Positions 1 through 64,000 of a stretch of DNA of 64,000 bases are shown here, piece by piece. The stretch comes from Perkinsus olseni (lineage: Eukaryota; Perkinsozoa; Perkinsida; Perkinsidae). How positions within the stretch are numbered: position 1 is the first letter of the stretch; every line of letters begins with the position of its first letter. The stretch spans positions 1 to 64,000 of the forward strand of contig JABANP010000164.1 of the NCBI GenBank assembly GCA_013115135.1. The letters are read 5' to 3'. A program made the translations under genes and the position numbers. A model generated the notes under the pieces. The model saw only the letters and a program-made list of their open reading frames with translations. It was not told where the DNA came from and searched no databases.

Positions 1-881
1 CCTCGTCGTCCGACAATGGTTTCAAGATTGAGGCACACGCGCGCGCCAAGATACCGCAGCACCGTCCATTACATTAATAGTTTGAACTCGCGAAGCGAAA
101 ACATAACAGTCTCTCACACATACCACTCGAACGACGCACGAAGTGTTAGAATAACCGTAATTGGTGAACCTGAGCCATTGAAAATTCCAACCTCGAAGCG
201 TCCTCAGGACCGTATTTTTGAACTCGAAGACAATGAGAATGTCGCTCAATCATCGAACTTATTGACAAGGAAGGCTCTCCAAGTATTGAACACTGTCACC
301 AACTCAAGAAAACTCATCCGCAGAAATTCCTTCGAATGAACAACCATCAGTTCAAGCAGCACTTCTCATACGCAACGATCGATAATGCGGTGACATCCAG
401 AACAGCGCCGAGCCCGATAACATCTTACAGACGACAGATACCCGAAAGCCACAGAGATAGTACAAAAGGAATGAACCTCTAAAGTTGCTATAAAATTCCA
501 CTGGGATAGAGAAAATTACGGAGAATACGGCACCTCCATATGGAGAAGACGTACTCCTCATGGCTGATGTAATAGTGGGTTTTTTGTTTTGCTCTTACGA
601 AAAGATGAGCGACAACCAGCGGGCTCCGCCACGCATGCAAAGCGGCTGTGGGCTGAATTCTAATACACCAACAGTGTCTTACTACGACCAATGTCTACAA
701 CAGTCTCGTCCAAAACTTATCTCGGAAACAACAGTGGCATTTCTCAGCTAAGATCAGATAACAACAGCGGCCACTTCTAACGAGTATGAACGAAACCGGT
801 CGTGACAGTGTTAGTCGAAGAGGATGGGATAGAGTTGATAGAGAACGGTAGCGCAGCATGAGGTAGACTCTAGGATGGCGA
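1..881. other. No supported gene
   Basis: Open frames occur on both strands, including a plus-strand frame at about 16-339, but none shows a signal peptide, domain or coherent exon structure that I can defend. The stretch precedes the minus-strand secreted-protein cluster and may hold 3' exons of its first member. Confidence 0.3.
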
Positions 882-1178
882 CTAGCGCTCCACGCTCGTG
901 CCAATCTCGATGGCTTTCAAGACCTCGTCCAGACCTAACAGCGACGGAAATGAGCTGCTTGTGATGTAGCGCGACTTACTAGGGCTCTTTCTCCCGCCCT
1001 TTAAGGACGCCTTCGGCAAACCTAGCGATGAAATCACTTGGTCAATATCAACCTCAGCCTGGTTTCCAACTCCCATCACGGGTGGGGATCCGCCGCTGCC
1101 ACCAGAGCGAGGCAACGCAAAAGCAGTGAGAAGGACATTAGCGACCAGACGCAGCACGAGGCGACGAAGGAAGCCCAT
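882..1178 (-). CDS. Small secreted-type protein, cluster member 1
   Basis: About 98 residues. I start at the ATG at 1176-1178 because the longer frame begins with TTG. The N-terminus MGFLRRLVLRLVANVLLTAF is a basic plus hydrophobic signal-peptide-like stretch. After it comes a glycine/proline-rich segment and then a motif, IDQVISSLGLPKASLKGGRK, that resembles the block in members 2, 6, 7 and 8: an acidic/hydrophobic helix start, S/T-S-L, a small residue with K/R-A-S-K, then basic residues. Function is unknown. The likely fate is the secretory pathway. It could be only the first exon of a longer gene. Confidence 0.5.
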   Translation of the reverse strand: MGFLRRLVLRLVANVLLTAFALPRSGGSGGSPPVMGVGNQAEVDIDQVISSLGLPKASLKGGRKSPSKSRYITSSSFPSLLGLDEVLKAIEIGTSVER

Positions 1179-1648
1179 TTTACCGACGAGAACGACGGCG
1201 ACACAGCCGATGAGAAGGCAAAAGCGCAGAGTTCCTGACAAAATCTCGTCACACAATCCAACTCAACTACCATGTAAAGAGCACCAAAATACACGGCTAG
1301 GTTGTGTATGCGTGCAGCGACCGTTTTACCACGCCCCGACGATAATAGTAGCAATAAGCAACTTGTGTGGCCTTGAATGATGGCCATTCTGTCAACGTAG
1401 AACAATAAAATTTATATGCTCTAGACGAGCCAACGGTGTACGGGACGACGAGGGACCAGCGACCCAATTTAGGGTCCATGGAACGGTTCCAAAGTGGGAA
1501 AAAGTATAATCGTCTCAGCAAATTATCAGGAAACTGTACGTTACCACTAAGAACGACGATGTTGCGATGGGCGGAGACTTGCTGCCGCCGAGACGAATGC
1601 CGGGTGACAGTTCACTTCTACGACGAAAAAGGAGGATGTCCATGAGGC

Positions 1649-1957
1649 TTATTTCCACCGACAAACACCGAAACAATCATCGCCATCTCGGGCCAACTTC
1701 AAGGGCGCGCAGCACACGCTTGTAGTCTGAGAAAAAAAGGCAATAGGACAACTGCGATTGGAAACTTCGTTGGAGAGGGGGGGGAGGGGTGAAACCTCAC
1801 TCTCAGCATCCTTAGTAAACTTCGAGGCCTGCCTTCCAGCGACGTCGGCCATCATCTGTTCGTAAATTTCCAATACTCGAGCTCCTGGGGACATGAAGGG
1901 TTGCACCGGCGTGGCGAGGCACGACAGAAGGAGCAAAGCGAACCAGCGGAGTTGCAT
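1649..1957 (-). CDS. Small secreted-type protein, cluster member 2
   Basis: Starts at the ATG at 1955-1957 (the longer frame starts at GTG). MQLRWFALLLLSCLATPVQP is a textbook signal peptide with a cleavage site after A-T-P-V-Q-P or nearby. It is followed by EIYEQMMADVAGRQASKFTK, the cluster motif. A good 5' splice site (GTGAGG) begins at 1800, so 1801-1957 is probably exon 1 and the rest of this frame may be intron. No known domain. Same strand and similar architecture as its neighbours. Confidence 0.5.
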   Translation of the reverse strand: MQLRWFALLLLSCLATPVQPFMSPGARVLEIYEQMMADVAGRQASKFTKDAESEVSPLPPLSNEVSNRSCPIAFFSQTTSVCCAPLKLARDGDDCFGVCRWK

Positions 1958-3139
1958 GATCGGGACGAACGACACTGAGGCAAATCAGAACATCGAACTG
2001 ATGCACTCGAGATTGAGTACAACGCAAGGTGAGAAAAAAAGTAATGAAACCACGAATGAAATGGGGTGATCACGATTACAACGACACCAATAGGTATGTT
2101 ATATCATAACAACCAGTGAGGGAGCATTCCCGTCGTGGTGACACAGACGGTGACACTACAGCACACTGGCGGCCACGACACTAACAAGTTCCAAGCAGTA
2201 GACTGGAGTGCAGTAGATGAGTACATACAAAAGATGACATCAATCATCATATTAACCGCAAGAATCTACGAAGGCTCCACCGAACGCGAAGGCCGCTGTT
2301 CCCCACATCCGCGACCTGGGCACCGGCAGACTTGAAAACAGGTAGGCATGAAATTGACGATCTTATAGCTATGGTATGTTTTGATATGAATGTTAACAGC
2401 AGCAGTATTAGTGGTGGTGGATTGCCTCGCTCACATTGATGAGGAAAAGCTAGGATGTCGTTCGATCGTTCAAGCCTAGTCGAAGTCATCAGGAGAGAAG
2501 CAAAGCACCATTAAAGGCACCTCAGAAAATTGCCGAAGACAAAACTATCGTGTTTTATCAACAGCAACCTTCGCCGCCCGATCTACGGTGCAGACAGCCC
2601 AGCCTTCCGTCGGCGCTCATAGACAGACCATACCGCAGCACATGACGTGCCTTACAGGGTGATGGCGATGACCTCGAGAACGACTTGGCTGCCTAGGGAC
2701 CAGAGAGCCAACAGCGAGAAGAGAAAGAGTAAGCTGCAGTACGGGAAACAACAGTACAGAAAACTATCGTGGTGATCTACAGTGTACTCGTACCGCGGGT
2801 AACAACAACAGCAGCAGCAATAGTAGTTTTCGAAAACAGAATCGGTTCAAAGCAAACTGGACTTCTACTACTTCGCGAGACAAACCGTATCATGTAGTCC
2901 AAAGGTGTAGCAAGTGACCATAAAACGCTCTGTTACAGCACCAGAGGAAGCAACTGAAATACAGTGCTCCGCCCGGACGCAACAGCACAGCCGGACCAAC
3001 ACGGCCAAGCAACCACTTCGAAACCGAGCCAGTCGCTTGAGCAAATGGTCGGGTTTCAACCAGTAGACTGACTACAGCATAGCATCGCAATCCGACCACA
3101 GAAATGTGGTATAAGACAGCTAATGTTGATCATCGAGAA
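1958..3139. other. Intergenic with a possible secreted-gene exon remnant
   Basis: No complete gene is seen. On the minus strand at about 2656-2775 an open frame encodes a very hydrophobic run (SLLFLFSLLALWSLGSQVVL) ending at a 5' splice-like GTAAGG at 2655. It has no in-frame ATG, so it looks like a remnant or an internal exon of another cluster member. The rest shows only simple CAG/AGC-rich tracts. Confidence 0.3.
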
Positions 3140-3498
3140 TCAAAATGTAGCACTGGAAATTCCGGCGAAACGGCAGTTGGAACGTGCAACTGTTGAAGTC
3201 CTCCGGAAAGCCTCAGGCGCTAGTCTCGATACACGACCAGTAGGACGATGATGATGACCATCATCACCAGCATGGAGTAATTCACAATTTTTACAAAGCT
3301 TGGCGATATTAAAAAGTTTGCTACGAAGCGAACTGTGCAACAACAAGGGAATAAGAACGAATCCCGCAAATGCTTTGCCGAGTAACTTCTGATTGAAAAA
3401 ATGTAAAACACTCTGCTACACTGGGCCGCAGTAGCGGCTTCAACAGCAACGATGCTTGTCAACGTGAGGAGCAGCAGAAAGGAGGAGCTTGTCGCCAA
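3140..3498 (-). pseudogene. Secreted-type cluster member lacking an ATG (member 4)
   Basis: The frame around 3440-3500 reads a clean signal-peptide core (SSSFLLLLTLTSIVAVEA, cleavage after VEA) but its first codon is TTG and no ATG lies upstream in frame. A 20-bp palindrome (3518-3537) sits just upstream, where a start would be expected. A second coding-like stretch at 3140-3230 (LAPEAFRRTSTVARSNCRFA) ends with a stop and could be exon 2. Either the gene has lost its start, or its first exon lies further upstream. The cluster motif is not evident in this copy. Confidence 0.35.
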
Positions 3499-3736
3499 AA
3501 TAGAGAGGTAAACACTGATTCACGACTTGTCGTGAATAACCTCTTCCCTCGATCTTGGCGATAATGGGGAACTCTCTAATCCGCATGGGGAACTTGGTGG
3601 GCCTCTATAGCCTCGAGAATACCAAAAATATCTGACAGAAAACACAGCGAGTAAAAGACGGTGACTGCAATAGACGCAAAGAAATAAACCCACAAGACCT
3701 TCACCTTGGGCCGAACCATTCTCTTTGAAGAATCAT

Positions 3737-4192
3737 CTAGAGCCCACCTGCAGTTTCTCCAGGTCTCTTCTTCTCATCACCCCGGATACGCCTCGAAGAG
3801 GAATACTTCATCGCCTGCCTTGCCTGAAGGGAGCTGACCAACTCCTCGATCTCCTCCGGCATGCTCACGCTCTCATCGGAGTTACCATACACCGAGGAGA
3901 AGCGAGAGGGGTCAGCAGCAGCGGCAGCGGTAGATGGTGATGAAGATGATTGATACAAGAAATGATGGTACGACGTTGGTGTAGTAGTAGGGGTTGGTCG
4001 TGCGTAACGAGCAGAGTCTGGTGGCGGTCGTCTCGTCGTGACATGCGGTGGCGCCACAGCTCGGTCGTGATGACAGCCCAGTGACCCCGTTGCCGAGTTG
4101 TTACCCAAGACGACTTGACCCGAGGTGATCATCAGGATGAAGAACATGACAGGGATGGACAGCCGTCGAAGGAACAAAGCAAGAGAAGCCAT
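3737..4192 (-). CDS. Secreted low-complexity protein, cluster member 6
   Basis: 151 residues from the ATG at 4190-4192; the longer frame begins with TTG. MASLALFLRRLSIPVMFFIL begins a signal peptide that probably ends at VVLG. The middle (residues about 35-95) is rich in proline, threonine, serine and alanine (PTPTTTPT, SSSSPSTAAAAA). The C-terminal third carries the cluster motif IEELVSSLQARQAMKYSSSR, followed by RIRGDEKKRPGE. It reads as a complete single-exon gene and is the clearest member. Function is unknown. A role as a secreted effector or a processed peptide precursor is speculation based only on signal peptide, motif and basic tail. Confidence 0.6.
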   Translation of the reverse strand: MASLALFLRRLSIPVMFFILMITSGQVVLGNNSATGSLGCHHDRAVAPPHVTTRRPPPDSARYARPTPTTTPTSYHHFLYQSSSSPSTAAAAADPSRFSSVYGNSDESVSMPEEIEELVSSLQARQAMKYSSSRRIRGDEKKRPGETAGGL

Positions 4193-5123
4193 GAGAGAAG
4201 GCAATAATGAAAAGCAAATATCCTAACTCCAAGCATGCAAGATGCAAAACAGGTCACCTTCCACTCCTCGTCGAACCAAACGCATTCCTCCTTGCCGAGA
4301 TACTTATTACCTGTCTATTTTGACGCAGGGTCGACATTAACGAAACTGTTTACTAACACACAGTGGGTTCTTTCCATCAGCGCCCACCTTCGCTCCGCCG
4401 GACAGAAAAGCCGTTTTCAGAAATCCTACAGCACGAGGATGGAGACACGGAAGTGACGGAGCGACAGCAGCAACAACTACACGATCAGGCTAACGACGAC
4501 CATACACTACTCTATTGCGCAACTGATGATGACGACATTTATCAAAGATGTGAAGAGATGACGAAGGCATATGAGGACGAAGACGCCGTTGTTGGACCAT
4601 CAGAGGGAGACAGGAGTGCCGCCGTACGGCCGCAACTCCCATGAGCAGACAAAGCTCGTCTGCTGTACCATAAATGAAACATGATGATCGATTTCTTGTC
4701 CTCAATGATGATAATGACGACAACGACTATACATAATTGGGGGTGTACTTCTCAAAAAATCTATTTACTTGCTACTCTCGTTTCTAGGCTCCCGCAAGTC
4801 ACTGAATAGGGGCCGACGCTGGCAACGGCAGTATCAAAAGCTTCTTGTTGTGGAACCAAGTCCACTTGGTTAAGGGGGTGGAACGAAGTCTTGAAGCACA
4901 TCTTAAGAAGCGCTAGTGTTGTCGTCGATGACCTCAAGCACAGATCGGAGACCTGAAAACGTCGTCATCGCCTAAGCAGCGTGGCCAGCAGGGAACACTA
5001 CACGCCTTCTCATGGAAAAATCACAGCGGACGCCCAAGAGATCGCCCCTACTCGTGTCACCTGGTCTACGACCAAGCCGTCGTTGACACTCATGATGTGC
5101 AAAGAGAACTACGGGACTCCATA
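4193..5123. other. Spacer between secreted-type genes
   Basis: Contains a plus-strand frame at about 4363-4644 that is acidic and repetitive (QQQQLHDQ, DDDD). The composition follows CAG and GAC triplet runs, so I do not call it a gene. No other feature is seen. Confidence 0.3.
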
Positions 5124-5387
5124 CTAAGCCATACTTGATTCAGTCATATCCGGCCAGTAGCAGGACGCCACGTGACAAGGACGCCTCAACAAGCCTCTCG
5201 AAGCCCCCTCACCTTTAAGCCTTCTGTCTAGCCTGTGCTGCTTGGCACTCAGGCCAGACATCATCGATGAGTACAACTTATCAACACCTTCCCTGGGCTC
5301 TACGGCATTAACAGGCTGCCACGACGCTGTGATGATTATGAACACAGTCACGATACTCATAATGCTCCAAAAGCGGCGAGAAGCCAT
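5124..5387 (-). CDS. Small secreted-type protein, cluster member 7
   Basis: 87 residues from the ATG at 5385-5387. MASRRFWSIMSIVTVFIIIT starts a strong signal peptide with cleavage predicted after QPVNA. It is followed directly by the motif VDKLYSSMMSGLSAKQHRLD, then RRLKGEG. The C-terminus (LLRRPCHVASCYW) contains two cysteines. It appears complete in one exon. It shares strand and design with members at 0.9-6.7 kb, which supports a tandemly duplicated family that has diverged beyond the motif. Confidence 0.55.
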   Translation of the reverse strand: MASRRFWSIMSIVTVFIIITASWQPVNAVEPREGVDKLYSSMMSGLSAKQHRLDRRLKGEGASRGLLRRPCHVASCYWPDMTESSMA

Positions 5388-6264
5388 CAGGAACCCAACA
5401 GAGCGCAACTGAAGGGGCAACAACAACAGTACTCTTGAAGGCAAGCCCAACCATCAACACGAAATCCAAGACTTCAAAAATGACTCGGTCGACCTCCAAG
5501 CCATCATCTTCGTTAAAAAGCGAATCGCCATTTGAACTCGCTCATTGATAACCATGTCCGTCATAACACAATCGGAGGCGCCGAATCAACGGTTTCTTCT
5601 CAAGAATCGCCCAGTAGCCAAGGACCAGCAGCGATAACCACTCCATGACGGCTGCCGCGAAGGTGGCTCGAGAATCGGGCAGACCCTCGACTTTAACAAT
5701 TCGTCACAATAATACTACGACTGTGCGTTATTTGTAATTTCACATCGGAAAAGCGCACAGGGAACTAGTAAAGACAATGGTAACCAGACACGCGTTGTCA
5801 GCGTCTTCTACAATGACAGTAAAAAAGACCAGTTAAACGTCCTAGTACGGACTCCGCACCGTCACAGAAGAACTACTATGAGCTCAGAAAGTTGATCGTC
5901 TTCGACCAGAACTACAGAACAATTATTGGTACGACGAAAAATTCATAATCACTACTTCTTCACCGATTTCTACTCATGATAATAATACCACTGCTGCTGC
6001 TAATGTGAAAACGATACTCATGGAAAACGATAAGAATGGTGATGATAATAATGGGAAGCCCTGAGCAATGTTTCGCCACGTGCAGCAGCAAAACAGTAAC
6101 CAGTAAAATCGGCTTTATTCGGTTCTTCGATTGGGGGTATTTACCTGCTACCGCCACAGAAGACGGTAAGAATGGATAACAAGAGGGACGCGGTTGTGTT
6201 TTTACAACCACTCTTAGTGTGAGTTCAGTCAAAATCATCGGAAAATAACTTCTTCTTGTAAAGA

Positions 6265-6651
6265 TCAGATAAGACGAGGATAGCCGTAGCAACCATCGAG
6301 GTCAAAGGTCATGAACATCATCACCATCACAGACTGCGGCGACCAGTAACAACGCGCTTGAGCACGCCGAGGATCTCCGACAAGCCTGACGCGAAACAAC
6401 AATGACCAAAAAGCGCTGATCAGCCTTGACCCACTTTCATCAGAGCTGCCAGGAGACCTCCTGTTGGGAATGGCGCTGCCGTTGCGTCTAGTGGTCGCAT
6501 TCTTTGATGCCTTCTTAGCTCTTAACGACGTCATAAGAGTCTCGAGCTCGGTCGAGATGGTCCCACTGGCGGCCGCCGAAGCCGAAGCAATAGTAACAGT
6601 AGAGGGTATCAGCAGCAGGAGGACAGCGAAGAGACGGAAAATGATTGACAT
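6265..6651 (-). CDS. Small secreted-type protein, cluster member 8
   Basis: Starts at the ATG at 6649-6651; the longer frame would add an unlikely leader. MSIIFRLFAVLLLLIPSTVT is a strong signal peptide core with small residues (IASASAAASG) around the cleavage site. Residues about 35-60 read ELETLMTSLRAKKASKNATT and then RRNGSAIPNRR, the best match to the cluster motif. Downstream sequence becomes less protein-like, so an intron may start near GSDESGS (GTCAAGG donor). A TATCTTA hairpin lies about 80 nt upstream of the start. Function unknown. Confidence 0.5.
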   Translation of the reverse strand: MSIIFRLFAVLLLLIPSTVTIASASAAASGTISTELETLMTSLRAKKASKNATTRRNGSAIPNRRSPGSSDESGSRLISAFWSLLFRVRLVGDPRRAQARCYWSPQSVMVMMFMTFDLDGCYGYPRLI

Positions 6652-6731
6652 TCCCAGAGAAGAAGCAGAGGCAGGCCGCAGAAGGGGAAGGCAAAGACAC
6701 TGCAACATATGGCTTGAACTTGAGCTATTTT

Positions 6732-6758
6732 GTATCTTACACGTTCAACCTAAGATAC
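6732..6758. repeat. Hairpin carrying the TCTTAGGTTGA motif (copy 1)
   Basis: GTATCTTA at 6732-6739 pairs with TAAGATAC at 6751-6758. On the minus strand it contains TCTTAGGTTGA. A second copy of the motif (TCAACCTAAGATA on the plus strand) is at 6946-6958. Both lie upstream of the secreted-type gene starting at 6651. Confidence 0.5.
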
Positions 6759-7142
6759 CCGTTTCTGGGACTAACACTACCATACAGCCGTCCCGATAGA
6801 CGCTTTCGCACCCTAAAAGATACTCTTTCTGCACTACTACCAATAATCAAAACAAAATACTCCGACGAGGGGGACATTCCACACAATCGTCATCATCAAC
6901 AACGCAAATCATTCGCCTGTCCCTCTTGAGTGCCAACAACCATCTTCAACCTAAGATACACTCAGCAGGGTAAGCCTCTGCACAGAAGCACGTCAGACAA
7001 TCCCAGCTGATGACCGCGTACAACACAAGAAACAATAAAGCAACACCCCTAACCCAAGATAATATCGGCCTGAATCTCACAGGTGTCGTCTCAAAATTCC
7101 TGCGATTAGCGCGCGCCCGAGTAATCGATTCTCCAAGTTGGT

Positions 7143-7370
7143 CTACGGAAGCGCGTCACAAACCGACAAGACTGCATTCCTCGTAGAATCCTTGATTACG
7201 GGAGAACTACATTCGTCGTACTGCGAGGCTTGGAGTCCGATCCCAAGCACTTTTCCGCTTGCCTTGAGGTCACCGGCGCAGGCCAACTCACTGAGTGTGC
7301 CGAGCCTCACGCTGGTCTATCATACATTTAGAATTTCACCTCCTACTGTTGCTTCTCCGCTGTTGCTCAT
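7143..7370 (-). CDS. Possible two-exon small gene
   Basis: After an intron-like end (tgatag) at about 7316 the minus strand reads a smooth, protein-like frame (VRLGTLSELACAGDLKASGK, then VLGIGLQASQYDE) of about 57 codons to a TAG at 7143-7145. Upstream, an ATG at 7368-7370 opens a short frame that joins it in phase if a 30-nt GT-AG intron is removed. An intron of that size would be very short, so the model is uncertain. No domain recognised. Confidence 0.35.
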
Positions 7371-9543
7371 AGTCAACGCAAGGTGGGAAGGAGTGTGTTG
7401 CATTCCTTCTAGTTTCCCTAAGCTCACTCTCTGGAGTGGAATCAGCTATGCACGCGTGCACAAGACGATCGGGCATAATGGGTAACACCTACCCACTCAA
7501 CTAAACTCTCAGGTGAGGTCACAGCGAGTCACCATCACATGAGCTGTTGGTAAATGACGAGAGCGACAATGATGGTGGGTCTACGATTTTAACAATATGA
7601 CCCTGTACGCAGGCTTTGTTGAGGGCTGCGAGGCCGCCCCTGCTTCGTCGGAGGTACGGGGTAGTCCGTGTACTTCCCCCAAGCGGCGCGCGTCTTTGCT
7701 CCAGCCGGTTTACTTGACGGTTAAGTACGTCAACTTGGTACTTCAACCTGCGAGGGATGCCGATGTCACGAGACGAAGTATTCTGCTTCCGAGAACTAAT
7801 CGTACCACAAGCGGTGAATCACGAAATGAATTCTCTAAAGAACGTATTTGTTGAACCCCAGCCCAAGCTGGTTTCACTTCTGTTGCCACGTTCCAACGGA
7901 TTTTCTCATAAAATGCGCATTGAGATCAAAGAGAAACCGGAGACAGTCTACCCTTGGGACCGTCACAAAAGATTCCCTCTCGTTGAAACAACCAGAAAAT
8001 AGACGCTAGACGGGGATTGTATTGAATAACCCCGTAGGGAACAAATATGAAACCTGGTGAGATGGGTGTACTGAAATACTGGTGCACGACTACTCTTACA
8101 CCAGTCCAGCGTGGACACGCCTGGTGGTAGGTATAGCCTGGGCCTTGCTAGAGACAAATTGTGACGAACCCGGTGAGCCACTTTCGGACGTATTTGAGTC
8201 ACCAGCGAGGCTAGCGAGAAGCCGTGGCAATAGAAGTCTTAATGAGGACAGACATCGGGTATTAGCTCCGTTTCGAGCAGGCGCCGAGAACAAAGAGACC
8301 ACTTTTACGAAAAAACAAAGCATACCAAATTTCACAATTCTTTTGGTGATGATGTAATTCAGGTCCTGAAACTCTCCGAGTATGGTGATCCCTCATACAT
8401 AAATGAAAACCGTCAGGACGTTAGCATTTTCAACGTTCTAACAGTTAGAGTTTTTAATCCTAAGTTAACATGTTAGTTTTCGTTCTAAACTCTCTGGCAC
8501 CCTCTAGTGCGTCTGAAACGGCAAATTTTTGCTTGTTTCGAGAAATTTGCACTTTTTGGGTATATATGAGAGCTGAGCCATAACGAAAGGACAGAATTAA
8601 TTTCGCTCATACAAGGTGATCCGAAAGAGGGCCGCCCCGCTTTTTGGATAACACTGTAATTTATCCACTTTGGCCCTCGAAAACTGCTTTTCATCTGATT
8701 CCGAGTCGGTTGCCATTATTCTCCCCAGAACGAGTGAAACCCCAGGCGTCAAGTCCGGTGATGCAACAAGTAATTTTCCAGGGGTAAAAGAAAGCAGCCG
8801 CGGTCGTAAAAGCCTACTTGCCGACATCTTCCACAATGGAGGGTAAATCTCGTACAGTAGGGCGGAGGTCAATCTCCACGCAGCCCTCAAGTTCATTTTC
8901 ACAGACCTGCACTCCTACAGACGGTCGCTCATCCTGAAGCAACAACTACTCAGGAGAACATAAGCTAGAGGTGTCAGAAAAATCTCACCCAGGATCTGAG
9001 GTTTTGTGGTCGGTCGCAGTTTCTCAAGTCTGGCAATGTATACCGGAACCACACGGGAGGGCGCCTCTTGTTGTTGACTGATGATGACTCTATACGACCA
9101 GCACGGCGCAAACCGCGAGCAACACGCCCCGGGACGTGACTAGTCACCATTGATTCATGCAAAACACAGCAGTACTAAATGACAACGATGATGATGACGA
9201 CCTACGAGCACTGATTTCAGAATCTCAGTAGAGTTATCGCGGGCAACGTGATAATCCGTCACAATCACGACTGATGGATGGCGGATCTTCCTTCTGAGGC
9301 CTTTGAAGGAAACATCGATCTTCTTCCTCTTCGTGCGCAGCACCCCTTAGCCAGTAGAGGGAAGAACGTATCGCTCAGGAGCGCTCTTTGCTCACCCGTT
9401 GCCCGGTCCTGCCTCCCAAAACTGTTGATGAACACCACAGAACAGACTTCAAAATAGCTACACGTTCCCATTGACGACGACGTTGCAATAATAGTATTAT
9501 AATAATCTACAGTCCCCTCCTGCAGCCAGCCTCATCATCGTCC
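7371..9543. other. No supported gene; transposon-end palindrome inside
   Basis: Several open frames exist (for example minus 8096-8323, with a weak signal-peptide-like start) but none is convincing. The only structure I can support is the small inverted repeat at 8610-8658. Confidence 0.3.
8610..8658. mobile_element. 49-bp inverted repeat resembling fused Tc1/mariner-type ends
   Basis: The left arm TACAAGGTGATCCGAAA and the reverse complement of the right arm, TACAGTGTTATCCAAAA, match at 13 of 17 positions. Both arms begin with TA, the target dinucleotide of Tc1/mariner elements. A related end (TTCTGGATCACCCTGTA) occurs alone at about 16695-16711. This looks like a deletion derivative that kept little but its two ends. 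No transposase is present. Confidence 0.4.
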
Positions 9544-10523
9544 TCACAGCACACCAACGCCGCCAAATCTTGCTTCCGTGAACTCGTTCTCAGCCTTCAC
9601 CTTCTTAATTTGCTCCAACAACAGCTCACACTCAAGTTCGAGTTTCCGCTTGCGCAGCATGCCTTCCCTCGTCTGAATGGGTCCGTTGGAAGCGTGCAAC
9701 GCGTGTGTGAAGCCCGCGTTAGAAGATGCCGTGCTCGCGAAATCATCATGGACCCCAGCCGGGACGATGTGGCCACCACCAGCGACCTCTTCCCCTGGCG
9801 GGTTCCACAATATGAACTCGTTGGCGAGATTAATAAGATACACCGGTATCTTGTTTTTAACGTATCCAACTTCCCTATGTTCCTCGATGAGCTTCTTAAC
9901 CCTCGATACCAAATTATCCATTTTCTTTCGAACTTGCAACACCGTCTTCGGCGACCCAGGGTTCATCTCGTTCAGAGCTTCCGTGAAGGAATCGAAGGCA
10001 TTGGCCCTCTCGACTGACAAGACACCCTCATGCGATCAGCACGTGCGCGTCGGGCTACCTTGCGCCTCCGGTCTGCGGCTCTTCAGGACTGATCGGTTCC
10101 GAATGATAAGCTCGACGAGCATGACGTTCTCGCTCTCGGTAAAGTGGGATTTAGGCTTGAACCCACCTGAACACACAGATGGTGAGCTTTCTTATCAAAA
10201 TTGCGCTCATAGCGTAGCAGGCCGAAAAGTAGAAGCGCTCGAGGCCTTCACCACGAGCGTCAAGAACGAGCGTGTGTCACCCTCCTTATCAAAGGGCAAC
10301 AGGGCGAATGATCATGTATTCTATGCTTTTCTTGCGTTGGTTGCTTACCGTGAGTCCCTCGTTCACCACCGGTGACACCGCTCTTCCTCTTGACGCCCCT
10401 AGAGGGCGGCGTTACAGGGTTGGCCAGCCCTTGGGGGAAGGCCCCCTGCTGGGTAGCAAGCTCGGAAATCACGGCATGATCGATGGGCCCCACGGAGTCC
10501 TCCACGATGATTTGATCGGCCAT
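9544..10523 (-). CDS. Myb/SANT-like DNA-binding domain protein
   Basis: Three exons that splice in frame: 10349-10523, 10059-10166 and 9544-10013, giving about 250 residues. The start is the ATG of MADQIIVEDSVG. A basic patch (RGVKRKSG) is a possible nuclear localisation signal. Exon 2 and the start of exon 3 read FTESENVMLVELIIRNRSVL, then SRRPEAQVERANAFDSFTEA, then TVLQVRKKMDNLVSRVKKLI. This is the tri-helical pattern of the Myb/SANT-like DNA-binding family that includes MSANTD proteins and the partner protein of Harbinger transposons. The C-terminus is a predicted coiled coil (RKRKLELECELLLEQIKKVK), as is usual in that family. The intron between exons 2 and 3 is 45 nt with canonical borders. 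No Harbinger nuclease lies nearby, so it could be a host regulator or a domesticated transposon gene. Confidence 0.75.
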
Positions 10524-10625
10524 GTGGAGAAATCTCAAGACGCTAAGGCGACAGAGAGTGATCGTAGGCAACGAGTGCTCAAGATTCACTCGCGTATCGA
10601 TTATTCGGGCGAGCGAGATATGAAT

Positions 10626-10682
10626 CCGGAGAATAGGCGGCACTCGGGATCGAACCAGGGACCTCCTCCCCAGCGTGCGCAT
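10626..10682 (-). other. tRNA-like B-box sequence
   Basis: Read on the minus strand, GGTCCCTGGTTCGATCCCGA is a near-consensus RNA polymerase III B box (GGTTCGANTCC) in a T-arm-like setting. No full cloverleaf can be folded by eye. It probably belongs with the other tRNA-like fragments in this window. Confidence 0.35.
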
Positions 10683-11032
10683 GCGTGCAGAATCTTTGTG
10701 TTGACGCTATGGGGCCGATCGATTGTTCATCAGGCACGCCGTAGATCTGCACTGCTCTGCAGCGATATAAATGCAACGTTGAAGATGATGCTAATGTCGT
10801 TTTTCGACTCAATGATAGGCCCGATTCGCCATTGGATCGGCGAGTAAGTGACGAAAACTTGTAGCCAACTTTCTGATTCGAACTCAAGTGGATAATGCTG
10901 ATGATGGTTAATTTATTCAATGATAGGACTGACCCAAAAGGGGTTGAAGTCAATCTGTAGCCAATTTGTCTGAAGCTTACAACAACAGTAAAAACCCGTT
11001 CCGCAGCAGGGCTTGCGAAGAAGCCTTATCAA

Positions 11033-11693
11033 ATGTCCTTGACCGATGCCGCCTTCAAGGAGGCCATCGCGCGTGACTTCAAATTCGCGTTGAGGAGCAT
11101 CCCTTACCTCGAGTCAGTCACCAGAGGGAGGTGGGGACGCCTGGCCCCTGTCATCGGTGGTTCAGCACGGGCGTTCAGGAGTGCCCGGGAGTTCGGCACC
11201 GATCCTGGCTGGGCGACCAAAGATGGTTGCTTGCCGAGCAACCTAGGCAGCCTCGAACGAAGCGAAGAGAGAATCATGAAGTAGGGCTGCCGGACAGAGC
11301 GTCCCTACCGGTCTCGTTTTCATTGAGGGCGCTCAGTTGCTAGTAGCAACTTGCTACTACCCCGGCCGTCAACCGGCAGGAGATGCCGCAGAGTTCCGTC
11401 GCCAAATCTTACCGGGCCTGCGGAACCGAGGGCACCCTGCCCCAGAGAGTAGCTGTTCTTATTCGCGAGGAAGCTCTCGTGAGCCCCAGCGAAAGCTCAG
11501 CACTACGAAGTAGTCAGCACACGCTTGAACGACGCAGATGAAGTCATTTAGGTCAGCACCGTCGCTTCCCCCAGCGCACACTTTCCTCGACGGAGACAGT
11601 AGCAGCTTGCTACGACCAGCCCCTTCGACGAGGGGCAGCCACCCGCGCTCGGCAGTCGAAGGGAAAAAACCTGTTTTTGCCAGCGGGAAGTGA
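11033..11693 (+). CDS. Unknown multi-exon protein
   Basis: Exon 1 starts at the ATG at 11033 (MSLTDAAFKEAIARDFKFAL) and is smoothly coding to a splice-like AA|GTAGGG at about 11282. Coding-like frames follow at about 11340-11510 (PGRQPAGDAAEFRRQILPGL) and about 11570-11693 (LLRPAPSTRGSHPRSAVEGK), the last ending in TGA. The protein is basic and serine/proline-rich after exon 1. I recognise no domain. Exon borders are provisional, and the two later exons could be a separate gene. Confidence 0.4.
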
Positions 11694-12459
11694 CGTTGCT
11701 GCCGGTCTGGTGTCATAGCCGTGAACGCCTTTCCTCAGGGGAGCTGAAGAGTTCCATCGACTGGGTGACGACGACGTCTCGGTGGTTCGCTCGGTGACCT
11801 CCTCATGTGCTGGCTATTACCCTGCCGGAGTGTCTGAAGTTTATCCGTAAGAAAGAGCATCTTACAACATAAAAAGATCTAATAGTCCTTCATGAATATG
11901 GATTCTATCGAACTACATGTACTCGTACGAAGAGCTTGCATAGGGTATGCATAAAATAGAAGTAAAGTAGTTATAAACTAGATCTCTATGCGCGATGATG
12001 CACTAGTGATAAACGATCTCTCGTTCGCCTTGTGCCGGTACTGTGATGATCTGAGAGGAGTAGTTGGGAGTTCTTCCTAAGGACTTTCATACCGTGCTTC
12101 CGACGTATTTCTATGGTATTACTCAAATGTATGGATAATTTCCGGGGTTCTCTCATCTCGAGGGCGCCACCGCTCACGACGCCTCTGCCGCCCTGTCAGG
12201 CACCATTCCGCCAGCAACGTCGGGTCCCTCTCCTCAGTGTTGAGCAGCAGTCGCCTGAGTGCCCCTCAACGCCGGTATCGGCCTGCCTGGTGAATGGCTC
12301 TTTGTCCTCTGTCGCCCAACCGTGGAACATTTACCATGTACTCACACCCCTTGTCGTTATCCCTCCTCTCTTCTTGCGTACAGTCTACTGTCAATTATCT
12401 ACTCGTCCGGCCAAGAGGGAGTATCTTTTATTCTGTAAGGTGCTAGGTTAACCTTCGTG

Positions 12460-14197
12460 ATGGTCACTACTGGTCCTCGCAGCAATAGCCTAGCCGAAAG
12501 TAGCAGTCTGAGTGTGGACCCCAGTGGACGTCGTGACTTGTCAGACCAGAAGGGAGCGTTGACAGCCTTCAGGCAAGCGGCAGTGGCGCAGCAGGAGGCA
12601 GCGAACGCCCTTAGAGACTCCTTCAAGAAGAAGTCAGGACTCGGGATAGAACCTGTGCGGGAAGCTGTACTATCTGCTCAGGATACGTATACTAGCCCCG
12701 TTGGTCTACTCGTCGTCTCGTGAGTCCGAGGGTCGCGTTGAAGCTGCCTCGAGGGCTGCCGAGGAAGCCAAGAAACGGGTGAGTAAGGGCGGAACATCTA
12801 GCACTCCCAAAACGCCCAGAGAGAAAAATCTGCTGCCTTCGATGGACATCAATGAACGGTCCATCCAAACCGAGCTCTTGCCCTCATCCCAGCTCGAAGA
12901 AGAGAGGCGTGCCCGTAGCGCTGAAAAGGCTGAAGCCAGCAAGAGAATGGAAGCTGTCACCACTCAGTACAATACTCAGCGCCGCGCCCTCTCGGTAAGT
13001 CCCAGCCGACACTGTCCCGGTGAAGGCTCCTGCCAGGCACAGCTGGTCAAGGTGAAGCAGGAGAACGAGGAGAGCACTAAGGAGGTAGTAAGCAGGGGTT
13101 GCACGTGCCCTTGTGGACGGCTCTGTCAGTTCCAGAAGCTTCTCGAGGAGCGTCGACAGGAGACGCTCCGGGAGAAATCTCGGATGGAGAAACAATTAAA
13201 TTATGTACGATGCTGCTAGGAGTATCGGAAAGTGCGGTAGTGTCATCAGGCACGCAGTGAGGCTGCCAGACTGAAGGAGGAGCTTCAAAAGAGCGCGAAA
13301 GAGGTTGAGGATGGCCGAAGGGAGAGGGCATTGCTTCAACGGAAGCTCTCGGACGCAGGTGGCTCGGTGTCGCCGGCTCCCAGCTTCAAGTCTCGTGACG
13401 TCAGAGTGTCGTATTGGTGAACTGCAGCGAGAGATCGAGAGCCTTCGACAGGAGGAGGCGAAGAGGTCCATGGGCTCCCAAGCGGACCCTGAGGTCAGCA
13501 CCCGAATAACCAACGCTGTTGCTCTCAACAGCAGCAATAACAGCTCTTGTAAGTCCGTAGAACTCGTAGCCGATCGATGGCCCTTCCTGTGCTTCAGTGC
13601 TTGATTCCATCGCCTTTGGGGAGAGTCTGCTCACTGATGGTCGCAGCTCCTTCGACACGTCCCTCACACAGACTGCTATGGGCAGCAAGAAAACTACAAA
13701 TGCCAAAGCACCATCATCTGCAGCAGCGGCAAGTGAGCATCACCATCCCAACGGGCTCCACCGGCTTTCCTTCCTCTCAGAGGCTTCCGCCGCTAGGACC
13801 ACGCGGACTGCGGCCACGGCTCGGACCTCGACCAGGATAGCGTCAAGGACAGTGGAGGGAGTACGCGGCCAGGCCCGGGCCGCGGCGACGAAGCGCCTTT
13901 CCCCTGAGCCTAAGGTAAGGTTCTCTCCCTATTATCAGTGATACCTCCCTCAGAAACGCGCTCGGCCTCGCGCAACTTCGCAACGGCAAAACCTCGCTCC
14001 AGTAAGGCCTGGCGATTTGTAAAGTGCCGCATTGCTGCTGGGCTCAGAAATTCATACCGGAAGGACAGTCGCCGCCTCGGAAGCGTCCGACTCGCGCGAC
14101 AAGGGCGGTGGCAGCGGCACCAGAAGCCACACCGATAGCTCGTCGAACTCGCTCACAGCGGACACTGGTTGGTTTACGCAATGCAGCATTGAAATAG
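12460..14197 (+). CDS. Coiled-coil protein of unknown function
   Basis: Begins at the ATG at 12460 and ends at TAG 14195-14197. Alanine/glutamate/lysine-rich heptad stretches include AFRQAAVAQQEAANALRDSF, VEAASRAAEEAKKRVSKGG, LEEERRARSAEKAEASKRME, FQKLLEERRQETLREKSRME and RLKEELQKSAKEVEDGRRER. Introns of 42 nt (GTAAGTCCC...GCCAG) and 45 nt (GTAGTAAGC...GTCAG) separate them. Both are phase 0, multiples of three and stop-free, so naive translation reads through them. The C-terminal third is low-complexity and basic (ARTTRTAATARTSTRIASRT; ends with RTRSQRTLVGLRNAALK). A structural or cytoskeletal scaffold role is inferred from composition only. Confidence 0.55.
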
Positions 14198-15060
14198 TTG
14201 ACACTGTTGCGCATGCGTGCGGGTATTTGTCATACCAACTTTTTCGTAACTTGTGAGGATAGACTTTGTACAACCACTGGATATATATAGCAAGATTCAA
14301 TATCACCGTCGTGCCCATTACCGTACAATGTTATCTGATAATGTCGCTGATGATTGCTCATGTTGCGTTGCTCACAAGAATATCTTTTTTTCTGTATTTG
14401 CCACGGTCGACCTACTCATATAACTCAAATGATATCACTACGGGAAACACATCGGGCTGTACAAATACTAAGTATCCTCCAGGAACAAGTGCGGTGTCTA
14501 TACAAGACAAAATTGGCATCATGCAGAGCTTCGCTCCGCTGCACAGCAATAACCACCGATACAATCATCCCCAAGGATCATCACGTAGATAACGATGAGG
14601 TGTCGTCGCGGTCTCCAGTAGTGCCGAAGCCGTTACGATAGATGGACCGTTCTGTCGTATCTTTCTCACTCAAACTCTCGTCGAAAAATCTCGCAATGGA
14701 CTGAACGCCGAACTTGCTCGCACACTTCTTCGGAGCGTAGGCCTGACAGGGAGAACACACTCACCAGCTGACGAAGAGGAGGACATTCCTTGGCTTGATG
14801 AACAGGGTCTATTTAACAGGCTGAACTGATCCCCCACAGAAAGGTACGACGGTGGTAGTCTAACTAAGCCGTACTGTAGGCGTTGCAATTTAAACTCACA
14901 AACACAGTGACCATTGTCAATCTACCTACAGCAGACTGTAAAGAGAGTTCCACTGCTTCTAATTCCGTCCCGGCGAGGCCTCGGAAGGGCAATCACTCTC
15001 ACGGTAGGCGGTTCTCTCAGGTATATTTTCGCGCTGTGCTGGTGAAAGTAGATCATTCAA
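14198..15060. other. No supported gene
   Basis: Open frames in several phases show no domain, signal peptide or splice continuity. The motif AGCTTCGCTCCGCT, seen elsewhere inside introns, occurs at 14527-14540, so parts of this stretch may be intronic or 3' flanking sequence. Confidence 0.3.
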
Positions 15061-16516
15061 TCATCCGAATGAATTTCTCGTATAATAGCAAGCATGCGAT
15101 GCCGATTTTTTGAGGGCGCATAGAGTGGTGTTTCGGAAATACGTATCCCCGGGTTCCTGTCAGTTTGCTCAGCCGTCTGGTCACAATCGCTCGCCGAACA
15201 GAATTCAACATCAAAATTGTCATTAAAATGACTCACCTCAAAGGCATGAGGTTGATTCGGGAAGACCTCGAGGACTTTGCCATGGTTCTCGTGCCGGGAG
15301 TACTCCTTCTGTTTGACCAGTTCCGATAAGGGCGGCAGCGACGTGCCGCTCACTTTCTCGTAGAACTTGACCGAGTCACACAGAAGGGCTTCACTGAGAC
15401 CTGAAAATTGTCACTATCGGACGGCGGAGCGACGCAAAAGATACTCCTACTTGCATGAATGAGAAGCTTGGTGGAGTTGAAAACGGCTGGAAGATTTTTA
15501 GCGAACAAGGGCGACACGAACGCGTTCGAGCCCTTCTTTTTGAGCTGCATGAAAGAAACAGCAAATCAATTTTACGAAGTGCACGGGTCGACCTTGGATA
15601 CTCACCTCTTCTGCTGGTATTGGTTCGAATTTACCAGACACATACTGTACCTGCGAAACAGATGGCAATAATTTCGTGGCGCGTGACGGAGAAATGTTAC
15701 ATCTCCGCGGCCCGTGTCGCGTTGGTCTTCGACACCAGGCGGTCAGTGTCGGCATTGAGGTCGTAGGTCTCGCCGCTGATAGTCATGTCGAGGAAGGGCG
15801 AAAGCAGGGCAACCGCCTGATAATCGAAAACTTGAAACGCTTCGCTCCGCTAGAATCCCAACAGCTTGACCATATATATAAGGCCAGTGAGCTGCGACCC
15901 CACCTCACCTCCGGAGGCGTATCTTTTTTCTTGAGCGTTACCGCAGCCGCAAGATTCCCGCCAGAAGAATCGCCCGCGATCGCAACTTTGCCCGCCTTCT
16001 GGTCGTCTCTCATCCACTTGTATGTACTCAGGCAATCCTCCAATTGAGCTGGGTATCTGAGACAAAAAATTTACCAGGCTTAGCGGAGCGAAGCACCCTC
16101 ACCCGAAGTCAGGCGATAGTCGAAAGTCCGGTATAACGACGCCTTCAAAGCGGCCGTCCCGAGCGATGTGGGCTGCTAGGCCGTAGTAGAAGCGGGGGTC
16201 CAGCATACAGAATCCACCACCGTGAAGGAACATCAGCCAACGAGAAGGCTCAGGGGTGACCTGGGTGGCTATGCGCGTGAGAACATGCGCTGTACATGAT
16301 GGTGATACTTCGACCTTCTTCAACTCGACTAAAGTGAAGCAAAGATACTCAAAGATATCTTCAGCGAAGCGACGTACACTTGTATTTTCGCTGCCAGTAT
16401 TTTCCGAGGTATCGGCCGAACCAGTTCGCCAGAGCTCTGTCGGCCATGAAGGTGACTTGGGATTGGCCGATGGTCTTGGCGACCCGTTGAATGATTTTCG
16501 TGAGACCAGTGTGCAT
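15061..16516 (-). CDS. Alpha/beta hydrolase, hormone-sensitive-lipase type (copy 1)
   Basis: At least six exons. The N-terminal exon starts at the ATG at 16514-16516 (MHTGLTKIIQRVAKTIGQSQ). An exon at 16103-16328 carries WLMFLHGGGFCM, the HGGG oxyanion-hole motif of this family. The next (15909-16056) carries VAIAGDSSGGNLAAAV, the GDSxGG nucleophile elbow with the catalytic serine. Following exons read ALLSPFLDMTISGETYDLNA and then FVSPLFAKNLPAVF. The acid region is GLSEALLCDSVKFYEKV, and the catalytic histidine is in FPNQPHAFE. All three catalytic regions are therefore present. The acid site has Glu where Asp is usual (GLSE). Expected reaction: hydrolysis of short or medium acyl esters in the cytosol. 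The last exon (15061 to about 15155) is joined by phase only. Two introns contain the repeated TAGCGGAGCGAAGC motif. Copy 2 follows downstream on the right with the same exon plan. Confidence 0.8.
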
Positions 16517-16694
16517 GATATCAACCTCTATAATGAGGGGAAGGAAACCGCGTGGAACAAATAAATTGAAGGTATAAAAACTGGGCAAGGAGTGGTACTA
16601 CGTCCGCGCAGAGAAAAAAAGCGTTTTCTGCTGCAGTCGACGGCCCGACAAAAACCTCTTCCAGAGGGTCGACAGTCTAGACCTATTTTCTGGA

Positions 16695-16711
16695 TCACCC
16701 TGTACGGCATC
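16695..16711. mobile_element. Solo Tc1/mariner-like terminal repeat
   Basis: TTCTGGATCACCCTGTA matches the inverted-repeat end seen at 8610-8658 (consensus TACAGGGTGATCCAGAAA on the opposite strand). No partner end or transposase is visible nearby. Confidence 0.3.
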
Positions 16712-16883
16712 CAGAACTTCCCTGAACTCAAGCCCTACCGCTGCGTACACTGTAACGTGCCCATTGGAACAACAACCGAGGGGGGCAATCGGGTACAACT
16801 GTGCTGATAGCGAGGAATATGCCTTAGGAACACTACTAATAATAATAGAAGGAACGAGAGAAGACAACGGTGAAACATACAAG

Positions 16884-17225
16884 TCAATTTGGGTTGGTAT
16901 TTAGAGCGTTCTTAACAAAGGCAGCTGATGATTGAAGGGCCTTCTGGGAATCAGGCCGCTTCGGGGAGGTAACCTGAAGGAGATGAACGAAGGTCCTCGA
17001 ACCGGAAAGAAAGACTGAACTAATAGTGAGAGAAACCGAGAAGAAATGAGGATGGCGAGGGAACGGCTGTGCCGTCGCGCGCCACGAAAATACGAAAATA
17101 TTGTTCTGTCGGCATAGTCTGATACGTGCCACTCTGATGTTGTTATGTATCTTTGCGCGATCGAACGCATAAACAGCAGTTGTAGACAACAGCGCGATCG
17201 ATATTGTCGTATAAAGTGCACGCAT
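16884..17225 (-). CDS. Putative secreted protein divergent from the 53-residue peptide
   Basis: The ATG at 17223-17225 opens MRALYTTISIALLSTTAVYA, a good signal peptide with cleavage after VYA, followed by FDRAKIHNNIRVARIRLCRQ. The frame stays open to 16884 but loses protein character after about residue 45, so a splice is likely. Its start codon overlaps the start codon of the plus-strand peptide gene within the palindrome CATG. Both genes starting there would be unusual, and one may be a chance frame. Confidence 0.35.
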   Translation of the reverse strand: MRALYTTISIALLSTTAVYAFDRAKIHNNIRVARIRLCRQNNIFVFSWRATAQPFPRHPHFFSVSLTISSVFLSGSRTFVHLLQVTSPKRPDSQKALQSSAAFVKNALNTNPN

Positions 17226-17385
17226 GCACAAAGTTATACTCCTCTTCGCGGTCTATTGTTGTGTCCACAGTGCGGTAACGGCAAGTGAACTACATAACGA
17301 GTATGGTCCAGCCACGAGGACAACCGAAGACGAACAACGCCTTCAAACTAAATCCTTACAGAGAATCACAGTACCGCTATTATAG
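17224..17385 (+). CDS. 53-residue secreted peptide
   Basis: ATG at 17224-17226, TAG at 17383-17385. MHKVILLFAVYCCVHSAVTA is a canonical signal peptide (basic n-region, hydrophobic core, A-x-A end). The mature part is only about 33 residues, SELHNEYGPATRTTEDEQRL and a tail ending ITVPLL. It has no cysteine in the mature part and no domain I know. The sequence over its stop (TATAGTAAGC) also resembles a splice donor, so it could be the first exon of a longer gene. It lies between the two tandem alpha/beta hydrolases, on the opposite strand to both. Confidence 0.5.
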   Translation: MHKVILLFAVYCCVHSAVTASELHNEYGPATRTTEDEQRLQTKSLQRITVPLL

Positions 17386-17480
17386 TAAGCCATAACAGCA
17401 ATAAGTGAGCATACACCAAGTGATACATATTACGATCGAGAAAATTTTCCGGAAAATTTTCCACCAGCAAAAAATCTCAC

Positions 17481-19453
17481 CGGAAAAGCGTGCCCCTCCT
17501 TAGGGAACAACTCGAGGACATGCCCCTGCTGACTGCTGAAGCGGATGTACTCGTTATGACGAACGAGGTCCTCGGTCGACGGCATCAGTTCACCGGTAAC
17601 CTTGGAATAGAACCGGACAGAGTCACTCAGTAGCGCCTCCGACAGACCTGACAGAAAAAAATAGTCACGAGAAGAAAATAATTTTTGGGAGACTTACTAG
17701 CTTGGATTTGCAAAGGCGTGTGGCTGAAGACCTCCGGAAGATTGGGCGCGTATAAAGGCGACGCGAGGGGGTTCTGGGCGGCTGTGTGAAACTGATACGA
17801 CGAAAATTAGATTTCCTACCCACGAGCGGCGAAAAACTCGTGCGTCGCTCCGCTCAGGAATGATGATTTTTCCACTACCTCGGCAACCCGACTTTGGGTA
17901 CCGAATGGCTGATGTGGCTTTCCTTCCTTCTTCAAGCTGTCTTAGTCAAACGCACCTTGAAGGTATCTGGAAAAATGTCAGATCCGGGATTCGATCCGGG
18001 GACCTTTCGATGGCAAGCGCTCACATCCATGCCACTTTGTGATTGAGCTCGTCGGACACGATCGGGTCGGTGTCTCTGTTTATCCGGTAAGAGTCGCTGG
18101 CATTGGTTAAATCAAGATAGGGCGAGCAGAGACAGCAGGCCTGAGGAAGAACTCACTGCAACGCACTGCTTTAAAATTCATAAAAATGCTCACCTCCGGG
18201 GGTCGATCCTGGGTCTTCAGCATCAAAGCCGCACCCAAATTCCCGCCGGCTGAATCGCCCGCTACTGCAACTTTCTCCGCCCCGCCTTCAGTCCTCATCC
18301 ATTGATACGTGCTCACGCAATCGTCCAAGGCCGCGGGGGCACTGAAAAGAAGGGCGCGAACGATGCAATGACACAGAACGATCCATAAAGTACATGAACA
18401 CGATGGTAATATGAAAATACACATTTCCTTCGGCGAAGAGAGGTCATTCCTACACACAGACACACTCGAGACGGCCACCGTTAAATTTATCGGAATCGTT
18501 CGGAGGACAACAGGTGCGCAAGGAAGCATAGCTCGCCCACCGCTGAGGTACTCTGTGCAAAGCTACAGCTCACGTGTCGGGAGAAAGATGGTATGCATTT
18601 TATGCCTCCGCAACAGCACCAAGCGATACACAGTCGTCTATTAAATTCAGTAATACCAAGCCCATCATAATCAAATTTGCATCATCGCAAAATTTCCCAA
18701 AAATTCACATTTTGACCAACAGAAAAATTACTTATGCTCCGGCGGACGTCTATAATGAGGAATGATAACTCCCTCACAGCCGCTCTCCTCCGCCAACTTC
18801 GACGCCACCTCATAATAATACTCCGGACTGAATAAACAGAAGTAGCCTCCGTGAAGGTAGAGCATCCATTTCGATAAGGAACTGTTGGCGGCCCCGTGCG
18901 ACCGCAGGATATGAGCGGTGCAATAGGGCGACACTTTGGCGAAGGAAAGATCACCTAAGAAGGAGGGAACTTGATATATTAGCGATTGAATCTTAGGTTG
19001 ATGCTGGCAATTTACGGAACTGAACTTGCACTAGCACTCTGGTCTCTCGAACGCCACATTCTGATAAACTCAGTTGAGCGACGAAATTGCCAGAAAAAAA
19101 TCTCTAATCGAAATTTTCGAAGTATTTTCCGAAATTTTTCGCCCAAAACCAGGACAGCAGAACACTAAAACCCACATTGCACGGCTTATACCTATAACGT
19201 TTCAAAAAAGCCACGGCAAAATTGCACGAAATTTTCCCCTAGTTTTCCCGCCCCTATTACATCTTTCCTTCCAAGTGCCCCCTCGGCCGATGTCCTTCGA
19301 TATGGAATCGATAACAGCCCGGTCGCGCCAGAAAACTCTCTCGTTTTGAGCGAAGTTGTTCGCCATCCTCTTCAGGGTAGTCTTGAGAACATTCCGAGCT
19401 AGGCGGGTCGGGTAATAGGAACGAGGAACAGTTGAAGCAACGCTCGCCGACAT
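17481..19453 (-). CDS. Alpha/beta hydrolase, hormone-sensitive-lipase type (copy 2)
   Basis: Paralogue of copy 1 with the same exon plan. The first exon starts at the ATG at 19451-19453 (MSASVASTVPRSYYPTRLAR). It continues LKRMANNFAQNERVFWRDRA, which aligns with the first exon of copy 1. Later exons carry WMLYLHGGYFCLFSPEYYYE (oxyanion HGG, tyrosine in place of the third glycine), VAVAGDSAGGNLGAALML (nucleophile elbow), SPYLDLTNASDSYRINRDTD, then GLSEALLSDSVRFYSKV and FPKEGHAFP with the catalytic histidine. The acid site is again GLSE. The final exon, downstream of the GTGAGA donor at about 17480, was not located, so the left end is a minimum. A tRNA-like repeat sits in one intron (about 17983-18045). 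Expected to be a serine esterase or lipase. Confidence 0.75.
17983..18045 (-). repeat. tRNA-derived (SINE-like) insertion in a hydrolase intron
   Basis: On the minus strand the intron begins GTGGCATGGATGTGAGCG (A-box-like). It continues to GTCCCCGGATCGAATCCCGG, a B box (GGTTCGANTCC consensus) flanked by complementary CCGG arms, and ends TGACATTTTT. The anticodon stem does not pair well, so it is not a functional tRNA. A relative lies at 26352-26400. Confidence 0.45.
18991..19001 (+). repeat. TCTTAGGTTGA motif (isolated copy)
   Basis: Exact 11-mer shared with copies at about 6745, 6946, 24833 and 25091. Here it lies in an intron of alpha/beta hydrolase copy 2 on the strand opposite to the gene. 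Confidence 0.4.
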
Positions 19454-19527
19454 TTACGATCGAGCTAAACTACAACAGTACTCCAATACCACTCCAAACG
19501 CTACTCATGAGATGCCACTCCCAGTTA

Positions 19528-19779
19528 TCATAGAGCCAGCGGAACCATTGGACGCAGCCGTTCTACCTCGCCCTTCACTCCCCCGCTGAGTCGATCTACA
19601 TGAAATAGGAGCTGTGAAAGAGAACGCACAGGATACCGATGGTGGACCCAGGCGGGCACAGACAGCCCTTCCCATCGCCAACTCGAAACCAACAAAGTCA
19701 ATAGAGCAACTGTAATAACGAAAGAAACAGTCAACTTCAAGTGTAAACGATATATAACAGTAACAATGAAATCGATCAT
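19528..19779 (-). CDS. Possible single-pass membrane protein
   Basis: 83 residues from the ATG at 19777-19779. MIDFIVTVIYRLHLKLTVSF, then VITVALLTLLVSS, forms one long hydrophobic segment. A soluble tail (WVHHRYPVRSLSQLLFHVDR...) follows. It lies just past the NAR1 stop codon on the same strand. A 19-bp palindrome (AATCGATCA repeated inverted) overlaps its start. No family recognised; it could be a chance frame. Confidence 0.3.
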   Translation of the reverse strand: MIDFIVTVIYRLHLKLTVSFVITVALLTLLVSSWRWEGLSVPAWVHHRYPVRSLSQLLFHVDRLSGGVKGEVERLRPMVPLAL

Positions 19780-19793
19780 GTGATCGATTGTCC

Positions 19794-22700
19794 TCACCAC
19801 TTCAGCGAGGAGGCTGTCGCCACTGCCTTGCCCTTATTACTATCAGATAATGACGTCCAAGTAGCACTCAAATCGTCTCTCGTCAGTAGCCGTCTCAACG
19901 CTCGAGCTTCCGTCGATTTTTCCGGCGGTATCACCGGCACGCTATGATGAACCCTCGTGAAAGATTCTCTCGCAAGCTTTGCGACATCCACGCGCTCCTC
20001 CGGCGGAATTTTTTTCGCCGCCGGCGCTTCGCTCGGCCCTCGAATTTTATCAATCAATCTCCCCAGCCTGGTATCCTTTCCAAACCAGCCAAGCTCAGGA
20101 GCCTCTTCCTCGTTCTTCCCGGCAACAGTATCAGGAATGACCTGCGCGCCGCCGTTTCCGCAGCCCCCGGGGCACGCCATTACTTCAACAAAATCATAAT
20201 CAAATCCGCGTTTTTTCACGCGGCGCACGATATTCTGTACGTTTCGAAAGCCGTACGCTCGCGCCACTCGACCAGCTCGTGTCAAATCCTGATTTTTCAC
20301 CGGGGTCCATTTTGGATCTTCCCCGACGTCAAGCTCATCTCGAGCGTATCCTCCGCACTCGGAAGAATCTTGAAACGGGACGAAGCAGTTGGTGCCGCAC
20401 ATGAGGGGGTCATTAGAGGGTTCGGCGTTGAGGAATTTCGAGAGGTGCAAGTCGTGCTCTCGCAGCAAAGACACTATTTCGCTCGTCCCTAGCACCAGGT
20501 CGATGCTTGGTACACTCTCCGTCGAATCTGATGAAAAAATGGTATTCCGAATCACAGGGGAAGCGATGCGTATAAGGCCGAGCGCATCAACCACCGGACA
20601 AATTTACCCCACTACGAGAACGCCAATGAGCTCAAGTTAAGCTGCTCAACAACCTGACCCATCCGAGGCAAGATCCGAGCAAGCATTCCAATACAGAATT
20701 CGGCGCTGATACACCCTACACCATCCCGAACGGTAATAAGTTGGCGAGATACTGAGTCAATACTCAAACTACTTTCGACCCATGATCTCTTCCAAAACTG
20801 CTTCGAACGTCCTGGCAATTCCCACTTAACCGTCAGGTTACTCCAAATCGCGAACGTAACGAACCATAACCATTTCTCGACGATTTCCATGCTTTGCCAA
20901 AAATATCGATCGCGTGATCGATATCGAATAGAGACTGATGGCGATTTAATCAACAGGACACTCCGAGAGAAGTTCCTCCTCGACCCCCTCACCTATATCA
21001 ATTCTATAATTGGGCCTTAGCACTTCCAACTTCCGGTCGAAGCAGGGCGACACCAGTACATGGTATATACCCTTAACGCTGCTGCTGTTACCCGCGAGGA
21101 CAGACCACACACTACGAGGTAGAGTAGCATCCCAGAGGCCTCTATAAGCTGAGATTTGCTGGAGTTTTGGTATGACAGATTTCACATAGAGACCCTGAAT
21201 TTGCTCGGCTGACCTGAGAGACAAAAAGCTCTACAGATCGACATACGACCCTCCGAAGGGGGATACCCGACGTGCCACACGCCCTCTTTCAAATCGATCG
21301 CCCGAAACACTAAGAGCGTCCAAGATCCATTTGATTCCGTCCCAGCACGACGTCTAAGCTGCAGCCATTTCCGCTCAATGCGCCGAGATACGCAACGATA
21401 CTGTTACAAGGCGAAACGAGAAAATACGAGAAAGAACGAGGCAGACATCTGCGAGAATCCCATCCGACAAACAGCCCCTGTTATCACCGAACGTTGCTCA
21501 ACAGCTCCACTGTCTTCGTATCCAGACTCTTCTCCGCGTAGCACGTCCAACCCGGACAGTGGGACGTGAGGAACGCCTTCGGTGCAACCTGAGAACCACG
21601 GCACCACGCAAGGCTAATTCAATCTGCCCACAATGGAAACCACCCGAACGCAAACTCAGCGCAAAGAACAACACTTCCACTACAAACCATTACCCGTTTT
21701 GAGCGGTAAGACCCGAGTACCACCTTTTAGTCTACTACCAGCAAAGTGTTGTATTATCCCCAACCAAAGAGCTCAATAACAGCGGTCTCGATAACCGAGT
21801 TCAATTTCTTCCAATCCCAGCCCGGTGGTCGAACGGTCCCCGAGTACTACCCCGTTCTTCCTAGCCTCTTCCCTCCGTCGTCGAACCTCCTCGCGTGTCA
21901 GCAGCAACGCTACAGCTTCACTAGCGCTAGTATTGAGGCAGGAGATACTGGGCCGATTGGTATCTACTCACAGTGGACATTCTGACACCTCTAGCGGAGC
22001 AAATTCCGAAGGTTGACGACCATAAAGTAACGCATAGAGTGCGATGCAGTTTCACGCACTGGACTGAGAAGGCTGATTCTGATTCTGAGGATATTCCTGT
22101 GGATTGTATCGCAACACGTGCACGCTCAATCACATACCCTTCCGACAGTGTGAGAGACTCGAAATCCCCTATATCGAAAGCCACGCGAGAAGGAGAAGAA
22201 AATTCCGAAAACAGTACCATAAATCGACCAAATAATCGCCAGACGAGCCCGAGGGAATGAAAGCAGTACTACATCACACATGCACCGCCGGATGAACCCA
22301 CTCCCAACCCCATTCACTATTCAGCACGCGCGAGTCGTCCGAGACGACTCTAAGACGCAGCGCCATACAGTTACCAAATATGCGAGCAGCGCCTCTTCAT
22401 TCATCTCATAGCTGTCGCTCTCGCCAATACAAAACCCGACGGTTATTCTTCATCTCAAGCAACGCCATGGCGGCCTTCCCATCACTACCATTCCCTTCAT
22501 TCAGCTCGACTTCGAGCCTCCGCAAAGCCTCTCCCAATGCCGGTACCACCTTCCCAGGAGGGATATCGAAGTATCTGACACCTCTAGCTGTTAACAAAGA
22601 CGGCAGCCACAACAACCTACTCTGCAAGAGAGGTTCGACTTGGACCAGTTACCGATACAACAATCTCAGCGGGGGTAGCCTCCGAGTGATCTTCCACGGA

Positions 22701-24704
22701 AGCTTCGACAGCACTCTGAAAAAGACACGGATTTTCGCTACTTTCGTAGTCATAATCAAGAGAATTTCAGATTCCAAAATTTCATATTTTTCCTGATTTC
22801 GTAAATTTGCTCTAAGCACCCCCCCGGTTGAAGGGCTGTTGGCTTGGCAGCGAAAATTTCTCGTCCGTAATGGTCGAATATGGCTACGAAAATTGCGGGA
22901 AAAAATACGGAAATTCCGTGTTTTTTTCGTAATCATGATGATCATAATCTTTCATAATTCCTTCCATTTTTTTCCAAATGCGGAAATAAAACGACTTTCT
23001 TGCCAAGCCACCACCATCCCCACCAAGGAGATGTCTAAAGCAAATTCACGACCGCACGATCAACGTTCAATATTCCGCCGTGTACTGCAATAAACTACTC
23101 ACTCAATTTACCAAAGAAAGCTTCGGATGCTGAACTCACCAAAAGAACTACGAAACGGCGTGAGTTCGAAAGGGAATATAGGTTTTCTTTAAAAATAACA
23201 TGCAAATAAAACCGTCACAAGCTGCTATCTCAATTTCGATCAGATTTAACTACACCTTTTCCCGAGCAAATAAAATGTTTTTTCGTTGGATTTCAAAGGG
23301 CACGGAAAATCGAATTTTATTTTAAAAAAGTTTTTATCCACTTTAAATACTTCAGCAAGTTTAAAATACTTGTGTCACGCATATTAAATCTCACTTTCCA
23401 TGCAATTTAGAATGCTCTACAGTAGTCGCCGAATTAGTCGCGCGCATCCTCGTTGTTCATTGCATGCCTCATCGTGAAATTTTCATCCCGTAGCTTCTAT
23501 CTCAATATGATCAACGTCAATGGCGTCGGACTTCTAAGGCACATAGTTCATATACAGTAGTAGCCGTGACATCACGCCAGTGACATGATGTCACACATGG
23601 CAGCGTTCTCGGAGGAACTTCCACCGGATCGAATCATTGAAGTATGGTTACCGTTGGCAAGAATCACGACTCGTGATTCACGAGCATTAGTGTTGTACCG
23701 TGTTTCATGAGCTTAGAGTATGTGTTCGAGTTGCAGGAAGGAGGTCGTAGTAACAGAATGATTTAGATAGCGAAATTGGATCAAAATCGATTTAAATAGA
23801 ATGACACGGGTTAGATCGTATTTGCTCATAATATTAATTTGGGTGACAAAACGAATTTGGTTTGACAATTTTTTAATTCCAATGACACTCGCTAAATTGC
23901 TATCAAAATGGTTTAAACCGAACGAAAAAACATTTTATTTGCTCGGGAAAAGGTGTAGTCGACAAAGTATTGGTATTACCTTTCCCCCTCGGAGCCGCTG
24001 CAGAAGAGCGTCAGTCGACTGTTCAGTCAATAAGACTGTCTCGGCCGAGGTCACACAGCCACTACCTGGCAACTTGGTGGTGCTAGCGATGACACGAACG
24101 ACGTTTATTACATGCAAGACAGTCCGACAAGGAGACCTGGGCGATGGTCGCGGTCTGACCGGTCGTCTTTTCCTCGGCCTGGGAACGACCACAATACTGT
24201 GCTTCGAAAAAATCAAAAAATATGAAAATTTTTGCGCCGCACGCTGCGGAAAAAAATCGAAGACGGGCGAGTCTCGCCATGCTCACCTTCTTAGATCGTA
24301 TCAGCTGCGGCCTAACTTCCTCGATTACTTCATCTTTGTCGTTCTTGCTATTGTCGAGGGCTCCCGCTAGGGGAATGACGCACTCCTGAACGTGAAAAAG
24401 GTAAATGAGGGGCTAGGAATAATTCCGCTGGGTCAATATCGAGAACTGTAAGACGTCGCTGTAGCATTCCTACTTTATATTTGTTATTTTTACTAACTAT
24501 TAATATCTAATATTAACAATTTAAAAACAATATTTGATGTCTTTCCAGTACAGGTATTGCTAAGGGTTTGTCTCTACAGTCCCTCGAACGAGAGTGAATA
24601 TTGGAATTGAGAATTCGACATACCACATTTCCCCCAATTACCGTGCTTGGACTTATGAAATCATCGAGATCGGCGAGCTTGACCACTCCCGAGAAGCCCG
24701 ACAT
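19794..24704 (-). CDS. NAR1: Cytosolic Fe-S assembly factor NAR1 (iron-only hydrogenase-like)
   Basis: Scaffold-associated component of the cytosolic iron-sulfur assembly (CIA) machinery, homologous to human CIAO3/NARFL. Exons read in order: 24642-24704 (MSGFSGVVKLADLDDFISPS, the family N-terminus), 24287-24385 (ECVIPLAG..., first cysteine ligand), 24112-24178 plus 23980-24065 (spliced to SDCLACSGCVTSAETVLL, the three-cysteine motif) and 22621-22715 (AEIVVSVTGPSRTSLA). These are followed by exons near 22400-22583 and 22130-22190, then about 21500-21590 (SHCPGWTCYAEKS), about 20960-21211 (IYHVLVSPCFDRKLE) and 19794-20527 (CGGYARDELDV, then VEVMACPGGCGNGGAQV). The cysteines expected for both Fe-S clusters are present, so it should be functional. 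It ends in Trp, as orthologues do. Intron 4 is about 1.26 kb and AT-rich; the other measured introns are 46-260 nt. The borders of the exons at 22.1-22.6 and 21.5 kb are approximate. Confidence 0.93.
22716..23979 (-). other. Long AT-rich intron of NAR1
   Basis: Runs from the donor GTAATACC at 23979 to the acceptor ending TTTTTCAG at 22716. It is 5-25 times longer than the other introns measured here and is rich in A/T homopolymers. I see no coding exon in it. The plus-strand open frame at about 23801-24370 overlaps three confirmed NAR1 exons and is a shadow. Confidence 0.6.
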
Positions 24705-25101
24705 GGCGGAGTTCTTTGATAGTATCCTGCTGCTCCCGGACGAAGACTTATCGATTATCGGGGCGCGCGCGACCCTAAATTGTACAACTTGCGTTTTTCA
24801 GTCGTTTCTCTTCGTGGAATCTTAGGCTGGTATCTTAGGTTGACCTTGGAAGATACGATTGAGGTCGGAGGTAGATCTTCTCGTTATTCCCTCCATGGTT
24901 TCCCAGTTCTTCCGTAAGTTCCAAGAGGCCGTCAAGAACGGTACGCCCTTGCAGTACGTGAATGGTGGTAGTGGCAACCCCCGGGCTGCTGCCTACGGAA
25001 GGACGGCCAGTCGACAGACCACTGAGAGCAGCCTTTCCTTCATTGGTGATTACCTTGCTGGCTGGAGGACGATAGAGGTACTCAATGGTATCTTAGGTTG
25101 A
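24703..25101 (+). CDS. Unknown gene divergent from NAR1
   Basis: The ATG at 24703-24705 overlaps the NAR1 start codon inside CATG and opens MAEFFDSILLLPDEDLSIIG. A later coding-like stretch reads FFRKFQEAVKNGTPLQYVNG, continuing ...SRQTTESSLSFIGDYLAG, and closes at 25101. A 36-nt GT-AG intron (24871-24906, GTAGATC...CCCAG) would join TLEDTIEVG to FFRKFQEAV in frame. No domain recognised. The TCTTAGGTTGA hairpin occurs twice, once between the two exon regions and once at the end. Confidence 0.45.
24830..24856 (+). repeat. Hairpin carrying TCTTAGGTTGA (copy 2)
   Basis: GTATCTT at 24830-24836 pairs with AAGATAC at 24850-24856, with inner AGG/CCT pairing around TTGA. Related sequence at 25088-25115 reads GTATCTTAGGTTGATCCTGG and closes with GATAC. 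Confidence 0.5.
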
Positions 25102-25729
25102 TCCTGGCTGGATACGGAATAGCACATCGTGTTGATTTCTCTTTGCTGAGTGAAGGCCAAAATCCAAAGAACCTCGCGCGACAGTCATTATAAAGCAACA
25201 GAAAAAATTCTGGAATGCCGGTGATCCCAAGACTGTTACCCAGGGCGACCTTCTGACTTCCGCACCGCAATAAGCGAGTATTCTACCTACTATGGCTTGC
25301 GGGCGCTGTTTCTCTTCCTGGCTCGTTAAGGCTGTTGACGTACCGTTTTTCTCGTGACCCGGATAATCTACCATATCTGACTTATATGGTTCCGTTGCCA
25401 CTCAAGGAAACCAAGGGCAACTAGGCGCACGAGCTCCTGCCCAGAGCGATCAGATCCCTGAAGATGCTTCCTTGGAGTTTGTACTTCTCTCTTGGATTTT
25501 TGGAATCCCCTCACTTCGCTAGTATCTTCGAGTTCCGTGAAAGTGTCGTCGTCGACTTGGTCCTTGATCGAGTATCCTGCGCAGCCGGAAGGATATTTCT
25601 TCTTCTCTCTAGGTACTATTAAACGGACCGAATCGCCACAACCCCACAGTACTGATGGACCACGTTGAGAGTCAGAGGAAGATAGTTGGCATGAACCCTC
25701 TAGGGTTGATACGCCTTCAGAGTTGGGAC

Positions 25730-26040
25730 GATTTTTCGGTAGTAGTGAGGGCCCCTGATGGGATTGGTTATATTATCGACGCTACGGGAAATGATTTGCT
25801 TTATTTACTGTCCGTGACGTATCCGAGGTCGCTCCTAGGCTTTCGCAGATGAGAGGATTCCTTTGCCACTAATAGTGAGGGACCCTGATGGTTCTTGGCA
25901 TCTTGCGCTGCTCGCGTTGCCCAGAAATGGTCTGTGCGTATCCGAGGTCGCTCCCTAGGCTTCCGCAGATAGGAAGATTTCTTTAGTGAGGGTCTGTGAT
26001 GCAGGGCGTATCCAAGGTTGATCCTAGTCTTCCGCAAAAA
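25730..26040 (+). repeat. Imperfect tandem repeats
   Basis: Units share CGTATCCGAGGTCGCTCC, then TAGGCTT(T/C)CGCAGAT, and TAGTGAGGGNCCCTGATGG. Copies of the first part are at about 25818, 25938 and 25998, and copies of the second at about 25744, 25874 and 25985. Spacing is irregular, about 60-130 bp. The first part resembles the TCTTAGGTTGATCC hairpin at 25088, so the two may be one diverged family. Confidence 0.5.
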
Positions 26041-26351
26041 CCTGGTATCTTTGCCCCTTTGAAAGTAGCTCTACCAACTTCTTCTCACATCTTAGGTCAG
26101 TTCAGATGGCCCGACCACCTCAGCGACCGCTTCGAGTCGAACATGATTCAATACGGGTAGATTGCGGGTCCTGCCGATACTGTCGATGTCCTTCTCTCCC
26201 TACCTCTCCGAGGAGGTTATGTATTGTTATTTTTGTCTATGTGTCATTATATAGATATCTTATTGTATAGTTTATGATTACAGGTTATATTCATGTTATG
26301 TATCTTAATAGAGGGCAATCCATGCAATATTATGATTTAATATAATATTAT

Positions 26352-26400
26352 CTCACGAAAATGACATCCGTGGGATTCGAACCGGGGACGTTGTAACTTG
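26352..26400 (-). repeat. tRNA-like (SINE-like) fragment
   Basis: On the minus strand GTCCCCGGTTCGAATCCC is a perfect B box in context, followed by ACGGATGTCATTTTCG. This ending resembles the copy at 17983-18045. The A-box half is not convincing. Confidence 0.4.
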
Positions 26401-26640
26401 CCAGTATTCAACAAATCTCGCTAATGCGTTTCCTCAAAGCTTTCGAATCAGCAAGGGGGTACCGCACACAGGGTGATTCGCGGTGCACACATCCCACGAG
26501 CTCCGCCCCTTCGTCTCGAAGACCTAGTATAATGTTATATAGTATTATTTACTCATTCTGTCTAAGGAGTAGTCAATAGTACGTATAATTTAATATATTA
26601 ATATCCTATTGAACGCCGTCAAGGGGACTAAATATTAATA

Positions 26641-27386
26641 GTGGTTTTGTTAACCAGTGGCCGTCTTAACAGTACTAGTATGGGGTATATGAGCGTCTCT
26701 GGCAAGACGCTTTTCCGGGGTCTCAGGAGAGCAATCAGAGGCGATCGCCGTCCAGGCTTTGACAACGTGTTCGACGTTCGTGTCTTCGGAGTGTTTAATT
26801 CGCCGATCGTCTCGTTTATGTCCGGTTTATCGATGGCAAATTATAGTTGATCCGATCGGTGCTTGCTCTGCGCTTCTTCAGATGGAACTACGTCCTTTTG
26901 GCCTACGGCGTGGTAGCCTTCCTAGCGTCCTTCAAGGCTGGGGGGTTCTTCATGAACTTACTCGCTATAGCCCAAGTCCTGGTAATGGGCGGGGTGTCTC
27001 TTCCTCCAGTCCCCCGGATCAACTCGTGAGCTCTCAGGCTCTCGCTGTACCTTACCACGATAGTCGTAACCCGGCCCATGATGCGGACCTGGCGTATTAC
27101 TCTCTGTGGGCAGTAAGTGGGCGAAAATCTCACAAAAGCGGAATTTTTCGCCCTTTTTCAGTTTCTTGTGATACACATTCTACTGTGCTACCAGTTCTTG
27201 ACGTTGCTGTCGTCAAGTCCTCTTTACTGCAGTATCATCGTCGTATTGATAACCGCTCATGCTAGTCTGAGGACCAGGGAGTGGGTGCGGCTGGTTAAGG
27301 ATACGATAAGGAAACGCAACGGTCAAGTGCAGCAGCAACAACAAGTGGGGGATGGCCGGCCCGTTTACAACTCTTGGGTAGAATAG
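26641..27386 (+). CDS. PRA1-family membrane protein (prenylated Rab acceptor-like)
   Basis: Segments in order: YMSVSGKTLFRGLRRAIRG, then RPGFDNVFDVRVFGVFNSPI, then RFFRWNYVLLAYGVVAFLAS plus MNLLAIAQVLVMGG, and a last exon FLVIHILLCYQFLTLLSSSP. That last exon continues ...IIVVLITAHASLR. The 'NY' after the first basic stretch, two paired hydrophobic blocks and the closing HASLR are hallmarks of PRA1 proteins, four-helix ER/Golgi membrane proteins that act in Rab trafficking. The C-terminal tail is glutamine-rich (NGQVQQQQQVGDG). At least two introns are needed; a donor GTAAGTGG with a TTTTTCAG acceptor frames the last one. The short intron borders near 26840 and 27020 are unresolved, so frame breaks there could be real. 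Confidence 0.65.
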
Positions 27387-28314
27387 TGGCGGTTTTCGGC
27401 TCATTCGTAGATTCACTCGGGGAGCGAGTAATATCGAGTTCGATTGCTTTTTCGCGTCTTTTTTTACCAGCAGCAGCTGCTGGTTCGGCCGGATCTCGGG
27501 CGATTAGGATCCATGGGGCGTTGTGTGGGCAACTCATTCGTATGGTGGTTGAACTAGTAGGTTTCAGTGCAACTGAAAAACTGCGGGAAACCATCTTCGT
27601 GAGATTATCGTCTGAACGTAGTTCTCTATGGTATCTTTGTCGCTAATGATTGACGTGTAGATCGATCTGTGTAGTTCCGCTAGTACGTAGACAGTACAGG
27701 CGGATCAGCGGCGGCGACTCTCCGCACCTAATACGAAAGGTTCCACGGCGCTTCCTCTAATTCCCCACGGAGAACTAGATACTTTTATTTTCAGGCGGCC
27801 GCAGCGGCAGGTTGCGATGCCACTGACCGGCAGCGGCGAATGTACCAGCGAAGACCTATGGAATAACTGAGGTTGTGCAAATGAATGAGTGTTGTTATAT
27901 TTTTACCTGTGGATTGTTCTTACATTGGATTGGGTCTACTTTTCCTTCCTACACCTTTCCAGTGGGCTTGTGTCAGGAAGTTTGATAAGGAGGGTCCTGG
28001 GACGGGTTCAGTGTTGTATAGCAAAAACTACTACTTCTTGTTGTCAATCTCGGACGCGGCTCGGCTATCCGCTGGCAATTCGCCGGCAAAAACTACTGTA
28101 TACGTATTTCCTGTTGTGACTTAAGTTCTGCGTTTTCCTCCCAACATCCGTGCTCTTGATTCACTGTTGTGGGCATGCAACACAGGTTCTTCGGGCAAAC
28201 GATAGACGGCAAGGGTTGGTCGATTCGTTGATAGGCAGAAGCTTCGTAAAAATTTTGACACTCAGAATTGTCGGAGTAAAAGTGGACGTTCTTACGTAAT
28301 TCGCCTGAGCTGCT
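27387..28314. other. No supported gene
   Basis: Plus-strand frames at about 27374-27646 and 27885-28124 are short and lack recognisable features. The second encodes hydrophobic runs but shows no start context or splice partners. Confidence 0.3.
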
Positions 28315-29656
28315 ATGCTCAGTAGTTTTATAGTTTCTGATATCAACACGGTCCCACAGAGGGAGTTCTTCTTCACGAAGGCCTTCCTCGACATGAATCG
28401 GAATGGCCCGGTTATTGTTCGCGAAGAGAAGGACAGCAGCAGGAGGCCGATCGATCAGAATGGCGAGCGCTACCGACGCGAAAGGGAGAATACTGAGATG
28501 ATCAGATCGACTGGCGGCAGACCCGTTGAGGCTCGAGGGGAGGTGATTGAAGCATCGGGCGTGCGCGGATTAGCTCAATGTGATATTGCCGTTTCCGATG
28601 AAATCATGGTGATGCCGTCATCATCAGGCGAAGGGCTGCTCATTCCTCACAGTACGGGGCTTGCTAGACTTTTGACGTCACGCGATTTGACGAGGTGTTG
28701 GAAATCGGTCGAACGGGAGCCCTCTCTGTAGGTAAATGAAAATAGTTTACAAATTTAAGACGATAGAAATAATATTCCTCCTGGGACTGTCTACTTGTCT
28801 ACTCAAGCGCACGATTTCGTTCGTCTTCGATCGATAGCTGATAAGCCGTTCATTCCGCAGATTACAAGGACGTTGGGGTCTTAGTCTAAATTTACGGAGA
28901 TAGATTTCATATAGTAATCTATGGAGATTAAAGCTGGGGAGTGCTGATGTGGCTGTCATCGTTAGTTGAACTCACGGTATCGAGAGAGCATCGCTGAGAG
29001 TGTGTACAGCGATGATGATGACGAGAGCCGAAGCTTGAGGTATAGTAGTAGCGAGGATGGCAGTGAAGAGGGTTTGATGGCCGAGGCGGAAAGCAGGTGG
29101 GCTCATTCACAGTCGGTGGTCGACGGGGACTCTGACAGCAGCGAAGCAATCATGATTACCGATTTAGGGACAGCAGCGACATACCATAACATCCCTGAAT
29201 CGGGATTGTTACTGTATGTCCTGCAGTGGCTTAAACCCTAGTCGTTCCTTGAGGAGGCCACGAGTGCCAAACCTGTGGTTTTTATATCTTCATTATCGAA
29301 GGCACATGCTCGCTGGAGCGCTCTCATGTCCGCTGGCGTGCAGTGTAGGAATTGCGTTCGAGGATGTGCATCCAGGCCTTCAAGCTCAACTACAGTCTGT
29401 ATTGTCCGGGCCTTTGAACTTCAACCCGCCACCAATGGAAGCACCGGACGTCTCTTGGTCAGGCCGGTGATCTGTCGCGTCCCCGCTCGTGATGGTCGCC
29501 ACTCGTCAGTGCTTGCCGTTGGTAGTCTCCGGAACGCCAAGAACAGAACACAGGGGGAGGTGGCCTATCGTGCTGAGTGCCGTAGAGAGATACTGAGTAA
29601 GATGAAGTCCTCGTCAATATCGGATCGATTTTTGTCCGCTCTAGGACTGGTCTATT
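28315..29656 (+). CDS. Unknown multi-exon protein with acidic serine-rich region
   Basis: Coding-like exons: about 28315-28728 (FLDMNRNGPVIVREEKDSSR, then SGVRGLAQCDIAVSDEIMVM, then HSTGLARLLTSRDLTRCW) ends at a donor GTAGGTAA. About 28966-29240 is acidic and serine-rich (ESVYSDDDDESRSLRYSSSE). About 29460-29656 (VAYRAECRREILSKMKSSSI...) ends with TAG. I recognise no domain. The exons could belong to two genes, and proximity to the retroelement remnant at 31 kb leaves a mobile-element origin open. Confidence 0.4.
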
Positions 29657-30930
29657 AGCTTATACCTGGATAGGCCCGCACCGTGCGGGTCGGGCCCACT
29701 CTTTTTGGAGGGCATGGGTATTGAAATTCGCCGCTTTTGAATTCTCTAAAATCATTGTGTGCCGTATTGAAGGCCTGTAATGCATTCAGACACGTACGCG
29801 GATCTACTGAGGGTGGGCGAGCTTTGGATCAACGGCAAGCCGACAAGATGGCGGACCAGGGGTTATGGCAAGGAGGTGATGTGAGGATTCTACCGTTCAT
29901 AGATTACTTTCTCGTTCGGCTATACCCAGCGAAACCCTTCCATCAATGATGGAAGCGTATGACGTACGCTGGTCGATGAAGACAGTTCTGGCTTGATGCT
30001 GTGAAGACGAAGGACCCGTTTTTAGGCGTGGTTCGACCACTTCGAGTTGGCCTTCCGCGCTCGACTGCGGGAGTTGGAACGTTCTGGGCTCGTCCCTCCC
30101 TGTGATCTGGCCAACGAGATAACACTCATCTACTGGGTAGGTATATCGCTCATTTGGTGTATTCCGCTTCGCTCCGCTAGACGCCGATGCTTTTTTCTAT
30201 CCAGGTATGCAAGTTGACGTCTATAAACTACTGTTTATGGGAGATTTGCTCCTACATACAGCAGACCCTCGAGAAATCACGTAGGCGGTCACGTTCTGAC
30301 CCAGAACTGGCGATGGAGTTGCTCCTTGTTCAAGTGGTCCTCACTCGAGCCTGCAAAAATGACAACTGAATGGTACTGTAAAACCTATATATCCGAAATT
30401 TCAGCTCTTGAGTCGAAAAATTGAGTGTGTGAGCACCGCCAAAGTGAATACAGTCTTTAGATGGCGGGTACTGTAGCCATTTTTCGACTTGCGGGTCCAT
30501 TAGACCAATGGCCATCAATGGCGGAATCAAACCCGAACCATTAGGCCCTCCTATAGCAGCATTTCATACGAGTGAATACTGAAACGGTCACCGCAGAATA
30601 TTTCGCATCACTCGAAAACCTGCAGGCTAAGCTTTGTAGCAGCAATAGAGCTAATCTAGGGCACAGTGAAGGAGAAGAGCGGAAGGGTTACACTTTTCCG
30701 GGCCGGGTTTGCATGTGAAAGCCTGCCATTGTGGGGCTCTGCTCAGGAGGAAATAACCTTGGCAAGGTTGCTACTAATATCAAACGCCTGGCTGTTGTAA
30801 CCCAGGCAAGGGAGAGAGTTCCCCGCGTGAACAGTTCAAATGGAAGTATCAATTATCCTATCATCTTCTCACATCTTATCACATTATCGTATCATCTTAA
30901 CAATGCTTGTCTGGAACCTAGGATATTTGT
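29657..30930. other. Mostly unassigned; possible exons and an intron-type motif
   Basis: A plus-strand stretch before 30140 ends at a GTAGGTAT donor. The intron after it contains CGCTTCGCTCCGCTAG (30165-30180), the motif also found in hydrolase introns. I could not assemble a gene. TGTAGCCATTTTT at about 30473 recalls the dinoflagellate spliced leader but diverges after that. Confidence 0.3.
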
Positions 30931-31600
30931 CCGAGTTCGTCTGCGTTTTGTTTCGATTATTCTACTCGACGCGTACCATCCGATAAGAGGGATCGTTGTA
31001 GATTGTTGCGGTCCGATTCCTACTACTTCTAGCGGCTCCAAGTACTGCCTGGTAACGATAAGATCTCTCAACACTAAGGATGTTTCAATGGCCCACCATA
31101 GGGAGCACCGCAATGGCAGCTGTGGGTGACATCCGGCACACTGTCGTGTTGCAGCGCGGAGCGCCTGCCTCCGTTCACTCGGATCTGGGACGTCATTTCG
31201 ACAATTCCCTGCTATCGTAAGATTGAACTACCCTGGCCAAAGAAGTTTCGATGGGGTTCATCGATAAGGTGCACAAAGAGCAGCTTCGCCATTGCTGTTA
31301 GTTGGGCGCGGTTCCCAAGGTTTCGCCTCAGGGCGAGGTCATTGGGGCCCGCGTCATCGAGGATCACCGTAGGTCCGACCTGCTAGGTCGGGCCTCAATG
31401 CATCCTTGGTGGCAAAGGAGTCTGTGGCCCTCCCGAAGGCGGTTCAATCGGTTCTGCTCTTGAAGACTCTGGAACGGGCTGGACGATCTCTGTTCCATTT
31501 TTCAATTGGATGTGGCCCATGCCTTTAGGCATATTAGAGTAGTGCGCGCAGATCGCCCATTTTTGGATTTTAAGTACAAATCGTCGTATCCCGAGTAGAG
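30930..31600 (+). pseudogene. Decayed LTR-retroelement pol (integrase then reverse transcriptase)
   Basis: About 30975-31075 reads GIVVDCCGPIPTTSSGSKYC, the first Asp block of a retroviral-type integrase core. About 31155-31215, in another frame, reads RGAPASVHSDLGRHFDNSLL, matching the second Asp block (SDxGxxF), and then meets a stop. About 31495-31590 reads FQLDVAHAFRHIRV, resembling the first Asp motif of a reverse transcriptase. Integrase before reverse transcriptase is the Ty1/copia order. Stops and frame changes between blocks show that it is dead. No LTRs were found. Confidence 0.55.
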
Positions 31601-32159
31601 GGTGGAAACCAACTCTTTATCATCAGCCTTCATCAGGGCTAAATTGATGAGAACTCATGAGGAGGGACGCTGGCTCTTGAGTGATGCCGCGAAGACTATT
31701 CCTCACCACTCCATCGTCGCCGAGAGGTTGGAATCGCCACACCATCTGTCGAGTACTCTCACGTTTATTTCACCAATCGTCACTTCGACGAGTCCCAGCT
31801 GCTCTGAGGGCAGTGTCCTCAGCGGGCTCAGCCGGCATCACCGGTCACGCCAAGACGCTGCTGGCCCAATTCCTGAGGATTCCATCTCAATTCAAGAATA
31901 TTTTTCTCCGAGAGAAAAATTGCCTCAAAGCAGAGCGATATGACGTCATGCATCTCCCATTCCTAATCAGGTATGGTTATCTTGGAGACCTTTGACCCGC
32001 TGGATCCGACCGTATCGATCCTAGAATACTCCCTCACCCTGGTTGGCGCTGCGACCGGCAGTATATGCATGCGATGGACGAAGGATAACAATATCATGTA
32101 CATCGGCCGGAGTCGGCTCGTTGCGCAGCTCGCCCTCACCCAGCTGTGAGGTGCATCCG

Positions 32160-33850
32160 AGTTTTGTAGGTACGTGAATCGACATGGACAGCGGAAATGT
32201 AAAGGCACCGTGAAGACGGTCGAGACGCAAGTACCGCTACGACTGTTGAGGGACTCGGAGGTGGAGGCCTTCAGGCCCGTCTACGATGTGGTAAGCTTAT
32301 AGAAACAGTGAAATATGGTTTATTTTGCCCCCAGTCCACGGCTGTTGTCGGTGTGACCATGTAAGGGGCCGCCGAAGATTGTATCACACTGGGCAGCTCG
32401 CACTTTTATGCGTCTTTTTGTGGCCTATACAATATGAATAAAATTATATGAATGGTAACGGGTAAACATCTCGTAGAACTGACGCACGCGGATAAAATTA
32501 TCCGGAGCAGGAGCATACGAAGATCACTGTCACCTGGCGTAAGGCACTTCCCCCTAGCCCTACCACTGCTTCGTCAGGACATGGAGCTCATCGTCCCTCG
32601 GAGTATCGGAGATAGGCTCGCCAGTCGACTCAGTTGTTTTAATAAAGGCTTGGGCAAATGTAGGAAGCTGCTGAGCTGACGTCTGGTGATCTTGCTTCTT
32701 TCTAGTTACGGACTCGTCATCGTTAGTGTCCGCCGCAGAGCCGTTGATGCCTCAGGGAAGCTCCAGTCTGAGACAGAGGAGTTACCCTGACCATGATTGG
32801 GCTGTCGAGAAACCACTGCTCGGGAGACAGGTATGCTCGGACAAATCCGACAGGCCGTCTATTGCGTGCTTCTCCAGGAGTCTGAAGGTTCCCATCCGAC
32901 CCGACGGGACAGCGCGGGTTCGACATATTCTGAATAGTAAGAACAGAAGCAGCTGGCATTGATTATTACTGGCTATCTTTCTAGCTCTGGAGCATCGGTT
33001 GAGGATGAATCGCGGGCCAGGAGGAAAGCGGGTGCACAGCAGCGACTGGACGAATTGCGCAGGTATCTCACGGCAGTTGGGTTGGTGTCGATAGGCGGGG
33101 TCTCAGCAGATATCGGAGATACATACGGACGTCGTCTGGCAATCTCCTGGAGGAGGTGATGCCGAGGGGCTCTCGGGAACCGGCGGGTGACAGAAGGCGG
33201 AGTGGAGAGAGCACTGATAGCTTGCATGCACCGCAAACACCCAGGCAGAGGTGAGGAACCAGACCAGCTGTCCTGTCCCGTGCTGTAGCTCCAAGTAATA
33301 TGCTGTGTATGGCTACCACTGAGTTGGCCTAGTGGTAAAGCCGCAGGCCAGCACCCGCGAGACCCGGGGTTCAGTACTGGGTGAAGGCCTCGGATCCGTG
33401 ACATTATCGAAGGGAGTGCCTTCGAGTTCAATTCCCTGTCAAAAAAGGAATCTTAGTTTTCCACGGTTATTCCCGTTCAACACCATCACCGTCCCTCGAA
33501 CATCCCACGGATGTCACTCATTAATTCCAGGTACAGCCGGACCGGGTCGCAACAGTCGATACCCGATGAGTTCGATGACCGATACAGCAGCGATGGCCGT
33601 GACCATCCTCGTCACCCGGCTGTACACAGGCGTGGTGACAAAACTCCCGGTACAGGTTCCACGGTGGCGAGTAAAAAATCCGTAACCTTTGCGTCCGAGG
33701 GTGAGCGAAGACTTGTTCCATCGACTTTGAGTAGTAGCAGCCACTTCAGGTTGCACTCCAGAGAGAGATCAACGGATGGAGGCCCGGCGGCGTCTGGCGC
33801 AACTGCAACAATATCGACGGTATGCCTGGCTGGGAGAGGTGAGCGTTCCT
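32160..33850 (+). CDS. Unknown multi-exon protein
   Basis: Exon-like stretches bounded by good splice signals: about 32169-32290 (YVNRHGQRKCKGTVKTVETQ ... VYDV|GTAAGC), about 32729-32829 (EPLMPQGSSSLRQRSYPDHD ... RQ|GTATGC), about 32985-33160 (SVEDESRARRKAGAQQRLDE, LRRYLTAVGLVSIGG) and about 33515-33840 (SRYSRTGSQQSIPDEFDDRY, then VASKKSVTFASEGERR). The protein is basic and serine-rich with one helical segment. No domain recognised. Exon joins are not proven, and the order could reflect two genes. Confidence 0.4.
33325..33390 (+). other. tRNA-like fragment
   Basis: GTTGGCCTAGTGGTAAAGCC is a near-perfect A box / D arm, and ACCCGGGGTTCAGTACTGGGT a B-box-like T arm, at roughly tRNA spacing. The acceptor and anticodon stems do not close. 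Probably a tRNA pseudogene or SINE head. Confidence 0.4.
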
Positions 33851-34159
33851 GTACTGCTGCTTCTTGAAGGTACATTAGAAACGAGCCAAAACTGCCAGAC
33901 GCACCGGAGATGTTCGATGAACCACCTTCGCGTATCCCACCTTCCTGGTGACCTCTGTTATCCGTGGTTGTCATATACGATTATCGCTTTTTCCTACGCT
34001 CTTGTAGCATACCTCGCACTATAAGACAGTTTCCCGCTGTTCGCGTCGGCAAAGGTGAAGTTGTTTCATCCAAGTTTACAAATCATTTTCTGAGGAGTTT
34101 TGTGAGGGTGTCGAGTCCATTCAGTGATACTATAAGCTACTCACCCGTCAGTATTGCCT

Positions 34160-34213
34160 GAGGGTTCAAACGGGGCGTCTTGGCGCATAGCATCCCCGGT
34201 TCAAATCCGGGAA
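34160..34213 (+). other. tRNA 3'-half-like fragment
   Basis: CCCCGGTTCAAATCCGGGA folds as a perfect T arm with TTCAAAT loop and is followed by ATTGCACC, a plausible acceptor strand. The matching 5' acceptor (GGTGCAAT) is absent upstream. Confidence 0.35.
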
Positions 34214-34531
34214 TTGCACCCATGCCCCAATTCATGCCAGGCTGCACTCAGGAATTTCCGCCATGGCCGTTGTACTGGTTGCTCGGAGCGACAATGACGC
34301 GCCTGAGGGGAATGACGCGCGTTATCAATCGCAACATGCTCTCCGATGAGACCGGCGGAGGCACGCTGAGACTCATCGTGACATGCAGATGCCGGTTATA
34401 TACGAAGTCGAGCAAGTTCTAGCCAACCCGAGAAGCCTATTCTTCAAGCTTCTGGAAGGAAATTTACGTGCCGTTGACATGCGGGGTGTGATTTAAATCC
34501 GTAAGAGCTGGGTACTGAACATGTATTTTCA

Positions 34532-34604
34532 GCCCAGATAGCTCAGTTGGGAGAGCGCCAGACTGAAGATCTGGAGGTCCTCAGTTCGATCCTGGGTCTG
34601 GGCA
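34532..34604 (+). tRNA. tRNA-Phe (GAA)
   Basis: Full 73-nt cloverleaf: acceptor GCCCAGA pairs with TCTGGGC and ends in discriminator A. The D arm is in TAGCTCAGTTGGGAGAGC. The anticodon stem CCAGA/TCTGG encloses a loop with GAA. The T arm with TTCGATC loop follows. No intron. It decodes UUC and UUU. Confidence 0.95.
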
Positions 34605-34885
34605 TTGTGGTTTACTAAATGGTGTTAAGTCCTCTTTCCTTGGACGACTCGTACCCCTTCTTACCAAGATCGGACCTCGGTCGGAACGTTCGTCAACCCA
34701 CGCAATGGTCAATATTGAAGAGCAACGAGAGTGCTCACGGATCTCATCAAGAAATAAAGTGAAACTCTCAACGAGGTATGATTGTGTGAGAGAGACAGGA
34801 GAACCGGAAGAGAACTTTTGAAAGAGAGCACCGGGGCAATACGAAGGTTGGCGGCAACGACCTTGTCCTCCGATAAAGCTTCTGT

Positions 34886-34945
34886 GTCGCTATCGTCTAG
34901 TGGTTAGGACGTCACGTTGTGGCCGTTCAAATCCGGGTAGCGACT
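34886..34945 (+). pseudogene. tRNA-His (GTG) with internal deletion
   Basis: The acceptor GTCGCTA pairs with TAGCGAC, the D arm (TCGTCTAGTGGTTAGGA) is canonical for tRNA-His, and the anticodon loop reads GTTGTGG (GTG). Only 60 nt separate the ends, however. The 3' side of the anticodon stem, the variable loop and the 5' T stem are missing (about 12 nt). The T loop resumes as TTCAAAT. It cannot form a standard cloverleaf, so it is most likely a pseudogene. Confidence 0.7.
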
Positions 34946-35085
34946 AATTATTCGCATTTGTTGAGTGAGGAACTCGAACGAACATTGAAAGATACAACTT
35001 GATTGGTTCTCTCTCCGTCTGTTAAACAGTGCTATAGTAACACCACTCTCTCCTGTCAATGCTGACAATCAACTGTCATGCGCGA

Positions 35086-37980
35086 TCACAGTTGTCCAGG
35101 CAAGCCTCGTGACTTGACGGCCGCCAGAGCCATGTGCGCTTCGATCACCTCCCGACGCCTAGGATGCAGCCAACGACAAGTGACGTTCGGTCTGGAGAAG
35201 ACCGCTCACCGCTGATCGGCACGCCGGTCAATCGCCTTCTGCCGGAGGATGAGCACTACTGTCAGGGCCATAGCCAGTCCGTAGGGTACAAGGGACGACA
35301 CCTGATTGAATGAAGGATATGCGGCGGGGGGTATCTCCACTCTGAGAACACACCACCCAAAATGACCCACCACACACGAGACTAAGAGGCCAGCCATGGT
35401 CGGATCCACGAAGGGCTCAACCTCTGAGAAGGCCACCAACGCGAAAGCCACTCCTGTACTCGATGAAGTTGGGAATGGGTGAATCACGCATGCGCCACCG
35501 GGTAGCGAAACAAGCTGCGCCGTCGGAGGACCGTCCGTCTCATTTCGATATACATCAGAATAGTCGTAGATAGTGAGCTGTTGCAGATGAGGGGAGACCT
35601 GAAGTTACGAGCAGCGGCCTTGATTGCGCTTCTATCATATCGGGAGTACGAGTTTGCACCAGCTCTAACTCTTTGCGAGTAGGCAACTGAATAGGCTGCA
35701 TCAGCCTCTTACTTCCCACACGGACTTGAGCTCCGTGGTCCCGTCAGAGCCGCTGACGTCGACATAAGAAGCTAGAGGCTGCCTGGCCGAAACAACTGTG
35801 CCTTGCCTCGTTGTAAGGAAAACCCGGCTGTGGCCCTCGTCGACCAGAGCTTCATCAACGAGAAGGCTCGACAACGCTCGAACATCGATCGTAGCTCGGC
35901 CAACCAGAAACGGCTCGCCCACGACAGCGGGGAACACACTCTTCCAAATCATCTAGGAACTCATGGGAACAAGCGAGCGAGTGTGGCAAGGGCCCACCGT
36001 GTAGACCGGGATGAGATATTGATTGCTGGCGTCCGGTCGGATGGTGGGACCCGCCCAAAGAGTAGGAGCTTCATTCGAGTCAAGTGGAGTATCAGACTCG
36101 TCGAGGGAAGAGCCTACCTAACTTCCTCCGACCACGATATCGCACCGCGTCTCGAAAGCTTACCAATCTCATACCATGCAGTAGAATGAGAGTCAAATGC
36201 CTCGCTCCGCTGTAGACACCCGAGAGAGCCAATCGAAAAGCACGAAGGTGCGTCACTTTGTAGTAGTATGTTCTCAACGGCCCCGCTGGGATTCTCGACG
36301 GCGTTAACCTGAATCGGATGATGTTCAGCAGTGGATACAGTGCTCCCGTTTCGCGGATCAGCGCACTGCACGACGGAATTACTGAGACTATATGTGGCGA
36401 GGTGGAGAAGGCGAGCTCGACGGAAATGAGGCCTTCAATCTGCCCGAAAGCCGGTTCTACAAGTTGCCGAATGGTGCCTGAAACGCTGAGACCCTACAAA
36501 GTGACCACGATCGGCTACTGCGGACTCCACAAGGCTACAGGAGATGCAATATGACTTGTGAATGCACAACAGTCCCGCATTTCAAGAGCCTCGGTATTTC
36601 AAAGAGGTTGAGCACGAGACTAGTGATCCCGTGGTCGCGGGTTCAAGGCCCGTCCATAGTGATAATCTTACACGAAAAATTAGTGTCCTCGAACCCATTA
36701 CCGTAATTGAACTCCTCGGTGTATATCTGCTTCATCACGGCCCAATGTATGGTATCACGTACTTGCATTGCAGCCCCGAGCCAACTCTGACCAAAGCACC
36801 CAACTGTGCGGATCCACAGCCTCGAGATTTAATCAGATGAATCCAGCTTTTCCGAAGCGCTTTTTCAAGCGTAGAATTATGCAGGGCAGCAGCAACTCAC
36901 GGAGCGCCGAATGGCACATCTACATTATTGCGCTAGCACCTGTATTTCGGCCGTCACACGAGGACCAATGCCGTTGCGAAGAAAGATGTCCCGTTGCCTC
37001 TCCGCTGTAGTGGTGTAATGGAGGTTTGCCGCTATGATAAGTCCACTGCCGGCCATCATGCATAAAACCTAAGGACAGACCAGCGGCTGGCTACCAGCCC
37101 ACATCCCGATGGATATTGGCGGTGACTAACCGGTTTGAGAGATGTGGACACGAGAATGAGCATAGCTATGCTATGATAGCGAGAACAACAGGACAGGGTG
37201 GATACTCCTCGCTGGCCATCACACTACGGGGAGCAGCAAAGGTCCTTACCAGTACAAATCCTGTTATCCGCAGCAACTTCATATTGAAAGCGCCCGACTG
37301 TGCAGGCTGAGATTGGAAAAAGGTCAACGATGCTTCGTTGAGGGGTGCGAGTAGGTCCACTTACGCTGAAAAATCTCTCTGCTAGGCCTCCGGAAACAGG
37401 GCGGTCCTGATACGCTGCTCCCACTACTCGTGCTGCAGCAGCTCGGTCGCTGAGAGAAGACCTTCTGCAGCTGTAGTACCAACTTTGCGTTAACGTACGC
37501 TAACTGAGCTCCAACCGAGCCTCGAATGTTCCGACTTCTGAGGCCTTTGCTGCTTCCACTGCCTGAGCCAGAGCCGAACATCATCGCCGCCACGTTAAGC
37601 GAACGCGATGTAGGTACAATCTGATGCAAACAGAGACCGGCCTAGTGCTTCCAGAAGGATTCTTACAGCCCTCCTGTTCGCCACTTGAACTTGTGAGAAT
37701 CTTCGGCCACCTCTCTGGATCTTCACATCAGCGGCTGTGCTGTCATCCAGTGATATATTCTTCTGTCCTTGCTCTCCTGTATTGATGAGTTATGAGCAGC
37801 TGTAAGCTAACGTGAATTCGTTCATACCTGGGGTCCCGTCGACAGCGTCTGAACCCGATGGCTGCTGACAGTGATTCCTTCGATCTCAAGACAGGCACCA
37901 ACGGTTCACCTCTCGTGTTCCTTCGCGCTTGAATGCTTGAAATGCTTGAGAGAGCCTCCTCATCGCCTGCAAAGATGAAC
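35086..37980 (-). CDS. Membrane protein with Cache-type extracellular sensor
   Basis: Many-exon gene, with the 3' half best supported. In order: a basic, serine-rich N-terminal region (IVPTSRSLNVAAMMFGSGSG; RSRNIRGSVGAQLAYVNAKL), then TIRQLVEPAFGQIEGLISVE, ENILLQSDAPSCFSIGSLG, then APTLWAGPTIRPDASNQYLI and PVYTVGP. Next come FPAVVGEPFLVGRATIDVRA and LSSLLVDEAL, then SRVFLTTRQGTVVSA. The run from LWAGP to GTVVSA follows the second half of a double-Cache ligand-sensing fold (PVYxxx..vG...iDV..LssLL..). A transmembrane helix (VSSLVPYGLAMALTVVLILR) follows. A donor (CAGCG|GTGAGC, about 35207) splices to a last exon ending EAHMALAAVKSRGLPGQL at TGA 35086-35088. No kinase or cyclase follows the helix. 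The 5' end (exons at about 37640-37970) is tentative. Confidence 0.5.
36618..36655 (+). other. tRNA 3'-half-like fragment
   Basis: GCGGGTTCAAGGCCCGT is a T-arm-like hairpin with a TTCAAG loop. No 5' half is found. It lies opposite the Cache-protein gene and is one of several tRNA-like pieces between 33.3 and 36.7 kb. Confidence 0.25.
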
Positions 37981-38080
37981 AGTTGCCTGCCAATAGAGTC
38001 CCTCAACTAGTGTACCGTACACTGTGTACGCAACCTCGGTCAATCAGCAAGCAATGGTGCATAGCATGATACAGCGTAGG

Positions 38081-40871
38081 TCAATAATGATACGATCGAT
38101 CCACCAGACGCAGAAGTCTCTTAAGGAAGGTCGATCCTTGCTTCGCCGGCCCTCCCATAGCTGCGAGGGACAGTGTGTCGATTATGGAGTCTCTCGAGGA
38201 CTGCAGGAGAGCACTGTCGACCTCCGCCACACTCCCTAAGACCCTTCGAGAGAAATCTCCAGTGGCGGTGTTGGCCAAAGAAGCTTGAATAAGTAACCTT
38301 AACGCCTCAGTGGACAGTGCCTTCGCTATTTCTTCATCGACAGTCAGTATAGTTTGCAGCGATGAGATTTCAAATTCCACTGCCAGTAATAGAAGATACT
38401 CCCAGGTCCTCGAGTCAAGCCGCAAGGACGCCAGTGCCTCCTCTGCACCGCGCGCTACAGGTCGACTTCCCAAGGCAACCGCCGCAGCAAGGCAAGTCGA
38501 GTTGTCACGTTGGTCAGCCATAACAGTAGCTATAAAGTCCTGCAGGCCCGCGTCCGTGAAGAGCCTCACTCTGAAGCTGGTGGGATCCGCAGGCATGTGT
38601 AGGTGACCAAGTGCGGCTAAGGCCACCCTCCGTGCATCGGGTGCCCCTGTGGCGTATTGAAGCACGTCGATTGGCTCATACCGTGGGACCGATGACCGCG
38701 GTATGACTGGCTGAGTCGGTCTAGTATGTTGCATCCCGAGCCTTTGATGCAGCATGCGTCTTTTGGCCCGTTCCACAATAGACCGAGGATGTGTGACAGT
38801 GCTCTCGTCGGAAGTGCGCCGATCGCCGCGAGGATAGCTCAGGCGTAGAGTGATTGCTCGGTTGAGGACAGATGCGACCCTGGATAAGAGGGAGGAGTCC
38901 ATCTCCGACGAGGTGAGGACGATCAGGGCACCGATAGCTGCTGCCGCGTCATCACTGAAGTACGGCAATGATGCTGTCAATAGCGTATGGGCGGATAACC
39001 CCCCGGAACCTGCGGCACGACAGTGTGAGCTCTCGAAGCCAGGCCCACCCATACTGCGTGTATCCTCTGCGAAGGAAGCTTCGAAAAGCGATATGCTGCC
39101 GGGCAGGCGTTGCGGAGAAGGTGACCGGTGCTCTTCGCCGCGACCCCAATTAGCCCGTGGTGATGTCGCTGTCGATACCAAATGAGGACTGGGCTGTGAG
39201 ACCTGAAAGGACCGTTCTCGAGAAGGACGAAATTATGAACCCACCTCCTGGTGGCGATGAAGTTCTTCAACAGACGACCGTAGCCTCTGGTTTTCAGTCT
39301 CGAGGTTGTCCAAGTGACGAGTCAGCCGCTCCACCTGTTCGGATATGTAGCTCGGCGAGGTCTCAAGACAGGCTATCGACCTCTGCAAGGCTGTGCTCAG
39401 CCGCTCGATGTTCAACTTCTATAATCTCCTCCCGGACCGACTTATTCTCCGCCTCCAGATCAGCAACTCTCTTCCGCAGCTTCGCTTGAATCGAAGTTGC
39501 TTTATCAACATCCTGAGAATGCTCAGCGTTAGCCGCGTGCTGTTCTACAACACAGACACGTTGCCGTGGCCTTCTTACCTCTCGTGCATCTTCTAGTCGC
39601 TTCTTCAGGCGAATGCATTCATCCCTAGCGGCCCCAGCAGCAGTTTTCAGAGTGGATACTCTCGCCCGAAGAGCCTGGACTTCAACACTCGGCGGTTGGG
39701 GCGGGGCTTGAGGTCCCTCTGTGGACTGGTTCCTTGATACCTGACGGGGACGGACACTTGACCAGCGTCGCTGGTCAACAAAGTAGGATACTGGTTCAGC
39801 AATCTCACGATCAAGCCACGAGAAAAAACGAAACCAGATAGATCGTCGGTACCACAGCGAGCAGGGAAGCTGGAGCCCGGCTCAAATCGGTAAAACTCAC
39901 ATCGGCATTAGTAGCAGCCGACATATCATTCATCTTCTTCTTCAGTCTGGCGTACTCTTCCTTTGCAGAGGCGGCTGTCGATTTATAAGATGCAATTCGC
40001 GACCTCAGCGACTTCAGCTCCTCCTGCATCGCGGAATTCGCCTTCTCCCTCTCCCTCCTCTCAGCGGCAGTTTGGCGAGTCTCTTGCAGCATACAAGTGA
40101 CTCGACTCATCAGCGCTTCCAACTGCCACGACTACATCCCCCAGACGGGCCTGCCAGGTGCTCACCCTTTTCGTCAGCTTCCCTGCTGTTGAATTCAATG
40201 ACGACTGAGCGTCAACCAGCAGCCTTGCCGCAAGGTCTTGTATCATTTGCTGTGCCTTCACTATCTCCGCCCCCATCGCGCTTTGACGTTGCATCAACGT
40301 CCTCTCTCGAGCACTCACATCCGCCGCTTTCTTGACTACAAGGCTATGCAGAGTACTCAACTCTTCAGCTGCTATCTAAGAACAGAAATCTGCTCCGATG
40401 AAAAGCCCAAAGATAAAGAGGTCTCCCAGGCGACGAGGGAGAACCACCGTCTCCTTGGGGAAGAGAGGAAGCATAATCCACGCTACGTTGAGGTGAGCAT
40501 GGTTCCCATGGCCCGCAGATCCTCACCAAGGCGGATGCAGCGTTCCCGCCCGGGAAGCTAGTGGTCAGTATTGACGAGGAGGCCCTCAGGCTGTCACCAC
40601 CATCATCATCTCCAATACCGAACACTGTCGTATCATCAACACACGAATGCCTAGCCCCAGTGGACGGGATACACTGATGCTCATCTGTTGCCACCCGGAA
40701 GCCGTCCCCAGGAGTTATTGGAGAGGGCCTGATCACATATGTACGATCGAAGTCGGGCTGAAAGTGGCAGTGAACTAACCCGAAATCCGAAGCGAATTTA
40801 TCATCGCTGTCGGGCTGCTCCCTCGAGCCTGTTGCCGCTGGCGTTGAAAACATGCGTGACGGTGGCATCAT
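38081..40871 (-). CDS. Large coiled-coil protein with helical C-terminal region
   Basis: Starts at the ATG at 40869-40871 (MMPPSRMFSTPAATGSREQP), an acidic and serine-rich head. Coiled-coil exons follow: about 40062-40379 (ELSTLHSLVVKKAADVSARE, AKQ-type heptads), and about 39890-40110 (RREREKANSAMQEELKSLRS, KEEYARLKKKMNDMSA). Others are at 39.4-39.75 kb, and about 39245-39415 (ERLTRHLDNLETENQRLRSS). A 43-nt intron separates the first two of these, and one of about 42 nt joins the last to the long final exon (38081 to about 39205). The final exon is alanine/leucine-rich and helical (RRVALAALGHLHMPADPT, EEALASLRLDSRTWEYLLLL), resembling an alpha-solenoid. Function unknown; a scaffold role is inferred. 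A broken copy of its 5' end lies at 55.6-56.1 kb. Confidence 0.65.
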
Positions 40872-41644
40872 GGAGCAGTAGGCTGACCGCTACAGTGTGG
40901 TGACCACCCACGCGACCATACATATACCGTCCACGTCACCCCACGACAATGCGATGTTATGATTGACTACCAAACACAGAGCTCCTCTGATAGGATAAGA
41001 GTCAAGTCGGAGAGATCCTCATCTTTCATGGAATCACGAATTCACTTCTAGTTTGCGCTTCTCCGTAGACCCGCATGATCTCCCCACTTCGTCCAATACC
41101 GGTATCCTTGTAGAATCGGTGAGAAGAGATGTACACACGGTGATTTCAAGGATGTTGGCATCGGGTCACTGCTACACGTTGTAACCTACGATGTTTGCCT
41201 ACAACAGATTTGCCTCTAGCAGAAGGTCCGGGCCTGGATACGCTCATCTTCCTCTCTTGACGTTCCATCTTCAGAGCCTGTAGTTCTTTACGAAGCTCGC
41301 CAATCTCACTCAGTAAAGCAATATTCTCCTGCAAGTCTCGTACTCTGATCAGCTGCCGGGCAAAGCTTCGTACTTCTGCAACCCGCAAGTTGCGGGCCGC
41401 AATTCTTCAGCTGTTTGTGATTGTGAATGCCAAAAACTCAACGGATCATGAGACCCAGCTACAAAGCAACCATCAGCTCGGAGACGAGGAGCCAAAGAGT
41501 AGTAACACGCAAACTGATCAGAAATGATTTTCTCTCGATTTCAAGAGACCTATTCAACCCACCCTCAGGACAACTACGGTGCCTTCATTCAGCTCACCAG
41601 TCGTATAATGTTCTAACTGCCTCGCAGACTCCCACAGGATACCC

Positions 41645-41680
41645 ATACCGGTCGGCTGTCGGCTGTCGGCTGTCGGCTGG
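41645..41680. repeat. GGCTGTC short tandem repeat
   Basis: GTCGG CTGTCGG units repeat about four times (cggctgtcggctgtcggctg). A local slippage tract inside the CFAP57 pseudogene. Confidence 0.6.
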
Positions 41681-41958
41681 CAACTCCTGGCAACCTTTAT
41701 CGTCAGAGGTCTAGTATCGCCGTCATCCACTCGTTGTTGCTCCTCCCTCACTCCCTGACCGCATTACCTGAACCAGCCTTCGGCCGAGACAACGCTCACA
41801 GGAGTAACTAGCAAAGACAGCATTCAATGGCCGAGAGAGAGAATCAGCATTGGTAATCGTCCTACTACTGTCGCGAATCACCACCCTCCTTCTCACGCAG
41901 TTTCGAGAGATCCTGCTGCATCGCTTTCACCGCCGCAGATCCTTTTACCACTCATAAA

Positions 41959-41977
41959 CAGGTCAATCATTGACCTG
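41959..41977. repeat. Palindrome, 9+1+9
   Basis: CAGGTCAAT, centre C, ATTGACCTG. Perfect arms with a one-base centre. One of the palindrome swarm. Confidence 0.9.
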
Positions 41978-42360
41978 TCAATGATACCATACGGCCGTCC
42001 CTGCGGCCCGCTCGAAGCTTGGTGTATCCTCATACATGTACTTCACAAGAATAGAACCCTCCTTCTCTCTCAGGGAAGTACTCTAAACGGACTTTTCACA
42101 AACCGTCTGTGACGAATGTTTCCTATTCGCTATTCACGAAGATATTCGACTGACTTTGCAACCTTTGGAGCCGCCGAGAGGCTACCTTCCGTTCGCACTC
42201 TCGAATAAATAAGTTTGTGCATAACGTACTTACCGCTAAACCCACACTTCTTTGACTATCATTCTTCTCCTCTCGAAGCATCTCGTCCCTGAAGTAGCTG
42301 GCCTGGGGCGTTCGAGCGACAAACCGTTGCGAGATGGTAAGATACCTCTCAGGCACGGTT

Positions 42361-43104
42361 AGAGCTACTCTGGATCTTTAACGCGGAACTCTACTGATTC
42401 ACAAGATATTCGCCGGTGTGTCTCCTATCACTTCGTATGGATTTGATATCCATGGTAACCGCACCTCTTCTTCTGGTGCTGTAGGCCCCCCCGATCGCAC
42501 TTCCCTTTCTACTCTGCGATCGCCCCTGCGTGCTTTGAATCTTAGATCCACATAGCCACGCTTCCCAGTTCCCTACTAAGTCAGCGTCAGAAACGGCCTT
42601 CAGCACGGTGTGGCTCATTGATAGCAGGAGAGAAGCAGACCTGCTGGCCTCACGAATGACTATCTGGTATGATCCGAATTGAATGAGCTACCACAACGCA
42701 ACTGACGAAGCTCTTAGAGTAGCAGCACTCATACACATCGTCTACGACTTGCTAAGGTATCGTTACCTTGAGAAAACGCCAAAAGCGCATGCTGCCACTG
42801 GAGCACTGCAACCAAAAAGCCAACCCTCATGGGTTAACCCGGCCGATGGCATACATCACCAAAATGGCTTGGGAACGCGTATTCTGCTGTCGAGCTTGAT
42901 CGACTGCTGCTGGGAATTGGCAGCCCGCGCTTCAGCTAGTCGGGAAAGCTGAGCCGACTGAGACTGCAGCACACGTATGCCTAGTGAAGATAGTCGTCCG
43001 CTCATCATCATCAACCCAGTCCCACTTTGAAGAGTCGAACACCAGTGCCGTATCATAGGCCTTCCTCACACGTCCAGCATATATGCTCCGTGAACGGCGG
43101 GAAC
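42361..43104. other. Unassigned, between CFAP57 fragment and Kelch gene 1
   Basis: Minus-strand frames at about 42391-42618 and 42856-43056 may be further eroded CFAP57 exons, but I could not match them. Nothing else seen. Confidence 0.3.
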
Positions 43105-44366
43105 TCAAGTTGGAGTCACGCGGTAATAACGGGAGTGATTGACTAGGACTTTATCAGAGGATGAAGGCTCCTCATCCGGGTATGGACTGAAGATCTCAGC
43201 AAATCTTCTGAGCTCGACTAGGGATTCCGGCGACTCACAGGCAACCGAGTCGCTGTCATTATCTACAGTCATGAAGCCACCAACCAGGATGACACAGCAG
43301 CCTACACTGTAGGCCCTACAGTCACCGCTTTACAAGGAGACCTAGCCTGAGGCATCTCGGGTATAACCCTCGTAGAGGTCAACATGCTCACGCGTCCTGG
43401 GGTGGCGGCTTCCTGGAGCGGCACGAAGTACTGACTATCCAATGGCACCACTTCAGTGGTAGACACTTCTATCAATTCCCTATTGATGACAACATCACCT
43501 CCAAAGACACCAAAACAGCTTCTAGACTCATCCAGCCAAGCCACGCCGCATGATGACCGTCCCGCACTCAGTCGTACCGAAAGAACCGACCAACTGCAAG
43601 GAGTTGTCGTAGTGTCGAGAATGTAGATGAGGTCCGAGAGCTGTGGGGGGTATCGCCTCAAGACACCACCGACGATGAACAGTCGACCATTCTTCTCAAG
43701 TACTCTACCACCAGTCAAAGGACATGGCAGATGTATCCTCTCCTTTTCGTGCCTGATCCATTTGTTAGTATGCGTATCTAGAATTTCTACCTCGGATACC
43801 AATTCGCCCTTGAAAGTGCCTCCAATAGCATACAAGTACCTGTTCTCAACGAGGGCTAGACCATGCCCGAACCGAGGGACCTGCATGGTCGAGCGGAGCC
43901 ATATCCAGTCATTCAGCCATGGGTCGTAGACTTCTGCATGTGCCAGACATCGGTGTGAATGCTTTTGACAGCCACCAATGACGTATAGACGATCATCGAC
44001 ACACATCGCCGCTGCAACAATCCTTTTGCTGTTCATTCGTGGAGCTCTACACCACCGCTTAGAGTGATGATCGTACACGCTCACCGAGCTCAAAATGGAA
44101 TCTTCATCGCCGTCACAGCTCGAAAACCCGCCGCATACAAAAACGCAGTTCCTAACGGGCTCGTCATAGCAAAGGTGCGGCAAAATGTTTTCGCAAACGA
44201 CGTCCGGAGGGGTAGATGCGAAAGGGCAGGTTTCTGGGTCGTCGTACTTCGATGCCCGCAGTACTAGGGTTGCGATCAGATCTCCGTTGCGGTCCACCCA
44301 GCGGTGTTTCCGGAGAGCCGCTAGGTCCTTGCGTAGCGATAGAGATGTACGCAGGCGGTACTTCAT
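43105..44366 (-). pseudogene. Kelch-repeat protein gene 1, truncated by a palindromic insertion
   Basis: From the ATG at 44364-44366 the frame runs 354 residues to a TAG at 43302. It contains kelch blades with the GG...Y...W pattern: NCVFVCGGFSSCDGDEDS, RLYVIGGCQKHSHRCLAHAE, LYAIGGTFKGELVSEVEILD and RLFIVGGVLRRYPPQLSDL. A separate frame then continues directly (CCVILVGGFMTVDNDSDSVA) to a TGA at 43105, matching the next blade of Kelch gene 2 (VVVIGGD). The two frames rejoin if 14 bp forming a palindrome at 43300-43314 is discounted. So the coding sequence is probably broken, although a shorter protein could still be made. Kelch proteins form beta-propellers for protein binding. The blades at 43.39-43.90 kb are almost identical to gene 2. 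Confidence 0.75.
43300..43314. repeat. Palindromic insertion, 7+1+7, in Kelch gene 1
   Basis: GCCTACA, centre C, TGTAGGC. Compared with the open frame of the Kelch family this adds 14 bp, shifts the frame and creates an in-frame TAG. Confidence 0.75.
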
Positions 44367-45195
44367 AACAATAAAGTGGTTCCCAACTACGTAGGCGAGA
44401 ATAACCCCCCTTCCTCAAGCTGGAAGACCCCCCCCGACCTAAGACGCGTAAAGGTCATGCCTCGGATGCAATCGGCGAATTACCGATCAATCGGTCAATC
44501 ACGACACGTATGGTCCAGGGAGATCAGCTATGACTGAAGTTCAACAAACGATACAATTGAGATCACTGGAAGAACATTTTTCACCTACTTCACTAAGGTG
44601 GTAGGAAACGTGCGCACGTGATTAGCACACGTGTTGCTGAACCACTGGTTCAGAACCAGCCTAGACCTTGCTGCGTTGCAACCTATCCCAGAATGTAGAG
44701 ATCAGAACGCATCTTCAAAAAAGTCGCGAGCCATCGTCAGACTGGGGATCCTAGTGAAAATGCCACTGGTTCCGTTACGAACCTCCCGAACCGCAAGATG
44801 CGCTCGATCACGGTGGATCTATCTCGCGCGCCCGAAAATCTCTGCCCGACGTTATCCACAAGTCGTGGAGCTTTCTGTGAGATGCTGTGATGATCGGTAC
44901 TGGCGTTGAAGAAGATGCACGGCCGTATAGCACTTACCATTGCTTAATCGTAGGGGTTCTTTGTTACCCTATGATGAGTACGACATCGTCTGTATCCGAG
45001 GCAGCGTTGGGTCAAGTCGGGGGCTCGGCGGATAGGGATTCACAGTTTTCACATGGAATCAAAAGAATCGTTTGGGATTATCAGGGATAATTTATCACAT
45101 CACGGAGCGGAGCCAGCGACCGGAACCGTTCCGGCGGAACGTCGACACTACCGGTTCGGGAGGCCTCCCGAGGAGGCCATAAACTATGGCCCATA
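44367..45195. other. Unassigned, with one palindrome
   Basis: A minus-strand frame at about 44737-44940 (SQKAPRLVDNVGQRFSGARD) is weakly protein-like. An 8+1+8 palindrome (CTGAACCACTGGTTCAG) is at 44637-44653. No firm gene. Confidence 0.3.
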
Positions 45196-45199
45196 ATCA

Positions 45200-45445
45200 T
45201 CGACCGTTCTCCGGCCCACAAGCTCGCATCGGGAAGTGGCCGTTCGGGGACGACATATTGTAAGAGATACGGATCGCTGCGTTGGCACTTCGAATCTTCG
45301 TAGGTGTCACACTGATGGCACTAGTTGTGTAACCTTCCGAGCTATCCCATCAAATATGACAGATCCTATTGTCAGTAAGCTACTGGGTGTATATCAGCCA
45401 TTAAGGAGTTGTAGCCCTGCGAGGAATGAGACGACGAAATAAAAA
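45200..45445 (+). pseudogene. Duplicated two-exon fragment, copy A
   Basis: Paralogous to 53505-53815. Reading IIIDRS..., GKWPFGDDIL, then a GT-AG intron of about 46 nt (GTAAGAG...TTCGTAG), then CHTDGTSCVTFRAIPSNMTD. The intron position and phase match copy B, which supports spliced coding ancestry. After SNMTDP this copy loses similarity in frame, so it appears decayed. Family unknown. Confidence 0.45.
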
Positions 45446-45559
45446 GTTATCTACGTGTGAGGCTACTCGCTGCCAGCTGGACCTTGCAAGTTCCCAGGAG
45501 AGCCTCATGAGGAAGCACTCTCTGCCGAACTCATAGTTCAACTGATATGGCTCGGTTTT

Positions 45560-45711
45560 GTAATGTTTATATCGCTGATCCTATCTTGCTCCGACAAGAA
45601 GCTACGCTGAAGCTAAGCTAAGTAGCGGATGATAAGAAACAACAGATGAAAGATTGGATTCCAAATGGCAAAACCCGGGTGTTGTGTTCTCAATCAGTCA
45701 GTCTCTCCACA
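45560..45711 (+). repeat. 152-bp direct repeat, copy 1
   Basis: Identical to 46152-46303 except for one base (CCCGGGTG versus CCCGCGTG). The copies begin GTAATGTTTATATCGCTGAT and end GTCAGTCTCTCCACA, with starts 592 bp apart. Not coding as far as I can see. Confidence 0.85.
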
Positions 45712-46151
45712 TGGTGCACCGTCCGGGAAACAAGCGGACCGGGTGTGAGACTGCGCTGATTGGAGAATAAGCACAGACCGTGGTCAGAGCCGATGGATCC
45801 GGATGCCTGCTCGTGAGGAGCACGCTGCCGATTTAGGCGCGGAGCCTTTGACCTTCAGACACTGCATGAGAATTGCAGTTAGTCACCTCTAGATGTCGCA
45901 TGAGACTTGCTGTCGGCCTCGGTGATGGCCTCAGAGTAGCAGGTCGTTCCGACTTGGCGCTGCCCGCGGACAGCAATGGTGCTCAGTGATTCTGCTTGTG
46001 ATGAGCAGCCGATTTGTGATGAGACGAGGCCGACCTTGGCAGCTAGTTTGCGGGGACTCCTGCCCGTTGGGCAGGTTGTGAGTTTAGGTACGAACTAGCC
46101 TTCCAGTATCTCTTACAAACAACCGCAACATAGGATCAGCTGGGGAGGCGT

Positions 46152-46303
46152 GTAATGTTTATATCGCTGATCCTATCTTGCTCCGACAAGAAGCTACGCT
46201 GAAGCTAAGCTAAGTAGCGGATGATAAGAAACAACAGATGAAAGATTGGATTCCAAATGGCAAAACCCGCGTGTTGTGTTCTCAATCAGTCAGTCTCTCC
46301 ACA
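46152..46303 (+). repeat. 152-bp direct repeat, copy 2
   Basis: Partner of 45560-45711. The near-identity indicates a recent duplication or conversion. Confidence 0.85.
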
Positions 46304-47500
46304 ATTTGCTACCCGCTGTCTCAATCTCAGGTTTCGAATCTTCTGCTACTGTAAATCACGGGGAGATCTACAATCTTCAGCTCCTCGGGGTGCGACAGAA
46401 GGGGGACGACCCCGGTCTAATAGGCCGGGCCTATGGTTGACTTCTTTATTCTCGCTCAGTCGCGGTAGCTGCTCAATTTACTTTCGAATAGCTGTTCAAC
46501 GGGCTTGTGTGAGCAGTCTCCCAAGAGTCCTGGGTGGCGCTATGGGGTGTGACATCACTAGTGTCGGGTAATGCACGTGGTTCCCGCGGGACCAGAATCA
46601 GCGTTCCGGGAACGCCGTTCCCCCCGGCACTGCTAGTTCGAGCTGTCTTATCCTGTCTAGGCATGCCCGCGTGTTTAGTAAGTGGTATTTCGTTGGCGTG
46701 TCGTCGACACGGTGTCGACGTTACAGTTACAGCCTCAGTGGCCGCCCATACTTGCTGAACGGGATAATTCTCAAAGTATTTCCCGCATCATGTGGCCCTA
46801 AATCTCTTGTCTCGATACGCTCCCACCAAGGGAGTCCTTCCACACTTTGGCCCCGCTTCAAATGGAGCGGGATCGTCCGGTTGCTACGGATGATGGAGAG
46901 TCCAGTAGTGGGTTACTTGATCATGATGTAAAGCTCGAGGTTCTAAGGCACACTCTGATGACGCCACACAGAGGACGTTAATAGCATATTGGTAGTATGG
47001 TGCCATTTTCTGGGCACAGGCTCTTGGAGGCTCGAACGGGGCTTACTGAGGCGTTGGAAATGCGGAGGGGCCTCATTACCACCGATATGGACTTTACAGT
47101 GGAGTGTTCTTCGTGAGCCTGGCTAACCGGGTATTGTCTTAGGATTTTGTGCTGATGCAGTGTCCGTATGGTGGCCTGAATCAGGCCGCCTGATCGGGCC
47201 AGCAGGCCAATTCGAGCAATTGATCGGGCTAATTTCGGGCAAGCGTGCTTCAACGCGGCCCTTCTTGACATCGTAATGAGAGAGACAGGTCCGAATTTCC
47301 CGTGGCCATGGTACTGAATATAGCACTCAGCTTCCTCAACGACTCACGGTAGTGTATTGAGAGCTGGGCGAACAAAATTTCGAGGTGAATATCTACGCTT
47401 CATAGAGTCTCTCGCCATTTTTAGTTGCTTCCTCTTCATTCATACTGTTGAACTCTCCGGTGGCATCATCTAGTCAGGCATTACGCGCGATGGAACACAC
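46304..47500. other. No supported gene; one palindrome
   Basis: Short frames on both strands show no coherent features. A 9+1+9 palindrome (CGTCGACACGGTGTCGACG) is at 46702-46720. Confidence 0.3.
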
Positions 47501-47551
47501 GGTCAAGACTCGCGACTCGCGAAGGCCCTTCGCGAGTCGCGAGTCTTGACC
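47501..47551. repeat. Perfect palindrome, 25+1+25
   Basis: The left arm begins GGTCAAGACTCGCGACTCGC and ends GAAGG, the centre is C at 47526, and the right arm is its exact reverse complement. It lies 50 bp upstream of the MITE and just before the presumed original 5' coding region of Kelch gene 2. Confidence 0.95.
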
Positions 47552-47601
47552 TTCGCCGAAGGGTCCGAGACCTTTCGGTGGACGGTGGAGGTCTTGAAAA
47601 G

Positions 47602-48087
47602 CAGAGGTCGGAAAAATCCTGTTCGAGGCATCTCGGTCTCGTCTCGACGTAGAGCTTGCGTTGTTCATTCTCGATCGTTGTGTCTCGGAGAGTTTGGCGG
47701 CGATCTCGATCCCGTTCTCGATTCTCGAAGGCGATGTGCTATCCATGCAACCTAGCTTGCATTTCGTTGAGAATTACTCGCCACCGAAGTCCAAAAAGAT
47801 CATTCTTTATCAAAGAGAACCGTTCACAGACGAAACTCCCGGATTTGGGGCTGTTCATGAGTTCCAGCGACGAAACTCTATCCCGGATGTTACAGTACCT
47901 CGATATCCGTTAATGACATGTCACATTCAACCCACAGTATGCAGGCAGATACGAGATTTTCGAGAACTCTGCCAAATCTCGTCTCGTTCTCGAGTCCTCA
48001 GAAATTTTCTCGATCTCGTCTCGGAACTCTTCGAGATCGAGACGAGAACGAGAATCTCGAGTTCTCGGGTCTCGATTCCGACCTCTG
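47602..48087. mobile_element. hAT-like MITE in the 5' region of Kelch gene 2
   Basis: 486 bp bounded by terminal inverted repeats CAGAGGTCGGAA and TTCCGACCTCTG and flanked by an exact 8-bp target duplication TTGAAAAG (47594-47601 and 48088-48095). CAG-initial repeats with an 8-bp duplication are diagnostic of the hAT superfamily. Internally it is made of CTCG/CGAG-rich inverted sequence and encodes no transposase, so it is a non-autonomous element. Confidence 0.85.
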
Positions 48088-49382
48088 TTGAAAAGCTTGC
48101 CCTTCTGATTTGGGCATCCGAGCGTTGCGATCCGCATGCCTATCCAATTGGATCGATGCCTCTGGGTGTAGTTCTCGGTCGTATTTCGTCGTATATAAAG
48201 CCTGTTGGAGGCTGTGTTTTCATGTGTGGTGGGCTCTCACGCGGTATGGGTTCACCTATGAGCACTGTCGAAGTGCGCTATCATCGACCTGAGAGCTGCT
48301 TCAAGGCAGCTGATCTGCAGAGACCGAGAGTCGCCGCAGCAATAATGCCTGTTGGGAAGTACTTTTACATTGTGGGCGGCTATCGGGTCCATCCAAGCAG
48401 GCCTTTGGGGTGTGTTGAGATTTATAGCCCCTGGCTCAATAAGTGGACACGGTTCGATTCAAGCATGCAGCTCCCTCGGTTCGGGCATGGCCTAGCCCTC
48501 GTTGAGAACAGGTACTTGTATGCTATTGGAGGCACTTCTAAAGATGAATTGGTATCCGAGGTAGAAATTCTAGATACGCATACTAACAAATGGATCAGGC
48601 ACGAAAAGAAGAGGATACATCTGCCACGTCCTTTGACTGGTGGTAGAGTACTCGAGAACAACGGTCGACTGTTCATCGTCGGTGGTGTCTTGAGGCGATA
48701 CCCCCCACAGCTCTCGGACCTCATCTACATTCTCGACACTACGACAACTCCTTGCAGTTGGTCGGTTCTTTCGGTACGACTGAGTGCGGGACGATCATCA
48801 TGCGGCGTGGCTTGGCTGGATGAGTCTAGAAGCTGTTTTGGTGTCTTTGGAGGTAATGCTGTCATCAATAGGGAATTGATAGAAGTGTCTACCACTGAAG
48901 TGGTGTCATTGGATAGTCAGTACTTCGTGCCGCTCCAGGAAGCCGCCACTCCTGGAACCGTGAGTAGAGCGGCCTTCACGGAGGTTATACCGGATATGCC
49001 TACAGCTAGAGCTGGTTGTTACGCAGTAAAGGTTGGCTCTCGGGTCGTCGTAATTGGTGGCGATCCGCCTTCAGCGGCTTTAAGATTTCACCTTCAGGAA
49101 GCTATGAATGCTGGCGAGTTACACAGGCCGGCCGAGAGTGCCCACAGTAATGCGTTCATCCTCGATATGTGTGAATGGACTTGGGCCAAGGAGGGATCCA
49201 TGTTTACTGGCCGGAGCACTGCCGCTATCTGCATTGGCTTTGCACCTCCGGTTCCTGCGGTAGAGGCCGGGCCACCAAACCCGGGCACTCTGAGTAATCC
49301 TGAGTCACCGGCTCATCCCGGGTTGGTGTTAGGACTGCTGGATGAGGTTGAGGACTGGCTGGGAATTGCAGCATCTTCATGA
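47661..49382 (+). CDS. Kelch-repeat protein gene 2
   Basis: The open frame is 573 codons, but its first 140 or so lie inside the hAT-like MITE and do not resemble the family. From about residue 145 (LALLIWASERCDPHAYPIGS) it aligns with Kelch gene 1. Blades include CVFMCGGLSRGMGSPMSTVE, YFYIVGGYRVHPSRPLGCVE, LYAIGGTSKDELVSEVEILD, RLFIVGGVLRRYPPQLSDL and VVVIGGDPPSAALRF. The C-terminus is proline-rich (PVPAVEAGPPNPGTLS). Upstream of the MITE a frame reading LSVDGGGLEK aligns with RWVDRNGDLIA of gene 1. So the original N-terminus was interrupted, and the insertion plus duplication (494 bp) is not a multiple of three. The gene may now start inside the MITE, splice it out, or be non-functional. 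Expected fold: beta-propeller for protein binding. Confidence 0.7.
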   Translation: MFILDRCVSESLAAISIPFSILEGDVLSMQPSLHFVENYSPPKSKKIILYQREPFTDETPGFGAVHEFQRRNSIPDVTVPRYPLMTCHIQPTVCRQIRDFRELCQISSRSRVLRNFLDLVSELFEIETRTRISSSRVSIPTSVEKLALLIWASERCDPHAYPIGSMPLGVVLGRISSYIKPVGGCVFMCGGLSRGMGSPMSTVEVRYHRPESCFKAADLQRPRVAAAIMPVGKYFYIVGGYRVHPSRPLGCVEIYSPWLNKWTRFDSSMQLPRFGHGLALVENRYLYAIGGTSKDELVSEVEILDTHTNKWIRHEKKRIHLPRPLTGGRVLENNGRLFIVGGVLRRYPPQLSDLIYILDTTTTPCSWSVLSVRLSAGRSSCGVAWLDESRSCFGVFGGNAVINRELIEVSTTEVVSLDSQYFVPLQEAATPGTVSRAAFTEVIPDMPTARAGCYAVKVGSRVVVIGGDPPSAALRFHLQEAMNAGELHRPAESAHSNAFILDMCEWTWAKEGSMFTGRSTAAICIGFAPPVPAVEAGPPNPGTLSNPESPAHPGLVLGLLDEVEDWLGIAASS

Positions 49383-50059
49383 TAGACTATCATTGATAGT
49401 CAGTGATGTAATTGACGTGTGTCTGAAATCACAGTGTTGTGTTGAAATTCCCATTCGAAGAGATGAGAGAACGACTATCGCTCAACAATAGTAGCGTATT
49501 TCGTCGTGTCCGAATGTGTTGTGATTGCTGATGACAATCTCGCTAATGATGATCCACCGCTCGATCTCTACTGAGAGTGAACGCAGCATCAGGCGCCAAG
49601 AAAGAAGTGGGCACTACGATAGAGCGGATTAAATTTCCCTTCGTTAGGGCCACTCCTTAATAAGCAGTTTGTTCGAGGTCAACTCGTTGGGCCGGTTTAC
49701 TCGGCGATGACGCTCGGCGCACAGGGGGACAGCAGCTTTGTGTGCGAGCTAGTGGGTTGTTCGGTTGAGAAGAGTTCGGAGCGAGTGAGATGCGTTTGCA
49801 TCGAGTTTTGTTTGATTTGGTCTTTTAAAGAACCTCCCGCCCACTCTGGCGATGTGGTGCGGCTGCCTCCCCTGTTGGGAAGGCGGCCCCGTCACATTGG
49901 CCGAGGACCCGCTCCTTGCGCAGTCCTCTGGCCCACGCCCCAATGCCGGGGAGGAAGGGAGCCGGGTAATGACCACCATCACGTTCAACTCCGGCGGTTT
50001 GCCCACCCGTGGCGGCGTCTGCAGCCTCATGCTGCGTGAGTCACGCACGCCTGCGGCGA
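49383..50059. other. No supported gene
   Basis: The 3' flank of Kelch gene 2. A frame at about 49749-50186 exists on the minus strand but is not convincing and overlaps the start of the CFAP57-like block. Confidence 0.3.
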
Positions 50060-50705
50060 CGTCGCTAGACGTGAGTCGCATAATGTGACCTATACGTATC
50101 GAACTCTTTGAGATTTTTATCAATCGTCTTGGCGATTCGGGCCAAGGCACACACAGTTCTCGGGATCTGGAGGAAGTCCTCATCACCCTTCAGCTCATCT
50201 TTGAGGATCTGCGACGGAAGACAAAGTAAAAACGGCCAAATATCGGAGAGAGGCTTCGGTTGAACCGAAGCCTTTCGACAAAGCCGACCAGAGCCTGTAG
50301 TCCGCTGAGGAGGCCTCATTAAATACTGCTCCAACTCGCGGCGACGCTCTTTGAGTTTGCATAATCTGACCTATAGGGGAAGCTCATAAACGGGGCGACA
50401 TTCAACCCTTCACTGCATGGTTAGCTCCACAAGTAGCCACCATCGGCCTCCGAACACAGACGCCCAAGCCCAGTGCCGCAGTGGCAGCGCGCAATCAACT
50501 TGACCGTGGTTCACATGAAACTTCGTTGCAGAGCATCCATTTCGCTGGCTGCTTCTCTGACCACGGGTGTCAAATCTGTACGAAATAGTGGGAAAAATCC
50601 CTGCGGGTAGGTTTTCATATGGGGGTATGCAAGAGACTACGGAGATTCCGAATATATATTAGTTTCTGTCTGGATCGTTCCGTATAAGGAGAAACGGCGA
50701 AATAT

Positions 50706-50751
50706 GAGTAGAAGCGGAGTACTTGTCATGACAAGTACTCCGCTTCTACTC
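50706..50751. repeat. Perfect palindrome, 23+23
   Basis: GAGTAGAAGCGGAGTACTTG TCA followed immediately by its reverse complement, with no spacer. The right arm is homologous to 62295-62320 in the intact CFAP57 copy, and the left arm has no counterpart there. Confidence 0.95.
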
Positions 50752-50900
50752 TGCTTCCTTTGAGAGGTACTTCCCTCAGGCCTAACAGCAGAGACCTCTC
50801 CTCGGCTGAGTTGAGCAGGCATCGGAGCCGAAACATGAGAAGGGCGACACCTGACCTGGATCATCGGAGTTTTTTCCTGAGCATCCCGACTATACCGTCA

Positions 50901-50915
50901 GTGACGGTCCGTCAC
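50901..50915. repeat. Palindromic insertion, 7+1+7, in the CFAP57 pseudogene
   Basis: GTGACGG, centre T, CCGTCAC. The intact copy reads straight from ACCGTCA to CACTAACCGTGAG at about 62829, so roughly 22 bp including this palindrome is extra here. Confidence 0.8.
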
Positions 50916-51050
50916 GGAGACGGACTAACCGTGAGAAGGCCCCCCTTCGACCATGGTATCATAATGCGTTACGCACCGTTAGAGGGGGTCGACGACCAGA
51001 GATTGCCTGACCGACAACACATATCATGAAGATAGCAGCTGATAGTTTTT

Positions 51051-51810
51051 ACAGCTTTTCATACAATTTGAGGCACAAATTTTGAGCCTACTCGAGAGCG
51101 ATCAAAGTTCGACGTCCATAGAACTTCTATGATAGAAGCATCATGGATGTTGCCAGTTCTGCTTTTCTCTGTTTTGGGCCAGAAGGAGACGCTTGACACG
51201 CTCCTACTACGTAAACCCCGTACACGCGACCCAGACTTCATCCTATCGAAATCCGCCCAGCGCCCTTCGTGGGCTCTGTAGAACCAGCCTCCGTCTTCAG
51301 GGAGATACCTCACAGAGGGCACAACTGGCATGGCCAGTTTGAGTCAAACTTTGACTGTCAAAGCCTTCGAATATCGATTGCAGTCTTCGTGAACGGGTTC
51401 TGTGCCAAGCCTCTGGCCTACGCACCCACCGAATTTGATTAAGTATCGCGAAGCTCATCATCCTCTTCTAAGAAGAGGAAGGGAGAAGGAAGAAGAGTCT
51501 TCTTCCTTCTCCCGAGAATTGACGGTCAATTATTGACAAAACTCGACGGTCTTGACTCGGAAAAGCCATCGTGCGATGACATGCGCAAACACGAAAGAGT
51601 CATGTTCAGGCTTTAGAGCCGTGAGCCAACACCATCAGCCTTCGCAGCTCTGCTGCATATCCAGTCGGCCGAGAGATTTTGCGGCAGTAGCGCTACTATA
51701 TCGATAGATGCAATATATGATTGTATTGACATTGTCAACTTGACAATACAGACTTGATATCACGGGTACCAAGGAAGTTATCTCAACGTTGGTACCTCAA
51801 CGTCGGCACT
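51051..51810. other. Palindrome-rich spacer
   Basis: A minus-strand frame (about 51059-51331, RAHEGRWADFDRMKSG) is of unknown status. Perfect palindromes at 51461-51479 (9+1+9), 51481-51513 (16+1+16, GGGAGAAGGAAGAAGA arm) and 51732-51748 (8+1+8). Confidence 0.5.
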
Positions 51811-52909
51811 TCAACAATACTCTGCGCCCCATAAGCCTAAAATAGTACTTCGGGACTGGAAATCCCCACCTATCAAGCCCATTATTATATCACCACCATC
51901 AAAAAGAGTTACTCTTGAAGGTTGAAGGGAAGGCCAGTCGAACGTCAAACGGCGGCTAGTATCAAGAATGCTAAGCTGAGAAGTCAGAGCTATCATGCTG
52001 AGCTTCCGTGTGAATCTGTCCGCGTTAAGCACGTAAAATGAGCCATCGCAGCTTGACAGCTCAGGAAACGGAGATAGCGGTATCTCAATGACATGCTCGA
52101 ACAACAACATTTGTTGAGACCACACTTGAATGCAGTGATCGCCAACGATGTCGAACAGAATTGCAATCAACTCCACACCATTCACGTGTTGTACTTCGAA
52201 GTGTAGGATATCCCACCCATCGGCGAGCACCACTTCTATCTCGCCGGTCCGGGTGGAGAATTTACCGGAAAAACAATCTCGCAACAAGGCTGAGTCGATC
52301 GCATAGAGCCGGGCTCCGTGATCGGCGGTGCCTTTAAAGTAGACGTACGATCCTGAATAGACCATACTCTCCCCGAGCCCTCTGGCATCGTCGCCCACGC
52401 CTAGTTCGAACATACCGTTCAGAGTGGCGATACCGTTCACTCCCACTGTAAACTTGCAGATATAATGGCGACTAAATACAACGAATATCTCGTTGTTCGG
52501 GGGATTGGTACACAAACCAATGGGGTCTCCAATCACTCGACAGATAGGCAAACATATCCGGAATGAGGATATCAGTGCTCGAGGGGCCTCCTCAGGCGGA
52601 AATGTGTGCTCTAATAGAAAGTGGGGCCTTGCATTCAGAACGACGTGACAGTCATGTACACACTCAGGGCCCGATGCCTTCACACCAGTACACCAGCGCA
52701 CTGGTTGACGACCACTTAGCTATGCCGCGGTTACGGGGTTGTAGTCTTCCTAGAGTGTGAGAGCCGATCTTCCTATAAACATGGGCCCGCGGAACGTAAT
52801 CCCATGTCAGTCGCACCAGTTCCGATGGAAGTTCTAGTCGAAAAGTCGCAGCCATGTAATATATGAGGCGTCGCTTCACCCAACGGGTAAAGCGCGATTG
52901 ATCCGACAT
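51811..52909 (-). CDS. Propeller-like protein with short F-box-like N-terminus
   Basis: Two exons. The first starts at the ATG at 52907-52909 (MSDQSRFTRWVKRRLIYYMA) and contains FRLELPSELVRLTWDYVP, reminiscent of an F-box helix pair. A 34-nt GT-AG intron (GTAACCGC...CAACCAG) joins it in phase 1 to the long second exon. Exon 2 (295 codons) has repeated beta-strand-like units with IVFSRHYICKFTV, VYFKGTADHGARLYAIDSA, LIAILFDIVGDHCIQVWSQ and SFYVLNADRFTRKLSMIALT, as in a beta-propeller. No exact family recognised. Substrate-adaptor function is inference. Reading frame intact. Confidence 0.55.
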
Positions 52910-53077
52910 AAGAAGGCTGGAGAAGGAGATAACGCTGAACAGCTAACCCATCTGGTACAATATAAACGGGAGCTTTTGCCCGCGACCCTCATTAGTATTT
53001 CAATTTGAGCATTGAATGCGCCAGTGCGTTTACAAACAGTGAGTGTCATTCACTTCCCTGCCAGGAAAGGAAATTCC

Positions 53078-53094
53078 TGAGGGAAGTTCCCTCA
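53078..53094. repeat. Palindrome, 8+1+8
   Basis: TGAGGGAA, centre G, TTCCCTCA. Close by are AGGAAATTCCT (5+1+5) and a longer imperfect hairpin at about 53168-53204 (GTGCGGAGAAGTCTTC arm). Confidence 0.85.
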
Positions 53095-53232
53095 TCACTT
53101 ATTCGTACGATACGAACCGTACTCATTCACTTGATCCCACGTAAATCTTGCACAGTGAGTGTACAAGTGCGGAGAAGTCTTCCGAGAAGACTCTTCCCCG
53201 CACTTCCGCCCAACGGTCAGTTAGTAACTGCT

Positions 53233-53297
53233 CAACGAAAATTCTGTTGAGAACACTGCAGCCTGAGGCTGCAGTGTTCTCAACAGAATTTTCGTTG
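53233..53297. repeat. Perfect palindrome, 32+1+32
   Basis: The left arm begins CAACGAAAATTCTGTTGAGA and ends CAGCCT. The centre is G at 53265, and all 32 base pairs of the right arm are complementary. Longest in the window. Confidence 0.97.
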
Positions 53298-53504
53298 CCA
53301 GCCTCCAAGGCGAAGCGACACGTGTTTCTATCCTGCGCTGATCAACGACATATCGATCACTGCGGCGGGCGAGAGCATTAATAAAGGCGAGCGCACGTGA
53401 GAGGGGTTCCGTCCGCATCATACACGGCGTCAGATCCAACCAATTCAATCGGTTAGGATTTTCGCATGACGGAGTCGAACCAGCAAGCGAAGCTGCGAAA
53501 GACG

Positions 53505-53815
53505 ATAATCATTGACCGTTCTCGCGTGCCTCAAGCTGGCAAGCATTCTCCCAACGTGAAGTGGCTCTTCGGAGACGGCCTTCTGTAGGAAATGCACATC
53601 ACCGTGTCACCGCTTTGGATCTTCGTAGATGTCACACTGATGGTGCTGGCTGTGTAACGGTGGATGCTATTCCGTCTAATATGACAGACTCTACTGCGTG
53701 TGTACTAGCTATTAGGGCGCTGTATGCCTGCAAGAAACGAGAAGGCGTGCTACGAAGTCATCTACGAGTTAGACTACTACCAACCCAGCTGCAACTCGTA
53801 AGTCTCGAGTAAAGT
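53505..53815 (+). CDS. Duplicated two-exon fragment, copy B
   Basis: Reads IIIDRSRVPQAGKHSPNVKW and LFGDGLL, then a 45-nt intron (GTAGGAAATG...CTTCGTAG), then CHTDGAGCVTVDAIPSNMTD. It continues STACVLAIRALYACKKREGV and LRSHLRVRLLP to a donor-like GTAAGT at about 53800. Better preserved than copy A at 45.2 kb. No start codon or later exon identified, and the family is unknown. It may be a working gene whose other exons I missed, or a fragment. Confidence 0.45.
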
Positions 53816-54553
53816 TTCGAGTCGGCCACCTGAAGCGGCCCACTTCCTCAGCCTCAATTTCAGGTGACGTCCCTAATGAAGGACAGCGATATCGGGTCTC
53901 TTCAGCTCTTCAGGGAGCACGAACAGGAGGACTCAAGTATATGGTTAACGTCGGCGAAGCCGAGTCGCGGTAGTTTGCGTATGACTGACTAATTCCCTGA
54001 GGCGACGCCCAACCTCGTAGCTTCATGCTTAGCGTATACTTGAAGATGGGATCACACTCATTAGCCAAATCGGCACCGGTCTCTTGAGTTGAGGGAGTTC
54101 GACAACGCATGTCAATCTCATCGGTGGTTGAGGCGGGCTCGTGCGCACTGATGCACGCTTCATTTTTGCGGCAGGCCTTAAAGAATGAATTCAATTCCGC
54201 GAATAAGGCACACAATTTCATGATTAAGGGAGTCAATTTCGCCGATAAGGACATCAATGTCGGGGATTAACTTCAGGAACCCCCGGAATCTTCCCGCTGC
54301 GATTATCAGCTTGCCACCACTGCGCGGCAGGGGACGACAGTATCTCACGGGATCCTGTACATGCAATTGAAAGGCTTGAACTTTGAGCCTTTAAATTTGA
54401 AAGCTTCTTATTCAAGAGCGCGGGGTCTAGGCTAGACCAGGCCAGAAGGTGTTACACATATCGTAACCTCGCTGGATGAACTCTCGCGTTACACGATCTG
54501 TGTAACACCTGGCAGTGCGTTGAAAAAGAATGACCTCATTAACATAGGATTTC
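53816..54553. other. Unassigned, with an imperfect hairpin
   Basis: Minus-strand frames at about 53910-54366 are weakly protein-like (DIDVLIGEIDSLNHEIV). AGGTGTTACACATATCGTAAC (54447-54467) is inverted imperfectly at about 54490-54510. Confidence 0.35.
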
Positions 54554-54948
54554 CCGCCAATTTGCTGATGTCTCAACTCACTAATGTGATGATATCCTCG
54601 ACCCCCATATAGGCTACGGCAACCCTATCCGCCAATTTGCTGATGTCTCAACTCGCTAATGTGATGATATCCTCGACCCCCATATAGGCTACGGCAACCC
54701 TATCCGCCAATTTGCTGATGTCTCAACTCGCTAATGTGATGATATCATCCTCGACCCCCATATAGGCAACGGCAACCCTATCCGCCAATTTGCTGATGTC
54801 TCAACTCACTAATGTGATGATATCATCCTCGACCCCCATATAGGCAACGGCAACCCTATCCGCCAATTTGCTGATGTCTCAACTCACTAATGTGATGATA
54901 TCATCCTCGACCCCCATATAGGCTACGGCAACGGCCCTATCCGCCAAA
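54554..54948. repeat. 75/78-bp satellite, about 5 units
   Basis: Units start CCGCCAATTTGCTGATGTCT at 54554, 54629, 54704, 54782 and 54860, and a partial unit follows near 54940. The first two intervals are 75 bp and the next two 78 bp. The difference is one extra ATC in GATATC(ATC)CTCGACCCC. Units are almost identical, implying recent expansion. Confidence 0.95.
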
Positions 54949-55031
54949 TAGGCTTCTGTATGGTACAGTTATGCTCGTCTCCCTTCACAACAAACGCGAA
55001 GCTTCGTGCACGATATCATCGCCTAAGTTAG

Positions 55032-55096
55032 GACCATCAGTTCTGCATACAGCAAGATTAGGCTGCCTAATCTTACCGTATGCAGAACGGATGGTC
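55032..55096. repeat. Imperfect palindrome, about 32+1+32
   Basis: GACCATCAGTTCTGCATAC, AGC, AAGATTAGGC, centre T at 55064, then the near-complement ending GCAGAACGGATGGTC. Only a few arm mismatches. It looks like an older version of the perfect palindromes nearby. Confidence 0.85.
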
Positions 55097-55599
55097 GCAC
55101 GACAGTCTCTTGGACACGCTTCGAGATATTAATACAGGCGGGTCCATACACAGGGTACTGAGAGGTCGATCAGTATAACTTATACTGTATAAGTCTTACA
55201 CTTGAGAATGCTCGGGGATAGGTCCGCCCCGACTTGCTCGAATTCGTCGTTGGCGAATCGTCAGTGTCAGGGACAGCAACCAGACAGTGGCCTGAGCTTG
55301 TTGCCAACTACTAGATCTAACTGCAGCCCGCCGCTCGAGCGGCGGCACCCGCACCGAGGTTGCCAACGGTCTGCTTGAAAGATGTGTAACGAAGTGCGTT
55401 AAACGAACTGATACTACTGGTCAAGGTTACTTTATGCAAGCCGCTTAGAAACGATCCAGAACTAGTTAAGCAAGACAGGTTCCCGTACAGGTGCGGCACC
55501 TCACTGAGGTGACCTCAGGTACCCACTCTACCAAGTCGAAGCGCCAATAGCCCTTATGCAGCCCGAAAAGATGAGGATTTAGTCATCATCTGCAGAGGA

Positions 55600-56080
55600 G
55601 TAGAGTCAGTGCACTAGAGTGGGTAGGGAGTTTGCGGCCGGGTGTCGCCTACTCGCCAGTGGTCTTAGCAATGGCAACGCCAGTAGCATTATGCCACAGC
55701 CGGCCCACAGTCCTGGGAGCACAGAGCCATCCGAGCAGATCACCGCAATCGAAGACCCAGCCGGAGCGCGCCGAGCAATTACAACGTTACAGTCATCCGT
55801 GATCATGCGCGCTAGCTCTGATATCCGTAATTTCTGTGGTTTTTGGACCTTTCGATCCGGTGATCACAAAACTCCTGCCGTGGTGACCATGTCATGGTCC
55901 CCATTCGCTATCACTGCCAGTGATAGCGAATGTGATTCACTGACAGTGACAGCAGATTGGCAACAAACATTGTCGTCACCGACAGTGATCCACTGTCGGG
56001 CTGCTCCTTCGGGCCTGTTACTAGTGGCATTGAGGACGTATTTAATGGTGCAGCGGGTGAGCGCGACACGCGTATGACAC
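55600..56080 (-). pseudogene. 5' fragment of the coiled-coil gene
   Basis: CGGGCTGCTCC(T/C)TCG(G/A)GCCTGTT and flanking sequence at 55995-56050 match 40810-40860, which encodes TGSREQPDS at the start of the intact coiled-coil gene. Here the corresponding residues read TGPKEQPDS. Stops and palindromes interrupt it and nothing after the first exon is preserved. It sits directly downstream of the intact CFAP57, mirroring the layout at 38-42 kb. Confidence 0.6.
55903..55931. repeat. Perfect palindrome, 14+1+14
   Basis: ATTCGCTATCACTG, centre C, CAGTGATAGCGAAT. A smaller one with a 3-base spacer, CCGACAGTG ATC CACTGTCGG, is at 55979-55999. Confidence 0.95.
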
Positions 56081-56485
56081 GCGGCGTGTCGACAGACGGA
56101 GTGGCACATGGTCAGCCTCCACATAAGCCTCAAGTCTCGAGGCCCGTAAGGACTGCAGATCGAGGAAACTACTCAATCACGTCGTTCGAGCAAAGCATAC
56201 CACCCTGTCCGGCAGGGCCTGCCGCTGTGGAATGAGAGTCTTATTTTACAGCGGCAGGGTCTTAGTATAAGACGAGTCGTCTCAGACGACTGGGCCCGAT
56301 CTAGAGTGAGTACCTTGGACCACCTACAAAACTGCTACCGAGTGCCCGACAGTCCCAGCTTCAGCGGAGGAAAACGATCTTGAAAACCTGGATGGCGAGG
56401 GACAAAAGAAAGGCATTCTCCCACGAAGATGTGTTAACAACCCAATACTGAGCTCCTCGGCTAGGATAACAATCACGTCGGAGGG

Positions 56486-56500
56486 ATCCTCAATGAGGAT
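56486..56500. repeat. Palindromic insertion, 7+1+7, in the 3' flank of CFAP57
   Basis: ATCCTCA, centre A, TGAGGAT. The paralogous stretch at about 41015 reads GATCCTCATCTTTCATGG without it, so about 14 bp is extra here. Confidence 0.85.
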
Positions 56501-56510
56501 GTCTCATCTT

Positions 56511-59500
56511 TCATGGTAGCTTAGATTCACCACTAGTTTGCGCTTCTTCGTAGTTCCGTATGATCTCCTCCCTGCCTCTAATTTTCTCACGTAGTTCCGC
56601 TATGGTTCTCCTGTTCTGTTCAATCTCTGCAGCACGCCCAGAGGCCTTCTTCGCCACATCGGGCGGTCTTCTCCCAGCTGAAATAGTAAACCCGAAGATA
56701 CAAACGGTCACTTTGGCGGGAGTCGGTATCGCGAGCCGCGGTTCGCAGGCAGTTCCCGCCGGGCTCACCACAACTCCGTCAATAGAATAAAATTTATAGC
56801 GTCACGCTATTAGCGTGAACGGATGTCACAACCAGTATGCTACGGCGTAGCAGCTACGCAGATCATACATGAAGTCATGAAAGAATATATAAGGCTATTT
56901 CCTCCTTCTGAGGGGCGAGATATCGCTCGCACAGGCCCCCGTGCCACGGGGCCCGTGGTACCCGCAGCTTTGGCTCTAGCAAAAGGTCCGGGCCTGGATA
57001 CGCTCATCTTCCTCTCCTGACGTTCCGTCTTCAGAGCCTGTAGTTCCTTACGAAGCTCGCCAATCTCACTCAGTAGACCAATATTCTCCTGCAAGTGTTG
57101 TACTCCGTCCAGCTGCCGGGCAAATGCTCACCCCCATTATCCGAGAGTTATCCTTCCGACGAGCCTCTGCATCTTTCTGCAGCTTCGTCCGCAGCTTATT
57201 CACTTTCGCTTCGAGATACCCCCTCTGCTGCTCATACTCCTGTAGTGAAGAGCAGTCCAGCACGCACCAAATTCTTCAAGGGCCTGGGTTCCCCGCTTCG
57301 CAGTGCGTTTCTCATGGGCTTTTTCCTGGTTGATACGTTACCAAATTACTACATCGCGGATTTCCTCGCCAAGTGCATCAATATCTTTCTTTGTAGGTTC
57401 CTGCTCATCCGGTTCTTCTTCTTCATCCTCCTCTTTTTTCTCCGCCGCCTCCTCATCATCATCAGGTAGTTCCGCGTATTTCTTCGCCATGGCTACGAAA
57501 CTCTCTCTGAGCTTCTCGGGGTCCTGAGCGATTCTGTTACTGCTTGCCGATTATTTCTAGTCGGAACATGTGCGAGTCCAGCGACGAGCGTGTGACGCCC
57601 ACGAGCTCGCGCTAGCGTGGGGGAGCACGAGGATCCCCTACGCCTAGCACCAGGATCCCCACTACCAATATGTGCTGCGTGGTATGATAGAGGTCCGTCT
57701 TGAAGGCCCTCGATACACGGCGCAAGTCTGACAGCCGCTGCCTGTTCTTAACCACCTCACGCTGCAGCTCCTTCTGCTTCCCCCTCATTTGCTTGATATC
57801 ATCCATTAAATGTTTATTCTGTTTGTGATGTCTGCCACACCGGATGGACGAGGCAGTTCCCAGCCGCAACCCCCAACTAACTCTTCAAGATCCCGATCCA
57901 TATCAGAGATCTGTTTCTTCATCTCCGCTATGTCCCCTTCTTTCGGCCCAACTTGCGCCTTGAGCTCCTTGATCTTGTAGTCCATAATCTGACGCCCACG
58001 AGCGTCGGGCAATCGGAAGATCCTTCAAAATACCAAAAATCTTCTTCTTACGTATTTGAACTTCTCCAGCTCCTGATTCTGTTTCTTGAGATCGTATATT
58101 TTCTGTTCCTTCTCACCGATAACCTTGTCCTGTTCTTTAATGTTCTTCAAGCTCTTCTCCCGCTCAGCCATCAACTCGTCTATCCTGTCTTGCTTCCTCC
58201 TGGCCTCCTCCTGTTGGCCTGCGTCGAAACACTCAACGTATCAGGAACCATAACCGCAACACAGTTCGCTCGACGCGAGATACCCCAGGAGGCCCCTTCC
58301 AGGGTCACCTCTTATCTCCTCTTCTTTCTTATGCATCTGTTTCCTCAAGTCTTCATGGTGCTTCTTATGTATACCAGCCTCCCCTCTCAGCTTAACTTTG
58401 TCGTCTCTCTCATAAGACAGCAGCTGCTCGTATCTAAAAATGTTCGCAACACGTGATCAGCACCGGCTCCAGAGCGACTACACAGCGGATTGTCATCGCA
58501 AGGCATGGAGACAGTAAGCTATATAGTAGAATATAGTAGTAAGCACGGCAAAAAGGTCGCTTTCCTGCATCACGGATGGTAGGCTCGAAAGATCAACCGT
58601 TAGTATGTCGCAACTTTGTTCTCGAGACTACGCCATGCGATAGAAGAACAAAGCATCAGCCTGCCTGGTTTTAAGCACACGAACATTTCTCGGATTCCAA
58701 GTTCAAGCTAGCCCAAGCTTTGCACACCTACTGAGCCTTCATATCAGTCAGCTCTCCTACCGCATCCTGTTCCAATTGCTTCACGGTCTCACTGTGAACC
58801 TACAATGTTCCCATCCGGTGAGAGCTGAGAGCTTCCGATAACCTTTATCGCCAAGGCTTTCTCGTCATCCACCCGTTGCTTATGCAGGCGATCCCTCGCT
58901 TCTTGCTCCTGATACCTGAACAATCAACCTCGGCAAGGCAGCTCTTGCTAGAAGAACCACTACAGCAAAAGTGCAATAACATCGGATGGCGGAGTGAAAT
59001 ATGGCCTACGACCATCTTACTGCTGTCGCAACTCGGCAACCTTATTCTCGTGCATGTCCAAGAGGCTCTGATGCATCTGCTTCCATTGCCGCCGATCCTC
59101 GTGCCGCTGCTGCGCTAGTTGCTGACACCTACCAGCCGCGCACGACCCTCAGGAATTATCAAGATCCACACGTCTCGCTGCAAAGTGGCCACTACCGCCT
59201 CTCTGAGGGACGGATTTTTCAGTACCGTCCCTTCGATACCAAATAGTTACTCACAACCCGAAACGTATTCGATATTCCGAATAGTTTACTTCGTAACTTG
59301 AGCCACTATCTTCTCTTGGTAGGCAATCTCCTGCTCCTGCAGCTCGCATTTCTGCGTCTCCAGCAGGTCTCTGATTTTCCGCTCGTACTCTGCAGTGGAG
59401 CGGTGCGTCTAGGTAGGACCCAGGTCCAGCCACTCACCTCCTTGAACGTCGTCTTTCTCTTCTCGAAGCATCTCGTATCTACAAAGACCGACTGGCTGCT

Positions 59501-62500
59501 ACTGATTCCACACTGAAATTCCGCGATGGCCGCCGGAGACTTGACCGTCACATAAGCTCCACTACACCGAGCCGTACTTGTCCCTCTGTTCCTGCAAGGA
59601 CTTCTCGAACTTCCCCTCCAACGTCGCGATCCTTTCAGCGTGGTACGAGTCCCTACAAAACGAGTTTCACGCCTGCATTCGCTTGCCCCCCCGACCTGTG
59701 GCGCAGCTGGTAGTCCGTTTGGTTGGCGAGCTCCTCCACTTGGCGTCGAAGATCCTTCCGTTGATGTTGCTTCTCGTCAAGTGCCGTTTTGGTCATCAGC
59801 ACCTCTTCCGAGTACCTGCAAAATAACTATCGAATAACTATTGACAAACAATGGAGAATATCCACTCGGAGACACCTGTTCGCAACAGTACCAACCGGCC
59901 ACCGTGAAGGTTGAAATCACATTCCACACAAGGCGATCCCTCGCATACGAAAAGCCGACCAGGCGAGAGTGTGTCGTCCAGGCAGGGAAGCGGGAGCTTC
60001 TCACGGCAATTCCTCGTCGTCTTCAGATCCCTCCGCACCTCCACTCTGCCGAATGGACAGCAGCCTACTCTTGTTCCTGATCACGTAAGCCTGAGTATAT
60101 ATCACGGATGATGCAATACCCACCGTATCTCAAAGACGTACACACAACCGTCCTCTCCACAGGTGAAGAGCATCCTGAGAACGCAACCGCAAGTAACTAC
60201 CAAATCCGATTTGGATGGGCTTTGTGCTGACAAAGCTCGATTTGGCAAATCAGACAGAGGAAGGGCGGTCGCGCAAACCCAAGAAGATGCAGAGCGAGTA
60301 GAATACCACTGGACCCCGGGCGAGTCGCGATGCCTGTCCACGTGCATATCTTGCCTTTCATCGGCGGTTATTGCCATCCTTGTGACCTCACCAAAGTGAC
60401 ACAGCTGCTCTGAGAATCTGACAGAGCACTCCATGTTGAGCCGAGAACTTCCAGAACAGCCTGCGCGCCCGAGTCGAAGGTAACCGATGCATGCTGAGAG
60501 GGGGCCGGCGGTATGCCCGCCGGGGGAAAACAAATGATTTTGCTGCCGACTCCACAAAGGAATGTTCCAGACACCGACGTACATAGCATCGGGCCTCGAG
60601 GTGGGAGCCGATGCCACCTCATCCCCAACAACTCCAGTATCATTATCGGAGCTCTCTTCCGAGAGGAGACGATAGCATCGGATTGCTCCACCGAGAACTG
60701 AGAGGCAACTAAAGTACAGCTGCGCACGATCATCCGCCACCTTCACTGTCCTCCGGTGAAGAAGTACTCACGAACAGAGTCTTGGTACCTAGCAACCGCA
60801 CATTGAGTGGAGTCTATCGAGGCTAAGAGCGTGCTACTTTCTCCAAGACATATTTGACCGAAGTGGACAGGGCCAGTCACATCATCCTCGCAGGACGGTT
60901 TTGCATCGATCGAGCCTTGAAGTTGGGAGGAGTAGACCTCGCGGATGCTGCTGTTGTTGCCAACAGCGTATCTCAGCGTGGCCGAGCGTATGGAGACAAC
61001 AAACAGTCATCGGAAGCTACACTCGGGTCACCGGCAAGCCGTTCTGCAATAAGCCTTTCTTGCTCACTGCAGATGTATCAGTCCACACAGCGGCCGAGGA
61101 TACGAAGGAGCTCTTGTTGACCCAATCCGATAGGCGCTGGCCGCTGCCGACCATGTCATATTCGTACCTTAGCGAGATGGCTGTTGAGAAAGACAGGAAG
61201 TAACGTAACTTATACGTCAGTTCATAATGTACCTATATTAACATACAATATTTTATTTAACATACTGGTACCATGGATTTGCCTGACCGGAATCGACGGC
61301 TAGAATGAAGCGCCCTGCAAACGAGACGAAATCTGACTCATGAGCCGAGTGAAATCGCACTCGGCGTCGTTTCGTGGACCTAGTTTGTAGGGTATAAGAT
61401 GAGCGAACGACTGTGGCATGGTCGATGCGCACGCAAATACCCGATCAACGCTAGCGACACTCACACAGCACCATCCATTCCACCACTGACCAGCCTCGTA
61501 TCATCCCAGTTCCAGCAGATGGCTCTGACCTAGGAGAGAATATCCTCATCATCACAACCACGAGTTGCGCACCTTATTATTATGACCCTTCAGCTGATAG
61601 ACGCGCTCGCATGTAAATGTCTTGTAGACCTGAGAGCAAGCGTCCTACTGGAAGCACCGGAGATTTACTCCCAACCTCCACGTTGTTGCCGCTAGCTGCT
61701 GCGAATAGGTGGCCGCCATTACTGAAGCGACACTCCCGACAGCTTTTGATTTGCGGGAAGTCCTTGTAAGTCTTCAACTCATCTTTGAGGACCTACACCG
61801 GAAAACAAAGTAAAAATGGCCGAATGTCGCGAACTACTACCGACCAGTAGTCATTATCAGCTTGGCAGCAAAAACCCAAACATTACAAGTTTACGACCAC
61901 TCCAGAAAAATCTTTCTAACTACGACCAGTGCACAGTCGGAGTCCCGAAGGCTCACATCCATCAATCTAAGCCTGTCGACGAAGCCGACTAGAGCTTGTA
62001 GTCCGCTGGGGTGCAGAGCGATGGAGAAGGCCTCTTCCATAAAATACTGCCCCAGCTCGCAACGACGTTCCCAGAAGTTCCATAGTCTCACCTGCAGAGA
62101 GGAGCTCATTCCCGGGCGGGCATTCGCTCCCTCACCGTATGGTCAGCTCCACAAGTAGCTACTATCGGCCTCCGAACACAGACGTCCATGCCCAGCACTG
62201 GCCCCGTGTGGAACGAACCTATAGACTGAAGCTCGATCGTAGTTCACGTAGAATTTCGTTACACAGCATCCACTTTGCGGGCTGCTTCTCTGGCAAGTAC
62301 TCCTCTTCTCCTCTGCTCCCTTTAAGAGGTGCTTCCCTCAGGCCTGATGGCAGAGGATGTCCATCTAATCAGTTGAATATAACTTATTCGTGGCTCACGT
62401 TTAGCGGAGCGAAGCGGGATGGTGATTAGCTGGCCACGGTCTGTGATGGCTGCCAAGCAATCCTCCGAGGGCGACAAGGATATCGATAAAAGCTTCGTGC

Positions 62501-64000
62501 TACGGGCCTAGGGTGATAAATTCTCTTCAGGAAAACGCATAATATCATCCGGTCCGGACCTTGCTCGTGGTATTTGCTTCTCCGTGGGGCGAAGACAGTC
62601 CAGCAGCTGGCAAAAAATCGACTCTCGCAAACCAGCGAAGTTTCATCATTACCCGACAAACTTCCGGGTTGGCTTTCACTTCCGGAGGGGTGCTTTCCCG
62701 GTGGATCCACCGAGAAGATCCTCGAGAGACGGTAGGGCTGACAGGAAGCAGGCATAAGCATCGGAACAAAGGAGGAGCGACACCTGTTCTGGGTCATCGG
62801 AGTTCTTCCTGAACGTCCTCACTATACCGTCATCACTAACCGTGAGAAAGCCTCCCTTCGACCATGGTGCCATAATGCGGTACGCACCGTTGGTGGCTGT
62901 GGGGTCGATGATTAGAGATTGCCTGACCGACAACACATACCATAAAGACAGCTGCTGATCATAAGCTGCTGATGGTATCGACAGTATTTGACCCAGTTTG
63001 GGCCCACTAGCGAGCCACTGAAGCACGGCATCCATAGGAGCATCGACCGCTGAGTAGAGACTCGCCGGCCAAGACTCCGCATTCTACGATTCTGTTCATG
63101 TATGGCAAGTCCAAGCTTCAGATTGACGAAGCTAATTATCGGTTACTCCAACACCAAGAGACTCGTCATAGACTGCAGGGGACCCACAGTCCAAGACGAG
63201 GATTGCAATGAGTGATGACGGTCGTCAGAAGGACAATATTACGGTCTACCGTGGTCTCCGATTTTATCCGGCAGTCCTCATATTTCATATCGCAATCCTC
63301 AACGGTCCGCACTCTAAGGTAACTTGGACGCGCTACTTAGTGTGCTTACTTAAACCGCGCTCGGTGCGGACTGAAGTCCGGCGGACTCTCACAGCCCGAC
63401 ACGGAGAAATGCTCGGATAAGTCGTTCATAACACCGCCCGTAATACGAGTCTCTTGGCGTTGATTGGATTTCGCTCAAATCATACAGTAGCAAACAGTGC
63501 GCCATGACATGACGTGGGTGATGCATTTGCCAGGGCGGCGCGCCGCGGCGTGTGAGCAGGTTGAAGCAACGAAAAGATGCGCCTCACAGCTTACTTGAAC
63601 ACTCCGTACTCGTCGAAAAGCAGAAGCTTCCCATCCGAAGTCCCACATATGACGTCGCCAGCCTGAAGGTGGTTAGCTCAGGCGTCTCGTGGAGCGAGGG
63701 CAGCCCCACTTCAGTCCAAAGATGACTGGTGACTTCGAATCCGGAGGGAGCATCAGATGGAAAGTCCTGTTCGCCCATCGAGTAATGATGTTCTTCGGGC
63801 AAACACTTGAGCTGCTCCTGCACAGGTATCTGTGGAGACACCGTGATGCGACTACAGTCACCTCTGGCGCAGAGGCTCTGGGCCATTTCTGCCAACTGTG
63901 CGCAGCGTCTGTAATCGCGCATTAGCCCCGACCAATAGAGAATACACGAATTTCGTGGCACGAACGAAGCAACACGGGTCCCCGCGAACTCCATTTTTCG
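56511..64000 (-). CDS. CFAP57: CFAP57/WDR65, cilium- and flagellum-associated protein (5' end off window)
   Basis: Axonemal protein of motile cilia: WD40 propellers followed by a long coiled coil. WD40 exons read LLFDEYGVF after CGTSDGKL (about 63600), APWSKGGFLTVSDDGIVRTF (about 62870), VRLWNFWERRCELGQYF and EEAFSIALHPSGLQALVGF (61891-62109), CRECRFSNGGHLFAAASGNN (about 61700) and FTCGEDGCVYVFEIR (about 60140). Coiled-coil exons read YERDDKVKLRGEAGIHKK (58.4 kb), DYKIKELKAQVGPKEGDIAE (58.0 kb), SRAFKTDLYHT (57.7 kb), ENIGLLSEIGELRKELQALK (57.1 kb) and IEQNRRTIAELREKIRGREE (56.6 kb), ending at TGA 56511. Order and motifs match vertebrate CFAP57 throughout. The first 200 or so residues should lie beyond 64000. 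Introns are numerous and small. A TAGCGGAGCGAAGCGG motif lies at 62403-62418. Broken copies of this gene lie at 40.9-42.4 and 50.1-51.0 kb. Confidence 0.9.

Follow-up and report, generated by a model that had tools for sequence, protein, structure and literature searches.

Palindromic 22-nt units of fixed geometry in Perkinsus olseni are probably excision scars of hAT transposons

Introduction

A 64,000-nt stretch of the Perkinsus olseni genome (contig JABANP010000164.1, positions 1-64,000; the window) contains many long, nearly perfect palindromes that are unrelated in sequence, which raises the question of what process writes inverted copies of such constant geometry. A sequence-only reading had listed 15 of them and proposed fold-back synthesis or template switching at a replication fork. 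All 15 are present, with small corrections. Most of their positions and arm lengths stand, while the palindrome placed at 41959 is 10+1+10 (arm, centre, arm) at 41958-41978, that at 55903 is 15+1+15 at 55902-55932, and that at 51732 starts at 51731. Here, we describe the geometry of these sequences and consider their origin.

Results

Geometry of the 22-nt unit

Palindromes with a one-base centre ("odd" palindromes) are strongly over-represented. With arms of at least 7 nt, the window contains 64 at spacer 1, compared to 6, 6 and 12 at spacers 0, 2 and 3, and to 4.4 expected at spacer 1 from five runs of a first-order Markov simulation of the window. The one-base centre, initially singled out as the common feature, is thus borne out. 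Within the window, successive centres closer than 10 nt (arms of at least 6 nt) are separated by 7 nt in 23 cases, and by 6 and 9 nt in one case each. Among centre pairs at the same arm length, 70 are spaced by 7 nt, while spacings of 3, 4, 6, 8 and 9 nt occur once each. This 7-nt spacing of neighbouring centres defines a 22-nt unit, t1-t7 + revcomp(T) + t2-t8, where T is any 8-mer; as first supposed, the sequences share geometry and do not form a repeat family.

The length of T is fixed. In 264 kb of the 61.5-Mb genome, 56 perfect units have a T of 8 nt, one has a T of 7 nt and none has a T of 9 nt; no perfect unit at T length 8 was found in five second-order Markov shuffles. Decayed units retain 13 (n=32) or 12 (n=29) of the 14 pairs. 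T shows a weak bias (position 2 is T or position 7 is A in 43 of 112, p=0.0006), similar to the nTnnnnAn target preference described for Hermes (PMC10368747).

Outside any unit scoring at least 12/14 lie 72 of 226 odd palindromes. An exact T partner was found near 10 of the 71 non-unit palindromes tested, compared to 0.4 in a random-place control, which leaves the self-similarity around palindromes unmatched; for 50 of the 71, a T copy with at most one mismatch was absent from the searched range. Two of the 10 cases, at window 41968 and L028 682, are closely packed and less clear-cut. No clear excess is seen for short footprints of 2-7 P nucleotides, in a count to which 1-nt and perfect products are invisible; centre distances of 1 to 6 nt occur 2, 4, 5, 9, 8 and 2 times, with a background of about 5.

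Distribution of the units

Perfect units in the window are located at 11336-11357 (T=GTTGCTAC), 23663-23684 (ATCACGAG), 38009-38030 (AGTGTACG), 43300-43321 (GCCTACAG), 44638-44659 (TGAACCAG), 45120-45141 (CCGGAACG), 46601-46622 (GCGTTCCC), 46697-46718 (CGTGTCGA), 47173-47194 (GGCCTGAT), 49379-49400 (ATGATAGT), 50894-50915 (ACCGTCAC), 51117-51138 (CATAGAAG), 51342-51363 (AGTCAAAG), 55172-55193 (AGTATAAG), 55497-55518 (CACCTCAG), 56796-56817 (ATAGCGTG), 56838-56859 (TGCTACGC) and 56937-56958 (CCCCGTGG). Units with 13/14 pairs are found at 41382-41403, 46413-46434, 50026-50047, 51517-51538, 51725-51746, 56069-56090, 56203-56224 and 56269-56290. Those with 12/14 pairs are at 20629-20650, 31369-31390, 31799-31820, 45077-45098, 45176-45197, 51066-51087, 53177-53198, 55387-55408, 56486-56507 (T=ATCCTCAT), 63861-63882 and 63944-63965, as well as at 23573-23594, 39754-39775 and 55878-55899, where the pairs split 5+7.

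Window positions scoring at least 12/14 pairs number 42, two of which overlap a better-scoring neighbour. Their clustering is partial: 32 start in 41-57 kb, where the palindromes had been thought to be largely confined, but eight start below 41 kb and two above 57 kb, and 13 of 18 ten-kb stretches, each on a different other contig, also contain at least one perfect unit. We estimate several thousand units or more per genome, roughly 10^4. Open reading frames (ORFs) of at least 120 aa contain 10 of 56 units, compared to 23.6 expected, indicating depletion. Two ORFs terminate within a unit: a kelch-like ORF at 43302-44414 (minus strand) within 43300-43321, and the ORF at 47598-49382 within 49379-49400.

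Insert-free paralogous sites

An insert-free paralogous site exists for 10 of the 16 units tested. These empty copies contain exactly one intact T in eight cases and a T that is one base off in two. The gap is 14 nt, except at 56796-56817, where the C107 copy has a single T and two extra bases just downstream, giving a net gap of 12. The C107 copy is also empty at 56838-56859 and 56937-56958. At 56203-56224 it carries the same unit with no gap, and at 56269-56290 it differs by 8 nt, not 14. The unit at 56486-56507 is empty at window 41015 and present in the C107 copy, where it occupies the corresponding site of a different contig with identical mismatches. The paralogue of 50894-50915 shows no clean empty site.

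Long palindromes beside a second copy of T

Of nine odd palindromes with arms of at least 12 nt in the 264 kb, eight, including those of 25+1+25 and 32+1+32, fit the same rule: a second T lies beside them, in seven cases under the strict rule and in one (55917) with one mismatch. The other copy of T sits on the opposite side. The exception is L011 9742 (arms of 12 nt). As in the 22-nt units, the hairpin centre is the complement of t8 or t1, and arms in the long scars of the window vary from 9 to 32 nt.

At 41958-41985 (T=GGTCAATG), the left palindrome is the 10+1+10 described above, and the right copy resumes at t2 (41977-41983), with the complement of t1 missing. The 25+1+25 palindrome belongs to 47501-47563 (T=GCGAAGGG, 47519-47525 plus the complement of 47526), where the second T copy has its own 6-base palindrome and t2-t8 lie at 47557-47563. 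Both hairpins are kept at 51461-51513, where the left (9+1+9, centre 51470) and the right (16+1+16, centre 51497) each independently yield CTCTTCTT as T. The 32+1+32 palindrome at 53233-53305 (T=GCAGCCTC) is followed immediately by the right copy, with the complement of t1 at 53298 and t2-t8 at 53299-53305. The 15+1+15 palindrome in 55902-55943 (T=ATCACTGG) is followed at 55937-55943 by the right copy, which carries a single mismatch.

Three cases are more damaged or incomplete. The palindrome at 55032-55096, correctly noted as an imperfect 32+1+32, matches in 29 of 32 pairs; the decayed stretch 55020-55096 is read as a right-flank hairpin centred on 55064, with a mismatched candidate left target copy, identified by eye from the printed sequence, near 55020-55026. 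An 11+1+11 palindrome at 50251-50273 is also read as a right-flank hairpin; its centre G (50262) is the complement of a C in the paralogue near 61.97 kb, and a search for its second T copy found none. The 23+0+23 palindrome at 50706-50751, listed from the start as having no spacer, is not one-base-centred. It closes an insert (50562-50751) starting with CACGGGTGTCAAA, which we take to resemble hAT ends. The strict rule does not explain this insert, which is likely a damaged or one-sided event.

Resident transposons and repair genes

The hAT dimerisation domain (PF05699) has 21 matches, a lower bound in which MITEs are not counted; the units far outnumber these domains. Five hAT elements have terminal repeats and 8-bp duplications (GTCTGATG, GTCCGGAG, TTGAAAAG, TATATTTT and TAGTCTAA). 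One is a hAT-like MITE in the window (47602-48087, plus strand; 47594-48095 with duplications), which has the ends CAGAGGTCGGAA and TTCCGACCTCTG and the duplication TTGAAAAG at 47594-47601 and 48088-48095. One search, with the right side of this MITE, found no locus where one copy carries the element and another a scar. MULE transposase domains have 38 matches, and a search for the IS1595-type domain, presumably the nearest Pfam model for Merlin, returned none, which does not exclude Merlin. A gene with a DRMBL domain, which we take to represent the Pso2/SNM1/Artemis family, is present.

Discussion

Proposed mechanism

We consider it highly probable that the 22-nt units are excision scars of DNA transposons of the hAT superfamily, whose earlier insertion had duplicated 8 bp of target sequence. 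Hairpin intermediates are very probably involved, so this part of the original proposal holds; the agent, however, is likely transposon excision and not replication. From the arrangement of the units we infer hAT transposase as the cutter, followed by a nuclease, 3' tails and annealing. The transposase would nick one base outside the element and each flank would be closed into a hairpin, which would place the hairpin tip one base into the duplicated target. Each hairpin would then be opened by a host nuclease at least 8 bases from the tip, leaving 3' tails that are inverted copies of the flanks. Because both flanks share the 8-mer T, the tails revcomp(T) and T would be fully complementary; their annealing, with trimming of extra tail and filling of gaps, would give t1-t7 + revcomp(T) + t2-t8. 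Tails joined end to end instead would produce the long palindromes: a left arm (9-32 nt in the window) with the complement of t8 at its centre, followed by the right flank, which restarts at the complement of t1 and t2-t8 and in some cases has its own palindrome, or the mirror image.

Relationship to known footprints

The proposed cutting geometry is already known from hAT elements. Hairpins made by a hAT-derived transposase are described as forming, in most cases, 1 nt away from the end of the element (PMC4763223), and Ac/Ds footprints as palindromes whose centre is the complement of the base adjoining the element, with arms of up to 20 nt in yeast (PMC5873905). As far as these reports describe them, Ac/Ds and TcBuster footprints share with the units here the target duplication and flank hairpins (PMC5873905, PMC3499496, PMC1978519), as well as a centre that is the complement of the element-adjoining base (same sources; hairpin position, PMC4763223). 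Ac/Ds palindromes of at least 3 nt are given for 47% of yeast and 20-30% of Arabidopsis footprints, with at most 3 nt in Candida; P nucleotides there are mostly short and the products varied (PMC5873905), whereas here the full-target 22-nt unit is the commonest product and arms reach 32 nt. Since there is no short-P excess, unlike for Ac/Ds in other hosts, repair must be unusual; the missing short P nucleotides, which are typical of hAT footprints without defining them, reflect a difference in repair, not in cutting. What is unusual here is the default product, the arm length and the number of scars per genome.

In V(D)J coding joints of scid and Artemis-deficient mice, hairpins opened far from the tip leave similarly long palindromic additions. 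In these mice, opening by Artemis is compromised and joints seldom form, whereas the scars here are abundant and a DRMBL-domain gene is present. Introner elements of Amoebophrya, another alveolate, are likewise described as inverted and direct repeats (direct repeats of 3-5 nt) spread through the genome (PMC7789003), but the element body stays there, while the scar alone is left here.

Alternative explanations

In a variant compatible with hAT excision, the transposase itself would open the hairpins at its 8-bp integration stagger, so that host repair would not set the length. Both the exact 8 of the unit and the missing excess of short-P footprints fit this variant, but the arms of long scars have many lengths, and annealing with trimming gives a fixed 8 without a fixed cut; we regard it as unlikely.

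Rather less probable is the excision, by the same hairpin chemistry, of another superfamily that duplicates 8 bp (MULE, Merlin or one that is unrecognised). The genome does contain MULE transposase domains, and Merlin elements are reported from Alveolata, with Perkinsus mentioned in that account (PMC8101967). However, the MULE Muta1 is described as duplicating 8 or 9 bp (PMC5225508), while 9-mer units are absent here. The unmatched IS1595-type domain speaks against Merlin without excluding it, and for hAT, elements flanked by 8-bp duplications are directly visible.

A replication-fork origin by template switching or fold-back synthesis, in which the polymerase jumps strands and back and thereby writes an inverted copy, is very unlikely in spite of having been the initial explanation. 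Template-switch mutations do consist of short inverted copies, and such events yield short centres and could account for variable arms of up to 32 nt. However, switch lengths should vary freely, and neither a fixed 8-mer nor a duplicated target is expected; the units are fixed at a T of 8 nt, and neighbouring centres 1-6 nt apart show no clear excess. The second T beside eight of nine long palindromes, together with the ten insert-free sites, indicates a transposon target-site duplication processed by way of two flank hairpins.

Perfect long palindromes can also be library artefacts, but an assembly or chimeric-read origin has almost no probability, as the 22-nt rule recurs on many contigs and grades into decayed units, and the decayed unit at 56486 is identical on two contigs, mismatches included.

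Implications

Returning to hAT excision, we incline, with confidence slightly above even, to the view that this lineage has a default repair of hairpin breaks, by deep opening and rejoining through the whole duplicated target, which differs from the repair described for Ac/Ds in plants and yeasts, such that nearly every departure leaves a datable 14-bp mark, in a ledger of ~10,000 departures that far exceeds the remaining elements. Where they lie in genes, 14-nt insertions shift reading frames, and scars that go unrecognised could be mistaken for introns, indels or repeats. The footprint studies cited here use reporter assays; in this genome, geometry alone would make thousands of footprints readable, even without the identity of the element. 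Such scars would allow transposon departures to be dated and counted against resident elements, and would give insight into hairpin opening and end joining in an alveolate.

Palindromes in the window

The material comprised 264 kb in 21 sequences, namely the 64-kb window, which opens a 102-kb contig, and twenty 10-kb stretches from the same assembly (61.5 Mb, 968 contigs). The palindromes named in the sequence-only reading are real and were confirmed in the sequence. The window contains 64 palindromes with a spacer of 1 and arms of at least 7, compared to 4.4 expected from a first-order Markov simulation; spacers of 0, 2 and 3 are represented by 6, 6 and 12. A chance origin was excluded by this simulation together with shuffles. 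A mobile hairpin family, offered at first as an alternative, was rejected, as the palindromes are unrelated in sequence and have geometry alone in common.

A 22-nt unit with an 8-nt target

Many palindromes are overlapping pairs with centres 7 nt apart. In the window, 23 centre pairs are at distance 7 and one each at 6 and 9; the corresponding counts in 264 kb are 70 at distance 7 and one each at 3, 4, 6, 8 and 9. From this spacing follows a unit of 22 nt with the structure t1-t7 + revcomp(T) + t2-t8, T being an arbitrary 8-mer. Its perfect form occurs 56 times in the 264 kb, including 18 times inside the window. When T was allowed lengths of 5, 6, 7 and 8, the same 264 kb yielded 11, 2, 1 and 56 perfect units, with none at lengths 9–14, while five second-order Markov shuffles averaged 5.0 at length 5, 0.4 at length 6 and 0 from 7 up. 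Units with T lengths other than 8 were rejected by comparing these counts with the shuffles. The counts per T length also dispose of template switching, one of the mutational processes suggested in the sequence-only reading.

Decayed units were detected at 32 positions with 13 of 14 pairs and at 29 with 12 of 14 (two shuffles: 0 and 0.5). Most odd palindromes (one-base centre) with arms of at least 7 (154 of 226) lie within units scoring at least 12, and 72 lie outside. Direct repeats of 6-mers show a distance-14 peak only as predicted by the unit.

Classical short footprints were rejected, since the two-T pattern has no clear excess at centre distances 1–6 (2, 4, 5, 9, 8 and 2 cases in 264 kb); it occurs 71 times at distance 7 and about 5 times at most other distances. 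A slight rise at distances 8 (12 cases) and 11 (14 cases) is left unexplained by the proposal.

Long palindromes

Taking the centre of the left palindrome to be the complement of t8 allows T to be deduced from that palindrome and predicts its second copy farther on. Directly after the 32+1+32 palindrome at 53233 come the complement of t1 and t2-t8. The 25+1+25 palindrome at 47501 has a second T copy with its own palindrome of six, and the palindromes of 9 and 16 at 51461 and 51481 each independently yield CTCTTCTT. Among odd palindromes with arms of at least 12 in the 264 kb, seven of nine obey the strict rule; the one at 55917 obeys it with one mismatch, and the one at position 9742 of L011, a stretch elsewhere in the genome, does not obey it. 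For the 71 non-unit palindromes tested, an exact T partner was found in 10, a one-mismatch partner in 11, and none with up to one mismatch in 50, the control at random places (0.4 and 4.7, respectively) being not fully matched to the self-similarity near palindromes. At 50262 the centre is G where the paralogue carries C. At 50706, a 23+0+23 palindrome forms the far end of an insert starting with a hAT-like end; the proposed explanation does not cover its spacer of 0.

Another stretch, L022, contains a 1363-bp inverted duplication (3195-4557 and 4805-6166, 93%). Its two copies are separated by a 247-bp centre, and four odd palindromes lie inside this centre or at its edge. The duplication may represent a larger product arising from a hairpin-capped end.

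Empty sites

Sixteen units were tested for insert-free copies, those from the window, L028 and L017 having been chosen for an already known paralogue, and a copy was present for ten of them: window 56486, 56796, 56838 and 56937; L029 434 and 989; L017 2488; L044 17; and L028 3475 and 3537, with two copies each. T is exact in eight of the ten and one base off in two. Gaps in the alignments measure 14 nt; the exception, 56796, has a net gap of 12, its copy having two extra bases just downstream. Window 50894 has a 74% paralogue and no clean empty site, the scar at L029 140 seems to be present in the L032 copy as well, and L029 2684, 2843, 2976 and 3136, outside the part common to L029 and L032, have no insert-free copy. 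L017 169, which was not among the 16, shows a 14-nt gap at a diverged site.

The 56-57 kb region of the window has a paralogous copy on another contig, C107. This copy differs by 8 nt at 56269, and contains 56203 without a gap. It also carries scar 56486, in a segment where the two copies resemble each other more closely than in the flanking sequence, and thus this scar may be older than the duplication or may have spread by conversion.

Transposons and repair genes

The hAT dimerisation domain has 21 matches in the genome, which is a lower bound, and five elements with terminal repeats carry 8-bp duplications. One of these, a 486-bp MITE at 47602-48087 of the window, is flanked by TTGAAAAG; a search beside it for a filled/scar pair (element in one copy, scar in another) gave none. 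L029 and L032 are hAT-bearing loci, and 22-nt scars occur within L029, as if later elements had hit elements. MULE transposase domains have 38 matches in the genome; the T-length test, the one search made for MULE scars, shows no 9-mer units in the 264 kb. IS1595-type transposases gave no match in the genome, although Merlin elements may be present.

Searches for repair proteins identified one match with a DRMBL domain, a clear but partial Mre11 match with one stop, and a weak, partial Ku match (28.3 bits). SAE2/CtIP had no match in the genome, a result that is uninformative as control genomes had none either.

Extent and distribution

The twenty stretches outside the window contain 38 perfect units, which extrapolates to a genome total of about 11,700 (4,000–22,700 by bootstrap), the stretches having been picked by contig number, not randomly, and including two on the window's contig. 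The density is patchy, with 15 units in L028, 9 in L013 and seven stretches lacking any. ORFs of at least 120 aa contain fewer units than expected (10 of 56, compared to 23.6). Between segments, unit density rises as GC falls (Spearman −0.45, p = 0.016) and shows no relation to ORF coverage (Spearman 0.02).

Among named sequences, the best relatives of one kelch-like protein of the window belong to Perkinsus chesapeaki, P. marinus and P. olseni (41–59% identical). Two kelch-like ORFs, 43302-44414 (−) and 47598-49382 (+), are 91% alike over 600 bp. Since both end inside 22-nt scars (43300-43321 and 49379-49400, respectively), some members of this family may have been cut short by excision scars. 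Other repeats in the window are a 78-bp tandem repeat (54554-54947, 5.1 copies), whose unit is also found on dozens of other contigs, and a 153-bp direct repeat (45559-45711 and 46151-46303, 99% identical).

Proposed excision mechanism

Marks of hAT excision include an 8-bp duplication, flank hairpins with the tip one base in, and kept P nucleotides. For a hAT-derived transposase, an excerpt of PMC4763223 places most hairpins 1 nt from the end of the element. Excerpts of PMC5873905 describe Ac/Ds footprints as palindromes in which the central base complements the one adjoining the element, and give 20 nt as the longest such arm in yeast (citing Lazarow 2012). The target preference of Hermes is nTnnnnAn in an excerpt of PMC10368747; in the present units, 43 of 112 have T at target position 2 or A at target position 7 (p = 0.0006).

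In the proposed mechanism, which takes the 22-nt units as probable scars of hAT excision, the hairpins would be opened at least 8 bases from the tip, leaving tails that are complementary because both flanks carry T, and these tails would anneal across the whole target. Deep opening combined with whole-target annealing would explain both why the product is fixed and why short footprints are lacking. Among the titles and abstract beginnings listed by searches of an open-access library (Perkinsus with transposable elements, hAT or palindromes; hairpins and footprints; scid joints), none reports such scars genome-wide. This mode of cutting is already known; novelty would lie in the product of repair, the length of the arms and the scale.
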